64,000 bases of DNA from Tubulanus polymorphus (Eukaryota; Nemertea; Palaeonemertea; Tubulaniformes; Tubulanidae), in contig NC_134031.1 in assembly GCF_964204645.1 (NCBI RefSeq), forward strand, positions 14,939,307-15,003,306, in the 5' to 3' direction. The stretch's first letter is position 1; the number at the start of each line of letters is the position of its first letter. Below the pieces are notes generated by a model. The model had not been told where the DNA came from. It ran no database searches and saw nothing but the letters and a program-made list of their open reading frames with translations. The translations under genes and the position numbers were made by a program. Positions 1 to 64,000 of this stretch are shown here, in pieces.

Positions 1-2
1 AA

Positions 3-179
3 AATTCATCTAATATTGGACTTCAATATGAATTAGATAATGAATTTAAAAATATTAATCCTAATGAAAAAGTGTATTGTTATTGTGGTGGCAAATATTT
101 AAGATCACATAAATCAAAGCATTATCAAACAATTAAACATATCAATTATGGAAATAATAATAATTCTATATTGAAATAA
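3..179 (+). CDS. AT-rich open frame cut by the left edge, Cys/His motif
   Basis: An open frame enters from the left edge and ends at TAA (177-179), giving 58 residues with no start in view. It is very rich in Asn, Lys, Ile and Tyr. Near residues 25-46 it carries the pattern C-Y-C-G-G-K-Y followed by K-S-K-H and then T-I-K-H, a short putative zinc-binding motif. This style (CxCGG.Y...K..H..T..H) is familiar to me from proteins of nucleocytoplasmic large DNA viruses and related mobile DNA, but I cannot name a family. Base composition is clearly more AT-rich than the rest of the window. It could be the tail of an inserted element or of a host gene exon. The reading frame is certain; its being a gene is not. 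Confidence 0.35.
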   Translation, partial: NSSNIGLQYELDNEFKNINPNEKVYCYCGGKYLRSHKSKHYQTIKHINYGNNNNSILK

Positions 180-690
180 GATTAAGCTGTATGTTATAAT
201 TATACAATAGTTTAATAACTTGAAATAAGTTAATGAATAACTGTTAAATTGTTAAAATGTTGAATTATTACTGTTGAAATGTTTAATTATTTGACTGTTG
301 AAATGTTAAATTGTTATTTGATTTAATCATTTAAAAGTTTTATATTTTAAAAATGATTATAAAACATTAAATTAAAAACTAGTAAACATTTATTAATTTT
401 TTAATTTTTTTTCTTTAATAAATGGATGTTTCATTCCAACCGAAAGTATTGACTTGAAACATTATTTAGTTGGAGCTTTAATTTAAGCAGCATTATACTT
501 TTATTATGAAAATATCAGTAAAGATCTGATTAACGAAAATATGAAATTAAGTAAGAAATGGAAAAAAATTAAATGGAAATAATCATAGAAATAATAATAA
601 TAAAACAGTTATTGAATCAGATTTGTGAATTAATCTAAAAAATAAATGAGTGACAATATACTCAATTTATTACACTTTATTTGCTATTTA
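180..690. other. AT-rich sequence without recognisable gene
   Basis: Very AT-rich DNA with short imperfect repeats of a gttgaaatgttaaattgtt-like word (about 240-320). I see no coding potential. It may belong to the same inserted segment as the open frame at the left edge, since composition changes to the window average near the LINE remnant that follows. Confidence 0.4.
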
Positions 691-703
691 AACAGTCAAA
701 TAA

Positions 704-1279
704 TTAACTATTCAAACAGTCAAACAATTTAATAGCGTGAAACCACGTGGCTTGTTTATCAAATTCGCTAGATACGGTCGGAACAAGTTGATTAATATCG
801 GAACCACTCGCAAAGACTTTTGTGTCATCTGCAAAAATTTTTCTGACATTAATTGAACCTTGGGGCACACCGGTAGATATATTCAAAAGTCGTGATTTAC
901 AGTTACCAATTTGAACTGTTTGTTGTCCATTTTCCGAATAATTTCTAAACCAGCATAAAGCTTCACCTTTAATTCTATAAAAATCCAATTTTGACAATAA
1001 TATTTCTTGATCGACTGTATCAAAAATTTTTGACAAATCCAGATAAACACCGATAGTGGGATTTTTATTTTCAAGATTGTTAGGAATTTCATCGTAGATT
1101 TTGATAAATGCCATGGCAGACGAATGATTCTTCCTAAAACCGAACTGGTTGGAATTAATGATAGAAAATTTATCAAAATAACATGGGCGTCCCCTGGTTT
1201 GTTTAGGGAGTTCATTTTTAGGAATAGAGGGCCGGGGTCTGCGGTCCAACCCCAGAAAATCTTTGAAAATTTCGTGCAA
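704..1279 (-). pseudogene. Non-LTR retrotransposon reverse transcriptase fragment
   Basis: The minus-strand translation contains reverse transcriptase landmarks in order: NQFGFRKNHSS, then YLDLSKIFDTVDQEILL (block A, with the F-D of the catalytic pair), then STGVPQGS (block B), then FADDTKVF (block C, catalytic DD). The stretch usually found between VPQGS and FADD, which holds the GPLLFL-type sequence, is missing, so VPQGS runs almost directly into FADD. That internal deletion, plus the lack of any endonuclease or upstream fingers, marks it as a dead, truncated copy. Family style is CR1/Jockey-like. Nothing around it suggests host use. Confidence 0.8.
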
Positions 1280-1324
1280 GCAGGTGCGTTCTGGTGCAAT
1301 CTGAGGCCGATAGGTAGACTGGTT

Positions 1325-1465
1325 AGAGGCCGTGCATAAAGTACGTACGCTTGACTTCGGGTATTTTTAACCCCCCCCCCTCCCCCCTTGTACGCTCATT
1401 GTACGTTTTTTTATAACCCCCCTTGCGTACATACTTTTAGGGGTAACCCCCCTCCCCCCAGTAAA
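1325..1465. repeat. C-rich GTACGTAC-containing repeat, copy 1
   Basis: Starts with gtgcataaagtacgtacg and contains long C runs interrupted by gtacg words. A related copy sits at about 1985-2100 (gtgcacaaagtacgtac, then C runs and gtacg). Probably two fragments of one short interspersed element; its ends are not clear. Confidence 0.4.
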
Positions 1466-1984
1466 ACAGAATTTTCAGGAATAATGGTTTAAAGGAGGCA
1501 CAATCCACCCTGATTCAACAGAGTTCCTGCTGACGTTGATCAACGATCTTCCATGGCGACGAAATGAAAGACTAAAAGTGGAGAATTCCCGAGATCCAAA
1601 TATAATATATTGAATGCAACAAACCCAGGGAGACCGGTTTCGCAATTAAGGCAGTGTTTGCTGTACATTAAAGGAAGACAGGTTTACCCACAGACATAGA
1701 TGTTTATATTGAAATAATGATCACAATAAAAATAAACTATTGTTTGTTTTATTCTACTACCTATTGAATATAATTATGAACAGATGTATCTATCACGTAA
1801 GCCCAACAACGTATTAAATTAAACGAATAAGAGTTCATTCTGCATCCTCCCAACGGCTTATGATCGAACCCCAAACAGTCCAATGTGAATCAATAATCCA
1901 ACAAACTTCAAGTAATATATTCATTTTATTTTCACTAGACACACTTAGGATCGTCGGCAAACGGGGATATTTGTGAAATTCACA

Positions 1985-2100
1985 TTATGTTTCGTGCACA
2001 AAGTACGTACTATTAATATTAACCCTCCCCCCTTGGAAAGTACCGGTATGTACGTTTTTAGCTGACCCCTCCCCTCCCCCTGTACGCTTTTGTACGGATT
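1985..2100. repeat. C-rich GTACGTAC-containing repeat, copy 2
   Basis: Shares the gtgc-a-aaagtacgtac opening and the alternation of C tracts with gtacg words seen at 1325-1465. Flanking sequence (1466-1984, 2101-2400) shows no gene. Confidence 0.4.
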
Positions 2101-2414
2101 TTAAGAAGATTTTATTTTGCAAATTTAGCATGCAGACCATGTGCCGATGTTCGTCGACGTTTAAAATTCGTTTGAAGGGCGTTCGTTCGAACTATCGAAC
2201 CCCCCTAAGGACGCCCATGCAATAAGACATAAGTTAATAATATACAACTTTTTCAAGAATTTTTGAAAGGCAAGGCAAAATTGAGAGGCCGGTAGTTATT
2301 GAAATTATTTTTGTCACCACTTTTATATAACGATCGGTTTCTAGCGATCTTTAATTTGTCTGGAACAATTCCAGTCTGTTAACTTAGAAACACACGTAAT
2401 AATACTGATACTTA

Positions 2415-3067
2415 TGGTGGCTGATAAGGGCCATCGCGTAAAATTCCTGGTATGTAAATGAGGGCGCCAGAACGCCAGAACGCCAAAACGAAAAAAAACG
2501 TCCAATTTTCCCTGAAAGTTCGTTTTGGCGCGCCAAAACAAAGAAAATTCCGTTTTGGCGCCCCCGCCAAAACAACGAAAAACGTCGAAATTTCTCTAAA
2601 AGTTCGTTTTGGCGCCCCCGCCAAAACGAACTTTCATTTTGGCGCCCCCGCCAAAACGAACTTTCATTTTGGCGCCCCGCCAAAACGAACTTTAAACCAC
2701 GTAAAATAATTCTATATATACGTAAAATATTTGCATATATGCAAATTTATGCAAATTACACACAAGATCAACGCGCCAAATTGAAAAATAATTTTACTGT
2801 GGTTGAATGCTTGTTTTGGCGGGGGCGCAAAAACGGAAATAACCGCGCCAAAACGAAATTTTCTTTGTTTTGGCGCGCCAAAACGAACTTTTAGAGAAAT
2901 TTCGACGTTTTTCGTTGTTTTGGCGGGGTCGCCAAAACGGAATATTCTCCGTTTTAGCGCGCCAAAACGAACTTTTAGAGAAATTTCGACGTTTTTTTTC
3001 GTTTTGGCGTTCTGGCGCCCTCATTTACATACCAGGAATTTTACGCTATGGCCCTTATCAGCCACCA
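2415..3067. mobile_element. 653-bp foldback element with TA target duplication
   Basis: The left end (TGGTGGCTGATAAGGGCC...) and the right end (...GGCCCTTATCAGCCACCA) are inverted repeats, with TA on both outer sides (2413-2414 and 3068-3069), as expected for a Tc1/mariner-type insertion. The arms extend inward for well over 80 bp and include GAGGGCGCCAGAACGCC. The interior on both sides is an array of small palindromes, each TTTTGGCG joined by CGCC or CCCCCGCC to its complement. No open frame is credible; the nominal ones just read the array. A second element with the same outer ends but a different internal palindrome lies at about 9,071-9,926. Confidence 0.75.
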
Positions 3068-3399
3068 TACAAACATCAACGCATTACTTAAATCGGAAAG
3101 TAGATTAAAAACCAAATTATTTTTCAAATGTAATGATACCCCATCCTTTCTTATCCCATTTCCCTACATCTGAAAATACTTTCGTATCCGTTCACATGTG
3201 GCTGTTGTTATTTTGAATAGCCCCAAGTCTCAGAAAGACCAATGCCCGAAAATTTGAGTTTTAAAATATCCAAAATCTTTGTTCATGCTTCGTACATTAA
3301 GGGATAAAATAGAAAACTTTTCCTTACGAAAAGGAGAATCACTATAATATTTACAATCTAAACAGTTCTACGAGATATTGTTAACGTTTGTAGAAAAGT

Positions 3400-3560
3400 C
3401 CATTATAATAATGATAATATATCTTTATTGTCAGAGAATATTCTCGTATGACACATACAAATATAAATATAAGCGGATACAGTTAGTAAAGACATTTACA
3501 CATACATACAACTGCAAAATCAGTGAAAGTGATTACATATTATGATCTGATTTGATTAAC
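3400..3560 (-). repeat. Probable LINE 3' region
   Basis: AT-rich block with atatctttattgtcagagaa and a reverse-oriented polyadenylation-like context. It lies downstream, in minus-strand sense, of the decayed LINE ORF1 at 3,860-4,990, so it may be that element's 3' end. This is inference from position only; no other gene signal is visible between 3,070 and 3,860. Confidence 0.25.
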
Positions 3561-3859
3561 AAGATTAATGAAGTGATTTAATATCTTTTACTTCTTTCAG
3601 AAACTTTGATAAATTGATACTATTGAGAGGGTTTCTCATAAATTTGGCAACTTTATATGTGTTATAGTATATATTAATATATTCATAGATTTGTAGATAA
3701 ACATAGAAATTATACAGCTGTTACTGGTGAATCACCGGTAATAAGGATTTTAGAAGCCTGAACACTGTTCGGACTACCCGAAGATGATGACTGACTTCTT
3801 GGCTTTTTTGCTCGCTTCAGCCGAGAACATCCAGGAACGTGCGGGTCAGTTCTTTCGCT

Positions 3860-4990
3860 CCATCAACCGATATGTACACCCCTGATAACAGTACAATCGA
3901 ACATCGATCGTACCGCTGATCCATGTGGGCAGAATGTTTTATCACTATCCATGTAATGGAGCCTGCTCTCGTTATCACAAAGTTTCTTTATGTATCTGTT
4001 TACGAGGGATGTACCTTCATTCAAAGTCATAACGCTTTTACTTTTCCCTTCCGAGGCAAGACACTGGATATGTTTATATTTGCAGAAGGGCATTGGCTGA
4101 GAAGGATATTCACAACTTTCGTCATATCAAGCATAACTTGATCGCGATCCTCTTTCTGGAGAGCTATGTCATTTGTCCCCAAATGTCAAATTAGTCATTT
4201 TTATATCCTCGCGAACTAACGACTTGTCAATGCTAAATAGTTGTTGACTAATTTCACCGGCAGTGGCGCCCGATAACCCATTCACACAAGCACTATTTGG
4301 AATATCAGTGAATATAAGGCGGTGGCATTTCGAATCGCCGATTATCACACACTTAGGCGATTTAGGCGATTTGGCAGCTGCACACGCTTCAGTTACGGGC
4401 GGTTGAGTTTGATCTGGCGTTTATTGGACAACGTTCACCAGTAGAGTTGAAGTCCGGTTCATTGAAAAGTTTTGTCTGAACTTCCCGTAGTCTAGTGCAA
4501 TCAGTTTTTTGTGTCATTCAGTCTGGCAATGAAAACAAACAATGCCTAATGAGCATTTCGCCGCCAGATGATCTGCAGCTTTGCACTTGAAGCACAATTT
4601 CCGCGAGCGCAAAAGACAAGGTGATCGGTACCCCCGCAATACCGGCACTGCGTCTTGTTGTTGTCACAATAAATTCTAACATCGAATTTGTCAAATTTAG
4701 TCTCAACTGGAACTATATCTTTTACGTCAATCATCTTTGCATATATTTTCCCATTCAAAATCTCAGTATTTTTTATCCTACCACGGCGAATGCTGCCGTT
4801 TAATACTTTGCCGAATCTGGACAGTGTGCGGCGATGAACGCATCAGATAGACCGACCGGAGCATCTTTATGGTTACATTCGTAGTGCTGGGCATTCATCA
4901 ACCATAAAAATTGTTTTTATCTTCGGATTTCTCCTTACAAATGTAGTCAATGACTCTAGATCGGTGAACGTTATTCTACATTCGCCCATT
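3860..4990 (-). pseudogene. Decayed LINE ORF1 with zinc knuckle and SGNH esterase
   Basis: Reading the minus strand in several frames recovers, in order, a zinc-knuckle-like motif (CRYCGGTDHLVFC) near 4,600-4,660, then VIIGDSKCHRL (SGNH block I) near 4,340, NGLSGAT near 4,265, HLGTNDIAL (block V) near 4,175 and a GVHIG end near 3,870. This order, zinc knuckle then GDS...GTND esterase, is known in ORF1 proteins of CR1/L2-like LINEs. Several frameshifts and stops separate the blocks; for example block V is in a different frame from block I. It is a dead copy. Confidence 0.65.
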
Positions 4991-4999
4991 TTCAGCATT

Positions 5000-7200
5000 T
5001 GAGTATAGCTTGAACATTAGAAATGTTGTTTCCGAGAAAAATAACCACATCATCTTCAGAAAATTTACTCCATAAAAACGCTTTGGAACTAGACAGGGAA
5101 TCTAGTCAGACGGTAGTCGCACAGCCTGGGACCCTGGTTTTGTCCTCTTTGTACCTGCAACGTCCTGTAATGTCCTGTAATGTCCAAGAAGACCAAAAAC
5201 ACGATGATATTGTTCCGCGGTCCCTTTCTCTATTGTCTTTTTCCTCTATTACAAACTCCGGTCCCTGGCGAGAAAGTCGACCATGAACACAGAAACCCGA
5301 AAACAAAGGAATAAAAGGAACCCCGGATTTAGATATGATAATACTCAACTTTTATTCTACAATTTAATCTGAACTTTAGTCTCAACAATTTATAAAATTC
5401 CCTACCTTTTAATTTCGAATTTTGTTACAAATCCCGCACACAAGAAGATGCAATTCAACCGGATAGCCGAAAGTTATCTGTTCTATAGTCTTCTAATGCT
5501 TCCCCTGAAAATGCTCTCTAAAATAGTTTGCTCTCTTTCGAGGTGCGGCCCCTTTTATACGGCTGCGTCCACACCCAAGAAAAATCCAGAACCCTGCTTG
5601 CGGCCAGCCGTAAAAGGGAACGAGCAACCAACGCAGCACCACGACGCAGAGCTGGGGTCCTGATTCCTAGACTTTTCATTCGCTGCTAACTTTAACCCGA
5701 CCCTCGACGTCATGATACCTGCCGGTCTGCTCTCCTTCTCAACCGCACCAAAGAGATAAGATACTATTTTTCCAACCCTCAAACTCATTTATTTTAACTT
5801 ATCCAATGAACACAATTCCCATAATGAACGATATTTAATTTTGTCTAAATAGTAATATACAATGTAAGCCGAAATATCATCTTTCTTATTTATATTCTTT
5901 ATCATTATTAGTACATTCAAATCTAAACACACAAACTCTTATTAATTAAAATAATAAAACTCTTTAATATTACTTTTTAATATTACTCTTTAATATTACT
6001 CCTTATTATCGATTTATCAGACTAAGGGTCAGCGAGTGTTTCACAAGTTTATTTCATAATTGCTCATTTCCACGAATTCTTCTCATGACTACAGCGCCGT
6101 GATTACCTTCAAATGATTTAGAATGCTCGTCTGATACAAGTATAAATGTTTCAGACAAACAACCATTAAGGCGGATAATGTATAATAGTACATAACGAAC
6201 AATGCGTGAGTTCTCCCAGGACATGCCAAGAAACCTACGTATGTAAATTGTTTGATCTTTTTGAAAGTACAATTCAGCTGCGGATCATCATATAATAGTT
6301 GTTCTTTATTATTGAGGGTCCAAAACCAGAATGATTATTATAGTCTTATTATGTTGATTACAAATATTATTTATAAGATAAAGGCCTACATGATATAGGT
6401 TTCAATACAAAAACTAATCTGCCTAAAAGATATACACTGTACTACTAGTTTAGTAAAAATATTGCTTAACTCAAGTTATACGGTTTGCTTACCTGTTATG
6501 TCCAAGAAGACCAAAAACACGATGATATATAATAGTTGTTCTTTATTATTGAGAGTCCAAAACCAGAATAATCCAGAACGGTCTATGCTGGACCTTCTTG
6601 GTTTTGGTTCCGCCTTCTTGGACCAGGCAACCGATTGGTGGATAGAAACCAAGCTACAGTGGTGTTTACACAGTTGAAAGTTTGCCTAATAGTTTGGTCC
6701 ACAAATGGACGGACTTTTGGTTAAAGTAGTTTCCTTTAACTCTAATAAAAAATCACTCGAGTCAGATGTCACTTTATATCGGGGTCGTATCGTAAACAAA
6801 GGCGCGTCAGCTCTGCTTGAGTATGACTGTTTTGATTTACTAAATAGTTGATATTCAAAAAGTCAGATAATATGAAATTGAATATGATGAATGGTTATTT
6901 CATACAGATAAAAATGATGCCTAATATAAATCTTCAATAAAAAAGTAAAAATCGTAAATAATAATTTAGTGTTGTTACACCTCCAATGCACATAATAGTT
7001 AACGGTCGCTTTAAATCCATCTTGCAGTAGGTGGACTAGGATATAGTCAAAGATAAACGTATAAATAATCCAAAATTTCAGTGACCGATAACGAATCACA
7101 ACTTTGCCGCCATTTTGTTTCATCCAAGAAGCTTTATTTCGGCAATTTTTTCATTTTCTAGTTTTTTGACGTCACTTAAAAACCGGCCAATATTGCCCAA
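5000..7200. other. Non-coding, with one duplicated 30-bp segment
   Basis: No gene is supported. A segment beginning tgtccaagaagaccaaaaac and ending acgatgatat occurs at about 5,182-5,211 and again at about 6,499-6,528. The two copies have different surroundings, so the region may hold pieces of one broken element. Several small open frames here have no recognisable features. Confidence 0.4.
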
Positions 7201-7203
7201 ACC

Positions 7204-8853
7204 TCAAAACATAGCAATTTTCGAAAAAGATGCCACCGCGTGAAGTCCGAGTAAAATATTCATGATAACATCGGATGCTTTCCTGTTCGATGCCGAATTA
7301 GCTCTAGGCGTAGGATAAACGAAATCGGTTGAAAGCATTGTCTCGATTTTGTCTGGATATTGTATTTTCCAGTAATGATCCATGTTACGTATCATTTCGT
7401 GTTTTTCATCGTAGAAACATGATTCTCCGCAAACAGCTGTTGATAAGGCAACTTCGGGATTTTGCTCGTTGATAAGCAATAACGAAATGGACGGTGGCAA
7501 TTTGTACAAGACGACTAAGTGTTTACCATTGCGACCAGACTCGACTCTCGCTGCCATAATCCTGCGTGGATTGAAGAAGAATCTTTGCGTTCCAGTATTC
7601 GTTAACTCGTACATTATATGTGAATCATAATATTGGCAGAAAAGACAATCGACAGGTTTTATCATCGAAATCTGATCTAAATCGTGCCGAGATCTCCGAA
7701 GGAATGTTCCGCTATCGAGGCCGGAATTTGATCTTTTAGCGATTTGTAACAGAACTCCCTCCGTTACCGAATTCAGATTTTTCGAGGGGTACAAAACGGA
7801 TTGTTCATATCTAAACTGTTTATAGAAATTTCGAAATTTCTCCTCGATCTCCTCGCACGAGTAAACAATACCGAGCCATTTATCGATGACGTATTTGTGT
7901 TCTTTCATGAAAAAGTAGCGCGCCAGTACATTGCTGTAATCTATCTTGAAGTGTACCAGGAAAAACAAGTATTCACTGTCTGTTTTGTAGACTCCATTTA
8001 TAACGTGTCTATAGCCATTCTTTATTCGAGGATAGTTTCCATTTGACAGCAATAGCGCATACATTTGCATCAAAATATATTGCCGCATTATTTGAAGCTC
8101 CGAATATGCCATGATAATCTTAACGCACTCGGCGGATTCTTTGAATGTTTTGTTTCGACAGTTTTGTATTCGAGCGCGTAACTTCGCGAGGACGGCGACG
8201 CCGCTGTAAATCGGAATATGCGAATGCAAAATACCGACCTCGTCGTTGGAAATCGTAGACGTGTTTGCCTCCCGGAAGCCGTCCAAAAATCTCTGCGAAT
8301 CGACGTATCGGGCTTTGACGCCCGTCGCCTCTGCCATAAGCAACTCATTATTACTTCGCTTTAAGATATCGGAAATCACTACTGACATGCTCGTTTGTTT
8401 GTTATTACCTTTGAAAACTAACCCCAAAATTGCATTGACGAATGGAGCCGCCAATGCTGCTACTATGCCTACTTTCGGAGGCAAAATTAACGGACCTAAG
8501 TAGCCGACTATCCCTAGCGTTCCGGATATAATATCACTTGGTTCACCGCTTTTGAATTGCCCGATGGTCGATGCTACTCCTGTAAGGCCGATTCGCCAAG
8601 AAGACAATTTTAACGCACTCGGTATACTGTTCAGTGACGACTGTAACGTCTTCAGTTCTCTGCCGATTTTATCCACTTCATCTGACCGTAATCCTTTCAG
8701 ATTTTCGACTTCCGTTTTGATCTGTTGGAGTTGCGTGTTTATGGCTTGGCGTTCCGTTGAAAGTTGGTCTCCGGTCTTGCTCGAGGCCGCGACCGTATAA
8801 TGCAATTGATACACAATGCATTGGATGAATATCAGCCACACAGATGAATTCAT
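7204..8853 (-). CDS. Secreted or GPI-anchored helical protein of unknown function, intronless
   Basis: A single uninterrupted 549-codon frame, by far the longest in the left third. The N-terminus (MNSSVWLIFIQCIVYQLHY) looks like a signal peptide. Residues about 30-75 are a likely coiled coil (QLQQIKTEVENL). Residues about 85-150 are Gly/Ala/Pro-rich and hydrophobic (IISGTLGIVGYLGPLILPPK), followed by more alpha-helical sequence. The last 20 or so residues are hydrophobic (IMNILLGLHAVASFSKIAMF) after a small-residue patch, a pattern that fits a GPI-anchor signal. The hydrophobic helical segment after a coiled coil is loosely reminiscent of helical pore-forming or Cry N-terminal-like domains, but I cannot assign a family. 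No flanking operon-like context exists. The lack of introns in an intron-rich genome suggests a retrocopied or transferred origin. Existence is fairly sure; function is not. Confidence 0.7.
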   Translation of the reverse strand: MNSSVWLIFIQCIVYQLHYTVAASSKTGDQLSTERQAINTQLQQIKTEVENLKGLRSDEVDKIGRELKTLQSSLNSIPSALKLSSWRIGLTGVASTIGQFKSGEPSDIISGTLGIVGYLGPLILPPKVGIVAALAAPFVNAILGLVFKGNNKQTSMSVVISDILKRSNNELLMAEATGVKARYVDSQRFLDGFREANTSTISNDEVGILHSHIPIYSGVAVLAKLRARIQNCRNKTFKESAECVKIIMAYSELQIMRQYILMQMYALLLSNGNYPRIKNGYRHVINGVYKTDSEYLFFLVHFKIDYSNVLARYFFMKEHKYVIDKWLGIVYSCEEIEEKFRNFYKQFRYEQSVLYPSKNLNSVTEGVLLQIAKRSNSGLDSGTFLRRSRHDLDQISMIKPVDCLFCQYYDSHIMYELTNTGTQRFFFNPRRIMAARVESGRNGKHLVVLYKLPPSISLLLINEQNPEVALSTAVCGESCFYDEKHEMIRNMDHYWKIQYPDKIETMLSTDFVYPTPRANSASNRKASDVIMNILLGLHAVASFSKIAMF

Positions 8854-9070
8854 TCTTTTGTCTTTAACTATTTCGTTAGTATTACCTCCCTGAAACGATT
8901 GTTTCGCGGTTTCCGATAGGATAGTTCATGTCACATGAATAAATTTCAATCTACTGGCTGGGTAATTCCTATTTCGACATAAATACTTAGTCAAAATAAT
9001 CAACAAACACGTTTACGTACAAGGTACAGAGTATAAATAACGCAGGGTTTCCCCCAGTACGCCGTGTACT

Positions 9071-9926
9071 ATGGTGGCTGATTCGGGCCATGATAAAAAA
9101 AAATTTCTGTACATAGGAACGATAAAAAAATTTCACATTGGACCGTTTTTTTTTTGTTTTCTCGCGCAAGAATTCAAAACTTTTGTTGGTTTTCTCGCGC
9201 GAAAAAAAAACGAAACATTTTAGTTTTCTCGCGCGAAAAAAACAAAAAACTTTTATTAGTTTTCTCGCGCGAGAAAACAAAATTTTTGATTCTCGCGCGA
9301 AAAAAATCAAAAAACGGGCCAATGTCAAAATTTTGTTACTGTTGCTCTAGCCGCACAGAAAAATGCAATTCAATTCAATATATTAATTTGCATAGAAGAA
9401 GTAAACATGTATACATCTACGCAGATTATGATAACAAAGTGGCCACCCGTACGTGACTACGTACGCGCATGCGTGAAAAAAAATAGGGGTTAGGTCAGAT
9501 GAACTTTCATCAACCCTCCTACTCCCGTATCGCTAACCTGTGGAGAACACCGTACGGTCACGTATTAGTAGCCACAGCGTTATGATAAATTGCCCATGGG
9601 CATAATGGTTTACCTTGAAAACTGGAGCTTGTTTGGAAAGGGTATTGCCTAAAAAATCTTTTTATTCATGCGTTCAAAGTTCTATTTCATATGATATTTT
9701 ATCTTTTTCAAAGATTTTTTTGTTGTAAAATAAGCTCAAAAAGAGGTTATTGAAGGTAGGGAAGCAATCATAATGAAATTCCTTGTTATAATTGTTCATT
9801 CTCTGATAGAACTATAAAAAAATCATAATATAGCGATATACACTCAGATATAACAGTAATAATATATAAACGTGAAATGTTTTGATGATACATCAGGAAT
9901 TTTACGTTATGGCCCGATTCAGCCGG
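9071..9926. mobile_element. Foldback element sharing ends with the 2,415-3,067 element
   Basis: The left end reads tatggtggctgattcgggcc and the right end ggcccgattcagcc, preceded by ggaattttacgttat, matching the ends of the element at 2,415-3,067. Just inside the left end (about 9,135-9,310) is an array of small palindromes of the type ttttctcgcgcgagaaaa, unlike the ggcg-type array of the other copy. The right part (9,320-9,890) has no array, so this copy is asymmetric or has been interrupted. Boundaries are approximate. Confidence 0.6.
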
Positions 9927-9929
9927 TAT

Positions 9930-11780
9930 CCGGCAAAATGTCCCGGTAAAATATGTCCCAGGAAGAAATGTCCCGGTCCATCATTACTAACTTGGTAATG
10001 TAGTTAATTTCACATCCTAACGCCAGAGAACAAACTTGGTAGTACATTTTAATTACAATTCTAACATTTGATAACAAATAATGGCTCTATTTTGATTTAA
10101 TTATTTGTATTATAAATCGAATATTTTTTTTTCAAATTTTACGTAGTAATTGAAGTAACTGTGCATTAACTGAATAACTTTTCAGAATTTTCTCCATTAA
10201 TGATGTCATTTTTAGCAACTGTGCATTCAATTCGATAGTAAAATCTTCTTGAATTTGAAGGATCATGTAATGAGTTCACATGTTCTCAATAGGCAAAAAA
10301 TGAATAAATGCCGAAATTCTAGGCCTATAATTCGCATGGTCACACAATGAATTCTTTTTTATGGTTAGTGTGCAATTTACACAATTAACAAGTTTGTTCT
10401 GTGGTGTTATTTCGATACGAAATTTACTAGATTAGTAATCAATAGAGGTTTTTTCTACCTTATGGGACATTTTTTCCCTGGGACATGAACAAAATATTAG
10501 ATGTTGTGCTTCATTGATGTATCGTTTGTTGGATTTAGACGCTGAAATCACCACGAGATCTTCACTTGAAGTTGAAAGGTAGAGGATTTTTGCTGCCATA
10601 GCAATTGCAGTACAGGATATTTTGGGGGTCTCCGGCGCATTTAATCGCGATTTTGAGTGGTGAAACGTTATCAAATGGCCTCCAAGTAGACATATTTAGA
10701 AAATATAGGATGTTTAAAATTACTAAAAAATTTAAAACAGATTTCATCGAAATCATTTGGATATTTTAGGAGTTACAGCAGTTTTAAAGCGAAGTGTACG
10801 AGTTTTATACGAGTTTCCACCCTTTCCTTTTTATATGTATATAGTACCAGGGATACTGAATGATCTAAGCTACAATTCACCCCCTAACTTCAAATATGAG
10901 CCCCTGTGGTGTTTGCGTATAGTACGTTTTCTTCGCTTGCTTCGGTCTTTTCTATTTCATGAATACAGGCGATTCATTGTATAGGCTCGATATCTGTACA
11001 GGAATTTACGATTTTCCCAGTACTCGCTGGAATTGACAGTTGAATCATATTCAACGCCGTCTTTTCTATTACGTAGCATCGGTAACATTTTTCACGAATC
11101 TAATACTGATCATACTACTTATAATCCTCAACGTCGCTCTTATAGTTTTGCCGAAACAAATTAGTAAAAGTAGACCGCATCTTGACACCCAAGATTCAAA
11201 GTTTAGCAATCTCGATCGAAAAGCTACTAAAAATGACGCTCGCTGTAGTCATTTTATTCCAACTTTTAGAGTTTGCTAATTCGCTTTCAAGATGATGGGC
11301 ACAACCGGTCTCTAATTGAAGATAGAGACCGTTAATGAGTCTACGCAGGTTTAAGAGTATTGCGTCGAGAAGATACACAATATCCATTCCATGTAAGATG
11401 GATAACGAGAGAAATCCCACAATGATTCAGACCGAGATTAAAAATTCTTGAATCGAAGAAGAGATTCATTTAGAGCAACGTTTCGGCTATCCTATCGAAT
11501 TCATTTAGTTGCTCCTTTGAGTTCTATTACCGGTACTTCATCCGAAACTGCACAACGAACAATCCCATACTTCTTTCATTTTTTGTAACCAACTATTTAA
11601 ACCGGCAACATCAAGGACAGAGAATAGAAACACAGTGAAATCATACTAACAAACCAAACACGAGACGGAACCTAAACCACCACTAAAACAAACCAATTCT
11701 CTCTTTCTCTTGATGGTAATTTAATCAGTTTTAAATAACCACAGTATAAACTTCGATCATCATCAGAGATATATTGATTG
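9930..11780. other. No gene supported
   Basis: About 1.85 kb of intergenic sequence. A hydrophobic frame at 11,040-11,279 has no ATG and no family resemblance. The part nearest RPS18 presumably contains its 3' UTR. Confidence 0.4.
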
Positions 11781-11785
11781 ACAGA

Positions 11786-14930
<3,145 letters not shown>

Positions 14931-15034
14931 TTTGGTAGCTTGCCGGAAAAGGAAATAAACTGCGCGACGAACATTAAAATCCGGATATGGAAGAGTTTAC
15001 AGTTCGAGTCCGCCGGATTGTAGTATAATCCATC
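14931..15034. promoter_or_regulatory. Bidirectional promoter between RPS18 and VPS52
   Basis: Only 104 bp separate the two start codons, which face away from each other. On the minus side a pyrimidine tract (TTTCCTTTTCCGG) about 20-30 bases before the ATG fits a TOP transcription start. No TATA box is evident on either side. Both transcripts must start in or very near this space. Confidence 0.7.
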
Positions 15035-18000
15035 ATGGCGGACGTTGACAGCTCGGCCGTTGCGGATGTAAGTTAGTTGTATATTTACTGTTAATTTGTC
15101 ATCGCTTCATCAGAAAATTAAACTGTTTTGTTATTTTATTAAAACAAACTTCAATCTTTAATCGAAACGAGTTTTGTAAAGATTCATTATGATTAAAGTA
15201 ATTAAAATTCAATTAGTCGGCGTTGAAGCCTGGTCTGTGTTTACTCCGCTTTGCTGAGGGTGAGGGAATTTTTCATCCTTGTTTTCTACTATTTTCAGGT
15301 GTTAAATGCTGACAATTTTAATCTCGGTGAATTGGATCTGACTTCTCAGGATTTCCTTCTCGATGAAGTTGATGGTAAGTCGACTCCGTGCTGTCAGTGT
15401 CACTGTTTCTGTTGATGGAAATACATTTTACGTAAATTTAATAAGGTAATCAAATCTTTGATGTTATGTTCTCCTTTGTCAACAGTTCACATTCAAGAGA
15501 ATTTAGAAGATGAACTCGTAAAAGAAGCTTTAGAATCTGTGAGTAAAAAGATTGTATCCGGATTCAATCATTTCTGATACGACGGTATGACGAAACATTC
15601 GTAAGTGTATCGTAGCAAAATTTTGCTAACTGCTGGGACCATCGAGGAGACGACTGTTGCCCTCTGCTCTTGGTCCATGCAGACTAGTTAGTTACCTAAT
15701 CATTGGAGCGAAGCTTTTATAATCGGATGGGCTTGTAGAATAACCAACACTTGGGGTTGAATGAAAATGAAAATATCGAATCGTGAAACTAAACCACAGA
15801 CAGGTTACTGACTACATGCAGACTTGCGTTCCATGTTGCCTTAGTGCATGATAAGATTTTAAAGAAAAATTTGTTTCATTGTTCAAATATTTGCGGATTT
15901 ATTTTTTCAGGGCGTCGATTTACGTCAGTACTCGAGACAAATAGAATCGGAATTATTAGACGTTGAAAATGCATCGATACAAGATTGTATCTTTTTTTAA
16001 ATCATTTTGATATGAAACTATTAAGAACAACCTGAAAAAGTTCGGAAAATTCCTTAATTCGATTTTGTAGATATTAAAGAAAGTGGAAATATCGCAAATC
16101 TTCATAAACAAATCGCGTCATGTGACAACATTCTAGAGGTTTGTTTCATAAAATCGTCGCTCAGAAAGAGTGGAAATATTTCTCTCTGATCCTCAGTTTG
16201 ATGTTGAGAGCGGAAATATTTCTCTCTGATCCTCAGTTCGATGTTGAGAGTGGAAATATTTCTCTCTGATCCTCAGTTTGATGTTGATAGTGGAAATATT
16301 TCTCTCTGATCCTCAGTTCGATGTTGAGAGTGGAAATATTTCTCTCTGATCTTCAGTTCGATGTTGAGAGTGGAAATATTTCTCTCTGATCCTCAGTTTG
16401 ATGTTGAGAGTGGAAATATTTCTCTCTGTTCCTCAGTTTGATGTGGAGAGTGGAAATATTTCTCTCTGATCCTCAGTTCGATGTTGAGAGTGGAAATATT
16501 TCTCTCTGATCCTCAGTTCGATGTTGAGAGTGAAAATATTTCTCTCTGATCCTCAGTTCGATGTTGAGAGTGGAAATATTTTTCTCTGATCCTCAGTTTG
16601 ATGTTGAGAGTGAAAATATTTCTCTCTGATCCCCAGTTTGATGTTGATAGTGGAAATATTTCTCTCTGGTCCTCAGTTTGATGTTGAGAGTGATAATATT
16701 TCTCTCTGATCCCCAGTTTGATGTTGATAGTGGAAATATTTCTCTCTGATCCTCAGTTTGATGTTGAGAGTGGAAATATTTCTCTCTGATCCTCAGTTTG
16801 ATGTTGATAGTGGAAATATTTCTCTCTGATCCTCAGTTTGATGTTGAGAGTGGAAATATTTCTCTCTGATCCTCAGTTTGATGTTGATAGTGGAAATATT
16901 TCTCTCTGATCCTCAGTTTGATGTTGATAGTGGAAATATTTCTCTCTGATCCTCAGTTTGATGTTGATAGTGGAAATATTTCTCTCTGATCCTCAGTTTG
17001 ATGTTGATAGTGGAAATATTTCTCTCTGATCCTCAGTTTGATGTTGATAGTGGAAATATTTCTCTCTGATCCTCAGTTCGATGTTGAGAGTGGAAATATT
17101 TCTCTCATGATCCTCAGTTTAATTTTTTCCTGATTGTTACAGACAATGGAAGAGATGTTGAACAGTTTCCAGGCCGACCTCGGTTCAATCAGTCACGAGA
17201 TCCAATCCCTACAAGAACAGTCGGTAGCAATGAATATCAAACTGAAAAATAGACAGGTTTTTAAACGATTAATCGACTTATATCCGTTTATCCCAGAGTT
17301 CTTAAAGATTGGTTGATGTATGATTATATAAATGTGTATGTTTTATAGGCCGTTCGTGGTGAGTTAAGTCAATTCGTCGATGAAATGGTGATTCCTGATA
17401 CAATGATCAGGTTTGTAATCAATTCTACCATTTTCCAGTGGTCTAAACGTCGAATATTTCTATATTCAATTAGTATTTTTTTGTCGGTAGTGTAATTTGT
17501 GACACGGCCGTCACTGACCGAGAATTCCTCGAACAACTTCACGAACTCAATCATAAAATCAACTTCGTCAAAGAACAATCGTTTAAAGACTCGCGTTCGA
17601 GCCACGACGTTAAAGATACCCTCGAAAAACTGAAACTGAAGGTAACTATTACTCTTACTGTAGTTTCATTAAAATTGAGGATTTTTTATTTATTTCAAAA
17701 ATAATGAAATTCATCGATGTTTTAAATTTCAGTCGATCGCGAAAATTCGAGAATTTTTGCTACAGAAAATTTATTCGTTTCGAAAACCGATGACAAACTA
17801 TCAAGTTCCACAGAATACGATGTTGAAATTCAGGTAAGTCTAGATACAGATCCACAGTTCAGGACACAGTTCACAACCAAGTAGCAGTTGTGAAGCCTGT
17901 AGAACATATTTGCTGTAGAAGTGAAGACTGAAAAACTGCAGAATATTTTGCAGATTTTTCAACGAGTTTCTGATGGCAAATGAACGTCACGTTGCTAAGG

Positions 18001-21000
18001 AGATACGCGATGAATACGTGGAAACAATGAGCAAAATTTATTACTCGTATTTTAAAGGATACACGAGTCGTTTAATGAAATTACAGGTCAGTCGAATATG
18101 GACAGCACAATCAGTCAATCATAGACAGCACAATGAGTCGAATATAGACAGCACAACCAGTCAAATATAGAAAGTGCAATCAGTCAATTATAGACAGTAC
18201 AATCAGTCAATTTTAGACAGTGCAATCATTCTAATATAGACAGCACAATCAGTCGAATATAGATCGCACAATCTGTCATTATAGACAGCGCAAGCGGTCA
18301 ATTACTGACAGCACAGTCAAATATTTGTTTGTTAACAGTATGATGAACTGGCTGATAAAGATGATCTGATGGGAGTAGAAGACACGGCAAAAAGAGATAT
18401 CCTTTTCTAAAAATACGATTTTTAACTTCAAAACATGGTCCTCTTAATATTACCCTATGTAATTTGCATAAAAGAATTGATGAAGTAAGTGGACGCAGTT
18501 CCACAGAGTGAAAGTTTGTAATTTTCGTTTGTATTTCTTTGACGTACAAAAAAAACGTTTGTTCTCGAAACCGACATTGAAGAATCGCTCGACGGTATTT
18601 ACGTTAGGAGATCGAGGTAAAGTAATCGGCGCCGATTTAGAAGCTCAAGTCATCGTTCCGCACATGTCTTCAAAAAGTGACCAAAAGGTAAAACGAAATG
18701 ATTTCCGATTAAATTATACGATATCTTTCGATTGGTTTTAGAGATAAAAAAAAGAAGAAATATTCACGTGTTTTGTTCATTTCAGTTTTCGTTTGAAAGT
18801 TTATTCCGAAGTCAACATTACGCGTTGCTCGACAACTGTTGTCGTGAATATCTATTTGTCAGCGACTTTTTCATGGTGTCCGGCTCGGCAGCTCAGGATC
18901 TGTTCAACTGCATCATGGGAAAAACGCTATCGATGTTTCTCGTAAGTGAATGAAGGAAATGGGACTGTTGTGTTTATCTGGGAATTCTTGTTGCCAAGCA
19001 GGAATCCTCGATGTCCTTGGTCCGTTCGTGAAATGTAGTTGCCTTTGAAGATCCTTAGATTATCATAACAAAACACCATTCTTAGTATGATATATTTCGA
19101 TATGTTTTATTCGTGATGATATGTTCTTACAAAAATGTTGAGGCTCTCTGAGATACGTCTTACCCCTACAAGATCTATAGCTCAACTCTCTTTGTCCCTT
19201 TAATCTCTCTCTAGTATCTGGTGGGTCTTGTGATGCAACCTACTTCTGGTTTCCCTCACTGCCACACAGATCCTGTTTACTCAAACCCCCAAATCCTATT
19301 GATCCTTATTTCCTGTGACTAACAGTAATCCCTATCTAAAAGTTCTGTACCAAATAACTAGATATCAGGACTAGCTTCTGGACTTGGTTTCCAACAGGTT
19401 ATTTGTATCAGTCGGGACTCGGTTCTTTGAAACAAGAGTTTTGATCTTACGCTCATTTTGATTGTTGAAACTCATTTGACCAAAATACGACCAGTTCGAT
19501 GATATTTAGACTGCAGCCACTAACTGTAGGTTGTATCTTCTCTTCAGAAACACATGAATGTTTACACAACTGATTGTCATGATTGAATCTCATGTTATTT
19601 CAGAAACATATGGATGTCTATACGACTGATTGTTACGATTGTATTGCATTATTTCTGTGCACGCACATCATATATAGATACAGTGACATCATGCACAAAC
19701 GATTGGTTCCCGCGTTAGACAAGTAAGTACTCTAATAAGCATGTCTGCTACGAGAGTAACTATTCTAGAAATCTAAAACTACATGACACATGTTCTTTTC
19801 ATATCAGTTACTTCATGTTTTCAACGAGGACATAAATTCAAACTTAACCGTTTTAAGTCGTAAATTAGAATCAGGGGGCCGGTTGCATATTCATGACTTA
19901 AATTTAAGACCAGTTTAAGACCAACGTAGTTCTATAGCCAATCTAACAACTTAAGACCGGTCTTAAGATTTAAGACCGGTCTTAAGATTTAAGACCGGTC
20001 TTAAGATTTAAGACCACTTTTGGACCACTGTGTTAAAAGTTGAGTCTAGCTTAAACAAAAGCACATTACGATCTATTGATTAACATATACTATATAGAAC
20101 CCCGGGATATTGGATCATCTGAAATCAGTCGCAGTCGCATGACCCCGCAGACGAGCGACGAGTCGCTACGATTTCCATGCTATTTCTCTCAGTCGCACTG
20201 AAATCGCACGTAAAAATCGCTCGTCTGTGCCGGGCTTAAGCTACTATTCACCCCCTCACTTCAACTACGAGCCCCTGTGACTAGGTTAAAGTTGAGTCTA
20301 GCTTATAAAACCACATTGCGGTCTATTTCTTTACATATTTGTATAGTACCCTGGGATATTGGATCATCTAAAATTCACCCCCCTCACTTCAACAACGAGC
20401 CCCTGTGGTTGGGATAAATAAAGTTGATTCTGGTGTTTATAAAACCAGCCTACATTCTATGAAACAGATATCACCTGATATTGATTACCGGGTATATGTA
20501 TTGTATATTACAGATATTGGGAGACTGTGTTAGAGATGATGTTGCCCAGATTTCAGTACATAATGGAATTGAACATTCAGAGTATAAGAGATTGTGACCC
20601 TCAGAAACTAGGTCACATCGATACGCGACCTCATTACGTTAGTATCAATCGCTACGAGCAATCTCAAACGGTCGTGGCAATATAAACGTTTGAATTATTC
20701 ATTTCTCTTTAGATCACTCGCAGGTACGCGGAATTTTCAGCCGCCCTGGTGGCTATCAATGAAACTAGTCCGAACGAACTGGTCAATCGACTGCTCGGTC
20801 AACTTCAGTCGGAAGTGGAAGATTTCATTTTGCGGATGGCCGGTGAATTTCCGCAGAGAAAAGAACAACTTCTCTTCCTTATCAATAATTACGACATGAT
20901 GCTAGGAGTGATCATGGTACGGATATATAAGTTCATTTTCTAAAACAGTAAATCTAGAGTCAAAAAACTTTAACGAAGAACTGTGGAACTGTAGAACCAT

Positions 21001-22036
21001 GGAACAAGGTCTTGGAACTGAACTCCTACCGCACATATACAGGGTCCTTACGACTCCTTGATTCCTTGAAGAGAATTCCTTCTAAACAAAAAATGTTTTT
21101 AAACGTCCTTGAATATCCTTGAATTAGAGAAAAATACCCAAAAGTCCTTGAATTGTGAGAAATTGGCAATTGGAAAATGTTTAGGGTTAAGGCCTAGTTA
21201 TTATACACATTGATTACACCGAATTAAATGGTTTACCAGAGAAAAACAGCATTGATTTAGGGCGAATCTACAGTAATTGGAATATGAAAGTGATGCACAC
21301 AGTCCTCGAAATTTGAAATTTTCTCCTTGTAAACTCCTTGAATTCTCTGTAGGGACCTTGCAATAGAGAATCCAACACGAATAATCAATTAGATGAGGGC
21401 CGAAAAGTTTCCTTTAAGCTGATAATTTATTCATTCGACAATTTAACTTTAACGTGATAGTCATCTTCAGGGGCCGGTTGCATAGTCATGGCTTAGACTT
21501 AAGACCAGTATATGACCGACTTAGTTCTATAGACAATCCAAAAACTTAAGACCAGTCTTAAGATTTAAGACCACTTTTGGACATAAGTCACGACTGTGCA
21601 ACTGGAGCCAGGAATACTGATGAACCCACACGACTCAGAGATTCGATTCTCTGCGGCCGGTTTGTCGCACGCTCACGCTGTATTTTTACCGTTTACAGGA
21701 ACGTACGCAAGACGAAAGCAAGGAATCGGAAACATTCAAAGAGCAACTCGCCGCTAAAACTCACGAATTCATCGAGGAGATTTTGTCGCCGTATTTCGGC
21801 GGGATCGTCGCGTTCGTGAAGGACTGCGAGATCGCTTTAGAGAAACAGAACACCGACATTTTACGACATCAAGAACGTAAGAGTTTCAAGATTTATTAAT
21901 TGAATGGGATTCCGGCACACACCAGATGGCGCAACAATGCACTCAATTATACGTAGTGAAAATTACAGTAGTTCATTTTCAATGAACTTCGAATTGGATT
22001 TTTAGGCTCCAAAAAAGAAATTTTGTCGAACATGGC

Positions 22037-22121
<85 letters not shown>

Positions 22122-23145
22122 TAGACTCCGCATACCTCGGAGTCATACACCTCGGAATATTGCATAGCTCCGAACAAATCTAAAATATTTTTCTTAATGC
22201 AATTATTTCACAAGTGAAAATCTCCGAGTAGCTCGGAGTTGCATACGTCGGAATATCGCATACCTCAGAATGATTTTTTTATAAATTGAGTCCTAAAATC
22301 GTGTACCTCGGAAATTCTGATCACGTCCCGACAATATTTTTTCAAAAACGCATCCCTAGCCTACTGCATTGCATTATTGGAAATCGCATACCTCAGAAAA
22401 AATTTTGCAGTCCCAAGAATTCCGAGGTAAGCAGAGTCTACTGTATATATAAGATTGGCATCCCCAATGAGTGTATGGTATAGTTTAACCGATAAACGAT
22501 TTGCCGATGAGAAAAGTTGACTTGAATTTGATCGAAATGCGGTAACCGAGTAACCACTAGCGAACCTGCCATAAGTGGAATCATTGATTGCCAAAGTAGC
22601 GGTACCCCATTAATTGTAGATGTTTGATGATTGTTCATTGTGATTCAATTTTTTTTTCTGTTTGATTTTTTTGCGCCCACGACAGAAAGAGTCACTCAAC
22701 TCGTGCGCAGTTTCAACGGGGAGTGGAAAAAGTCGATCGAAATTATCAACCAGGATGTGATGACTTCATTTACTAATTTCAAAAATGGAACTCAAATATT
22801 ACAGGTAAGCTCATTTCTTTCACAATGGAGGCAGGTTTGGGTGGTAGAAGTTCACTCTTGAGGGGAAAAAGGTGTGAGTTCTGGCCACTGTATAAGGGGT
22901 AGTGGTTATTTTATCAAGGCATCCTGGACTCATTCCCGAAGTCGACGGTCAATTTTATGTTCCAACTAATGAGTCAAATTTGGTTCCGTTTTTTTTAGGG
23001 AGCGCTCACTCAGTTGATTCAATATTATCACCGCTTCCAGAAAGTCCTCTCTCAAGCACCGTTTAAGAACATGTCGATTCGCGGAGAACTGATCAACATT
23101 CATCACGTTATGGTCGAAGTGAAGAAATATAAACCGAATTTCTAG
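15035..23145 (+). CDS. VPS52: VPS52, GARP/EARP tethering complex subunit, 19 coding exons
   Basis: Subunit shared by GARP (endosome to trans-Golgi) and EARP (endosomal recycling) tethers. Coding exons: 15035-15067, 15299-15374, 15486-15538, 15911-15986, 16071-16138, 17143-17256, 17349-17410, 17491-17641, 17733-17833, 17954-18086, 18339-18396, 18557-18687, 18786-18941, 19604-19722, 20514-20637, 20713-20916, 21699-21876, 22686-22804, 22999-23145. All phases join to 2,103 bp (700 aa; human about 723). Family landmarks: N-terminal coiled coil (LRQYSRQIESELLDVENASI, SLQEQS), FRSQHYALLDNCCREYLF, RPHYITRRYAEFSAALV, KEQLLFLINNYDMMLGV and the C-terminus INIHHVMVEVKKYKPNF. Introns 4 and 11 look U12-type, intron 11 with AT-AC ends. 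Intron 5 holds a 1-kb minisatellite. It is head to head with RPS18, as in human. Confidence 0.95.
15987..16070 (+). other. Probable U12-type GT-AG intron (VPS52 intron 4)
   Basis: The donor reads GTATCTTTTT, one change from the U12 consensus GTATCCTTT. A full-consensus branch site TTCCTTAAT lies at 16,050-16,058 with its adenosine 13 nt from the AG, the spacing expected for minor-spliceosome introns. The splice is fixed by frame (D-Y-I-K joins across it). The intron is 84 nt. Confidence 0.7.
16160..17118. repeat. 40-bp minisatellite in VPS52 intron 5, about 24 copies
   Basis: Unit of 40 bp (atgttgagagtggaaatatt then tctctctgatcctcagtttg) repeated head to tail with few substitutions, ending 25 bp before the real acceptor region of exon 6. 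Each unit contains a pyrimidine-rich run followed by CAG (tctctctgatcctcag), which itself resembles a 3' splice site. Confidence 0.95.
18087..18320. repeat. Imperfect ~22-bp repeats in VPS52 intron 10
   Basis: About ten diverged copies of atagacagcacaatcagtca. The array begins within the donor region of exon 10 (cag/gtcagtcg resembles the repeat) and ends shortly before exon 11. Confidence 0.8.
18397..18556 (+). other. U12-type AT-AC intron (VPS52 intron 11)
   Basis: The exon ends ...GCA AAA AGA G at 18,396 and the next bases are ATATCCTTTT, the exact U12 AT-AC donor. No GT donor gives a usable frame here. A branch-like site TTCTTTGAC (one change from TTCCTTGAC) lies at 18,535-18,543; its adenosine at 18,542 is 14 nt from an AC acceptor (18,555-18,556). 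Joining gives K-R-G-L-F-S-K-P, matching the VPS52 family (human KRGFFSKP). A nearer AC at 18,546-18,547 also keeps frame but would add three residues and sits too close to the branch site. Confidence 0.85.
19548..19603 (+). pseudogene. Partial duplicate of VPS52 exon 14
   Basis: After a good acceptor (tcttctcttcag) comes aaacacatgaatgtttacac..., about 80% identical to the start of exon 14 at 19,604. It reads K-H-M-N-V-Y-T-T-D-C-H-D and then a TGA where the real exon has a Cys codon. The duplication period is 56 bp, so the acceptor of the real exon (ttatttcag) derives from sequence homologous to exon interior (ttatttctg). Most differences are silent. It has no donor and is interpreted as a dead or non-productive exon. 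Confidence 0.75.
19872..20045. mobile_element. Palindromic MITE GGGGCCGGTTGCAT family, copy 1
   Basis: Starts gggggccggttgcatattcatg and contains acttaagaccagttt and several copies of ttaagaccggtcttaagatt, a self-complementary word. The end is ragged. Two relatives lie at 21,470-21,610 and 50,131-50,265; the last has both ends and can fold along its length. Confidence 0.6.
20240..20420. repeat. Short repeat with CACCCCCTCACTTCAA word
   Basis: Two neighbouring copies (about 20,250-20,290 and 20,375-20,410) of attcacccc-ctcacttcaac-acgagcccctgtg, with related sequence at about 10,875-10,915. Interspersed repeat of unknown type, in VPS52 intron 14. Confidence 0.5.
21470..21610. mobile_element. 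Palindromic MITE GGGGCCGGTTGCAT family, copy 2
   Basis: Begins ggggccggttgcatagtcatgg and ends around taagtcacgactgtgcaactgg, with ttaagaccagtcttaagatt inside. It lies in VPS52 intron 16, about 90 bp before exon 17. Confidence 0.65.
22037..22118. repeat. (AT)n microsatellite
   Basis: About 40 uninterrupted ta units in VPS52 intron 17, directly abutting a TA-targeting MITE. Confidence 0.95.
22119..22443. mobile_element. Tc1/mariner-type (pogo/Tigger-like) MITE, 325 bp
   Basis: The left end CAGTAGACTCCGCATACCTC is mirrored by ...GAGGTAAGCAGAGTCTACTG at the right, with TA on both sides, inserted at the edge of the (AT)n tract. Interior copies of ctccgagta/cctcggaat echo the end. It is non-coding and located in VPS52 intron 17. 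Confidence 0.8.
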
Positions 23146-24020
23146 TCTATAAGTCATTCCCATTGTCGCGCTGAAATTCCAGCTGATGTTTGTTATTGTT
23201 AACTTAGTGCGTTATTTCACGTATCGCAATATCGTATACATGTTTGCAGCTATCAACTTCACCAAGAACCTTACCGAGACAACCACTGCCAGGACTGGGT
23301 GAACTATCAGCCTGCTGTCTGGACACGCACCCCTTCAGACGTTCGACAAGACATTCATCATTTAACCGAAAACATGTTTGTCCAGGCGTCGCCACCCCAT
23401 GGCAGTAGTACCCCTGGGGCCAGTAGATAAATATCATAGTAACAATAGTTTTAATTGTTACTATGTCAACTGGTTAAAACTCTATCCAAAATCAACTGGC
23501 CCCAGACGTTTTCTTTGAAAATGAATTAGGGTGTCATGTCATCAATTTTTAGACAGAATTTTTTGAAAAATGTGTTTGTTCAGAAGGTGATCGTATCGAG
23601 GGGTGGGTACTTTGAGGTGTGGGCAGATTGACACCTGCGTCTGTTCTCGTTGTTGTCAAGCAGTGACCTTTCATCTAGTTGTCGTTACTGTTGTAACATC
23701 GTGAATTGCCTCGAGAACCGTGCTGTACATAATGTGTACAGAAGCTTGTAAATTATTAGTTTTAATCTGTATGTTATAATAGCATATACTAGTAAATAAA
23801 TAATATATACCGGTATGTATGTAATGAATTGCGGTCGAGTTATGTCTTTATCTAGCGTTCTGTGGTAGCATAAAACACTGAGGTTCTTGGTCAAATTTAA
23901 CCCCGAACTGGGTTCTGCTCGCTGTGGGAATCCTGACCCTTTTCAGCTCACTCGGGCTGGGGATCCTGGACTGACGGAAAGTTGACCCGGCATATTAGTA
24001 GTAATTTAGCTTGAACCAAT
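23146..24020. other. VPS52 3' flank
   Basis: No gene. An AATAAA occurs at 23,795-23,800, a plausible but unproven polyadenylation signal for VPS52. A short palindromic stretch (gtaacaatagttttaattgttac) lies near 23,430-23,465. Confidence 0.35.
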
Positions 24021-24026
24021 GATTGG

Positions 24027-24327
24027 AGGCCCGTGCCGAGCTTTTTGGAGGGGCAGTTCCATTTTGAGGAAAATTGCACATTTTTACCGTGAAAAGCGTA
24101 ACTTTCCTATTAAAAAAAGGACAGATCTTGGATATGAAAAGCCGGGTACCTTGAATAAATCATTTGAGGATTCCGATTTGATTACTTTCCACTTTCCGAA
24201 AAATAAAACGCGCAAAATCGTATCGAAAAATCTTGACCCGAATTTTTTGACACCGACTTTGAAGGCAATTCAAAAATTGTAGGTGCTCGTTTGCTGCCCC
24301 CGAACCCTCGCTTGGCACGAGCCTGGG
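24027..24327. mobile_element. Possible MITE with imperfect terminal inverted repeats
   Basis: Left end aggcccgtgccgagcttttt and right end gcttggcacgagcct are imperfect inverted repeats with ggggcag/ctgcccc inside. Frames within are not convincing. Assignment rests on end symmetry only. Confidence 0.4.
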
Positions 24328-24329
24328 CA

Positions 24330-26470
24330 GAGTTCCCTGAAACCGATGATAGAAAGAAAGGAAAGCTCACTTTCATTTTCAATACAACAGTAATTGTTTT
24401 ATTTGTTTTTTTTTACTTGTAAAAGAACTCAAGAAGAAGTTTTACACATCATTCATATTCAACCAATCATGCAGAAAAACACACTGTTTTTTTTTAAATA
24501 TGTATTTTAATAATAATGAATGTCACTCACTGAATACACAACGCTGTATCGTAAATAGACAGTTAAAAACACCAGCCGAGCAAAACTTCAATAATAATAC
24601 ACACTCAACCCGTATTCAAAACACTATACATCATTACTACCACGCCTGCCTGCCTGACCGACGATAGACACCAGGGGGCGTTTATTACCACTTCCCAGTC
24701 CAACAGGGGGCATGCATTTCCACAGTTTATTCTCAATAGAGAACTGTAAAACTGGCCTCCAACAGCTCATGATCCATCATCAAAGTTTGTTTTGAATTTT
24801 GAGTAGAAATATTGTGCCAAATTATTTAAACTATCAAGGGCGAGCTTTAGAGACTGGTGTTAGTAGTAAGCTGATGCTGGTGGCTAGTCTAGTTTAAGCC
24901 TGGTTTATTTCAGTCGAGAGGTATTAAGTAGTAACAATGCTGAGTGAGAACATACTGAAGTCTAATACACGGTAATTATACATTTATATTAAAGCATTTA
25001 ATATCAATATCTACTGCACATTCTCCTGAGTACCCCACCCCTCTCTCCCCCTCCCTCATCCCCACACAACACACATCTCTACCAGGAGAAACCACAATCT
25101 AATTAACAGTCCAACAGTCACAATTTAATTCATCTATATTCATATTATAATCATTAGTAGAAAATATACAAAATAAGAAAAAAAAAGAAAAAACACCTCA
25201 AAATTCAATCGAATATCTATTCATCGCCTCAGAATAAACTCTTCAATTAATCTTTATTCATCGTCATCATCAACATCATCACCACACTTTGTGATTTATT
25301 ATAAAATTACACATTTACTTCGCCCTCTATATCTAGTTTTAAAAACCAATCGATTCAAAATTGAACGAACTCACTCGCCAGCGCACACACGCGAAGAAGC
25401 AACAATTTTATACCACTCTCAATTTCTCGTCTAACAGACTGAAGTCATCATAGTAAAGATACATCAAATTGAATTGAATTAGTTGGGACAATCATTATGC
25501 TAATGACTTTTTCGAATGACGACTTACACTTAGGGATCATTCATTTATTACGTACGCATAAAATTTGAAATTTTCAACCCCCCTCCCCCTCTGTACGCAA
25601 AATCGGCCATTTTTTCATATACATTAAGCATTACAGTACGCAATTGCACTGACAACTCCCCCTCCCTAATGCCTACGTAATAAATGAATGACCCCTTCGT
25701 AACTTAAATGGCAAATAAAAAATAGGACGACTTCAGTAATATGCCACGATTTAGAAAATTTGAAATAGAAGATTTGATGAAACGGCCAATGCCAGTCTGT
25801 GCGCCTGCTAGTGCCGTGTATGTGCGTCAACGCATAGTTGTCTTAAATATAATCATATATATATCTATATTATTATTATAACTATTATTATTCTTATTAT
25901 AATTAACACGTACTAACATACAATCAGAACTGTTGAACACTTTATTAACGTCGAATGTTTTTTTATTTTAAGCACATTTGATGTCATACGGAGTTTCTAA
26001 ACTTCAAAATTCCTAGGTTAATTCCGGTAACAATGAAACCGTTTTTTTTTCCGTCGCTTCTAATTTTGCGCTATTTTGGAAATTTCTAATTTTTCTATTC
26101 ATAGTCGAACGTAGCACAGAGTTTCTATACAACACAAACAGAGAATGACGCGACGACTAACGAGCTGCAACTCTCACGCGTTAGTACCGGACTGCAGTAG
26201 GTTTTTAACTAGTGAAATGAACTACGAACTACACACAGAATTCACACCCGATTAAAAATTGCGGATTTTTTAAACCATTTGTGCTTTTAAACGAAAAAAA
26301 CTTACTCTCGGAAAACCATACCACAAACACCGGTCAAACTAACTTTCAGTTTTTGAAAATGGCTCATAGAATTGAGTTGAAACGTTAAGCTACCAGATAG
26401 TTTTTCTTTTTATTGTGGGTTTTTGTCTACTAACTTTCAAAAGATCACACGTGTATTATCGAACAAGCTC
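24330..26470. other. Intergenic, AT-rich, with one MITE
   Basis: No gene is supported. It contains low-complexity A/T tracts, C-rich stretches (25,035-25,060) and one copy of the GGGATCATTCATTTATTACG MITE. Confidence 0.4.
25533..25695. mobile_element. MITE of the TCATTCATTTATTACGTA family, copy A
   Basis: The ends are inverted repeats (GGGATCATTCATTTATTACG and its mirror ending AATAAATGAATGACCCC). Inside, C-rich tracts and aaaatcggccattttttcat are shared with copies at 30,448-30,612 and 59,792-59,956. Confidence 0.8.
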
Positions 26471-26474
26471 TTAA

Positions 26475-29271
26475 GGTAGCAGTACCCCAATAAAGTTAAA
26501 TTTTCTTCAAATTTATTTTTTTGTAAAATCTAATAGTTTAATATGTTAACTTTGATAATCAATGTGTTTTTAGGGTGAACAATCACTCAAACCATGTTTA
26601 ATTAGCACTAATTAAAATTAAGCCCTTCTTTTGTTTTATGAAATACCTCCCTAGCAACGCATTTGGCCCTTGGATACGGGTATTTCAAAAAATTATTTTT
26701 CAAAAATTCAAAAACCTGGGGTTTGAACCCAATGTGTTCTACCTAGTTTACATATTTCTAAACAGATGGCAGCACCTCCTGGTGTATGGTAGTCCACTGA
26801 ATGCTGTGTACTAACTAACTTGTCTCAGTTGAAAGTAAATAGTGAACTTTAGCGTCAATTTTTTGTATGATTCAGACAAAATCAAGTGGATTCTGATCTA
26901 TTACTGGTATTGTAAAGACTATAAAACTATATTATAGTTATAATGGGCGATAAAAAACGTTCTGGCAGGAGAAAAAAACGAACTTTTAGTGGAGCTGCAC
27001 CAAAGAAAAAATCCAAGATGGCGGCGCCCATGACTCCTGTGGCTAATGCAGCAAGTATCTCAAAAATTGGTGAAAACTTGTCCCAAACACCAGTGAATGA
27101 CACTGAAAAGTATATCAAAGAAGGGTTCATCCTTATTGACAGTAGTATACTATGTGAAAACTTGTCAAAATTGGTAAAATGTCATCAATGTGGTAGTAGT
27201 AATGTGGAATGTCAAATCGACCGAGATGCTAAACAAGGCCTTGCTCATAGAATTTCTTTAAAATGTGACGCATGTGAAGAATCTGTGAGTAGTTTTGAAA
27301 CTTCCAAAAAGACTGACGAAGGCAAATCTTCTACATATGAAGTGAATATACGAATGGTTTCGTTTGTTCGCGGAATAGGAAAGTCATATGATACCATCAC
27401 TCAGTTCTCAACATATTTTAACTCTCCGCTACCAATGACAAGAAAAAGCTACCAACGCCTTCTAAAGCGTAATCATGCGGTAAATAAAGCTGTTGCCCTT
27501 GATAGCATGAAGGCTGCTGCAGCAGAAGTAAAAACTAAAGTTGGACGTGACTGCACAGTGTCCGTAGATGGTACATGGCAGCGCCGAGGACACGCAAGTC
27601 ACCACGGCATTGTTTCAGTTATTTCTTCAGACACAGGTAAATGTCTAGATGCTGAAGCAATGTCAAACATCTGTCATGGCTGTGTGAAATGGCAGAATGC
27701 CGATAAGCAAAGTGAGAGGTATCTAAAGTGGAGAGCTGACCACAAATGTTCAATGAACCACACTGGTACAGCTAATTCAATGGAATCAGTAGGCGCTGTT
27801 CGAATATTTGGGCGCTCCGAACTTTTCAACGACCTAAGATATGTCAACTATCTAGGTGATGGCGATTCATCTGCGTTCAAAACTGTTGCTGACTCGAAAC
27901 CGTATGATTGTGACATCCAAAAGTTAGAATGTATTGGCCACGTCCAAAAACGCGTTGGTGCCCGGCTCCGAAAACTCAAAACCAATATGAAAGGTAAAAA
28001 GCTAGCTGACGGCAAAGGCATAGGTGGTTTAGGTCGTTTGACAAAAATGAAGATTGATGTTCTGCAGAACTATTTTGGACTTGCCATACGACAAAACACA
28101 GGAAATCTGATAGACATGCAGAACAATCTGATGGCAAGTTTATACCATGTCGCAAGTACTGATGAAAATCCGAATCATCACAAATGCCCTAGTGGCGACG
28201 ACACATGGTGTAAATTCAATAAGGACCCAAATTTCAAACACAAACATGGTTTACCAGGTGCCATCCTAGACATCATAGAGCCTATATATGATGATCTTAC
28301 TGATGCCTCACTCCTAGCTAAATGTCTCCATGGTATGACTCAAAACAACAACGAGTGCCTGAATAAGCTCATTTGGGATCGCTGCCCAAAAGAGATATTT
28401 GTGGGTAACCTTGTGATTGAGGATGGTTTATATAGTGCGATTAGTTACTTTAATGATGGTGGATTATCTGTTTACCGGCTTTTAGAAGGGCTTAAACTCA
28501 ATCCAGGATATTACACAACAATCGGTCTGCGTCGAAGTGACAATGTCCGCATATATCATTCCAGACGAAAAAGTCTGGATGAATCGAAAAGTCGTCGAAA
28601 AATTATTCGTGGCAAGAAAAAACACTTTCAGGACACTAAAGAAGCACAAGAGGGCGATACCTACAGTAAAGGTGGACACTGACTCGTTTCAGTAGTGCAT
28701 TGTACATCATATATTGAAAAATACACTAGAAATCCATTACATTTCCATATTCCCTTGTTTTTAATGTCGATTTTCTCGGAACCATTGGTAGCAATACTTC
28801 AAACATCATATCTTTGTCAGTTTTCATTCAATTCCCTTGAAATTTGGAATACAACAGCTTGACTATACACATGAAGGAATGACGAGAGCTTTTGTTGATA
28901 CTTTTGTTTGAAAGGGTCCTATTTGGCCCATGAATATCTAATTAGGTCAAAAAATTCATGATTTTTAGAAATTTTGGCTTTTTTTCTTTTAGAATTGAAA
29001 TTTCAAAAAGTTCTCTCGTCAGATCATTCAGGATACTATGATGATTAAAGAGTTTAAATTTCATAACGTTGTGATGAATACTTTTTAAGATATGCTGTTT
29101 GACGAATTGCTGAATTTTCTGATATTGGCGGCCATCTTGGATGCTAATTTGCATAATTTATGCATAAATTTTTTTAGACTCATTAATTAATGTGTTGTTA
29201 TTTCATTGGTATTGATAACTTTTTATAATATCATAAGGCATTCTACTTAAGTTCTGTGGGGTACTGCTACC
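26475..29271 (+). mobile_element. Autonomous DNA transposon with TTAA target duplication
   Basis: 15-bp perfect terminal inverted repeats GGTAGCAGTACCCCA (26,475-26,489) and TGGGGTACTGCTACC (29,257-29,271) are each bordered by TTAA (26,471-26,474 and 29,272-29,275). The 2,797-bp element contains one intact 579-codon transposase and A/T-rich subterminal sequence. TTAA duplication fits Kolobok- or piggyBac-type insertion rather than the 9-bp duplication of classical Mutator. Intact ends and frame suggest a young copy. Confidence 0.85.
26943..28682 (+). CDS. Mutator-like DDE transposase (Kolobok-like element)
   Basis: An intact 579-aa frame with ATG at 26,943 and stop at 28,680. The N-terminus is very basic (nuclear-localisation-like). 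A zinc-ribbon-like CHQC...CDAC pair lies near residues 79-116. The catalytic core shows the expected DDE landmarks: SVDGTWQRRGHASHHG (first Asp), NYLGDGDSSAFKTV (second Asp), LECIGHVQKRVGARLRKLK, and NNNECLNKLIWDRCPK (Glu). This is the Mutator-like transposase domain widespread in invertebrate genomes. It is the only gene in the element and has no intron. Probably functional or very recently so; alternatively a domesticated copy, but the flanking terminal repeats argue against that. Confidence 0.9.
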   Translation: MGDKKRSGRRKKRTFSGAAPKKKSKMAAPMTPVANAASISKIGENLSQTPVNDTEKYIKEGFILIDSSILCENLSKLVKCHQCGSSNVECQIDRDAKQGLAHRISLKCDACEESVSSFETSKKTDEGKSSTYEVNIRMVSFVRGIGKSYDTITQFSTYFNSPLPMTRKSYQRLLKRNHAVNKAVALDSMKAAAAEVKTKVGRDCTVSVDGTWQRRGHASHHGIVSVISSDTGKCLDAEAMSNICHGCVKWQNADKQSERYLKWRADHKCSMNHTGTANSMESVGAVRIFGRSELFNDLRYVNYLGDGDSSAFKTVADSKPYDCDIQKLECIGHVQKRVGARLRKLKTNMKGKKLADGKGIGGLGRLTKMKIDVLQNYFGLAIRQNTGNLIDMQNNLMASLYHVASTDENPNHHKCPSGDDTWCKFNKDPNFKHKHGLPGAILDIIEPIYDDLTDASLLAKCLHGMTQNNNECLNKLIWDRCPKEIFVGNLVIEDGLYSAISYFNDGGLSVYRLLEGLKLNPGYYTTIGLRRSDNVRIYHSRRKSLDESKSRRKIIRGKKKHFQDTKEAQEGDTYSKGGH

Positions 29272-29275
29272 TTAA

Positions 29276-29795
29276 GAGGCTAAGTTCATAAATTTTTGTG
29301 CTTATTTAAAACTTTCGAAAAATGATCAAACAAGCTTTATGAAAGGCGAAGTTCGGAAATGTTCGTGCTTATCTAGACAATCGAATAAACGATTTTAGAT
29401 CGGAATTTGAAACAGGACCAGTTTCCATAGTTTGCATCGAATTTTAGATGACATTTTTTCCAGGTTTGGTACGTATGGATTTCGAAGCAGGTTTTATATC
29501 CAGAGGCGCTAGCACGGTCGCCGCCCACGACTGCGCGGTTACTACGATCGCCACGGCGATGAACATAGGACGACAATGTCTAAAAACTCAACATTCCACA
29601 TTCACTTTTCCACGACGCGCTCGCGGCATGTGCCGCCGTTGAGAGAGCGCACACACCGCATAGCGGCGGCACACGCTTGCAAATATATGCGGCACACGTC
29701 AATATTTTGCTGCCTTATAATTTTTCCCGAACAAGATTTAACAATTTTTATTTATTATTTCTAATATATATCTGTATATTTATACGAAGTATTTG

Positions 29796-29834
<39 letters not shown>

Positions 29835-30447
29835 ATATATGTATTTGTTGCCTATGTACACCACACGTACACATCAAGCACAATCGTTAATCAAACGCAC
29901 TACGTTTAAAAAAACCGGAGAAGAAAACACCAAATACGAAACATCTCGAAACGCGCGTCGATTTAAACGGGTTATCAACCGAGTATCGGATGTAAGTTCA
30001 GCTAGGTCAAGCGCGGCGCGGCGCATCATATCGGTCAATCAGTCACGAGCTACTCTATTAACGACCGTCCTCATCATTCATAAAAACGACAACAGAGGGC
30101 GCCGTCGCTGCTAATCACGCAGTCATCCGTCGCATGGCGAGAACGATTACAATATTAAAACATATTATTTATTTTTATTTTACAACAGTGACCTGAGTGT
30201 GCCTACTGAACACGCCCTCACGAGATTTGAGTGAGGGGTGCTCGCGCCCCGCTACTCACATTACCCAGTCAATCTCTACAACAAGTATGCATCAAGTCTT
30301 CAGACAGTGGTACCATTCAGAGAGTGCCAGTACGCTGCTATCAGGAGGGAGAGAGGGCGGGCGAGGGCGGGATATGGTATTATAAAACTTGCCATTCTCT
30401 TATGTACATAATGCATAAAATACATACACACCGGCAGGGCTAGTATA
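29276..30447. other. Intergenic, with (AT)n and GC-rich patches
   Basis: An (AT)n tract at about 29,803-29,830. A GC-rich patch at 29,460-29,660 has open frames on both strands but no family resemblance and no consistent splice pair, so no gene is called. Confidence 0.35.
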
Positions 30448-30612
30448 GGGGATCATTCATTTATTACGTACACATAAAATTTGAATTTTTCAACCCCCCT
30501 CCCACTCTGCACGCAAAATCGGCCATTTTTTCATATACATTAAGCATCACAGTACGCAATTGTACTGACCCCTCCCTTCCCCTAATGCGTACGTAATAAA
30601 TGAATGACCCCC
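30448..30612. mobile_element. MITE of the TCATTCATTTATTACGTA family, copy B
   Basis: Ends GGGGATCATTCATTTATTAC and ...AATAAATGAATGACCCCC are inverted repeats. The interior aaaatcggccattttttcat and acagtacgcaattg match the copy at 25,533-25,695 in the same orientation. Flanked by ta on both sides. Confidence 0.82.
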
Positions 30613-30619
30613 TAGGGGG

Positions 30620-33600
30620 AAGGGAGTAGTGGAGGGGAGGTTGGTAACATCGCATACCGGCACTCTCTATAAACCTTTACCTCTCATCATCAGCGTTATT
30701 CTACATGAGACCACATTGGTTTTTTGCCATATTTTTTTGTCGATACATTCATAGTAAATGCTGCCTTGTTTTAGTGTGAACTGCATACATACATGCAAAT
30801 AATCATCATCATCAGCACTGCATTTAAAATCATACACTGACGTGTCGCTCGACTGCAGAGATCCACGCGATGCGTCTCTCTCCGGCATTGCGGAGATCCA
30901 CGCTATTCATGAATCTCTACTGCTGACATCCACCCACACCTGCACACGACCACATTATGTATAATGACTAGTTTATCGGACTTATTTCTCTCTGAACTAA
31001 AATAGCGTTTAGATTTGTGATCCTAATTACACCGACATGCCGCGACGCGGGGCACTGAACTCACCGGTGGCCGCACCCGCCAACACCGGTCCCCATCAGC
31101 TAAGTACCGTCAAACTCGAGCTTTACAGGCGAGACAAATGACAACTTACACTCGGTTTATTGAATTGCAAATGCAAATTAAGACTCGAAAATTATCCAAT
31201 CGACGACTTTTAGAAAATCGAATAAAAAATAAAAATTTGGATTCAGAAATAGGGATGATTTCAGAAACGTTAACGACCGATTGACGACTTTTAGTTCATT
31301 GAACTACGAATACAAATTGAGACTAAAAATTAGAGATAATGTCAGTAATGTGACGTCTTAACCCGAGTTTGACTATGTTGAATAATGAGAAATCAGGGGG
31401 GATTCTCAAAGTTGCAGGTGTTGGGAAGGTGGCAGCACCGTACAGCGCGAAGTTTCGAGATGTTTCGCGCGACGATATAGAACATTAAAAACAGCGAGGT
31501 CGTCAGTTTTCCGCCGATCAGTCCATCGTCCCCCAATCATCAATCATCCAATCACCATCAACCACTCAGCCGACATCTCTTCCGTTTTAGAACAGACTCT
31601 AATAGCAAGGAATTCATCCAATCAGAACCCGCGCCGTTTTACGTTCGTAAAGACGAAACCCACTCGACGACCGCGCCAGTTGCACTAAAAACCCGTCGTC
31701 GCGCGGATTGCGCCTTTAAAAACACGTCTCCCTCGACTACAATCGAGCGTCGCTACGACAACGACGACAATAGTCGAAGGCGACCCAGACTCAGACACGC
31801 TTCAATCACTTCAACCAAACAAGCAAATCATAAATAAACCAAAACAATATAGACTCATATTCAAACTTCAAACTTCTGTGAATGCGACTGAGACACTCAT
31901 TCTAACGCGTATATAACTCACGATCTTTCTCAATGTATTCGTTCGAATATATACATTTCATCTCATCGACTTCGCCGAGAAGTAAAACTCGAATAATAAT
32001 TATCAATACTAATATAAATCGCCCGATTTAATACGGGCTCGAGTTGGTAGGCTTTAAATAGATCCCGCGACGCCCCCCTCTTCCCCGCTCCCCGACCTGA
32101 AGGGGGGTTATCTATATCTAACTATCTATGTTTTATGCTGCCTTCGTTTGGACACAAATTATCGACGTCTTAATCGAAAAACATGACAGTACGAAAATGT
32201 AGTTAAAACGACCTCCAATAGGTGGCGGTGTCGAGTAATAACAACCCGTAGTGCGGCGCGTGCTCGCGTCTTTAGTTGGTTGCCGCGGTGATGACGAGTC
32301 TGCTTGTCGTCGAGGGCGACGATGATGTTCCTTGCTAGTAGATTTGAACGAGGCTGGCTGCGTCAGTTTTTTTTTTTTTTAATTAAGTACAACCGTTCGC
32401 GTGACGCAGACAAGCTAACCAAAAAGGCATTGAAGGACATTCCTGTTATTTTCAAATTCATCATTTCTAATCATCCTAAACCTCTCTCTCTCTCGCTCTC
32501 TCTCTCTTATAAATACTCAGTTATTTACAGTTTTTATTTTCTCACACTATTCTCGTCATTCAAATTTTACAATTCGTTCATAATTCCAGTTAATCACCTC
32601 ATCTTTTTTTTTTATTCATCGCATTTAAATATTTTTATCTTTCTTTTTTAATAATAATAATTCGCTAATAATATGTAAAATGCACATATCATTCATCGTT
32701 ATCATTATTATAATTACGTATTTTCATCAATATAATATTAACAATATAATATAAAGCAGCACGACACGCGCTGGCATCAGATCTGAACCCGTCTCTTAGG
32801 ACGCCGTAATGAGCGAAAGGGACCCTGGCGATCGACGCACAGGCGGCGCTTTAACAATAAACCTTCCGTACCCTATTCGCACATATTTATAAATTCTATA
32901 TTTTTTTTTTCTTTTCAAAGATCTAATTCGTCAATCATTCACAAAAATTCACTGGCACACAGCGATCATGGCTTAAAATCATTTCATTCAAAAATGTTTT
33001 TCGCGGATTCTCGAAAGTCAGAAAACAGAGGTCTATCTTCGTACAGCTGATGTTTAAACGAGGGATGGTCGGGTATGAAAGTTGTTACCGCTCGGGGTAA
33101 ACCTTCGAACCCGGGCGACAACTATCGTGGTAACGACGAGACTGAAACCGTAGTAATAACCGACGCATCGTTTCAAAGTGTTTCCCGAGGGGGGAGGGTG
33201 TCGATTCCCCACCCCCACCCCCGCGTACACAAATACGTAACTGGTTTTATCGCTAACAAAATTATTTTGTGCATATTTTTTTTTTCAAATTTTCTAAAAT
33301 ACAATGCCTCGAGTTTGTTTAGAACAGGGTGTTGTTACACTTGCATATCCTCCAATGCCTTAATGACGAAGCACTCACCTCGACTGCCGTACATTGGTTG
33401 GTGGGGGACGACGTACCTTCGACAACGAGAGCCTGAAATCAGAAAATCAAATTCACCGTTTTCGTTAGAGAAGCGAGTCTTTCGAACGGGAAACCACGCG
33501 ATGAAAATTCTCATCGTTTCCGTCTCGGTACGGATTTTTACCGGATCCACAATTTAACGAGAAAGTCAAAATTCGACTTTTCTTACGCAGCAGTCAATGA

Positions 33601-35216
33601 TAACCCCCGCCCCCCCCTCTGTCAGACATTGTCACGTTTTAGATGTCGAATTCGTAACGAAAACACATTTCAAACAACAACAAATTCCTGTCGATAATAA
33701 ATTGACATCACTATTGCAAATCTAAATTAACACGTTCACTGGCGCTGACGAGATAAATCGTCATGGAGGGTGCACCGTAGATTGCCATGACGAGTTGTAT
33801 CGTCATCGATTCAATGTCATTTCATAGCGTTATGAATGACCTGGCAGAGGCGAGAAACCAGCTAACAATTGTCTGGCAGTATGGAGGGACTAAGATATTA
33901 TTTATGTAAGGGTTAATGACTTGAAAGGACTGTGTGTAACAACGCCCAGTTGTATCACGTCCAATCCTTTGATGATCTTACGATCAAGTGAAAACCTGGC
34001 GATCTAGGGTCATTGATACGAGAGCGTTTTGATGTCGAATCCTGACAGTAATAAAATGGTAATTATTGCGTCGATATTTTAGTGTCGAGTTCCTGACTAG
34101 GGGGGATGCAGGATTGTCATTGACCACTGCGTTTATTGATTAAAATATTTTTAAAAATAATCTTCGTTTCAATCCCACGACAATTCGGTCGACTTGAAAA
34201 TCTGATTATATTCTTTTTCATAAAGAATTGCAATTTTAGTCTTAAATTTCTTTAACCATATGTTTGAAAAATTTTCCGGGAGATTTTTTGCTCTTTTTTC
34301 AAGCGAAAAAAATAATTTGGCAAATCAGAAAATTGAGGTTACGTTATCAGCGAAACAGGAAACGGCGAAATCAATCGTCAAAAATAAAAATTTCTTTCGA
34401 ACGCATCGATTCAGGATAATAAGAGCGGGTCACTACATATTTACAAACACGAAGAAGAGAAGTCAGGCTCAGGAAAAAGGCACGACTATTTTCCGAAAGA
34501 TAATGCCCTCGAAATCAGCGAGAGAATATGGCAGTACGTATTATCAGAGCAGAGAAAATAACCATTACACAGTAAAATCTAAATCCACTTTATACTATTT
34601 ACACATTGCGGACAAAAAACACGTCAATTACTGTCACCTCCGGGGCAGAAGACATTTCACATTATTTGGCAATCGTTCAACTTTCTCGCGCTCGATAGTA
34701 TTTTGGACAGCTGCCAGTTGGAAATATGTCAAAAATTCACCCGACTGAGCGAAACACGAGTTACTACTATAAAACCGACACAATACGCGCGTTTCTCATT
34801 TAACTCCACTTTAAAAGTCAGCGGGTCTCCTCGACGAGATACCCGTACGCCACCAGGTGGCCATGACTAACAATGCAGCAAAAAAATCAAAATCTAGTTC
34901 AATTAATTTACATCTACATTTTTAGGTTCCGACATCGGAATATCAAGTTCAACATTATCACTAAGACACATGATAAACTTTTAAGATTAATCTTGAGGGT
35001 TCTTATAAAGTCTAGTTTAGCTCAGTTTATTTACTCTCTTACTACATTCAAGCAGTACAAAGAGGGATTTAAATTTTACAAAAAGAAATTAACGAAAGTA
35101 TTTGACACAGTTAGCCCCACCTGGTGGATCCTCACTTGCCACAGTTCCCCCCGCGCTAAAGGATTTATCGAACAATCAAATTATAACAAATTTCCGAATT
35201 GCTTTTCGAAATGAAT
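30620..35216. other. No gene supported; may include TARDBP 3' UTR
   Basis: About 4.6 kb next to the 3' end of TARDBP (minus strand). It holds A/T-rich low-complexity DNA, a CT-rich run (32,480-32,510) and a GC-richer stretch at 31,600-31,830 with a TATA-like cctttaaaaaca. Very short splice-site-bounded pieces on the minus strand (for example 33,417-33,432, cag|...|gtacgt) can be found but cannot be tied to a gene. TDP-43 genes often have long regulated 3' UTRs, so part of this may be transcribed. Confidence 0.35.
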
Positions 35217-38200
35217 TTAATTCCATTGGGCGCCTTTACTTTGGTTCGTACCCCAGCCTCCCGCGTTACCGGCGTCGCCCTGGCCGCCAGGCCCGCCCCA
35301 ACCGCCGGTCAGAAACCCTCCGCTGGAACTGCTACTGCCCTGACTGGCGCCCCCGAAGCCACCGCCCTGATTCGCGCCCGGATTATCCGAGGCGTTGCCG
35401 CCCTGACTGGCGAGACCGAGTAAACCCCAGCCGGCTTGATTCAGCGCCGCCGACGCCGCAGCGACCATCGCCGGGTTCAACTGAAACGGACCTACATTCA
35501 TATTCATCGGATTATTAGCGGCATTACCTGCCCCGCCTCCGCCAGCTGCGTTCATATTCCCCGCCGATATACTAGCCATATTACCACCGGGACCTTGACC
35601 ACCGCGACCTTGATTCCAGCATCCGCGACTATAGCCGCTCGGTCCGTCGTAACCCCCGCCTCCCTGCTGCTGTTGCTGCTGCTGCTGCTGTTTGCGCATG
35701 TCGTTTTTGTCATAGTTTTTCGGCGCCGCCTGGCTGACGTGAACGCTGACGCCTTTGATGATGTGATCCTCGCCGAGTAAGCCCTGCGCGACGTCCGAAT
35801 CGGCGAACGTAACGAACGCAAACGCTCGGAACGGTTTCGGAATGAACACGTCGATCACTTCGCCGAAATCGCTGAAATACGTCCGCAAATCGTCGGCGGT
35901 CATTTCTTCGGTCGTGCGGCCGACGAATACCTTCCTCGGGGCGCAATCCTACAACACACACACACATATATACATCACAAATTGGGCTAAAAAAATTGAT
36001 GCCTTGTTTCTCATTTTTGCTGAAATTGACCCACCCGGGCCGCCTATCTATACACCCTGTGTACATTACATGTACTTTCTTTTTAACCCTTTCAGTGCTG
36101 ACTAATTAATACCCTATAGTGCTGGAGATAATTTGAAAATTTTGAAAAATTCCACCGTAGTGTGTTGAATAACGGGAATAGCACTATAGTGAGTCTACAC
36201 CCTGGCGCGGTATATCGTTAGTTACTAGTATTTCACTTTGTTTGACAGGTGCTGCCATTTTTCAAGAGAGATTATTACTAATTATTAATCAAATCAATAC
36301 ACCGCAGTGCAATGTACTAGCAAAATCCATCATCGATTCATACACTGCACTGGGGTGTAGACGCACTGAAAGGGTTAATCATGATCAATTTCACCATAAC
36401 AGCTAAAGAAATGAACTCACTACAAATTTTATCACATTTCACAAAATGACCCGGCCGCAGCAGAGAATCAAGGTATCAAGGTTGCCTAGCCTAGAAATAG
36501 TAATTCAATTTCTATAGCGCCCTATTCACTGCGATTCAGTGTTCAACGGCGCTTTCTATCGAACTGGTAATATAACCCCCAGCCTTATCACTCTAACCAT
36601 TTATCAGTCATCTCTCTCTGGGGAGAGAAGTAACATCCGAGCAGCTGCTATAGGCGCCCAGGAGTCATCTATCAGGCCAGGTACCCATTTACTCCTGGGT
36701 AGAGAGCGGTAATGAGGATAAGTGTCTTGCCCGAGGACACTACGATAATGCGATAATGTACAGGGTTCAAACCCACGACCTGGCTTCCGAGAGTTGAACG
36801 CTCTAACCACTCGCCCTCACAACACTCATATACAAGTTTTCAGCTATTCTCTCGGTATGCAGTTGTGAATGACTGATAATTAACATACTTAATTTTTACT
36901 GAATGACGAAAAAACACATATGTGGTTGATTAAATCCACCTACAGGTAACAAGTTAATCTTAAGTCCTGTTTTTGGTTACAGGTTTTAAAACATTTAGTT
37001 GTCAATTGACCTCATGAATACAACTCAACCAACAGCTGGGGAAATGATAAAATTGATGTATCCTGCAGGAAAAACTGAATCCTCAATTGTGGAACTAGAT
37101 TGAGATCAATAATTAATAACTGTCGCAGAGTTTATAATAGTTTGTAGGAAGAGTCTTGAGATTTCTGACCAAATTGCTATGTGAGAACTGCGAGGGGCAG
37201 TGAAAGTCTCTTACCTCGTGAGTTCCTACTTTAGAATTCGGTATTCGAACCTCACACCATCGTCCGTCAATCATGTGCCGTTGTTTTAAACATTTCCGTT
37301 GAGACTCGTAATCGGCGAATCGTATGAATCCGTAGCCTTTCGATTGTCTCGTCTGTAGATCTCGTTTTATCTACGAAATATCAAAGATACCGGTCGTCAT
37401 TTTCCGAAATGTCTCAAAATCTAGCAAGTTCAATCGCAGAATTCACTGAGCTCCACGTGAAAGAACCTGGGCTGAATTTACAGCACACTCTATCATCCAG
37501 TAACCCGAGAGTGGTGTTAAGTTTTACAATCACAACGCAAGTTTTCGATTTTAAACCTCGTTTAACCTTCAAGAATTCCATCGGTAACTTAACAACAATC
37601 CTGAAACAGTTTAATGGGATACCAGCAAGGCTACTGAGGGAAGTGCGAAATCAGCGATAATCCTGCCATAATCAGCCAGGATCGCTTATGGCACTGGGCA
37701 CCTTTCGATTTCTACATTTCAATTGAAATTGGAGTCAACTTTTCCGATAAGTAAATAAATTTTCAGCAAAATCAATACCATACACTGAGTCAGAAAGCAA
37801 ATCTTAAGTATATCTATCCGATGACTTTTTTGATAATTTTCGAATTTGCAAGCCTTAAAGTCGAGTTCGTATTAATTTCACTGAAAATTAACTGATTTTC
37901 TGAAATTCACTACAAATGACCAAGGGACCGGTTTTATAGACAGGTATCAACTTTAACCCGGGGGCTAACTCAATTCATTTTCAGTCAAGTTAACCCCCGG
38001 GTTAAAGTTTATACCAGGTCTATAAAACTGGCCCCAGGGCCCAATTTTAAAACACTGGTACTAACTTTAACTAAATCTAAATCAGTTAAAAATGAATTCA
38101 GTTAGCCCCAGGACCAAGTTCCACAGTTGTGAGTTAAAACTCAAAGTTAGTTCATTTTCGATGAGTTGTTGGTAACTCAAAAGTTTAATCTTAACTCGGA

Positions 38201-40337
38201 ACTGTGGAACTGGACCCAGGTTTAAGTTGAACCAGTCTATAAAACTGGCCCCGGTGTTTTTGTTGCGCCATCTTGTTCAGTGCCGGTATATTCCGATTGA
38301 TGTCCCTCGCTCTTGCCGGTTTACTCATACCTGAACCATAATAACTTCGCCGAACTGCTCAAAGTATTTTCTGACGTCATCCTCGGCGCTCTTCCACGGC
38401 AACCCGAGTACGATTAAATCGCTGCATTTCTTCTTTTCGACGCGTTTTGTTTTCGCCGTCGGATTTTCTAAACCGTCGTCGCCTTTTCGTTTATTTTCTG
38501 TTTATCGAAAAATAAAGTAAGAACGAAAATTCAATCAAATAAAAAAACAAACAAATTTCTTGAAATATTTTTTTCCGGTTAAAATGAAACACTATAAACA
38601 ACACACGGATGATGATCATATACAACATTTAGATACAAGCAGCTGATACACAGACCTCCAGTTATAGAAACATTCATTCATACAGCACCGGCAGCTACAG
38701 CTACCAGCAGCAGCTACAGCTACCAGCAGCAGCTACAGCTACCAGCAGATTTAACTTCATTCAAATTGAAATCATTCACACTTAAAAATTCTCTATAGAG
38801 AAAATCTTAATTCAACTCAACTCGAACCTCATTATAACGACAATTTTCGGGCAACCAGAAATTGGGGACCCAATTCCACAGTTGGACTGGCTCATGAACT
38901 GTGGAACTGGCCTCAGAACTGGGGAATCAGGTCCAGCAGCACTGTGGAACTGGGTCCGGAACTGTGAAACTAGGTCCAGAACTGTGGAACTAGATCCTGA
39001 ACTGTGGAACAGGGCCCGGAACTGGCTTCTAAACTGTAGAACCTGGTCCAAAACTGTCGAAGTGAGTCCAGAACTGTGGAACTGGGTCCAGCTGTGTGGC
39101 ACTGGGTCCTGAACTGTCGTAATGTGCAAATCGATCACATTTTCATTTTGAAATGAAACCTTTACTGAAAGTCGTTTTATCGAGGTTCGACACTTGAAAC
39201 TCCTCCCCAAATTCTACACTAAATATGTTTTTCGTATAAATTTGTACTTTTTTTTACGCACCTGTGTGCCCCCAATTATCAATGCAGTACGCCCCTCTGT
39301 CATCCCTGGATAACTGGAGCCCTGCAAAAATGGTTAACAACATTTAAAATACGTCATCAGAATACTTCATTTTACACCTGTGAAGAGAATTACGGGCACC
39401 GGTTTTATCGATCAGGGCCCAGTTTCACGAAGAAGTTTAAGCCTAAAAACCGATAGGTTTGAATTGTTGTCCTCATTGAAAACATTAAGTAACCAATGGC
39501 AATTCCACCAAAAATTTGAGTAAAACTTCTTTTTGTGAAACTGTGCCCAGGTGGCAGATTCACTGGGAGGTTCAAGTAAAGACAGTCCAGTCAATAAAAC
39601 CAGCCCCCGGATGGCAGTTTGGAGAATATAGCAAAAACATTGTCTTTAGAGTCATTGCATTTTTCTACCTTATAAAATACCTACAACAGTAAAACAGCGT
39701 GTAGCTCATAGTAGGTCTGATTGAATCAGTAATAATAGCTACTGAAAAGGCTAGCTACCAATCGGGGTAGGGCTTAAAAGTAACCGGTCAGACTGGTAGC
39801 CTAATTAGATAGTGTTCTTAAAATGACTAATTGTGTCAGAGCATCTTCCATCAAAATATAGGTCACGCTGGTAATAAGTAAGTCAACTAAAAGTTGATAT
39901 TTCAGGGTAGAAAATAGATATTTGTGATCTTCACTAATTGAAATTGATAATTAAACACAAATAATCAAACAATTCCACGATGAAACGGTTACAATTCGAA
40001 CGTACATAACAAACGGGCCATAAACCTGGCACGGTGCCAATAGTATGTTTACACGATATCTTGAGTAGAATTCGATTGGTTTCGAACGGATTTTACCTTT
40101 TGGAAACACGCAGATGAATAGAATACTTCCCCAGCGAGAATCGGGCGGATGGAGCCGACCATCCACCAGTCGGATGCCTCTCATAGCTCCCGTTTCAGGA
40201 TTACGATATTTCAGCCCGCACGCCCCTGGATACTGCGCTGCCAGCGTCGACAGCGTCAACGTTCCATCCTCTTCTGTCGGCAATTCAATCGGTTCATCGT
40301 CATTTTCCTCTTCTGCGACCTGAACGTATTGTAGCAT
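35217..40337 (-). CDS. TARDBP: TDP-43 (TAR DNA-binding protein), four coding exons
   Basis: Nuclear RNA/DNA-binding regulator of splicing and mRNA stability. Coding exons: 40097-40337, 38331-38497, 37215-37370 and 35217-35948; phases join to 1,296 bp (431 aa; human 414). Domains: N-terminal oligomerisation domain about 1-80 ([19 protein letters not shown]); RRM1 about 103-178 ([31 protein letters not shown]); RRM2 about 193-262 ([43 protein letters not shown]); then a Gly/Asn/Gln-rich low-complexity tail with nine Gln at about 275-283 and the conserved helix-forming segment [19 protein letters not shown] about 340-358. The last exon holds all of RRM2 and the tail. A 60-bp possible cassette exon lies in intron 1. 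It is head to head with LPCAT3. Confidence 0.95.
36500..36825 (-). mobile_element. tRNA-derived SINE, copy 1
   Basis: On the minus strand the 5' end reads gagggcgagtggttagagcg (A-box-like) and then gtgggtttgaaccctg (B box), followed by a central region (gacacttatcctcattac, gtaaatgggtacctggcctg) shared with the copy at 46,139-46,470. It ends in a ggcgctatagaaatt tail. It lies in TARDBP intron 3. The central block resembles the Nin/Deu-type conserved domains of animal SINEs. Confidence 0.8.
37925..38265. mobile_element. Foldback elements in TARDBP intron 2
   Basis: A nearly perfect palindrome (ggttttatagacaggtatca ... ataccaggtctataaaac with cccggg cores) spans about 37,930-38,030. It is followed by a related, weaker one to about 38,260 that uses gttccacagttgtgagttaa / ttaactcggaactgtggaac arms. 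Non-coding; boundaries approximate. Confidence 0.6.
38693..38752. repeat. Short tandem repeat agcagctacagctacc
   Basis: Three to four copies of a 20-bp word (agctacagctaccagcagc) in TARDBP intron 1. Confidence 0.8.
38875..39125. repeat. ~20-bp minisatellite, gtggaactgggtccagaact type
   Basis: About twelve diverged copies in TARDBP intron 1. The same word recurs in arrays at 49,130-49,860 and, in complement, 57,130-57,305, so it is a family spread through this window. Confidence 0.8.
39262..39321 (-). other. Candidate 60-bp cassette exon in TARDBP intron 1
   Basis: Bounded on the minus strand by tttttgcag and gtgcgt, exactly 60 bp. In the phase set by exon 1 it is free of stops and would insert about 20 residues (G-L-Q-L-S-R-D-D-R...) between the N-terminal domain and the NKRK nuclear-localisation signal. 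Exon 1 also joins directly to exon 2 as K-E-N-K-R-K, matching other TDP-43 proteins, so this exon would be optional. Chance cannot be excluded. Confidence 0.35.
39405..39605. mobile_element. Foldback MITE, cagtttcacgaagaagttta ends
   Basis: gggcccagtttcacgaagaagttt at the left is mirrored by aaacttctttttgtgaaactgtgccc at the right, about 140 bp apart. Non-coding, in TARDBP intron 1. Confidence 0.6.
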
Positions 40338-40755
40338 GATTGATTATTTACATCAGCCGTCACTGGGTCGTCTCTCTTATCAAACACAACGCCTTCGAAA
40401 ATGACCCGAAATATTCGCAGTTTGCGCGAAACAAGATGGCGACCGACGACGCTTAACTGAGCTGCATCATGGGAGATACATTTTCATCCGACTAGAAATA
40501 TCCTTAAATCCATGAATCAAATTCACATTTAATTAGAGACGAATAATTACTGCAATTAAGATTGTAGATTTGGGTAATTAGTAATGTATGGACTCTTACA
40601 GGAGGCGCCAGGGGTAGTGTCGTAAGTCGTATATCTGATCAATCGACATCGTAAGTCTAATCCTAGTTCGGATGTCGTAAGACTAGGTGGCGCCAGGTGA
40701 CGGTGTAGTGTAGGTGGCGCCAAGTGACGGTTGTACGATACGGTTTATTGAGACG
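40338..40755. promoter_or_regulatory. Probable bidirectional promoter, TARDBP / LPCAT3
   Basis: 418 bp between two divergent start codons. It contains two copies of gtggcgccaggtgacgg-like sequence (about 40,686-40,735) and no obvious TATA box. Both 5' UTRs must lie here unless upstream non-coding exons exist. Confidence 0.55.
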
Positions 40756-43700
40756 ATGGCGTCGACCGTGGATGGTGCGGATATAGGATCCGTCGCTAAA
40801 TTAGCGACTGTTTTAAGCACGTCGGAACCCGCGCTTAGATTGTTTATATCTCTGTTATCAGGTAACGTCTAGTTTTAATATATTCTCAACAAATGACGGC
40901 CTGTGCGACGCTATGAAGGGGATGACAGGCTGAATGTTTATCTCATTGAGACTCAAAAACATCTCTTATGCTATTTTGCCACTTGGGACTGGAACAAATT
41001 CATAAATTCTGCCTAACCGGCACCTGTTCTCCTCGCCGTAGAAAAAGAGTATCCACACAATTTTACATGATTTTCTTCCTGTCGGTAAATTCTGAAGTAG
41101 CAAATCTTTGCCAGAATCATAGCATGAACATGACATCTTGAAACTAGTGAAAATAAGCGCAAGGCCATGGCGACTATAAAAATCTGATTATTTACACTTT
41201 CTTTCAATATGGTATTTTTTCTATTGATACAGAACAACGCTGGTGTTTTTAGTGTCTTGATATCTCGAAATTAGTCTCAGGGCGGCAAAGAATTTGAAAT
41301 ACCGTGAATTCTATTCGGAGTGGATATTTAACCGTATACGGCAAAGTATTTACTTCCGCTATTTTACCGTACATTATTTCTATATATATATCTAGTATTA
41401 ACTAATAAAAATAACAATAAAATCATTATATTGGGTTTAGGGTTTTGATAGGGTTAGTGTCGAGAGGGTGAAAAGAGGGTCCAGAGGGTTCCGTTTTACC
41501 CCTAGGGATAGGATTAGGGTAAGGTGAGGTACTATAGCTAGTTAAAACATTCGGTTGGTTTTCAGCGAGCTCGGTGGTCTATTGGGGACGTTCTGCGAGT
41601 CTCGCTCTATCCGCTCTATTTTCTCTAACTCTGTTCTCCACACTTTCCTTGAATTTTCTAAGTCGCGCATGCGCGGCGTAAACCGGCCAATCAGCGACGA
41701 TGTACACGGTAAAATAGCGGAAATAAATACTCAGCTGTATACGGTAAAATATCCGCTGCCTATTCTATTTCTTTCGACAATCGGATATTTGATAGTATTT
41801 TCTATTGATTGATATATTTTCAGCGTATCCACTGTCATTGATTCATCGTTATACTCTATACGGTAAAACGCCCTTCATCCAACATGTCTACTTCGCTTTA
41901 TTCGGATTCTCATTCATGTATTTCAATTTCGGTAAGTTTTGCGCATTTTAGATTTTAGAATATCGTTTTCTTTTGTTGATACATTTGGTAATTAGAAATT
42001 ATTTTTAATAGTCGGTTTTCAATCAATTGGTTCAATCGCATAAACCAGCAAATTAATATAAATACTTGATTGAGTCGGCCGACAATTACAAAAAAATGTT
42101 TACAAATCTGAATAACAGAATCATGTTAACAGTTTGCCAGTGGCGGCCCGGCTTGGTGAGACGTTTAGGCACGATAGTTTCAGTGACATCTGGTGCCGCT
42201 TGTGACACATTTGTAGATTATGACATTCAATTTACAACCGTTAAACTGGTTTCGATTTTGAATGGCCCTTAATATATAGTTCGACTGTAATTGACGAAGT
42301 CTTTTTCGAATGGAAATGTGAAATGATGGTCATTAAAATCATTTTGAAATCGCTCTGAAATAATCAATTTACGGTTCTGATCAATTCTCAACAATTAGAG
42401 CTATAACTAAGCACTTCAAGCATTTTGAAAATTGCTCTTAAATTCATATAAAATGTTCTAGATCGACTAGGGGTTGATTGAAATCATTGAAGTTGTCACA
42501 GTTATGAGAATCATCATGTAAAAATGGCTTTTCAAAATGAAGACTTGCGCTGTTTGAATTAGGACTCAAGAATAGAGTAATATGACGACTTATTCAAATG
42601 ATGACTTACACTAAGTGAATTGAATTGGGATTATGATTTTGGACTCAAAAATAGAGATGACTTGAGTAATATAATGACCTAGGCCTATCAAAATGATGCC
42701 TAGTGAATCAAATTGTGAATGTAAATTGGAACTCATGAATAGAGATGACTTCAGTAATGTGACAACTTATCCAAATGATGACTTAAACTGTTTGAATAAG
42801 GACTCAAGAATAGAGCAATCTAATGATCACTTACACTTACGCCTAGTTGATTGAATTGGCAATTAGACTAAAAAATAGAGAAATGATTTCAGTTATTTGA
42901 GTGATAGCTTATCCAAATGATGACTTACACAGTAGTTTAACTGTATGACTTACAATGTAGTTTGACTGATTGACTTATACTGTAGTCTGACTGTATGACT
43001 TACACTGTAGTTTAACTGTATGACTTACACTGTAGTTTAACTGTATGACTTACACTGTAGTTTGACTGTATGACTTACACTGTAGTTTGACTGTATGACT
43101 TACAATGTAGTTTGACTGTATGACTTACAATGTAGTTTGACTGTATGACTTACAATGTAGTTTAACTGTATGACTTACACTGTAGTTTGACTGTATGACT
43201 TACACTGTGGTTTGGCTATATGACTTACACTGTAGTTTGACTGTATGATTTACATTGTAGTTTGACTGTATGTCTTACACTGAGTGTAGTTTGACTGTGT
43301 GACTTAGACTGAAGTTTGAGATGACTTGCGGGTCTCAACCGCAGAAGGCACCAGTACACCAATAGAACTAGTCCACTTGACCAGTGGTTATACAACGTAT
43401 CGACTGTGTGGCTGATGTAATACATAGCTGTATTGTAATTTCAGGTATTGATGCAGTAAATAGTATTGTAAATGTGCTCGCTGTATATTTGATACTACGA
43501 TTTATTAAAGATAGGAAATTATGCGTTGGGATCATTTTCTTTTTTAACATTGTAAGTATTCAATATTACTTTGCACAAAAACTACTTGTGTTTTATTCAT
43601 TAATTTGCTATATTGAATATTTTTCCTCTCTAAACTCAGATGTTTTCGAGTTAAACTTGGAACACGAATCATCCAATGAATATATTAGAATAGAATTTAA

Positions 43701-46700
43701 TGGAATTCTATTTTCGAACTTGAATTTTCACAAAACTCGAACAAACGTTGACAACCTGGTCCTAAATTGATTCGAGAGTTTGAACCTTATTTGCGTCGTT
43801 ACGGAACTAAAATGCTCGAAATCGATTTCGAATTTTAAGCCATCATTTTATGAATGGCGCGTTTCAGTAGATCGCGTATAAAGCGACTGTTTCGCGTATA
43901 AATTCTAAAATAGTTTGATCTCTCGTAAAATCATCTGAATTTAAGCCGATTTCGCTTTGAAAATTAATACGACATTAAAACCCCAGTCGCAGATGTCGCC
44001 AGATGACGAGGAGTAAGGTGATCGTTAATTTTTTCGATTCCGATATATTTCAGGTTTATTTAACTCTGTTGTATTATTTAACCGCCACGAAGGAGTACGA
44101 TATAAAATGGACGACGCCTCATTGCGTTTTGTGTTTAAGATTGACCGGATTAGTGTTCGATATTTACGACGGAACCAAACCAGAGGTATGTAGGTGGCGA
44201 CGCCCGGGAGGGGGTTAAGTAGGTCGCGACGCCCGCAATTTACATTCAAATTTCGCTATAAACCAGTTCATTTCCACTGTTTCAATCCTACGGTTTGAAT
44301 ATTAACCTGGAATTCAGGGAAACTGGTTAATAATCCATTATCATCATCGCCGTAGTAACCACAATCGGCGCTTGTTCACTCCCGGGACCGATAAAACTAT
44401 TTCGATGATTATCCAGAGTCTCTGAACCAATGAAAAAGATACCGGTATTGTTGAAATTTTTTTGGTAATTCATTTTTCAGCACGAATTAACATCGGAACA
44501 GAAACCGACCGCTTTGAGAAAACTGCCATCTCTACTCGAAATATTCGGTCACATGTTCTTTTTCGGAGGCGCTTTAGTCGGACCGCAGGTTCGTCAATTA
44601 TTTCACCCGTATCGAAATGGTGATTTGCATTTTAATTGCATTTTTATTTTTATTTCTCAATTCTCAATGTTTCTAGTTCCCGATGACGCGGTATTTAGAT
44701 TTCATAAACGGGACGTTATTGGATAAAAAGTCGAATGATTTGCCGCGATGGTAAGCTTGCATTTTATCTTCTCTTTTCGTTATTGAGATGTTAGAATATA
44801 TTGATGATCTCTCTAAAGTCTTTTTGCTATGTTGAAATTTAATTTATTATTAAGTCTATTTGTGATAATGATATTTGATTATTGAACCTGATGATGACTA
44901 GTTTAAAGCAGGCAAAATGTTACGGCATTATTGAGGACTCTAAAGGCAAGCGAGGATCCACCTGGTGTCGCTAGTGTGCATTCCGGCAACAACTCCCGGA
45001 TTTCTTTTCAGATTCAATTGAAATCTAATACATTAGTCATAGGCGCCTAAATGTATTTTGCTTGGAATGGGCTGATAAGTATTCTACTGGTACTGTTTTA
45101 TGTGTCAATTAGGTTTTCGTCATGAAAAATGACCCTCAAATTTGGTGATCATACCCTCATAAACCCCTCAAATACCCCTCAAATTCCATATCGATGGTCC
45201 TGTAGGAACCATGTTATTTCTCAAATTCTTTGAACTGTGATTAGTAAAATTCACCCTTTATATGATCATCTGAGTTAATCAAGGGCAGTGATTTGGCTAA
45301 TTTCTGATGTGGGAAGCTAAAAATCCAGATGAAACTTTATCGAAAATGAACTAGATTGTGACAGGGTTGTTGCACTGATTAGCGGGCCATCTTGTGGGAT
45401 AGCTGGTGGCACGGAGTCCTCATTAACTTTCGAATTTAAACTTTAAGATTTCGTAAAATTTTTCAAATTCAATTATGCGATCTCACTGTGCGGAATTATG
45501 ATATATTTTACTTCAGAATTAGATATTTGAAATGTAGAGATTTTCGTTCAGAATCTATTTCACAAGCTAGCAGACGTCATTTCCAAAATAATAAGATATA
45601 TTTCGATATAATGTATCTAAAATATAAACGATATTACATAATATCGTTTAAAACCTAAAAGAGTCTACTTCAAATTTTTCCTCGCTCTCAAATTGTTGTA
45701 TATTTTCGTTTTTAATTCGAAGTTGAAACGATCAGATATTATAACCTGACAATCTTGATAGATAGAGCGACAATCGCGTATTTGATAAAACCGTTCTTTG
45801 AATCAGTTCAGTTCAGATAAACAAATCTTCTATTTGTAGATGATTAAATATTTTCATTCGTGTCGTCAAAAGTTCATCGATTCGTAAACTAGTTTTAAGT
45901 CAACTTTCGATCTTTGACTTATCGATGGTCGCGAAAGAAATATCGCATAACTAGAAAAAAAAGTACAGTTGAACCATTTGGGAATGACAGAATTCTTCCG
46001 ATTTAGGGGGATTCCGGATTAAAAGTCATTTTCTTGTATGTAAATAAACAAAATGGACTGCAAATAATGTTCGGATTAGACCTAGATCCGGATTAAGCTG
46101 TATTTACATTTATGGGAATGTAAATAAGATCTCTAAGGAGAGGTGTGGATGAGTGGATAGAGCATTCGACTCCAGGAAGCTAGGTCGTGGGTTTGAACCC
46201 TGTACATCATCGTAGTGTCCTCTGGCAAGACACTTATCCTCATTACCGCTCTCTACCCGGGAGTAAATGGGTACCTGGCCTGATAGATGACTCCTGAATG
46301 CCGAGTGTTACTTCTCCCCAGGGAGAGATGACTGATACATGTTAGAGTATTAAAACGGCTGGGGTAATAATACCAGAAAATGTAAAGCGCTCTGAGCAGC
46401 TTTGCTGGATTTAGCGCTTTATGAGACATATAGTTATTATTATTACTATTATTATTATTATTATTATTATTGATATAAATAATGGTTTAACTGAAATGTG
46501 AGTATTTAATTTTCAGCGTAGTACCAGGATTACAGAGACTAGGGGTCGGTATAGCGTTGGTCTCATTCTACCAGATCGGATCGATATATTTTCCCGACGA
46601 TTTTCTCGTGTCCGATCGATTTGACGTAAGAGCGATTTCGACGAAAGGAAATATATTTGTTAAACGCTTCTATAAATTTCCACCACCGCTGCTTCCCGTA

Positions 46701-49700
46701 CAATCTATATGTGGCAACGTGCAGTGGAATCTCGTTACGACGAACTTCACGGCATCAGAAAATATGTTCGTTTTAACCGATAGTTCATTATATCCAGTGT
46801 GAAATAGATTAAATTTTCTTACTCGGGGCAAATTTCTTTATTTACAGTCAACCCCCCCGATATACCACCCGCATTAGAACAGAACTATTTTGGCAGTATA
46901 GAGAGTATGGCAGTATATCGAGGGTGTACTACGTATTTGTGTAGAGATGTACATTGAGAAAACCTGGCGGTAGGCGGGGGTGGCGGTATATGGGAGGGCG
47001 GTATATCAGGGGTTGACTGTAGTAAAATCACGCTATAAATGAATTAATGTCTAAAAAGTTTATGTGTAAAAAGTTTATTTGAGAATTAGGAATATTTCGG
47101 GTGGTCACTACCACCCTTCTTCTGTATGAAATGAAGAAATTTAGATTGAAGAAGGGTGTTGTAGTAACCACCCGAAATATTTCTACTATTTTCATTAACT
47201 TATTATGCATTTCTTCATTTATTGTGGGATTTTAATATTATGGTTTTATTACGGATTTTTATTTAGCTACAGCCGATTCATCTAGCAGTATATTTGTTAT
47301 ATCCGATGAATCGTTGTATTTGAGTTCGTTGTAACGAGGTTCCATTGAATAATCATGATTATTATTAGCATGGTAGCATGGTGGCTGTTATTGCACTCTA
47401 TCAGTGGAACTCTCAGTGTCATGGGTCTCCCTCCCTCCCTCTTTCCCTCCCTCCCTCCCTCCTATCTGTCCCTCCCTCCCTCCCTCGGCCCTTCATTCTG
47501 TCTCTCCCTCCTTCCGTCTCCCCTCCCTCCCTCTTTACCTCCCACCCTCCTTCCTTCACTCCCTCCCTCCCTCCTGTCTGTCTCTCCCTCCGTCCCTCCC
47601 TCCTGCCTCTCCCTCCCTCCGTCTCTCCCTCTCTCACTCCTTCCATCTCCACTCCCTCCCTCGCTCCCTCCCTCTCTCCCTCTCAGTAAACAAGAGGAAT
47701 CTATGGAAAAATTATTCCGAAAAGACACCTTTTAAATTCATCCACTTGAATCGGTATAAACAATGTGTTTTATGTGTTTTGTGAGCGATGAATATATGTT
47801 CAGGCATTTGTAGCGTTTGAATGCGTGAAATGTTTTTTCAAGGGTGGCTTTCTTTTTTTGCGGTAGAATTGGTTAGATTGAAACTGGTTTAGAATTTTGC
47901 TCAGTGTTCGGGTAAAAAAAAAAGAAAATGGAAATTCGAGTAGATTTTATACACCGTTATCGCTTCAAATTCCATGGGAGATTTTTCTGCTAAATTTCAA
48001 CAGAAAAATAATCTCGATGTACAATGCGAGTGGTTTATGTCAGCATTATGTATTAATAACACAAATGTCTGAGCATGATATTAATTGTTATATGGTCGCC
48101 GGGCTGCTGCTGTCACTCTCGCTGCTGCTGCTGCTGCTGCTGCTGCCACTGCTGCATCCATTCAATTTGCTTTATAGTCGTGCTGTATCTTGGCAACAGA
48201 TTTTGTTTATAGTGTGGACTTAAAGAAAAAAATATACCTTTGTTACGATTGATGGAAAATGTGAATTGAGGGATGTGTGCCCTGGTGGATCCAGGGTATC
48301 ATCTGTGGGAGGGTCCGGGGGCATACTGGCAGTGGTACCTCTTCCTTAGACTAAAAATATTTTGACAAAATGTTTTGATTTGATTAACTTTCTTTTTTAT
48401 TGGAGAGCATTTGCAATTATTTTGCAACATCGACTAATGCCCCTATCCAATGTTACAGTGCATTTGAATGAATGGTAACCTCAAAATTTTGACCTGATTC
48501 CACTGGCCCCTCTGGAAGGAATCCTCTGGATCCACTCGCCCCCGAGGGAGACAATCACTGCAGCATGTGACAAGCACGGGAGAGGGCTGGGGGTGGTATG
48601 GTGCTGATGGCATGCACAGGGGGAGGGAGGGGGTTAATGGCATGCACAGGGGAGGGAGGGGGTTAATGACATGCACAGGGGGAGGGAAGGGGGTAATTGC
48701 ATGCACAGGGGAGGGAGGGGTTAATGGCATGCACAGGGGAGGGAGGGGGTTAATGGCATGCACAGGGGATGGAGGGGGTTAATGGCATGCACAGGGGAGG
48801 GTGGCGGTTAATGGCATGCACAGGGGAGGTGGGGTGGGGGTTAATGGCATGCACAGGGGAGGGAGGGTGGCGGTTAATGGCATGCACAGGGGAGGGTGTA
48901 TCGTATTGTCTGTGATCACATTATTTTTATTTGCGATTTTTCAGTTTTCGCCACGGTCTGAAACGTCTTGCTATCGGTCTGTTTTATACATTTCTGTTTG
49001 TGGTTGTTTTGAATACGTATTTTCCTCAACAGTTCTATTTTACACCTCAGTTTGATGTACGTATTCATCGTATTCATTCCTGCTGCACCTGACTGGTTTC
49101 ACTTTGGACCGGTTCCATTTCAGTTTTTAAAGTGACAAGTTACCCAGAACTGTGGAACTGAGTTCAGAACTGAGGTACCGAGGTTCAGAAATGTAATACC
49201 GAGTTCAAAACTGTAGTTCAGAATTATGGAACTGGATGCAGAACTGTGGAACTCATGTCAAAACTCAAGTATCAAGTTCAGAACTGTGGTACCAAGTTCA
49301 GATCTGTAGTATTGCCGTGTTCAGAACTGTTGTATCGAGTCCAGAACTAATGGAACTGGATCCAGAACTGTGGGACTGATATCAAAACTGTAGTACCGAG
49401 TTCAGAACTGTGGTACCAAATTCAGATCTGTAGTATTGCCGTGTTCAGAACTGTTGTTTCGAGTTCAGAACTAATGGAACTGGATCCAGAACTGAGGGAC
49501 TGATATCAAAACTGTAGTACCGAGTTCAGAACTGTGGTACCGAGTTCAGATCTGTAGTATTGCTGTGTTCAGAGCTGTTGTATCAAGTCCAGAACTAATG
49601 GAACTGGATCCAGAACTGATATCAAAACTGTGGTACCAAGTTCAAATCTGTAGTACCGAGTTTAGAACTGTAGTTTCGCTGTGTTCAGGACTGTGGTATC

Positions 49701-52700
49701 GCAGTTCAGAACTAGTACAGAGCTCAGAACTGTGGAACTGGGTCCAGAACTATGGAACTGAGTCCAGAACTAACTAATGTCAAAGCCGTAGTACCAAGTT
49801 CAGATCTGTGGTACCACTTTCAGAAATATGGAACTGGGTCCAGAACAGTTTTAATTTTGTTGTGAATTTCTGACCCCAATAACATTATTAATACTTCTAA
49901 TAATAGATATCCGCTGAATGCTGTTCACGGTTCTTGGTTAGCTATAACTCATTCATGTTTCTATTGCTCCATTATAAATATCTCGAATAATGACTTTGGT
50001 TTAATACACGTAATGTTTCTATATTCCTCAGTGGTGAAAAATGTTTTTGAATTAACTCGGTCCATACAGAGACCCTAACCTGGAGAACTAGGCTATAGAG
50101 ATAGCCCCCGCCCACCATCCCCCCTCTTCTGGGACCAGTTCCATAGCCAAGGCTTAGACTTAAGACCAACTTAGTTCTATAGCCAATCTAACAACTTAAG
50201 ACCAGTCTTAAGATTTAAGACCACTTTTGGTCTTAAGTCTTGACTATGGAACCGGCCCCGGAGCGTTCCACCATGTGGAAAGCTTTCAATCTCAATTTTA
50301 TCTTTCAATATCAATTATATTCGCTTTCCGTTCTGTTCTGCTTGCTTTTGTTTTCACTCTGTTTGTTTCATGCATAACGAGACATTTGACCGTGTGGCTT
50401 AGATTTTACCTCTCCCTGAATATAACAACCCCTGTGATACAGTTAACCAGGCTTTATCTAACTGAGCAACGTTAAGACAAATTCAGATCGGTAACTTTGT
50501 TGTGATTGTGGCTTATAATGGATAAAAGATTTACACTAATTTGAACTATTTTGAGAATGAACTTATATTTGGTTTTGGATTACAGTTGAACTGTTTAACC
50601 GTAACTGGTGTCCTGTCTCAACTCTCTCTCAATAACAGTTAACATGCTTGTACTGTATTATGCTTTATGTTTAATGCTGTATTGTTCACCGATGTTGATA
50701 TTATATTATGTTTAAGCTGTATTATGTTTAATGCTGTAATATGCTTAATGCTGTATTGTTCACCGCTGTTGATGTTAATTAATTTTGATCAATGATTTAT
50801 TGACATAGCATGATGATCGATGACAATAAGTTATTGTTAAAATGTGAAGCTGTTTCTAAGTCTGTGATAAACCAGTCAATGATGAATCAGTCAATGATAA
50901 ATCAGCCAATGATATATCAGTCTATGATATATAGGTCAATGACATATCGATCAATGATATACCAGTCAATGACATATCAGTCAATGATATATCACTCAAT
51001 GTTATATCAGTCAATGACATATCAGTCAATGTTATATCAGTCAATGTTATATCAGTCAATGATATATCAGTCAATGTTATATCAGTCAATGACATATCAG
51101 TCAATGTTATATCAGTCAATGTTATATCAGTCAATGATATATCAGTCAATGTTATATCAGTCAATGACATATCAGTCTATGTTATATCAGTCAATGATAT
51201 ATCAGTCAATGTTATATCAGTCAATGACATATCAGTCAATGTTATATCAGTCAATGACATATCAGTCAATGACATATTAGTCAATGATATATCAGTCAAT
51301 GACATATCAGTCAATATCAATTTCTGGTCTCCGTTCTATGGTTTGTTTGGGTTAAAATTTGCCTCTAGAGTTTGAATTGGATCATTTTCAATGTTTTTGC
51401 GAATCTGAATTTTAGCCAACAAACTGTTGAACTGGACGTATCGGCCCCACTCCGCGCGGTTGCACCACCGCGCGGGATTTACGCGAAGCAGCAGAACACA
51501 AACACGGCCACTCTCTCAATTTTCAATGATAGAAATCGTGTGTGCATTTCAATTATTTCCGCTGTTAGGGTTTTAAGGCACAATATAAGTTGATGATGTG
51601 ATATGGCGATGTTAATTAATGATAATTCCGCAGTGAAGCTAGTCACGAACGGTTCCGATTGAGTGTACAGCTGCCAAAAACACTGAAATGTGCGTAGTTG
51701 CGTAACTATTTGCAGTGAATTGCAGACGAAACATGAAGCCTTAACGGCTGTTTAAAAAAAAATTATACCAATCGCAATTGTGAAATAAAAATGAGATAGA
51801 ACCTAAGTTATAATTCTGGCCATTTCTAAAATGTTATTAATTATTATTACTAATCTTTAGTCAGTGCGGAACGTTTAGTTTTCCAACAATAATGAGGGGT
51901 GGTAGGTAGTCATGCAATTCAAGTCATCATTTATTACACGTTACTTCCGTGTTGTTGAAAATCTCGCGAGTCCTGGACTAAACCCCAATGAACAATGTGA
52001 TCTGTGTGCTGGCCACAAATGCACACAGATCACACTACACTACCCATTACACACTCCAGTACGCAAAGCTCTCATATATCCATCCAAATATTTAGTGGCT
52101 TTCTTCCTGGATCTTGAGTTTTATCTCATCTCATTTTGATCTCGTAATTAATGGAATTTCGTCGTAAGATCACCATTTGGACTTAAATTCGAATCTAAAG
52201 TCTTGGAATCTAAAGTCATATTATTCATGTTGCCTTGTCTTGAATGAGATTTGTTTGTTTTGTAGGAATTATCGCTATGGAAGAAACTCGCATTCGTCAG
52301 TTTGTGGGCAAAATTAACGCTGTATAAATACGTATCATGTTGGTTGATATCGGTGAGTATTTCTTTCCATCATACTTCATTTAATCAGTGTGTCTTTAAC
52401 TTGTATCCTAATTCATACATATCTCATTTCATACATATATTCATACATAGTATACAGTTCCACACTACAGGAACCCAAAACTGTGGAACTGAATCCAGGG
52501 CAAACTTCGGTTATCAGAGTTAGTCGAACTAAACAAAATCAAATGTCAGTTAGTCGGAACTTTGGTCCGTAAATGGTAGACCACAGGACTGCGGTCACTG
52601 TAGTTCAGGCCTAGTTCCAAGATGGCTGACTCAGTGAGATGCATTACGACCGAACTAGAGTGCATTTGGTTATTAGCTCCAGCCACTATTCGTCAAGCTA

Positions 52701-55291
52701 CAAAAAATCAAAGTTCACCCTGAATGGTGGAACTGGATCCAAAACTGTGGAACTGGGATTCAGAACTTGAAGAAAGCTGTATTGTGATTGGTTTATTTCT
52801 ATGTTTAGGAAGGAAGCTGTATAGTGATTGGTTTATTTCTTTGTTTAGGCAGGAAGCTGTATTGTGATTGGTTTATGTCTACGTTTAGGAAGGAAGCTGT
52901 ATTGTGATTGGTTTATTTCTATGTTTAGGAAGGAAGCTGTATCGTGATTGGTTTATTTCTATGTTTAGGAAGGAAGCTATATTGTAATTGGTTTATTTCT
53001 ACGTTTAGGAAGGAAGCTGTATTGTGATTGGTTTATTTCTATGTTTAGGAAGGAAGCTATATCGTGATTGGTTTATTTCTACGTTTAGGAAGGAAGCTGT
53101 ATTGTGATTGGTTTATTTCTATGTTTAGGAAGGAAGCTGTATTGTGATTGGTTTATTTCTATGTTTAGGCAGGAAGCTGTATTGTGATTGGTTTATTTCT
53201 ATGTTTAGGAAGGAAGCTGTATTGTGATTGGTTTATTTCTATGTTTAGGAAGGAAGCTGTATTGTGATTGGTTTATTTCTATGTTTAGGAAGGAAGCTGT
53301 ATTGTGATTGGTTTATTTCTATGTTTAGGAAGGAAGCTGTATTGTGATTGGTTTATGTCTACGTTTAGGAAGGAAGCTGTATTGTGATTAGTTCATTTCT
53401 ATGTTTAGGCAGGAAGCTGTTTTGTGATTGGTTTATTTCTATGTTTAGGAAGGAAGCTGTATTGTGATTGGTTTATTTCTATGTTTAGGAAGGAAGCTGT
53501 ATTGTGATTGGTTTATTTCTATGTTTAGGAAGGAAGCTGTATTGTGATTGGTTTATCGTATAATGGTAAAGATGAGAATGGTAATGATCTATGGGATGGT
53601 TGCGCGAATATCAAAATCCGCAAATATGAATTATCGATTTCGTGCCATGATTCGATTGCCTCGTTCAATATCAATACGAATATATGGAGCGGCAAGTAAG
53701 TACATGCGACCTTCGTCTATATGCTTGCTGGGTTAAGATTTCAATAATGTTCTCGTTTGATTTCAGGTATATTTATAAGCGGTTAAAGTTTCTAGGAAAT
53801 CGTAAAATATCTCAGATGTTTACGTTGATGTACCTCGCGTTGTGGCATGGACTTCATTCCGGATATTTCATGTGCTTCATCTTCGAGTTTGTAGTCATCA
53901 AATTTGAAAAAGATGTAAGTATTACCTCCGAATACCTCCTTACCCAGAGGTTAAATACCTCCCTGCAGAGGTCAGATACTTCCCTACAGAGAGGTCAAAT
54001 ACATCCCAACAGAGAGATCAAATACTTCCCTACAGAGAGGTCAAATACTTCCCTACAGACGGGTCAAATACTTCTTTATACAGAGGTAAAATACTACAAA
54101 GAGGTCAAATACCTCCCTACAGAGAGAGCAGAAATCTCCCTACAGATAGATCAGATACATCCCTACATAGAGGTCAAATACTTTCCTACAGGTAGGTCAA
54201 ATACATCCCTACAGATAGGTCAAATACCCTCCTACAGAGAAGTCAAATTCTTACCCTGCTGAAAGGTCAAATACATCCCTACAGGAAGGTCAAATACTTC
54301 CCTATAGAGTGGTCAAATATTTCTATATATTGAGGTGAAATGCGAGTAGAGTTTTGCGTAATAGTTTATTTCAGTTTCCGCGTATGAATCAGATGTCTCT
54401 CTATTTCAGTTGATATATTTGTGTAACCGATGGAGTTTATTGTCGTCTATAGTGAACAATACGACTTTAAAACCATTGCTGATAATACTGAGAAAGATAT
54501 ACCACTTGAATACGATAGGATACGCAATAGTCAGCTTCAGTCTGCTCAAACATGCAAAATATGGCAAGGTAAATGATAAGCCACCAGGAGGGAAGGGGGG
54601 CATTTGCAAGGTTGAACTCTTCATAATTTCACTGAAGTTGATTTTCATCCTTTGTGTTTATTTTCCAGGTCTATGCATCTATTTATTATTGGGGTCACTT
54701 GTGGTTTTTTGTCATTTGGCCGTTGCTGTTTATTGCCATTACAAAACTTTTACCGAAGAAACACAAAGAAGAAAAGTGAGTTAATTTCCTAGATGTAGAC
54801 TTCCTCGTTTCCTAGATATCAGGACTACGTTTCCTAAAAATCGGCGCCCGATTCTGCATGTTCAGCTGAGGAAATATATTAACTTCCGATTTGTAAACTC
54901 TGAATTCAGCAGACAACGGTTGAACTGGGTCGAGAGTTAGATAAATGGTCACTTCATTTTCAATTACATTTACAACTCATTGAGTCAAATCAGAACCCAC
55001 TTCAGTAGTTCTCAGTCAGAACCCGGAATCGTGTAGCACCAGGGGAGGGGGCTGTAGAATGAACCGGATCCTGTAGCCCCTGGGGGAGGGGGCTGTAGAA
55101 CGAACAGGATCCTGTAGCCCCAGGGGGAGGGGGCTGTTGAATCGGGTCCTGTAGCCTCAGGGGAAGAGGGCTCTTGAACCGGGTCTTGTAGCCTCAGGGG
55201 AAGAGGGCTGTAGATGGGGAGGTGATTAATCTCTTGATCAATGAAATTTTTCACTTCAATTTATTTCAGGCCGATCGAAAAAACCGAGTAA
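40756..55291 (+). CDS. LPCAT3: Lysophospholipid acyltransferase 5 (MBOAT family)
   Basis: ER membrane enzyme that reacylates lysophospholipids with polyunsaturated acyl-CoA (Lands cycle). Coding exons: 40756-40861, 41824-41931, 43445-43551, 44054-44185, 44481-44588, 44677-44750, then either 46517-46625 or 48945-49056, then 52266-52352, 53529-53695, 53767-53914, 54410-54568, 54669-54775, 55270-55291. Either choice keeps frame and gives 477 or 478 aa (human 487). Family landmarks: EYDIKWTTPHCVL, LPSLLEIFGHMFFFGGALVG, LTLYKYVSCW, DGCANIKI, the active-site Asn region SFNINTN, KRLKFLGNRKISQ and the catalytic His in LALWHGLHSGY. The C-terminus is Lys-rich (KKHKEEK). The first coding exon begins MASTVDGAD. 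Many introns carry minisatellites. Confidence 0.93.
41308..41769. mobile_element. MITE with ~65-bp terminal inverted repeats
   Basis: Left arm ctattcggagtggatattta...ttccgctattttaccgtaca; the right arm is its imperfect complement (tgtacacggtaaaatagcgg...atccgctgcctattct). It lies in LPCAT3 intron 1 and ends about 50 bp before exon 2. Non-coding. Confidence 0.65.
42560..43325. repeat. ~25-bp minisatellite in LPCAT3 intron 2
   Basis: From about 42,900: some 16 copies of tgacttacactgtagtttga-ctgta. The preceding 340 bp (42,560-42,900) hold longer diverged repeats with the same atgacttacact word, which look like the ancestral sequence. Confidence 0.9.
46139..46470 (+). mobile_element. tRNA-derived SINE, copy 2
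   Basis: Head ggtgtggatgagtggatagag (A box) with gtgggtttgaaccctg (B box), central block cttatcctcattaccgctct / gtaaatgggtacctggcctg, tail taaagcgctctgagcagc then gcgctttatgagac and a (ATT)n end. It is in the same family as the copy at 36,500-36,825. Sits just before LPCAT3 exon 46,517-46,625. Confidence 0.85.
46517..46625 (+). other. LPCAT3: LPCAT3 alternative exon 7a
   Basis: 109 bp, entered in phase 2 and left in phase 0. It codes (after the shared Cys codon) VVPGLQRLGVGIALV... ending YFPDDFLVSDRFD. It is homologous to the exon at 48,945-49,056: GL.RL..G, YFP..F and FD line up. It covers one membrane helix and the following loop. Confidence 0.85.
46845..47019. mobile_element. 175-bp Tc1/mariner-type MITE
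   Basis: CAGTCAACCCCCCCGATATA at the left and ...TATATCAGGGGTTGACTG at the right, flanked by TA on both sides. Non-coding, in the LPCAT3 intron after exon 7a. Confidence 0.8.
47090..47185. repeat. Hairpin-forming inverted repeat
   Basis: aatatttcgggtggtcacta ... followed after about 40 bp by its near complement (gtagtaaccacccgaaatat). A small foldback element or a decayed MITE. Confidence 0.7.
47421..47690. repeat. (CCCT)n-like low-complexity tract
   Basis: About 270 bp of imperfect ccctccctccct. The long frames that cross it on both strands are artefacts of composition. Confidence 0.95.
48595..48898. repeat. ~30-bp minisatellite, ggcatgcacaggggagggag
   Basis: About ten copies of gttaatggcatgcacagggg followed by a variable G-rich part. 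The array ends only about 45 bp before the acceptor of LPCAT3 exon 7b. Confidence 0.92.
48945..49056 (+). other. LPCAT3: LPCAT3 alternative exon 7b
   Basis: 112 bp after tttttcag, with donor gtacgt. In phase 2 it reads FRHGLKRLAIGLFYTFL... YFPQQFYFTPQFD, closer to vertebrate LPCAT3 (ALKRLSLGLFY) than exon 7a is. If spliced after exon 7a it is read in phase 0 and meets TGA at 49,053-49,055. If both exons are skipped the next exon runs into TAA. Frame therefore permits only one of the two. Confidence 0.85.
49130..49860. repeat. ~20-bp minisatellite, cagaactgtggtaccgagtt type
   Basis: Some 30 diverged copies, with a higher-order unit of about 125-130 bp visible between 49,300 and 49,600 (gtattgccgtgttcagaact recurs). 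In the LPCAT3 intron after exon 7b. Confidence 0.88.
50131..50265. mobile_element. Palindromic MITE GGGGCCGGTT family, copy 3 (complete)
   Basis: gggaccagttccatagccaa ... gactatggaaccggcccc: both ends are present and complementary, with ttaagaccagtcttaagatt inside. This is the best-preserved of three copies in the window. Confidence 0.75.
50840..51322. repeat. 15-bp minisatellite tatatcagtcaatga
   Basis: About 30 copies, with alternating variants gtta/gaca/gata. Because the unit is five codons long, it is open in several frames (repeating Y-Q-S-M-L), but it lies in an LPCAT3 intron and is not called as a gene. Confidence 0.93.
52770..53528. repeat. 40-bp minisatellite made from the acceptor of LPCAT3 exon 53,529
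   Basis: About 19 copies of a unit containing tttctatgtttag followed by gaaggaagctgtattgtgat and tggtttat. That second part is the first 28 bp of the true exon at 53,529, and tttctatgtttag is its acceptor. The array thus consists of tandem 3' splice sites each followed by a copy of the start of the exon, with the real exon as the last copy. Confidence 0.95.
53925..54345. repeat. ~20-bp minisatellite, ggtcaaatacttccctacag
   Basis: About 20 diverged copies in the intron after LPCAT3 exon 53,767-53,914. Many units contain ctacagag, a weak splice-acceptor look-alike. Confidence 0.9.
55015..55215. repeat. ~36-bp minisatellite, gatcctgtagcccc...gagggggctg
   Basis: Five to six copies in the last LPCAT3 intron, ending about 50 bp before the final 22-bp coding exon. 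Confidence 0.9.
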
Positions 55292-55849
55292 AATATTCCT
55301 CGCACACGGATGCGTCGCTTTGGGAACAGCTGAATATAATCATCATTGTTACGATCAAAAATCGATGACGGAAAAATAACGAAATAATTCATCAAACACT
55401 AAGAGCCCCGCCCAGTTTTTGTCCATTATTTAGGCCTCTACCCGGTACGGATTAGATTTTATTTTTGCTATACATGTATTAGATGTATTTTGAATACTAG
55501 TTTACGGATGAAACTGAGAGCAATTGAATGTACGGATCGAAGATTACGGTTTATGTGATTGATTTTTACCCATGATTCATGACGGCGTTTTACTCTTTGA
55601 AAGGCTGCAGATTGATGGTGTTACTTGCAACAACATGGGAGTAAAATTGCGATATCTTTGTATTAAATATTATAGAAATATGTTTCAAAAACACTATTAT
55701 TTCAACGATGATACCGTACAAATATATATCGTACCTGGTCAAGTGTCAGTTCTACTGATGCCGAATCCAGTTCAATATTTCTTGACTCTGAAGTCTAAAC
55801 TTCAAAAGTGAAATTATTATAACTCTTTTGAGTCGAACTAAACCACGAA

Positions 55850-56530
55850 TTGTTGAACCGGGTCTAGCAGCCAGGTCTAGCAGCCCAGTACATCAGGTAG
55901 GTCTAATAGCCCAGAACATCAGACAGGTCTAGTAGCCCAGTCCAGCAGGCAGTAGCCTGGTCCATCAGGCAGGTCTAGCAGCCAAGTCCATCAGGTAGGT
56001 CTAGCAGCCAAGTCCATCAGGCAGGTCTAGTAACCCGACCCATCAGGCAGGTCTAGTAGCCCAGTCCATCAGACAGGTCTAATAGCCTGGTCCATCAGGC
56101 AGGTCGAGCAGCCAAGTCCATGAGGCAGGTCTAGTAACCCAATCTAGTAGCCTGGTCCATCAGGCAGATCTAGTAGCCCGATCCAGCAGGCAGTAGCAAG
56201 GTCTAGTAGCCTGGTCCATCAGGCAGTTCAAGTGGCCCGATCTAGTAGCCTGGTCCATCAGGCAGGTCTAGTTACCCGATCCATCAGGCAGATCTAGTAG
56301 CCCTATCCAGCAGGCAGTAGCAAGGTCTAGTATCCCGGAATATCCAGCAGGTCTAGTAGCCCGGTCCATCAGACAGGGATAGTAGCCTGGTCCATCAGGC
56401 AGGTCTAGTAGCCTGGTCCATCAGGCAGGTCTAGTAACCCGATCCATCAGACAGGTCTAGTCACACGGTCCATCAGGCAGGTTTAGTAGCCCTGTCCAGC
56501 AGGCAGTAGCCAGGTCTAGCAGCATCACCT
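55850..56530. repeat. ~25-bp minisatellite, ggtctagtagcccggtccat
   Basis: About 26 diverged copies just after the LPCAT3 stop codon, probably within its 3' UTR or flank. An AATAAA follows at 56,584-56,589. Confidence 0.92.
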
Positions 56531-57129
56531 GCAGCAATCTATGAAAAAACTTATATGTGTTTAATTAGGTATATTTTCATATAAATAAAATGTCATTTTC
56601 AACAAAGTTGAAAAAATATTTGCACGCGATGAAGTTCTACAGAAACAGAAAACCGTGTAATAGTGTTTATATTTTTAGATCGATTATAGTGTAACATTCC
56701 CTGTATCGGTACCGTTGGGTATTAGTAGGTGTCGCCACTGCATGTGGTACAAAGTTACGCGGTCATCACTAGGGAGAGAAATATTTTTTTCCATTTTACC
56801 AGTTAATGTTGTTTAAGATTTTTCGATTTGGAGAAAATTCTCTTAACACATCGAATCAATATATTTAATTGAATCATTTACTTGTTAATTTGTGAAATTA
56901 CTTTTTGATAGTTTGAATTGTTTTTTGTGGTTAAGATTTAAAGTAGTTTAAAAGACATTTTTGTGACTTTTCAAACCCGGCTTACGCAGTTTATTTCGAT
57001 TTCAACGACTCTTGTAATAAAACATGATATAACACATTCACACTATTAGATCGAACCAGAATGGTTGATCTTGTAGGCAGTGATAAAACTAGTTATTTTT
57101 CAAAAGGGATAGATAATAAGCCATTTCCA

Positions 57130-57305
57130 CAGTTCTGAATCCAGTTCCGCCGTTCTGGATCCAGTTCCACAACTCCGGACACAGTTCTGGATCAAGTTTC
57201 AGTTCTGGACCCAGTTCCATATTTCTGGACCCAGTTCCACAGTTCCGGACCCAGTTACGCGGTTCTGGACCCAGTTACGCGGTTCTGGACCCAGTTCCGC
57301 AGTTG
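57130..57305. repeat. ~20-bp minisatellite, ttctggacccagttccgcag
   Basis: About nine copies. The complement (gtggaactgggtccagaa) is the word of the arrays at 38,875-39,125 and 49,130-49,860. Confidence 0.88.
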
Positions 57306-57739
57306 TGGCTAAAATTTGACTCGAATTGAAACATCAGAAATGAGTCGTATTAGAACCAACAATTGCGGAACTGTGGATTTATCATGTTGATAAACTCATG
57401 CACCTTGTCAAGAAGAGAGATCGAATGTAACATGACAAACAGTAGTCAATCGACCTGTTCAAAATAAGCCGTTGACTGGTTAAACTAGGTGAAGGGATTT
57501 TAGTTGATATTTTAATAGCCAGCGATTGAATTTGAGCTATAACTGAGGCCTGTAATTTATGTAGTAAGTTATTTGATGTACTTATTTGATAATTTCCTCC
57601 TTTTCTTTAGATTAAATCTCCTTCAATTATTCTTTCCAAGTTTTATACCGATTACTATTAATCATTGCTTCCTATTTACTTAATGCCTCTGTAACTCTGT
57701 GCTTTAGTCTTACCAAGGGTCGAGTTTTTCAAAGCTATA

Positions 57740-57995
57740 GAATTAGATTCGGTCTCTCACTACCTCCAGTTGGTGTCAAATACTGACTAAGAGTTTGTGA
57801 AATACAGAAGACTCGGTCTCTTACTACGGTAAAGTTGAAACTGGTAAAAGTTTATCCCGATTTGGGGTCAAATACTGAGTTAGATTTTGTGAAATACAGT
57901 AGACTCAGTCTCTTACTGCAGTGAAGTTGAAACTGATAAAAATCTACCCTGAGTTGGTGTCAAATACTGAGTAGTGAAATACAGAAGTTTCGTTC
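57740..57995. repeat. Three diverged ~85-bp direct repeats
   Basis: The phrase gactcggtctcttactac-gtaaagttgaaactggtaaa ... ggtcaaatactgag recurs three times. Unknown type. Confidence 0.7.
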
Positions 57996-59790
57996 CGTAG
58001 TTAGAGAAATATTCTATATTGTGAGACGTCTATTCGTATTTGCTAGAAGTTCAAAAACTCTTGACCCGTAATCTGTAATCCTGAAACCTGCTGATTTAGA
58101 TACTAGTTAGATTTTAGTCTCGAGTTTTCTTCCTATTTTTCTGTTATCACGAATTTATGTAAATCATCCGTACGATTGATTTGTATGCAATTTTTCTAAA
58201 TGTGTGCGACGATATATGAAAAAATATGATTTATATTGTGTTCAAAATATTCTTTAGTCGTGAAGATTTCGTAAGCTGCTAATTTTACAAAAATCACCAT
58301 AAAAATTCTAAGTCAAAACTGTGTTAGAAATATAGTACATAACTTGTAATTTAAGTGCATGTAATTTCTGAGTTCTAGGATCGTCTGGTATTTACATCGC
58401 TGCATCCAGTTCCACAGTTATCAGTGCGATTTGACTCCCTTAAAGTTGGTTAATTAGTTGAATTAGTTTATTTCAAATATTTTCACCTCAGGCCTACAAA
58501 GAAATACCCTTAGTTTGTAAAGAAAGTCAAATGCTGCCCACATCATGAAAAATGCCCCTAATAAAAATTGAAAAGACAAATGCGCTCGCCCGCATCGGCA
58601 AAGCATCAATCATCTTTTTTTTAAAATAGAAATTAAAACCCGCTCGCCTGCATAGCTGTAAAGTGTACAACAATGGTATTTTTTCTGCGGGCGTTTATAT
58701 GTTCATCCTCGATGTACCGGTAATATCCACATTTACTGTGACAAAAACAGCGCCAGGTTCGTTTCCTTTTACATCATTTCGAGGTGTGAAACTAGCGAAA
58801 ATGAATGTCTCAGTTTCGATTAAATGAGTCGATATAGTTTGATTTCATAGGGAGCTTCTTAATTCTAAATTAAGTTTTTTGCATATGTTCAACTCGCATT
58901 ACTGGCATTTGTTAAACTTCCCACCTGTGTCTGTTCTATTAGTCTCAAGTTGAGCTTTTGATTTCAACTTTTTATCTAAAAAAAGCAGTAAAAATAAAAT
59001 TCGCCCGCCCTTGTCACTTTCCAGAAAAAAATCTGATGAGAAACTATAGGGTATTTCTTTGTGAGTTATGTTTTAACCGAGAATTGTGGAATTGGTTCAA
59101 GGAATATTGGATGATTCAGGCATAAAAGAAAAATCCATACCTTGATTCTCCTTTCTGCTGAGCTTAATGGGGAACCGTAGTAGAACATATTCAATATGTA
59201 CATGCGTTTGAAACCTTTATAAATACTTTTTCACGAGAGCAGAAAAACATTCTTTTTTGTCCGATACTTTTCCAAAAAAGAGGGTTTTGTTGGTTATACG
59301 GTTTTGCGATTTATAAAATGGCCCAGCCGATTAGGAGAAACAAGGTATGATTTTTTTTAGCCTTACATGAATTGCTGTGGATCAAAGAAGGTGTCACCTC
59401 CTTCACAGGGGAGGGAGGTTTCTACTAGTCACCTCCGTGACCTCCCTGAATAAGAAGAGTAAAAGACAAATATTTAAAATGACTGTGACCATCATGTTTT
59501 CACTAATTATATATATATTTCCTACTACCACTAGAAAAACTTATAGATTTTGTACAAAAACTAAACCCTGGTCGCTTCATATAGATTCAATATCCCGATA
59601 TGCATATCAAATGTCAATATTTAATTGGTATTTTATTCAATAAAATTGTGATTTTCAAAGGAAACGGTGATTTCTTTTATTTGCTTCCGAGTCTGACTCA
59701 TGATGGACAGTGGTCGTTTCAACTTAGGACTTGAGCAAGACCTCGAGGGAGAGGAACTGCAAAAACAAGTTGCAGAAGATCTCAGGAAAA
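57996..59790. other. No gene supported
   Basis: A/T-rich intergenic DNA. Small open frames (for example 59,377-59,643) have no recognisable features. Confidence 0.4.
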
Positions 59791-59791
59791 C

Positions 59792-59956
59792 GGCATTCAT
59801 TTATTACGTACACATCCCGGGTACGCATTAGGGGAGGGGTCAGTGCAATTGCGTACTGTTATGCTTAATGTATATGAAAAAATGGCCGATTTTGCGTACA
59901 GAGGGGGGGGGGTTGAAAAATTCAAATTTTATGCGTGCAATAAATGAATGATCCCC
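59792..59956. mobile_element. MITE of the TCATTCATTTATTACGTA family, copy C (inverted)
   Basis: Opposite orientation to the copies at 25,533 and 30,448: internal atgaaaaaatggccgatttt and G-rich tract. The left end has lost the outer GGGG (reads cggcattcattt). Confidence 0.8.
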
Positions 59957-60448
59957 AAGTAGGTATAAGGTAAAGGTAAACGCCGGAAAATAAGACGGCG
60001 CTGGGTAACTGAGGAATTGCTCAAGAAATGTGAAAACTGCAGAAGCCTGAAGTCGACCCGCTTTGTTCGCAAGCTGATGCCGAAATTTTACCGCAAATCA
60101 AACCACCACGAGGTCAAAGCCAGTGGCGGAACATAAATCTCTAACAGGGCCCCCTCCCCGACACAGCCCTAGATCCGCCCCTAAAAAGTTGAAGTAAACA
60201 AGCTACGATTAAGTATAAGGAAAGACATAGGTAATGTCTCCCGATAAAATATATAATTGTCCTCCGATAAAATCTACAACATAGCTCACAAAGACAAACT
60301 CGCCAAAGCTTATCGAAGCGGAGGATGAGATATTTCAACCAGACCGCGGCTGATATCACAACTCTTCGGTCGGAGTACTGTCGTGAGTTGTACAATTACC
60401 AAACGTCGGCAGATGCACAGATACTAGAGGACCTGGAGTCAAAAACAT

Positions 60449-60487
60449 AAGATGAGATGGAATATGCAATTTGCATATTCCATCTCA
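60449..60487. repeat. Perfect 39-bp palindrome
   Basis: gatgagatggaatatgcaa, one t, then its exact complement. Inside the decayed LINE; a foldback scar or secondary-structure-prone site. Confidence 0.85.
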
Positions 60488-60727
60488 TCTCAATTTGCAA
60501 TCTGGCAAGTCTCCAAGTCTGGCAAGGCAGATTGGGTTTTAATCTTATAATACCAGCTAGCCGAAATACCACAGGCTGAAGGTGATTCCATACCAAAGGT
60601 CTATCTATACGATTACGTAACAGTATATTCTGAACTGGGCAAGAGACGAAAAGACTATAGTGACAACATCAATCGTGAGTTCCTTATCCAAGAAGGGATT
60701 CTTCGAAAATGCCAAAACTATCGCACC

Positions 60728-60851
60728 CACAGGGACTTGACACAAAAGTAGGATTTTGACCCCAGTATCCTAGGTACTATATAAAAAGACTTTGTATATC
60801 TAGTACCTAGGATACTGGGGTCAAATCCTACTTTTGTGTCAAGTTCCTGTG
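60728..60851. mobile_element. 124-bp hAT-like MITE
   Basis: Arms CACAGGGACTTGACACAAAA... and ...TTTTGTGTCAAGTTCCTGTG are complementary over about 50 bp each. ATCGCACC is duplicated on both sides (60,720-60,727 and 60,852-60,859). An 8-bp duplication and CA-GGG ends fit the hAT superfamily. Removing it restores the LINE motif CQNYRTIS in frame, which confirms the boundaries. Confidence 0.85.
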
Positions 60852-61674
60852 ATCGCACCATCAGTGTCATTAGCCACATGAGTAAGATGGTCCACCACTG
60901 GCCCTCTCACACCAGAAGGCGCAGATGAAAAGATCACATAGGACTAGTGGAAATTTCCTCAGCCTTGTGAAAAGGAGGCCGAGGTGGTCCGCTCCAACGG
61001 AACACTGGAAACACCATACAAGCATTGCCTGAAGCCAGGGAACCTCAAGAAAGGACAACGACACCGCTCCTACTGGACAGCCAGACCTGCGAACTGGCAC
61101 GCTACACGCTTTGCGGAGAACCACAGTGGAGGCTGCTTGTGGAAGATGTTTGAGAATAAACTCGTTTTAACGTTTTCTACTATAAACTCGTCGAAACGAG
61201 AATTTAGGCGATGCCATTAGGTTCGAATCCCTGCCGAGGGAGGATGCATCTAAGGGGTCATTTTTTCTCTCAAGCATCGACATAACCGCATCTTCTTCAG
61301 TCGAGATCGATATTTTGATTGCGCAATAGGAGAATTGTTTCAATCACCAAATCCATCAACGCTAATGCTTTGTTTAATGAAATAATTCAATTTAAACTCT
61401 GAAGCCTGTTTTAATTAGAAATGATTTTTTTCAATTTATTTCATAATTTGTATCTTCCAAGAAAGAAATCAGATTAAACTAAAAACTACTCGGAATTTAT
61501 TCATCCAAATTCATCAAATATAACTACAAACTATGTAATGATAATAAATCTTTCACCAATAATTCAATAATTGACGTTCAATAAAAGTTTACATGAATAA
61601 ATAAAATTACATTTACAAAATTACATTATATGTAAATTACTAAGATAACCAGGATACTGACATTTACTCTTGAT

Positions 61675-61800
61675 AATATGACTCCCCACCTCCAACAGCT
61701 CCCACCCACCTCCAACAGCTCCCTCCCACCTCCAACAGCTCCCACCCACCACCTACAGCCCCACCCACCCTCCAGCACCCCCATCCCCCTACAGCCAACA
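61675..61800. repeat. ~20-bp minisatellite cctccaacagctcccaccca
   Basis: Five to six copies followed by a C-rich tail; in the 3' flank of SLC33A1. Confidence 0.85.
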
Positions 61801-62539
61801 TGAAACAGTTACTGTAGGTTCATTTTGATTTGTGAAACCTGTGCCTCTAGATATGATTGTGATTATTTTTTTCTCCTATATGAGATTGTTTGTAGGCCTA
61901 TCTTAATTTCTAGGAGATTTCAACAACATTGTGACAAAAATGAAACCATCGTTTTAGCCTAGGACAATGCGAACAGTACATAGACAGAAAGGAGAGAGAA
62001 GGGAGAAACAAGAAAGAACACAGATCACATTTTGACATTCTGTAAAAAGAGGCCCCTTATAAAGAACATAAGCATACAAAATTGGGTTAAAGATCAAGAC
62101 CACCTCTGATCCCCTTCCCTCAACACATCCCCGCACAGATGTTAGCAGGATGAAATGGGCTTCCCCCTCTCCCCCTCGGCTTATGATTGCGTATGTACTT
62201 TATGAACAGGTCCAAACACCGCGGGGAAAACCTGTAGAGTTTGAGCAACTGAACCTCTCGGACCCTGAGACCAGTTTCGCAGTCAACACTTAAATGAGAA
62301 CAATCAAACTAGGATCGAATTTAGAACCAGGCTTAGATCGAATTCCATTTTTACGTCTACTAGGATTCATCGACTGCTGTGAATTCTAACAACTAAACCT
62401 TGCACCGGGTAAAAATTCAATCTTAATTCGTAGTCACCGACTACAGACGGCGCTATAATTCTTCATTGAATTGCTAGAGGGCGCTGTTGAGCTATAGTTC
62501 TGTTATATAGCACCGCTGACCGTGTTAAACCTGTGAAAG

Positions 62540-63894
62540 TCAACTGGAATGTTTCTGTTTCTCGACGACCCTCGATTTCGGTTTCGTCCACGCCGATTCC
62601 GGTAGATCTTGTAATCGCATCACTCGATTCCACGCCCATCGTAACCATAGACACCCGATTATAACGCATACGATCGATTCGATGTAATATCCATCGACGT
62701 CGGTCGAACATTTCCCTCCGGACGTTTCACAATTCTGCGAATAAATATAATCATCGAATATTGAATCGCGGTCCCGACAGATCAGTCATACAGAATTCAA
62801 GGATAAAATTTCAAATTTCGAGTAGTGTATGTATCAGTTTCATATCCCAATTGCTGTCGACTCCTCCTAAATCGGTTCTGTTTACCTCAGTAAACTGTTA
62901 ATTCAGTTAGTTTGTAATTAAATATAATCCTTTACACTAACTAAACTCAGTTTCTAATCCAGTAACCGCCTAAACCATTGAATTCAGCGGAATCTGTTTG
63001 TATAAGGCTTATATGACTACTAACTAGGCCTAAAACCTAAATATTTTCAAATTGCCAATTTCTCAAAACTCAAGTAGTTTTCTCTCAAGGATTTAAGGGC
63101 ATTTTGCTCAGCTTCAAGGATTCAAGGAGCTTGAAAAACATTTTTGGTTTAGAAGGAGTTTTCGAAGAATCAAGGAGTCATAGGGACCCTGAGAATATAT
63201 TCATTGAATACTTCAGAACGAGAATCATGAAAATCAGGGAAATAAGACTGTTTTTCCAAATAAATTCATGTTGACTCGAGATTGGTTTAAACCCCCACAC
63301 CCCGAGTTGACCGGGGGTAAGCGCAGAGTCTACCATGATGTTGTTATGAAATACTTACTTTCACTTGTTCAGGATTACTACAAGTTCCGCCCTCTGGTCC
63401 CAGACACGATTTCCAAGTTAAGGCGTCTACGAACCACAGAACTATCGACACCGGCCAATTACCCCCTAGAAATACAAATACACATCGGTATATAACTACA
63501 CCGACATTCCACCCTAGATCCGCCGTGGAAACACACCTACCTAGATTACTGACAGTATTCAGCATTGTCATATACGTTCCGCCGATAGCGGGATCACTGA
63601 TCCTAGCGCTAAACGACATACTCGATACGAACATACAATACAACGCCACCTAGCGAGAGAAAAATAAACTAATACATCAACCGGTCGCTGCGGTGAATAT
63701 GAAACCGTACAGTGAGATGAGAGGCACCCCTGTCAGCACCCCCGGGGGGATGGACCAGTTTTTTAATGATTACCTGGTGCAAAGCGTAAACGAATATCAA
63801 CAATCCGTAGTAGAACATCGGATAATCACCGTTTAGTAACCGCGTAAACGGCGTCACCCAAACAACACCCGCAAATATTAAACCTAGAAATAAT
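62540..63894 (-). CDS. SLC33A1: Acetyl-CoA transporter 1, C-terminal part (runs off right edge)
   Basis: ER-membrane importer of acetyl-CoA used for lumenal acetylation; multi-pass major-facilitator-like protein. Four last coding exons: 63774-63894, 63541-63649, 63359-63465 and 62540-62734 (stop TGA at 62,540-62,542). All junctions are GT-AG and in phase. Recognisable family sequence: NGDYPMFYYGLLIFVYALHQ, ISDPAIGGTYMTMLNTVSNL joined to GGNWPVSIVLWFVD, the Cys-rich loop with GGTCSNPEQ and GGKCSTDVDGYYIES, and a last membrane helix (IVCVIIGCLWLRW). The basic cytosolic tail ends KQKHSS. The N-terminal half lies beyond the window. Confidence 0.93.
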
Positions 63895-64000
63895 CTGTAA
63901 AAACAAAAACAACCGATTAGATATTTTACTGACTCTCTTCACTAACTACGCATCACTGAAATTATCACTCGATTAGAATTTTACTCAAAGAGTTAAACAA

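Follow-up and report, generated by a model that had tools for sequence, protein, structure and literature searches.

Two homologous versions of a single LPCAT3 exon, 7a and 7b, lie side by side in the 64-kb stretch of Tubulanus polymorphus DNA analysed here (the window). Judged from the sequence, they are likely to function as a mutually exclusive pair that arose through tandem duplication of the exon encoding TM6 and the TM6–TM7 loop. The animal can probably make two versions of the enzyme that differ at the lipid gate. It is possible, though on balance we would not expect it, that a regulated splicing swap of this lateral-gate helix yields two LPCAT3 enzymes that differ in how they handle lysophospholipid acceptors or release their product.

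An LPCAT3 gene with a duplicated exon

Rebuilt exon by exon, LPCAT3 spans 40,756–54,779 of the window on the plus strand and comprises 12 coding-exon positions; all of its introns are GT–AG. Coding exon 1, with the ATG, lies at 40,756–40,861 and is followed by exons 2 (41,824–41,931), 3 (43,445–43,551), 4 (44,054–44,185), 5 (44,481–44,588) and 6 (44,677–44,750), the last of which ends with CGA TG in phase 2. Downstream of the exon 7 position come exon 8 (52,266–52,352, phase 0), exon 9 (53,529–53,695), exon 10 (53,767–53,914), exon 11 (54,410–54,568) and exon 12 with the stop codon (54,669–54,779). The product is uninterrupted, with a length of 471 aa if 7a is used and 472 aa if 7b is used.

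The best solved relatives of the spliced protein are chicken LPCAT3 structures (7F3X, 1.7e-80; 7EWT), matched over the full length, while its match to MBOAT7 reaches only 2e-4. The Pfam MBOAT domain is found in the 471- and 472-aa products at 5e-55 and 1e-53, respectively. In alignments to chicken LPCAT3, equivalents of the catalytic residues are present in the Asn motif SFNINTN of exon 9 and the His motif WHGLHSGY of exon 10, along with equivalents of the LPC-contacting Tyr residues and Glu401 (YDIKW, YKYVSCW and the E in CFIFEF). By these comparisons the gene is LPCAT3 (MBOAT5), as originally predicted, and its product is predicted to have lysophosphatidylcholine acyltransferase activity.

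LPCAT3 is single copy in the 268-Mb genome assembly; a processed retrocopy recording spliced exon use was sought there, and no further LPCAT3 copy was found. As a separate observation on the assembly, contig C6 carries an ordered Hox cluster with homeodomains that, typed by eye, resemble the Lox5, Lox4, Lox2 and Post2 types, which points to a lophotrochozoan as the most likely source. Mitochondrial COX1 was also sought in the assembly and gave no hit.

Reading frame and exon use

Exon 7a (46,517–46,625, plus strand, 109 bp) encodes (C)VVPGLQRLGVGIALVSFYQIGSIYFPDDFLVSDRFD, a vertebrate-like version of TM6 and the following loop, and exon 7b (48,945–49,056, plus strand, 112 bp) encodes (C)FRHGLKRLAIGLFYTFLFVVVLNTYFPQQFYFTPQFD, a derived version of the same segment; the intron between them spans 2,319 nt. 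Each exon is entered in phase 2 and left in phase 0, with intact AG/GT borders. The split codon TGN, opened by exon 6, is completed by C from 7a or T from 7b and gives cysteine either way. Rebuilding the gene returned exactly the coordinates, lengths and phases of the original prediction, and the pattern GL-RL--G...YFP--F...FD that it had read in both peptides is indeed common to them.

Either exon alone is compatible with exons 6 and 8 and gives a full-length MBOAT enzyme. Joining 7a to 7b places 7b in the wrong frame and ends translation after 284 aa at an in-frame TGA (49,053–49,055, plus strand), and skipping both ends it after 228 aa at a TAA within exon 8 (52,315–52,317, plus strand). 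The frame logic first proposed, with a TGA at 49,053 upon joint use, a TAA in the exon starting at 52,266 upon double skipping and a full-length enzyme from exactly one exon, is therefore confirmed in each of its parts. Measured against the criteria for mutually exclusive exons in PMC5740500, 7a and 7b are neighbours, homologous (z 8.8), close in length (109 and 112 bp) and identical in phase (2 to 0), and their single use is productive (471 or 472 aa), unlike joint use or double skipping (284 or 228 aa). The frame incompatibility adds no independent evidence of design, because duplication of any exon whose length is 1 modulo 3 yields it automatically.

The same arithmetic allows a poison-exon switch, in which one exon (7a, by its vertebrate likeness) makes the enzyme and addition of the second introduces a stop, so that LPCAT3 is lowered by decay. 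The joint-inclusion stop would fall at residue 285, with several junctions still to follow. A pure poison exon, however, needs no LPCAT3-like TM6 peptide, and 7b appears protein-constrained in the exclusive frame, which makes this reading unlikely.

Divergence of the two copies

Homology between the two peptides, as the original prediction had it, is well supported: their global alignment score is 57, against −2 ± 6.7 for shuffled sequences (z 8.8, 0 of 2,000 shuffles). No other match in six frames of the 64-kb window scores as high as 48. Each exon is present once in the 268-Mb genome, and a third copy was found neither in the window nor in the rest of that genome.

At the DNA level, the exons agree at only 42 of 108 aligned bases (39%), distributed over codon positions 1, 2 and 3 as 15, 21 and 6 of 36, and the corresponding divergence is saturated at synonymous sites (pS 0.95) with pN 0.51. 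When 7a was drifted neutrally to the observed DNA identity (42/108) in 20,000 replicates, the simulated peptides scored −20 ± 13 against the observed 59, no replicate reached the observed score, and only 18% remained free of stops. Saturated synonymous sites combined with protein similarity above the neutral expectation indicate that the duplication is old and that protein-level selection acted along the path linking 7a and 7b. Both segments also resemble chicken LPCAT3 (z 10.7 for 7a and 5.6 for 7b), so that constraint on both exons is the simplest reading. Strong constraint on 7a mixed with weaker constraint on 7b is possible as well, and 7b is the weaker of the two against other LPCAT3 and MBOAT sequences. 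From the neutral simulation and the codon-position pattern, we infer that both copies are selectively retained, conservation of the pair being read from their divergence alone. YFP..F and the final FD are common to 7a and 7b and absent in chicken; the duplication therefore probably postdates the split from vertebrates.

These data also bear on whether 7b (or 7a) might be a relic, a duplicate that is no longer spliced and has stayed intact by chance. The faster change of 7b would suit such a relic, but an open, aligned frame with intact AG/GT borders and no frameshift, maintained while synonymous sites became saturated, is hard to reconcile with it, as is the outcome of the neutral simulation (0 of 20,000). 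We consider a relic very unlikely and retained function of both exons the better account.

Ancestral-like and derived versions

By alignment, 7a is nearer to vertebrate LPCAT3, which leaves 7b as the derived copy. Compared with chicken LPCAT3 over its whole length, the protein reaches 274.3 bits when it contains 7a and 261.9 bits when it contains 7b, and the segment itself scores 65 and 34, respectively; 7a aligns to chicken without a gap, and 7b has one extra residue. Identities to chicken over 37 residues (12 for 7a, 8 for 7b) are not significant on their own. The opposite polarity had been put forward at the outset, with 7b nearer to the vertebrate sequence and 7a possibly derived, and these scores overturn it. 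Paralogues were considered as an outgroup for polarity and have diverged too far to decide.

In composition, 7b has 11 aromatic residues against 6 in 7a, a net charge of +2 against −2, and a best 19-residue hydropathy of 1.97 against 1.42 in 7a and 1.35 in chicken. It also lacks both the proline before the helix and the acidic loop.

A predicted swap at the lateral gate

Exon 7 aligns with residues 240–276 of chicken LPCAT3, the chicken numbering being anchored in the alignments by K297, Y298, K365, K368, K373 and H388. In LPCAT3, TM6 and TM1 form a lateral gate that admits lysophosphatidylcholine and lets phosphatidylcholine out, and the gate mutants I59A and K297A have raised activity (Zhang et al.). 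In human MBOAT7, the homologous stretch contains Ala195, the TM6 prolines and Phe205 and forms a diagonal helix, TM6. This helix lines the lyso-PI chain channel and shifts on substrate binding, and mutations in it cause loss of activity (PMC10267149). Sequence alignment together with these two papers suggests that exon 7 encodes TM6 and the TM6–TM7 loop, a helix of the lateral gate.

The catalytic residues N352 and H388 of chicken LPCAT3 and those of its acyl-CoA side pocket (F344, I348, I404, M446 and L450) all lie outside the exon 7 segment. The earlier placement of the helix near the acyl channel does not hold if the acyl-CoA channel was meant, since the side-pocket residues are elsewhere and the exon corresponds to TM6 of the lateral gate. 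As TM6 forms this gate with TM1, a swap should affect lysophospholipid entry and product exit, not the acyl-CoA side pocket. The differences of 7b in aromatic content, charge, hydropathy, proline and loop are consistent with a change at the gate.

Preserved length and topology, with every known catalytic residue outside the segment, could also describe a noisy choice between two real alternative exons whose enzymes are functionally equivalent. Interchangeable copies would nevertheless not be expected to persist for long as versions divergent in charge, aromatics and length; we regard equivalence as rather unlikely and favour two enzymes that differ at the gate.

Control of exon choice

Exclusivity might be enforced by competing RNA pairing of the docking/selector kind, or by splice-site incompatibility, instead of by frame. 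A CT-rich tract in the 7a–7b intron (47,427–47,682, plus strand) is complementary, in low-complexity sequence, to a G-rich array in the same intron, which could favour pairing. The pairs formed by this tract are, however, confined to one intron, and a search for docking/selector pairing between the three introns gave best scores that were equalled in 9–14 of 40 shuffles, which sets the locus outside the docking/selector class. The longest arms are low-complexity or tandem-repeat matches. The locus also falls outside the U2/U12-incompatible or steric class: the splice sites of 7a and 7b are conventional, donors are of U2 type throughout and the 7a–7b intron, at 2,319 nt, is not short. A distant branch point for 7b is unsupported, the region upstream of 7b being ordinary. 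Exclusivity through pairing or incompatible splice sites is accordingly highly improbable, and our checks of pairing, splice sites and motifs recognised no regulatory element for exclusivity at the locus. With no excess pairing, U2-type sites, an intron of 2,319 nt and an ordinary branch region, trans-acting splicing factors together with decay of wrong products remain.

The G-rich array is a 29-bp minisatellite with repeated GCATG (48,607–48,896, plus strand), a possible regulatory element separated from the 7b acceptor by 48 nt. GCATG, which forms the Rbfox core motif, occurs 13 times in the 7a–7b intron and 0 and 1 times in the neighbouring introns. Rbfox-type control through this cluster is a candidate, and a lead only, because most copies lie in one tandem array, which would multiply any motif it held.

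Discussion

In the account we favour, tandem duplication of the LPCAT3 exon for TM6 and the TM6–TM7 loop would have given rise to 7a and 7b, and a full-length enzyme would come from transcripts that include one of the two. Those that include both, or none, would carry early stops and be expected to undergo nonsense-mediated decay; splicing factors are assumed to select the exon, with errors cleared by frame and decay. The ancestral-like 7a would probably be used by default, with 7b as a derived form under regulation. Exchange of TM6 may tune the access of acceptor lipids, the release of product or the membrane context, and the catalytic His and Asn and the acyl-CoA pocket would be unaltered by the swap.

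How different MBOATs recognise lysophospholipids remains unclear (PMC10267149). Nor is it settled, for lysophospholipid acyltransferases, which elements of the lateral gate determine the choice of acceptor and the exit of product. A natural pair of enzymes differing only in TM6 and one loop would offer a ready test of this helix, and would place lipid remodelling under splicing control. If the interpretation is correct, no mutually exclusive helix swap would have been described in an MBOAT enzyme before this one, and membrane composition could be tunable by tissue, stage or temperature.

The kind of exon pair is itself well known. Catalogues of mutually exclusive and tandem duplicated exons in human (PMC5740500) and in human and fly (PMC9741552) describe, as here, neighbouring homologues of near-equal length and identical phases that are used one per transcript and whose frames clash when they are joined. 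Among human clusters, 60% have lengths not divisible by three. The LPCAT3 pair differs in its setting, catalogued pairs being enriched in ion channels, transporters and muscle or nerve genes. LPCAT3 is absent from the main text of both catalogues, and MBOAT from PMC9741552. The claim that no such pair had been described at this position in LPCAT3 stands within the literature covered: among the open-access papers searched, none was found to link LPCAT3 or an MBOAT to mutually exclusive exons. The pair apparently has no described precedent in LPCAT3 or in other MBOAT enzymes, and it is quite possible that RefSeq holds an unremarked isoform pair. The same duplication was sought in three MBOAT1/2-like paralogues (contig C8), each of which has a single TM6-like exon between introns; among the genes checked, the duplication appears specific to LPCAT3.

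Mutually exclusive exons that tune a metabolic enzyme have a counterpart in OGDH exons 4a and 4b, where exclusivity is achieved by distant branch points (PMC7969005), in contrast to the ordinary branch region of 7b. Likeness to chicken LPCAT3/MBOAT5 (7EWT, 7F3X, 7F40; PMC8617236) extends across the whole protein and includes the catalytic His and Asn motifs, the LPC-binding Tyr residues and the ungapped alignment of 7a; chicken LPCAT3 has no known alternative TM6, and 7b departs from it by an extra residue and the loss of the acidic loop. MBOAT7 (8ERC; PMC10267149) has the homologous diagonal TM6 lining a lateral channel, but there TM6 varies between enzymes, through a proline break, whereas here it would vary between predicted splice forms of one enzyme.

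A minisatellite of twin acceptors at LPCAT3 exon 9

A 40-bp minisatellite at 52,769–53,556, comprising approximately 20 near-identical units, runs through intron 8 of LPCAT3 and into coding exon 9 (53,529–53,695). The array repeats the exon 9 acceptor in tandem together with the first coding bases, TTTATTTCTATGTTTAG before the splice junction and GAAGGAAGCTGTATTGTGATTGG after it, such that 19 additional 3′ splice sites lie within the array upstream of the real acceptor. In 15 of these 19 sites TTTAG/GAAGG is retained exactly, and use of any one of the 15 would lead to a stop within 33 codons. The spliceosome must therefore choose the last of approximately 20 twins at exon 9. A 40-bp minisatellite of this exon 9 acceptor type was found at no locus other than LPCAT3 intron 8/exon 9. 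Another 40-bp minisatellite, with approximately 24 copies, is located at 16,167–17,120; its unit includes CTGATCCTCAG, which is acceptor-like by sequence.

Elements surrounding exons 7a and 7b

Repeats and repeat-like elements also lie near the homologous LPCAT3 exons 7a and 7b. Directly 5′ of exon 7b is a G-rich 29-bp array (48,607–48,896), most units of which carry GCATG, and the intron between the two exons contains 13 GCATG motifs, compared with 0 and 1 in the two introns that flank it. The same intron harbours an imperfect, MITE-like hairpin element at 47,062–47,210, with arms of 53 nt that are 75% complementary. Just 5′ of exon 7a, inspection by eye identified a SINE-like insertion (about 46,140–46,475) with a tRNA-like head, GGGTTTGAACCC, and (ATT)n at its tail end, its 3′ limit falling approximately 40 nt ahead of the exon 7a acceptor.

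Genomic surroundings and related loci

A long, 585-aa Mutator-like transposase open frame (plus strand, 26,925–28,679; match 2.7e-61) is apparently intact. The TDP-43 (TARDBP) gene occupies the minus strand at 35,220–40,343, head to head with LPCAT3 and a few hundred bases from its start, with an N-terminal domain match at 39,954–40,343 (1e-32) and an RRM and glycine-rich end at 35,220–35,948.

Elsewhere in the assembly, about 5.32–5.63 Mb of contig C6 (L032–L040 and L043) carries an ordered Hox cluster of approximately ten genes, all on the same strand, with homeodomains that include Lox5, Lox4, Lox2 and Post2 types as typed by eye, a set that suggests a lophotrochozoan. Among LPCAT3 paralogues, three MBOAT1/2-like genes (L025, L026 and L027) lie inside approximately 40 kb of contig C8; two of them are on the plus strand, and the third has the opposite orientation.
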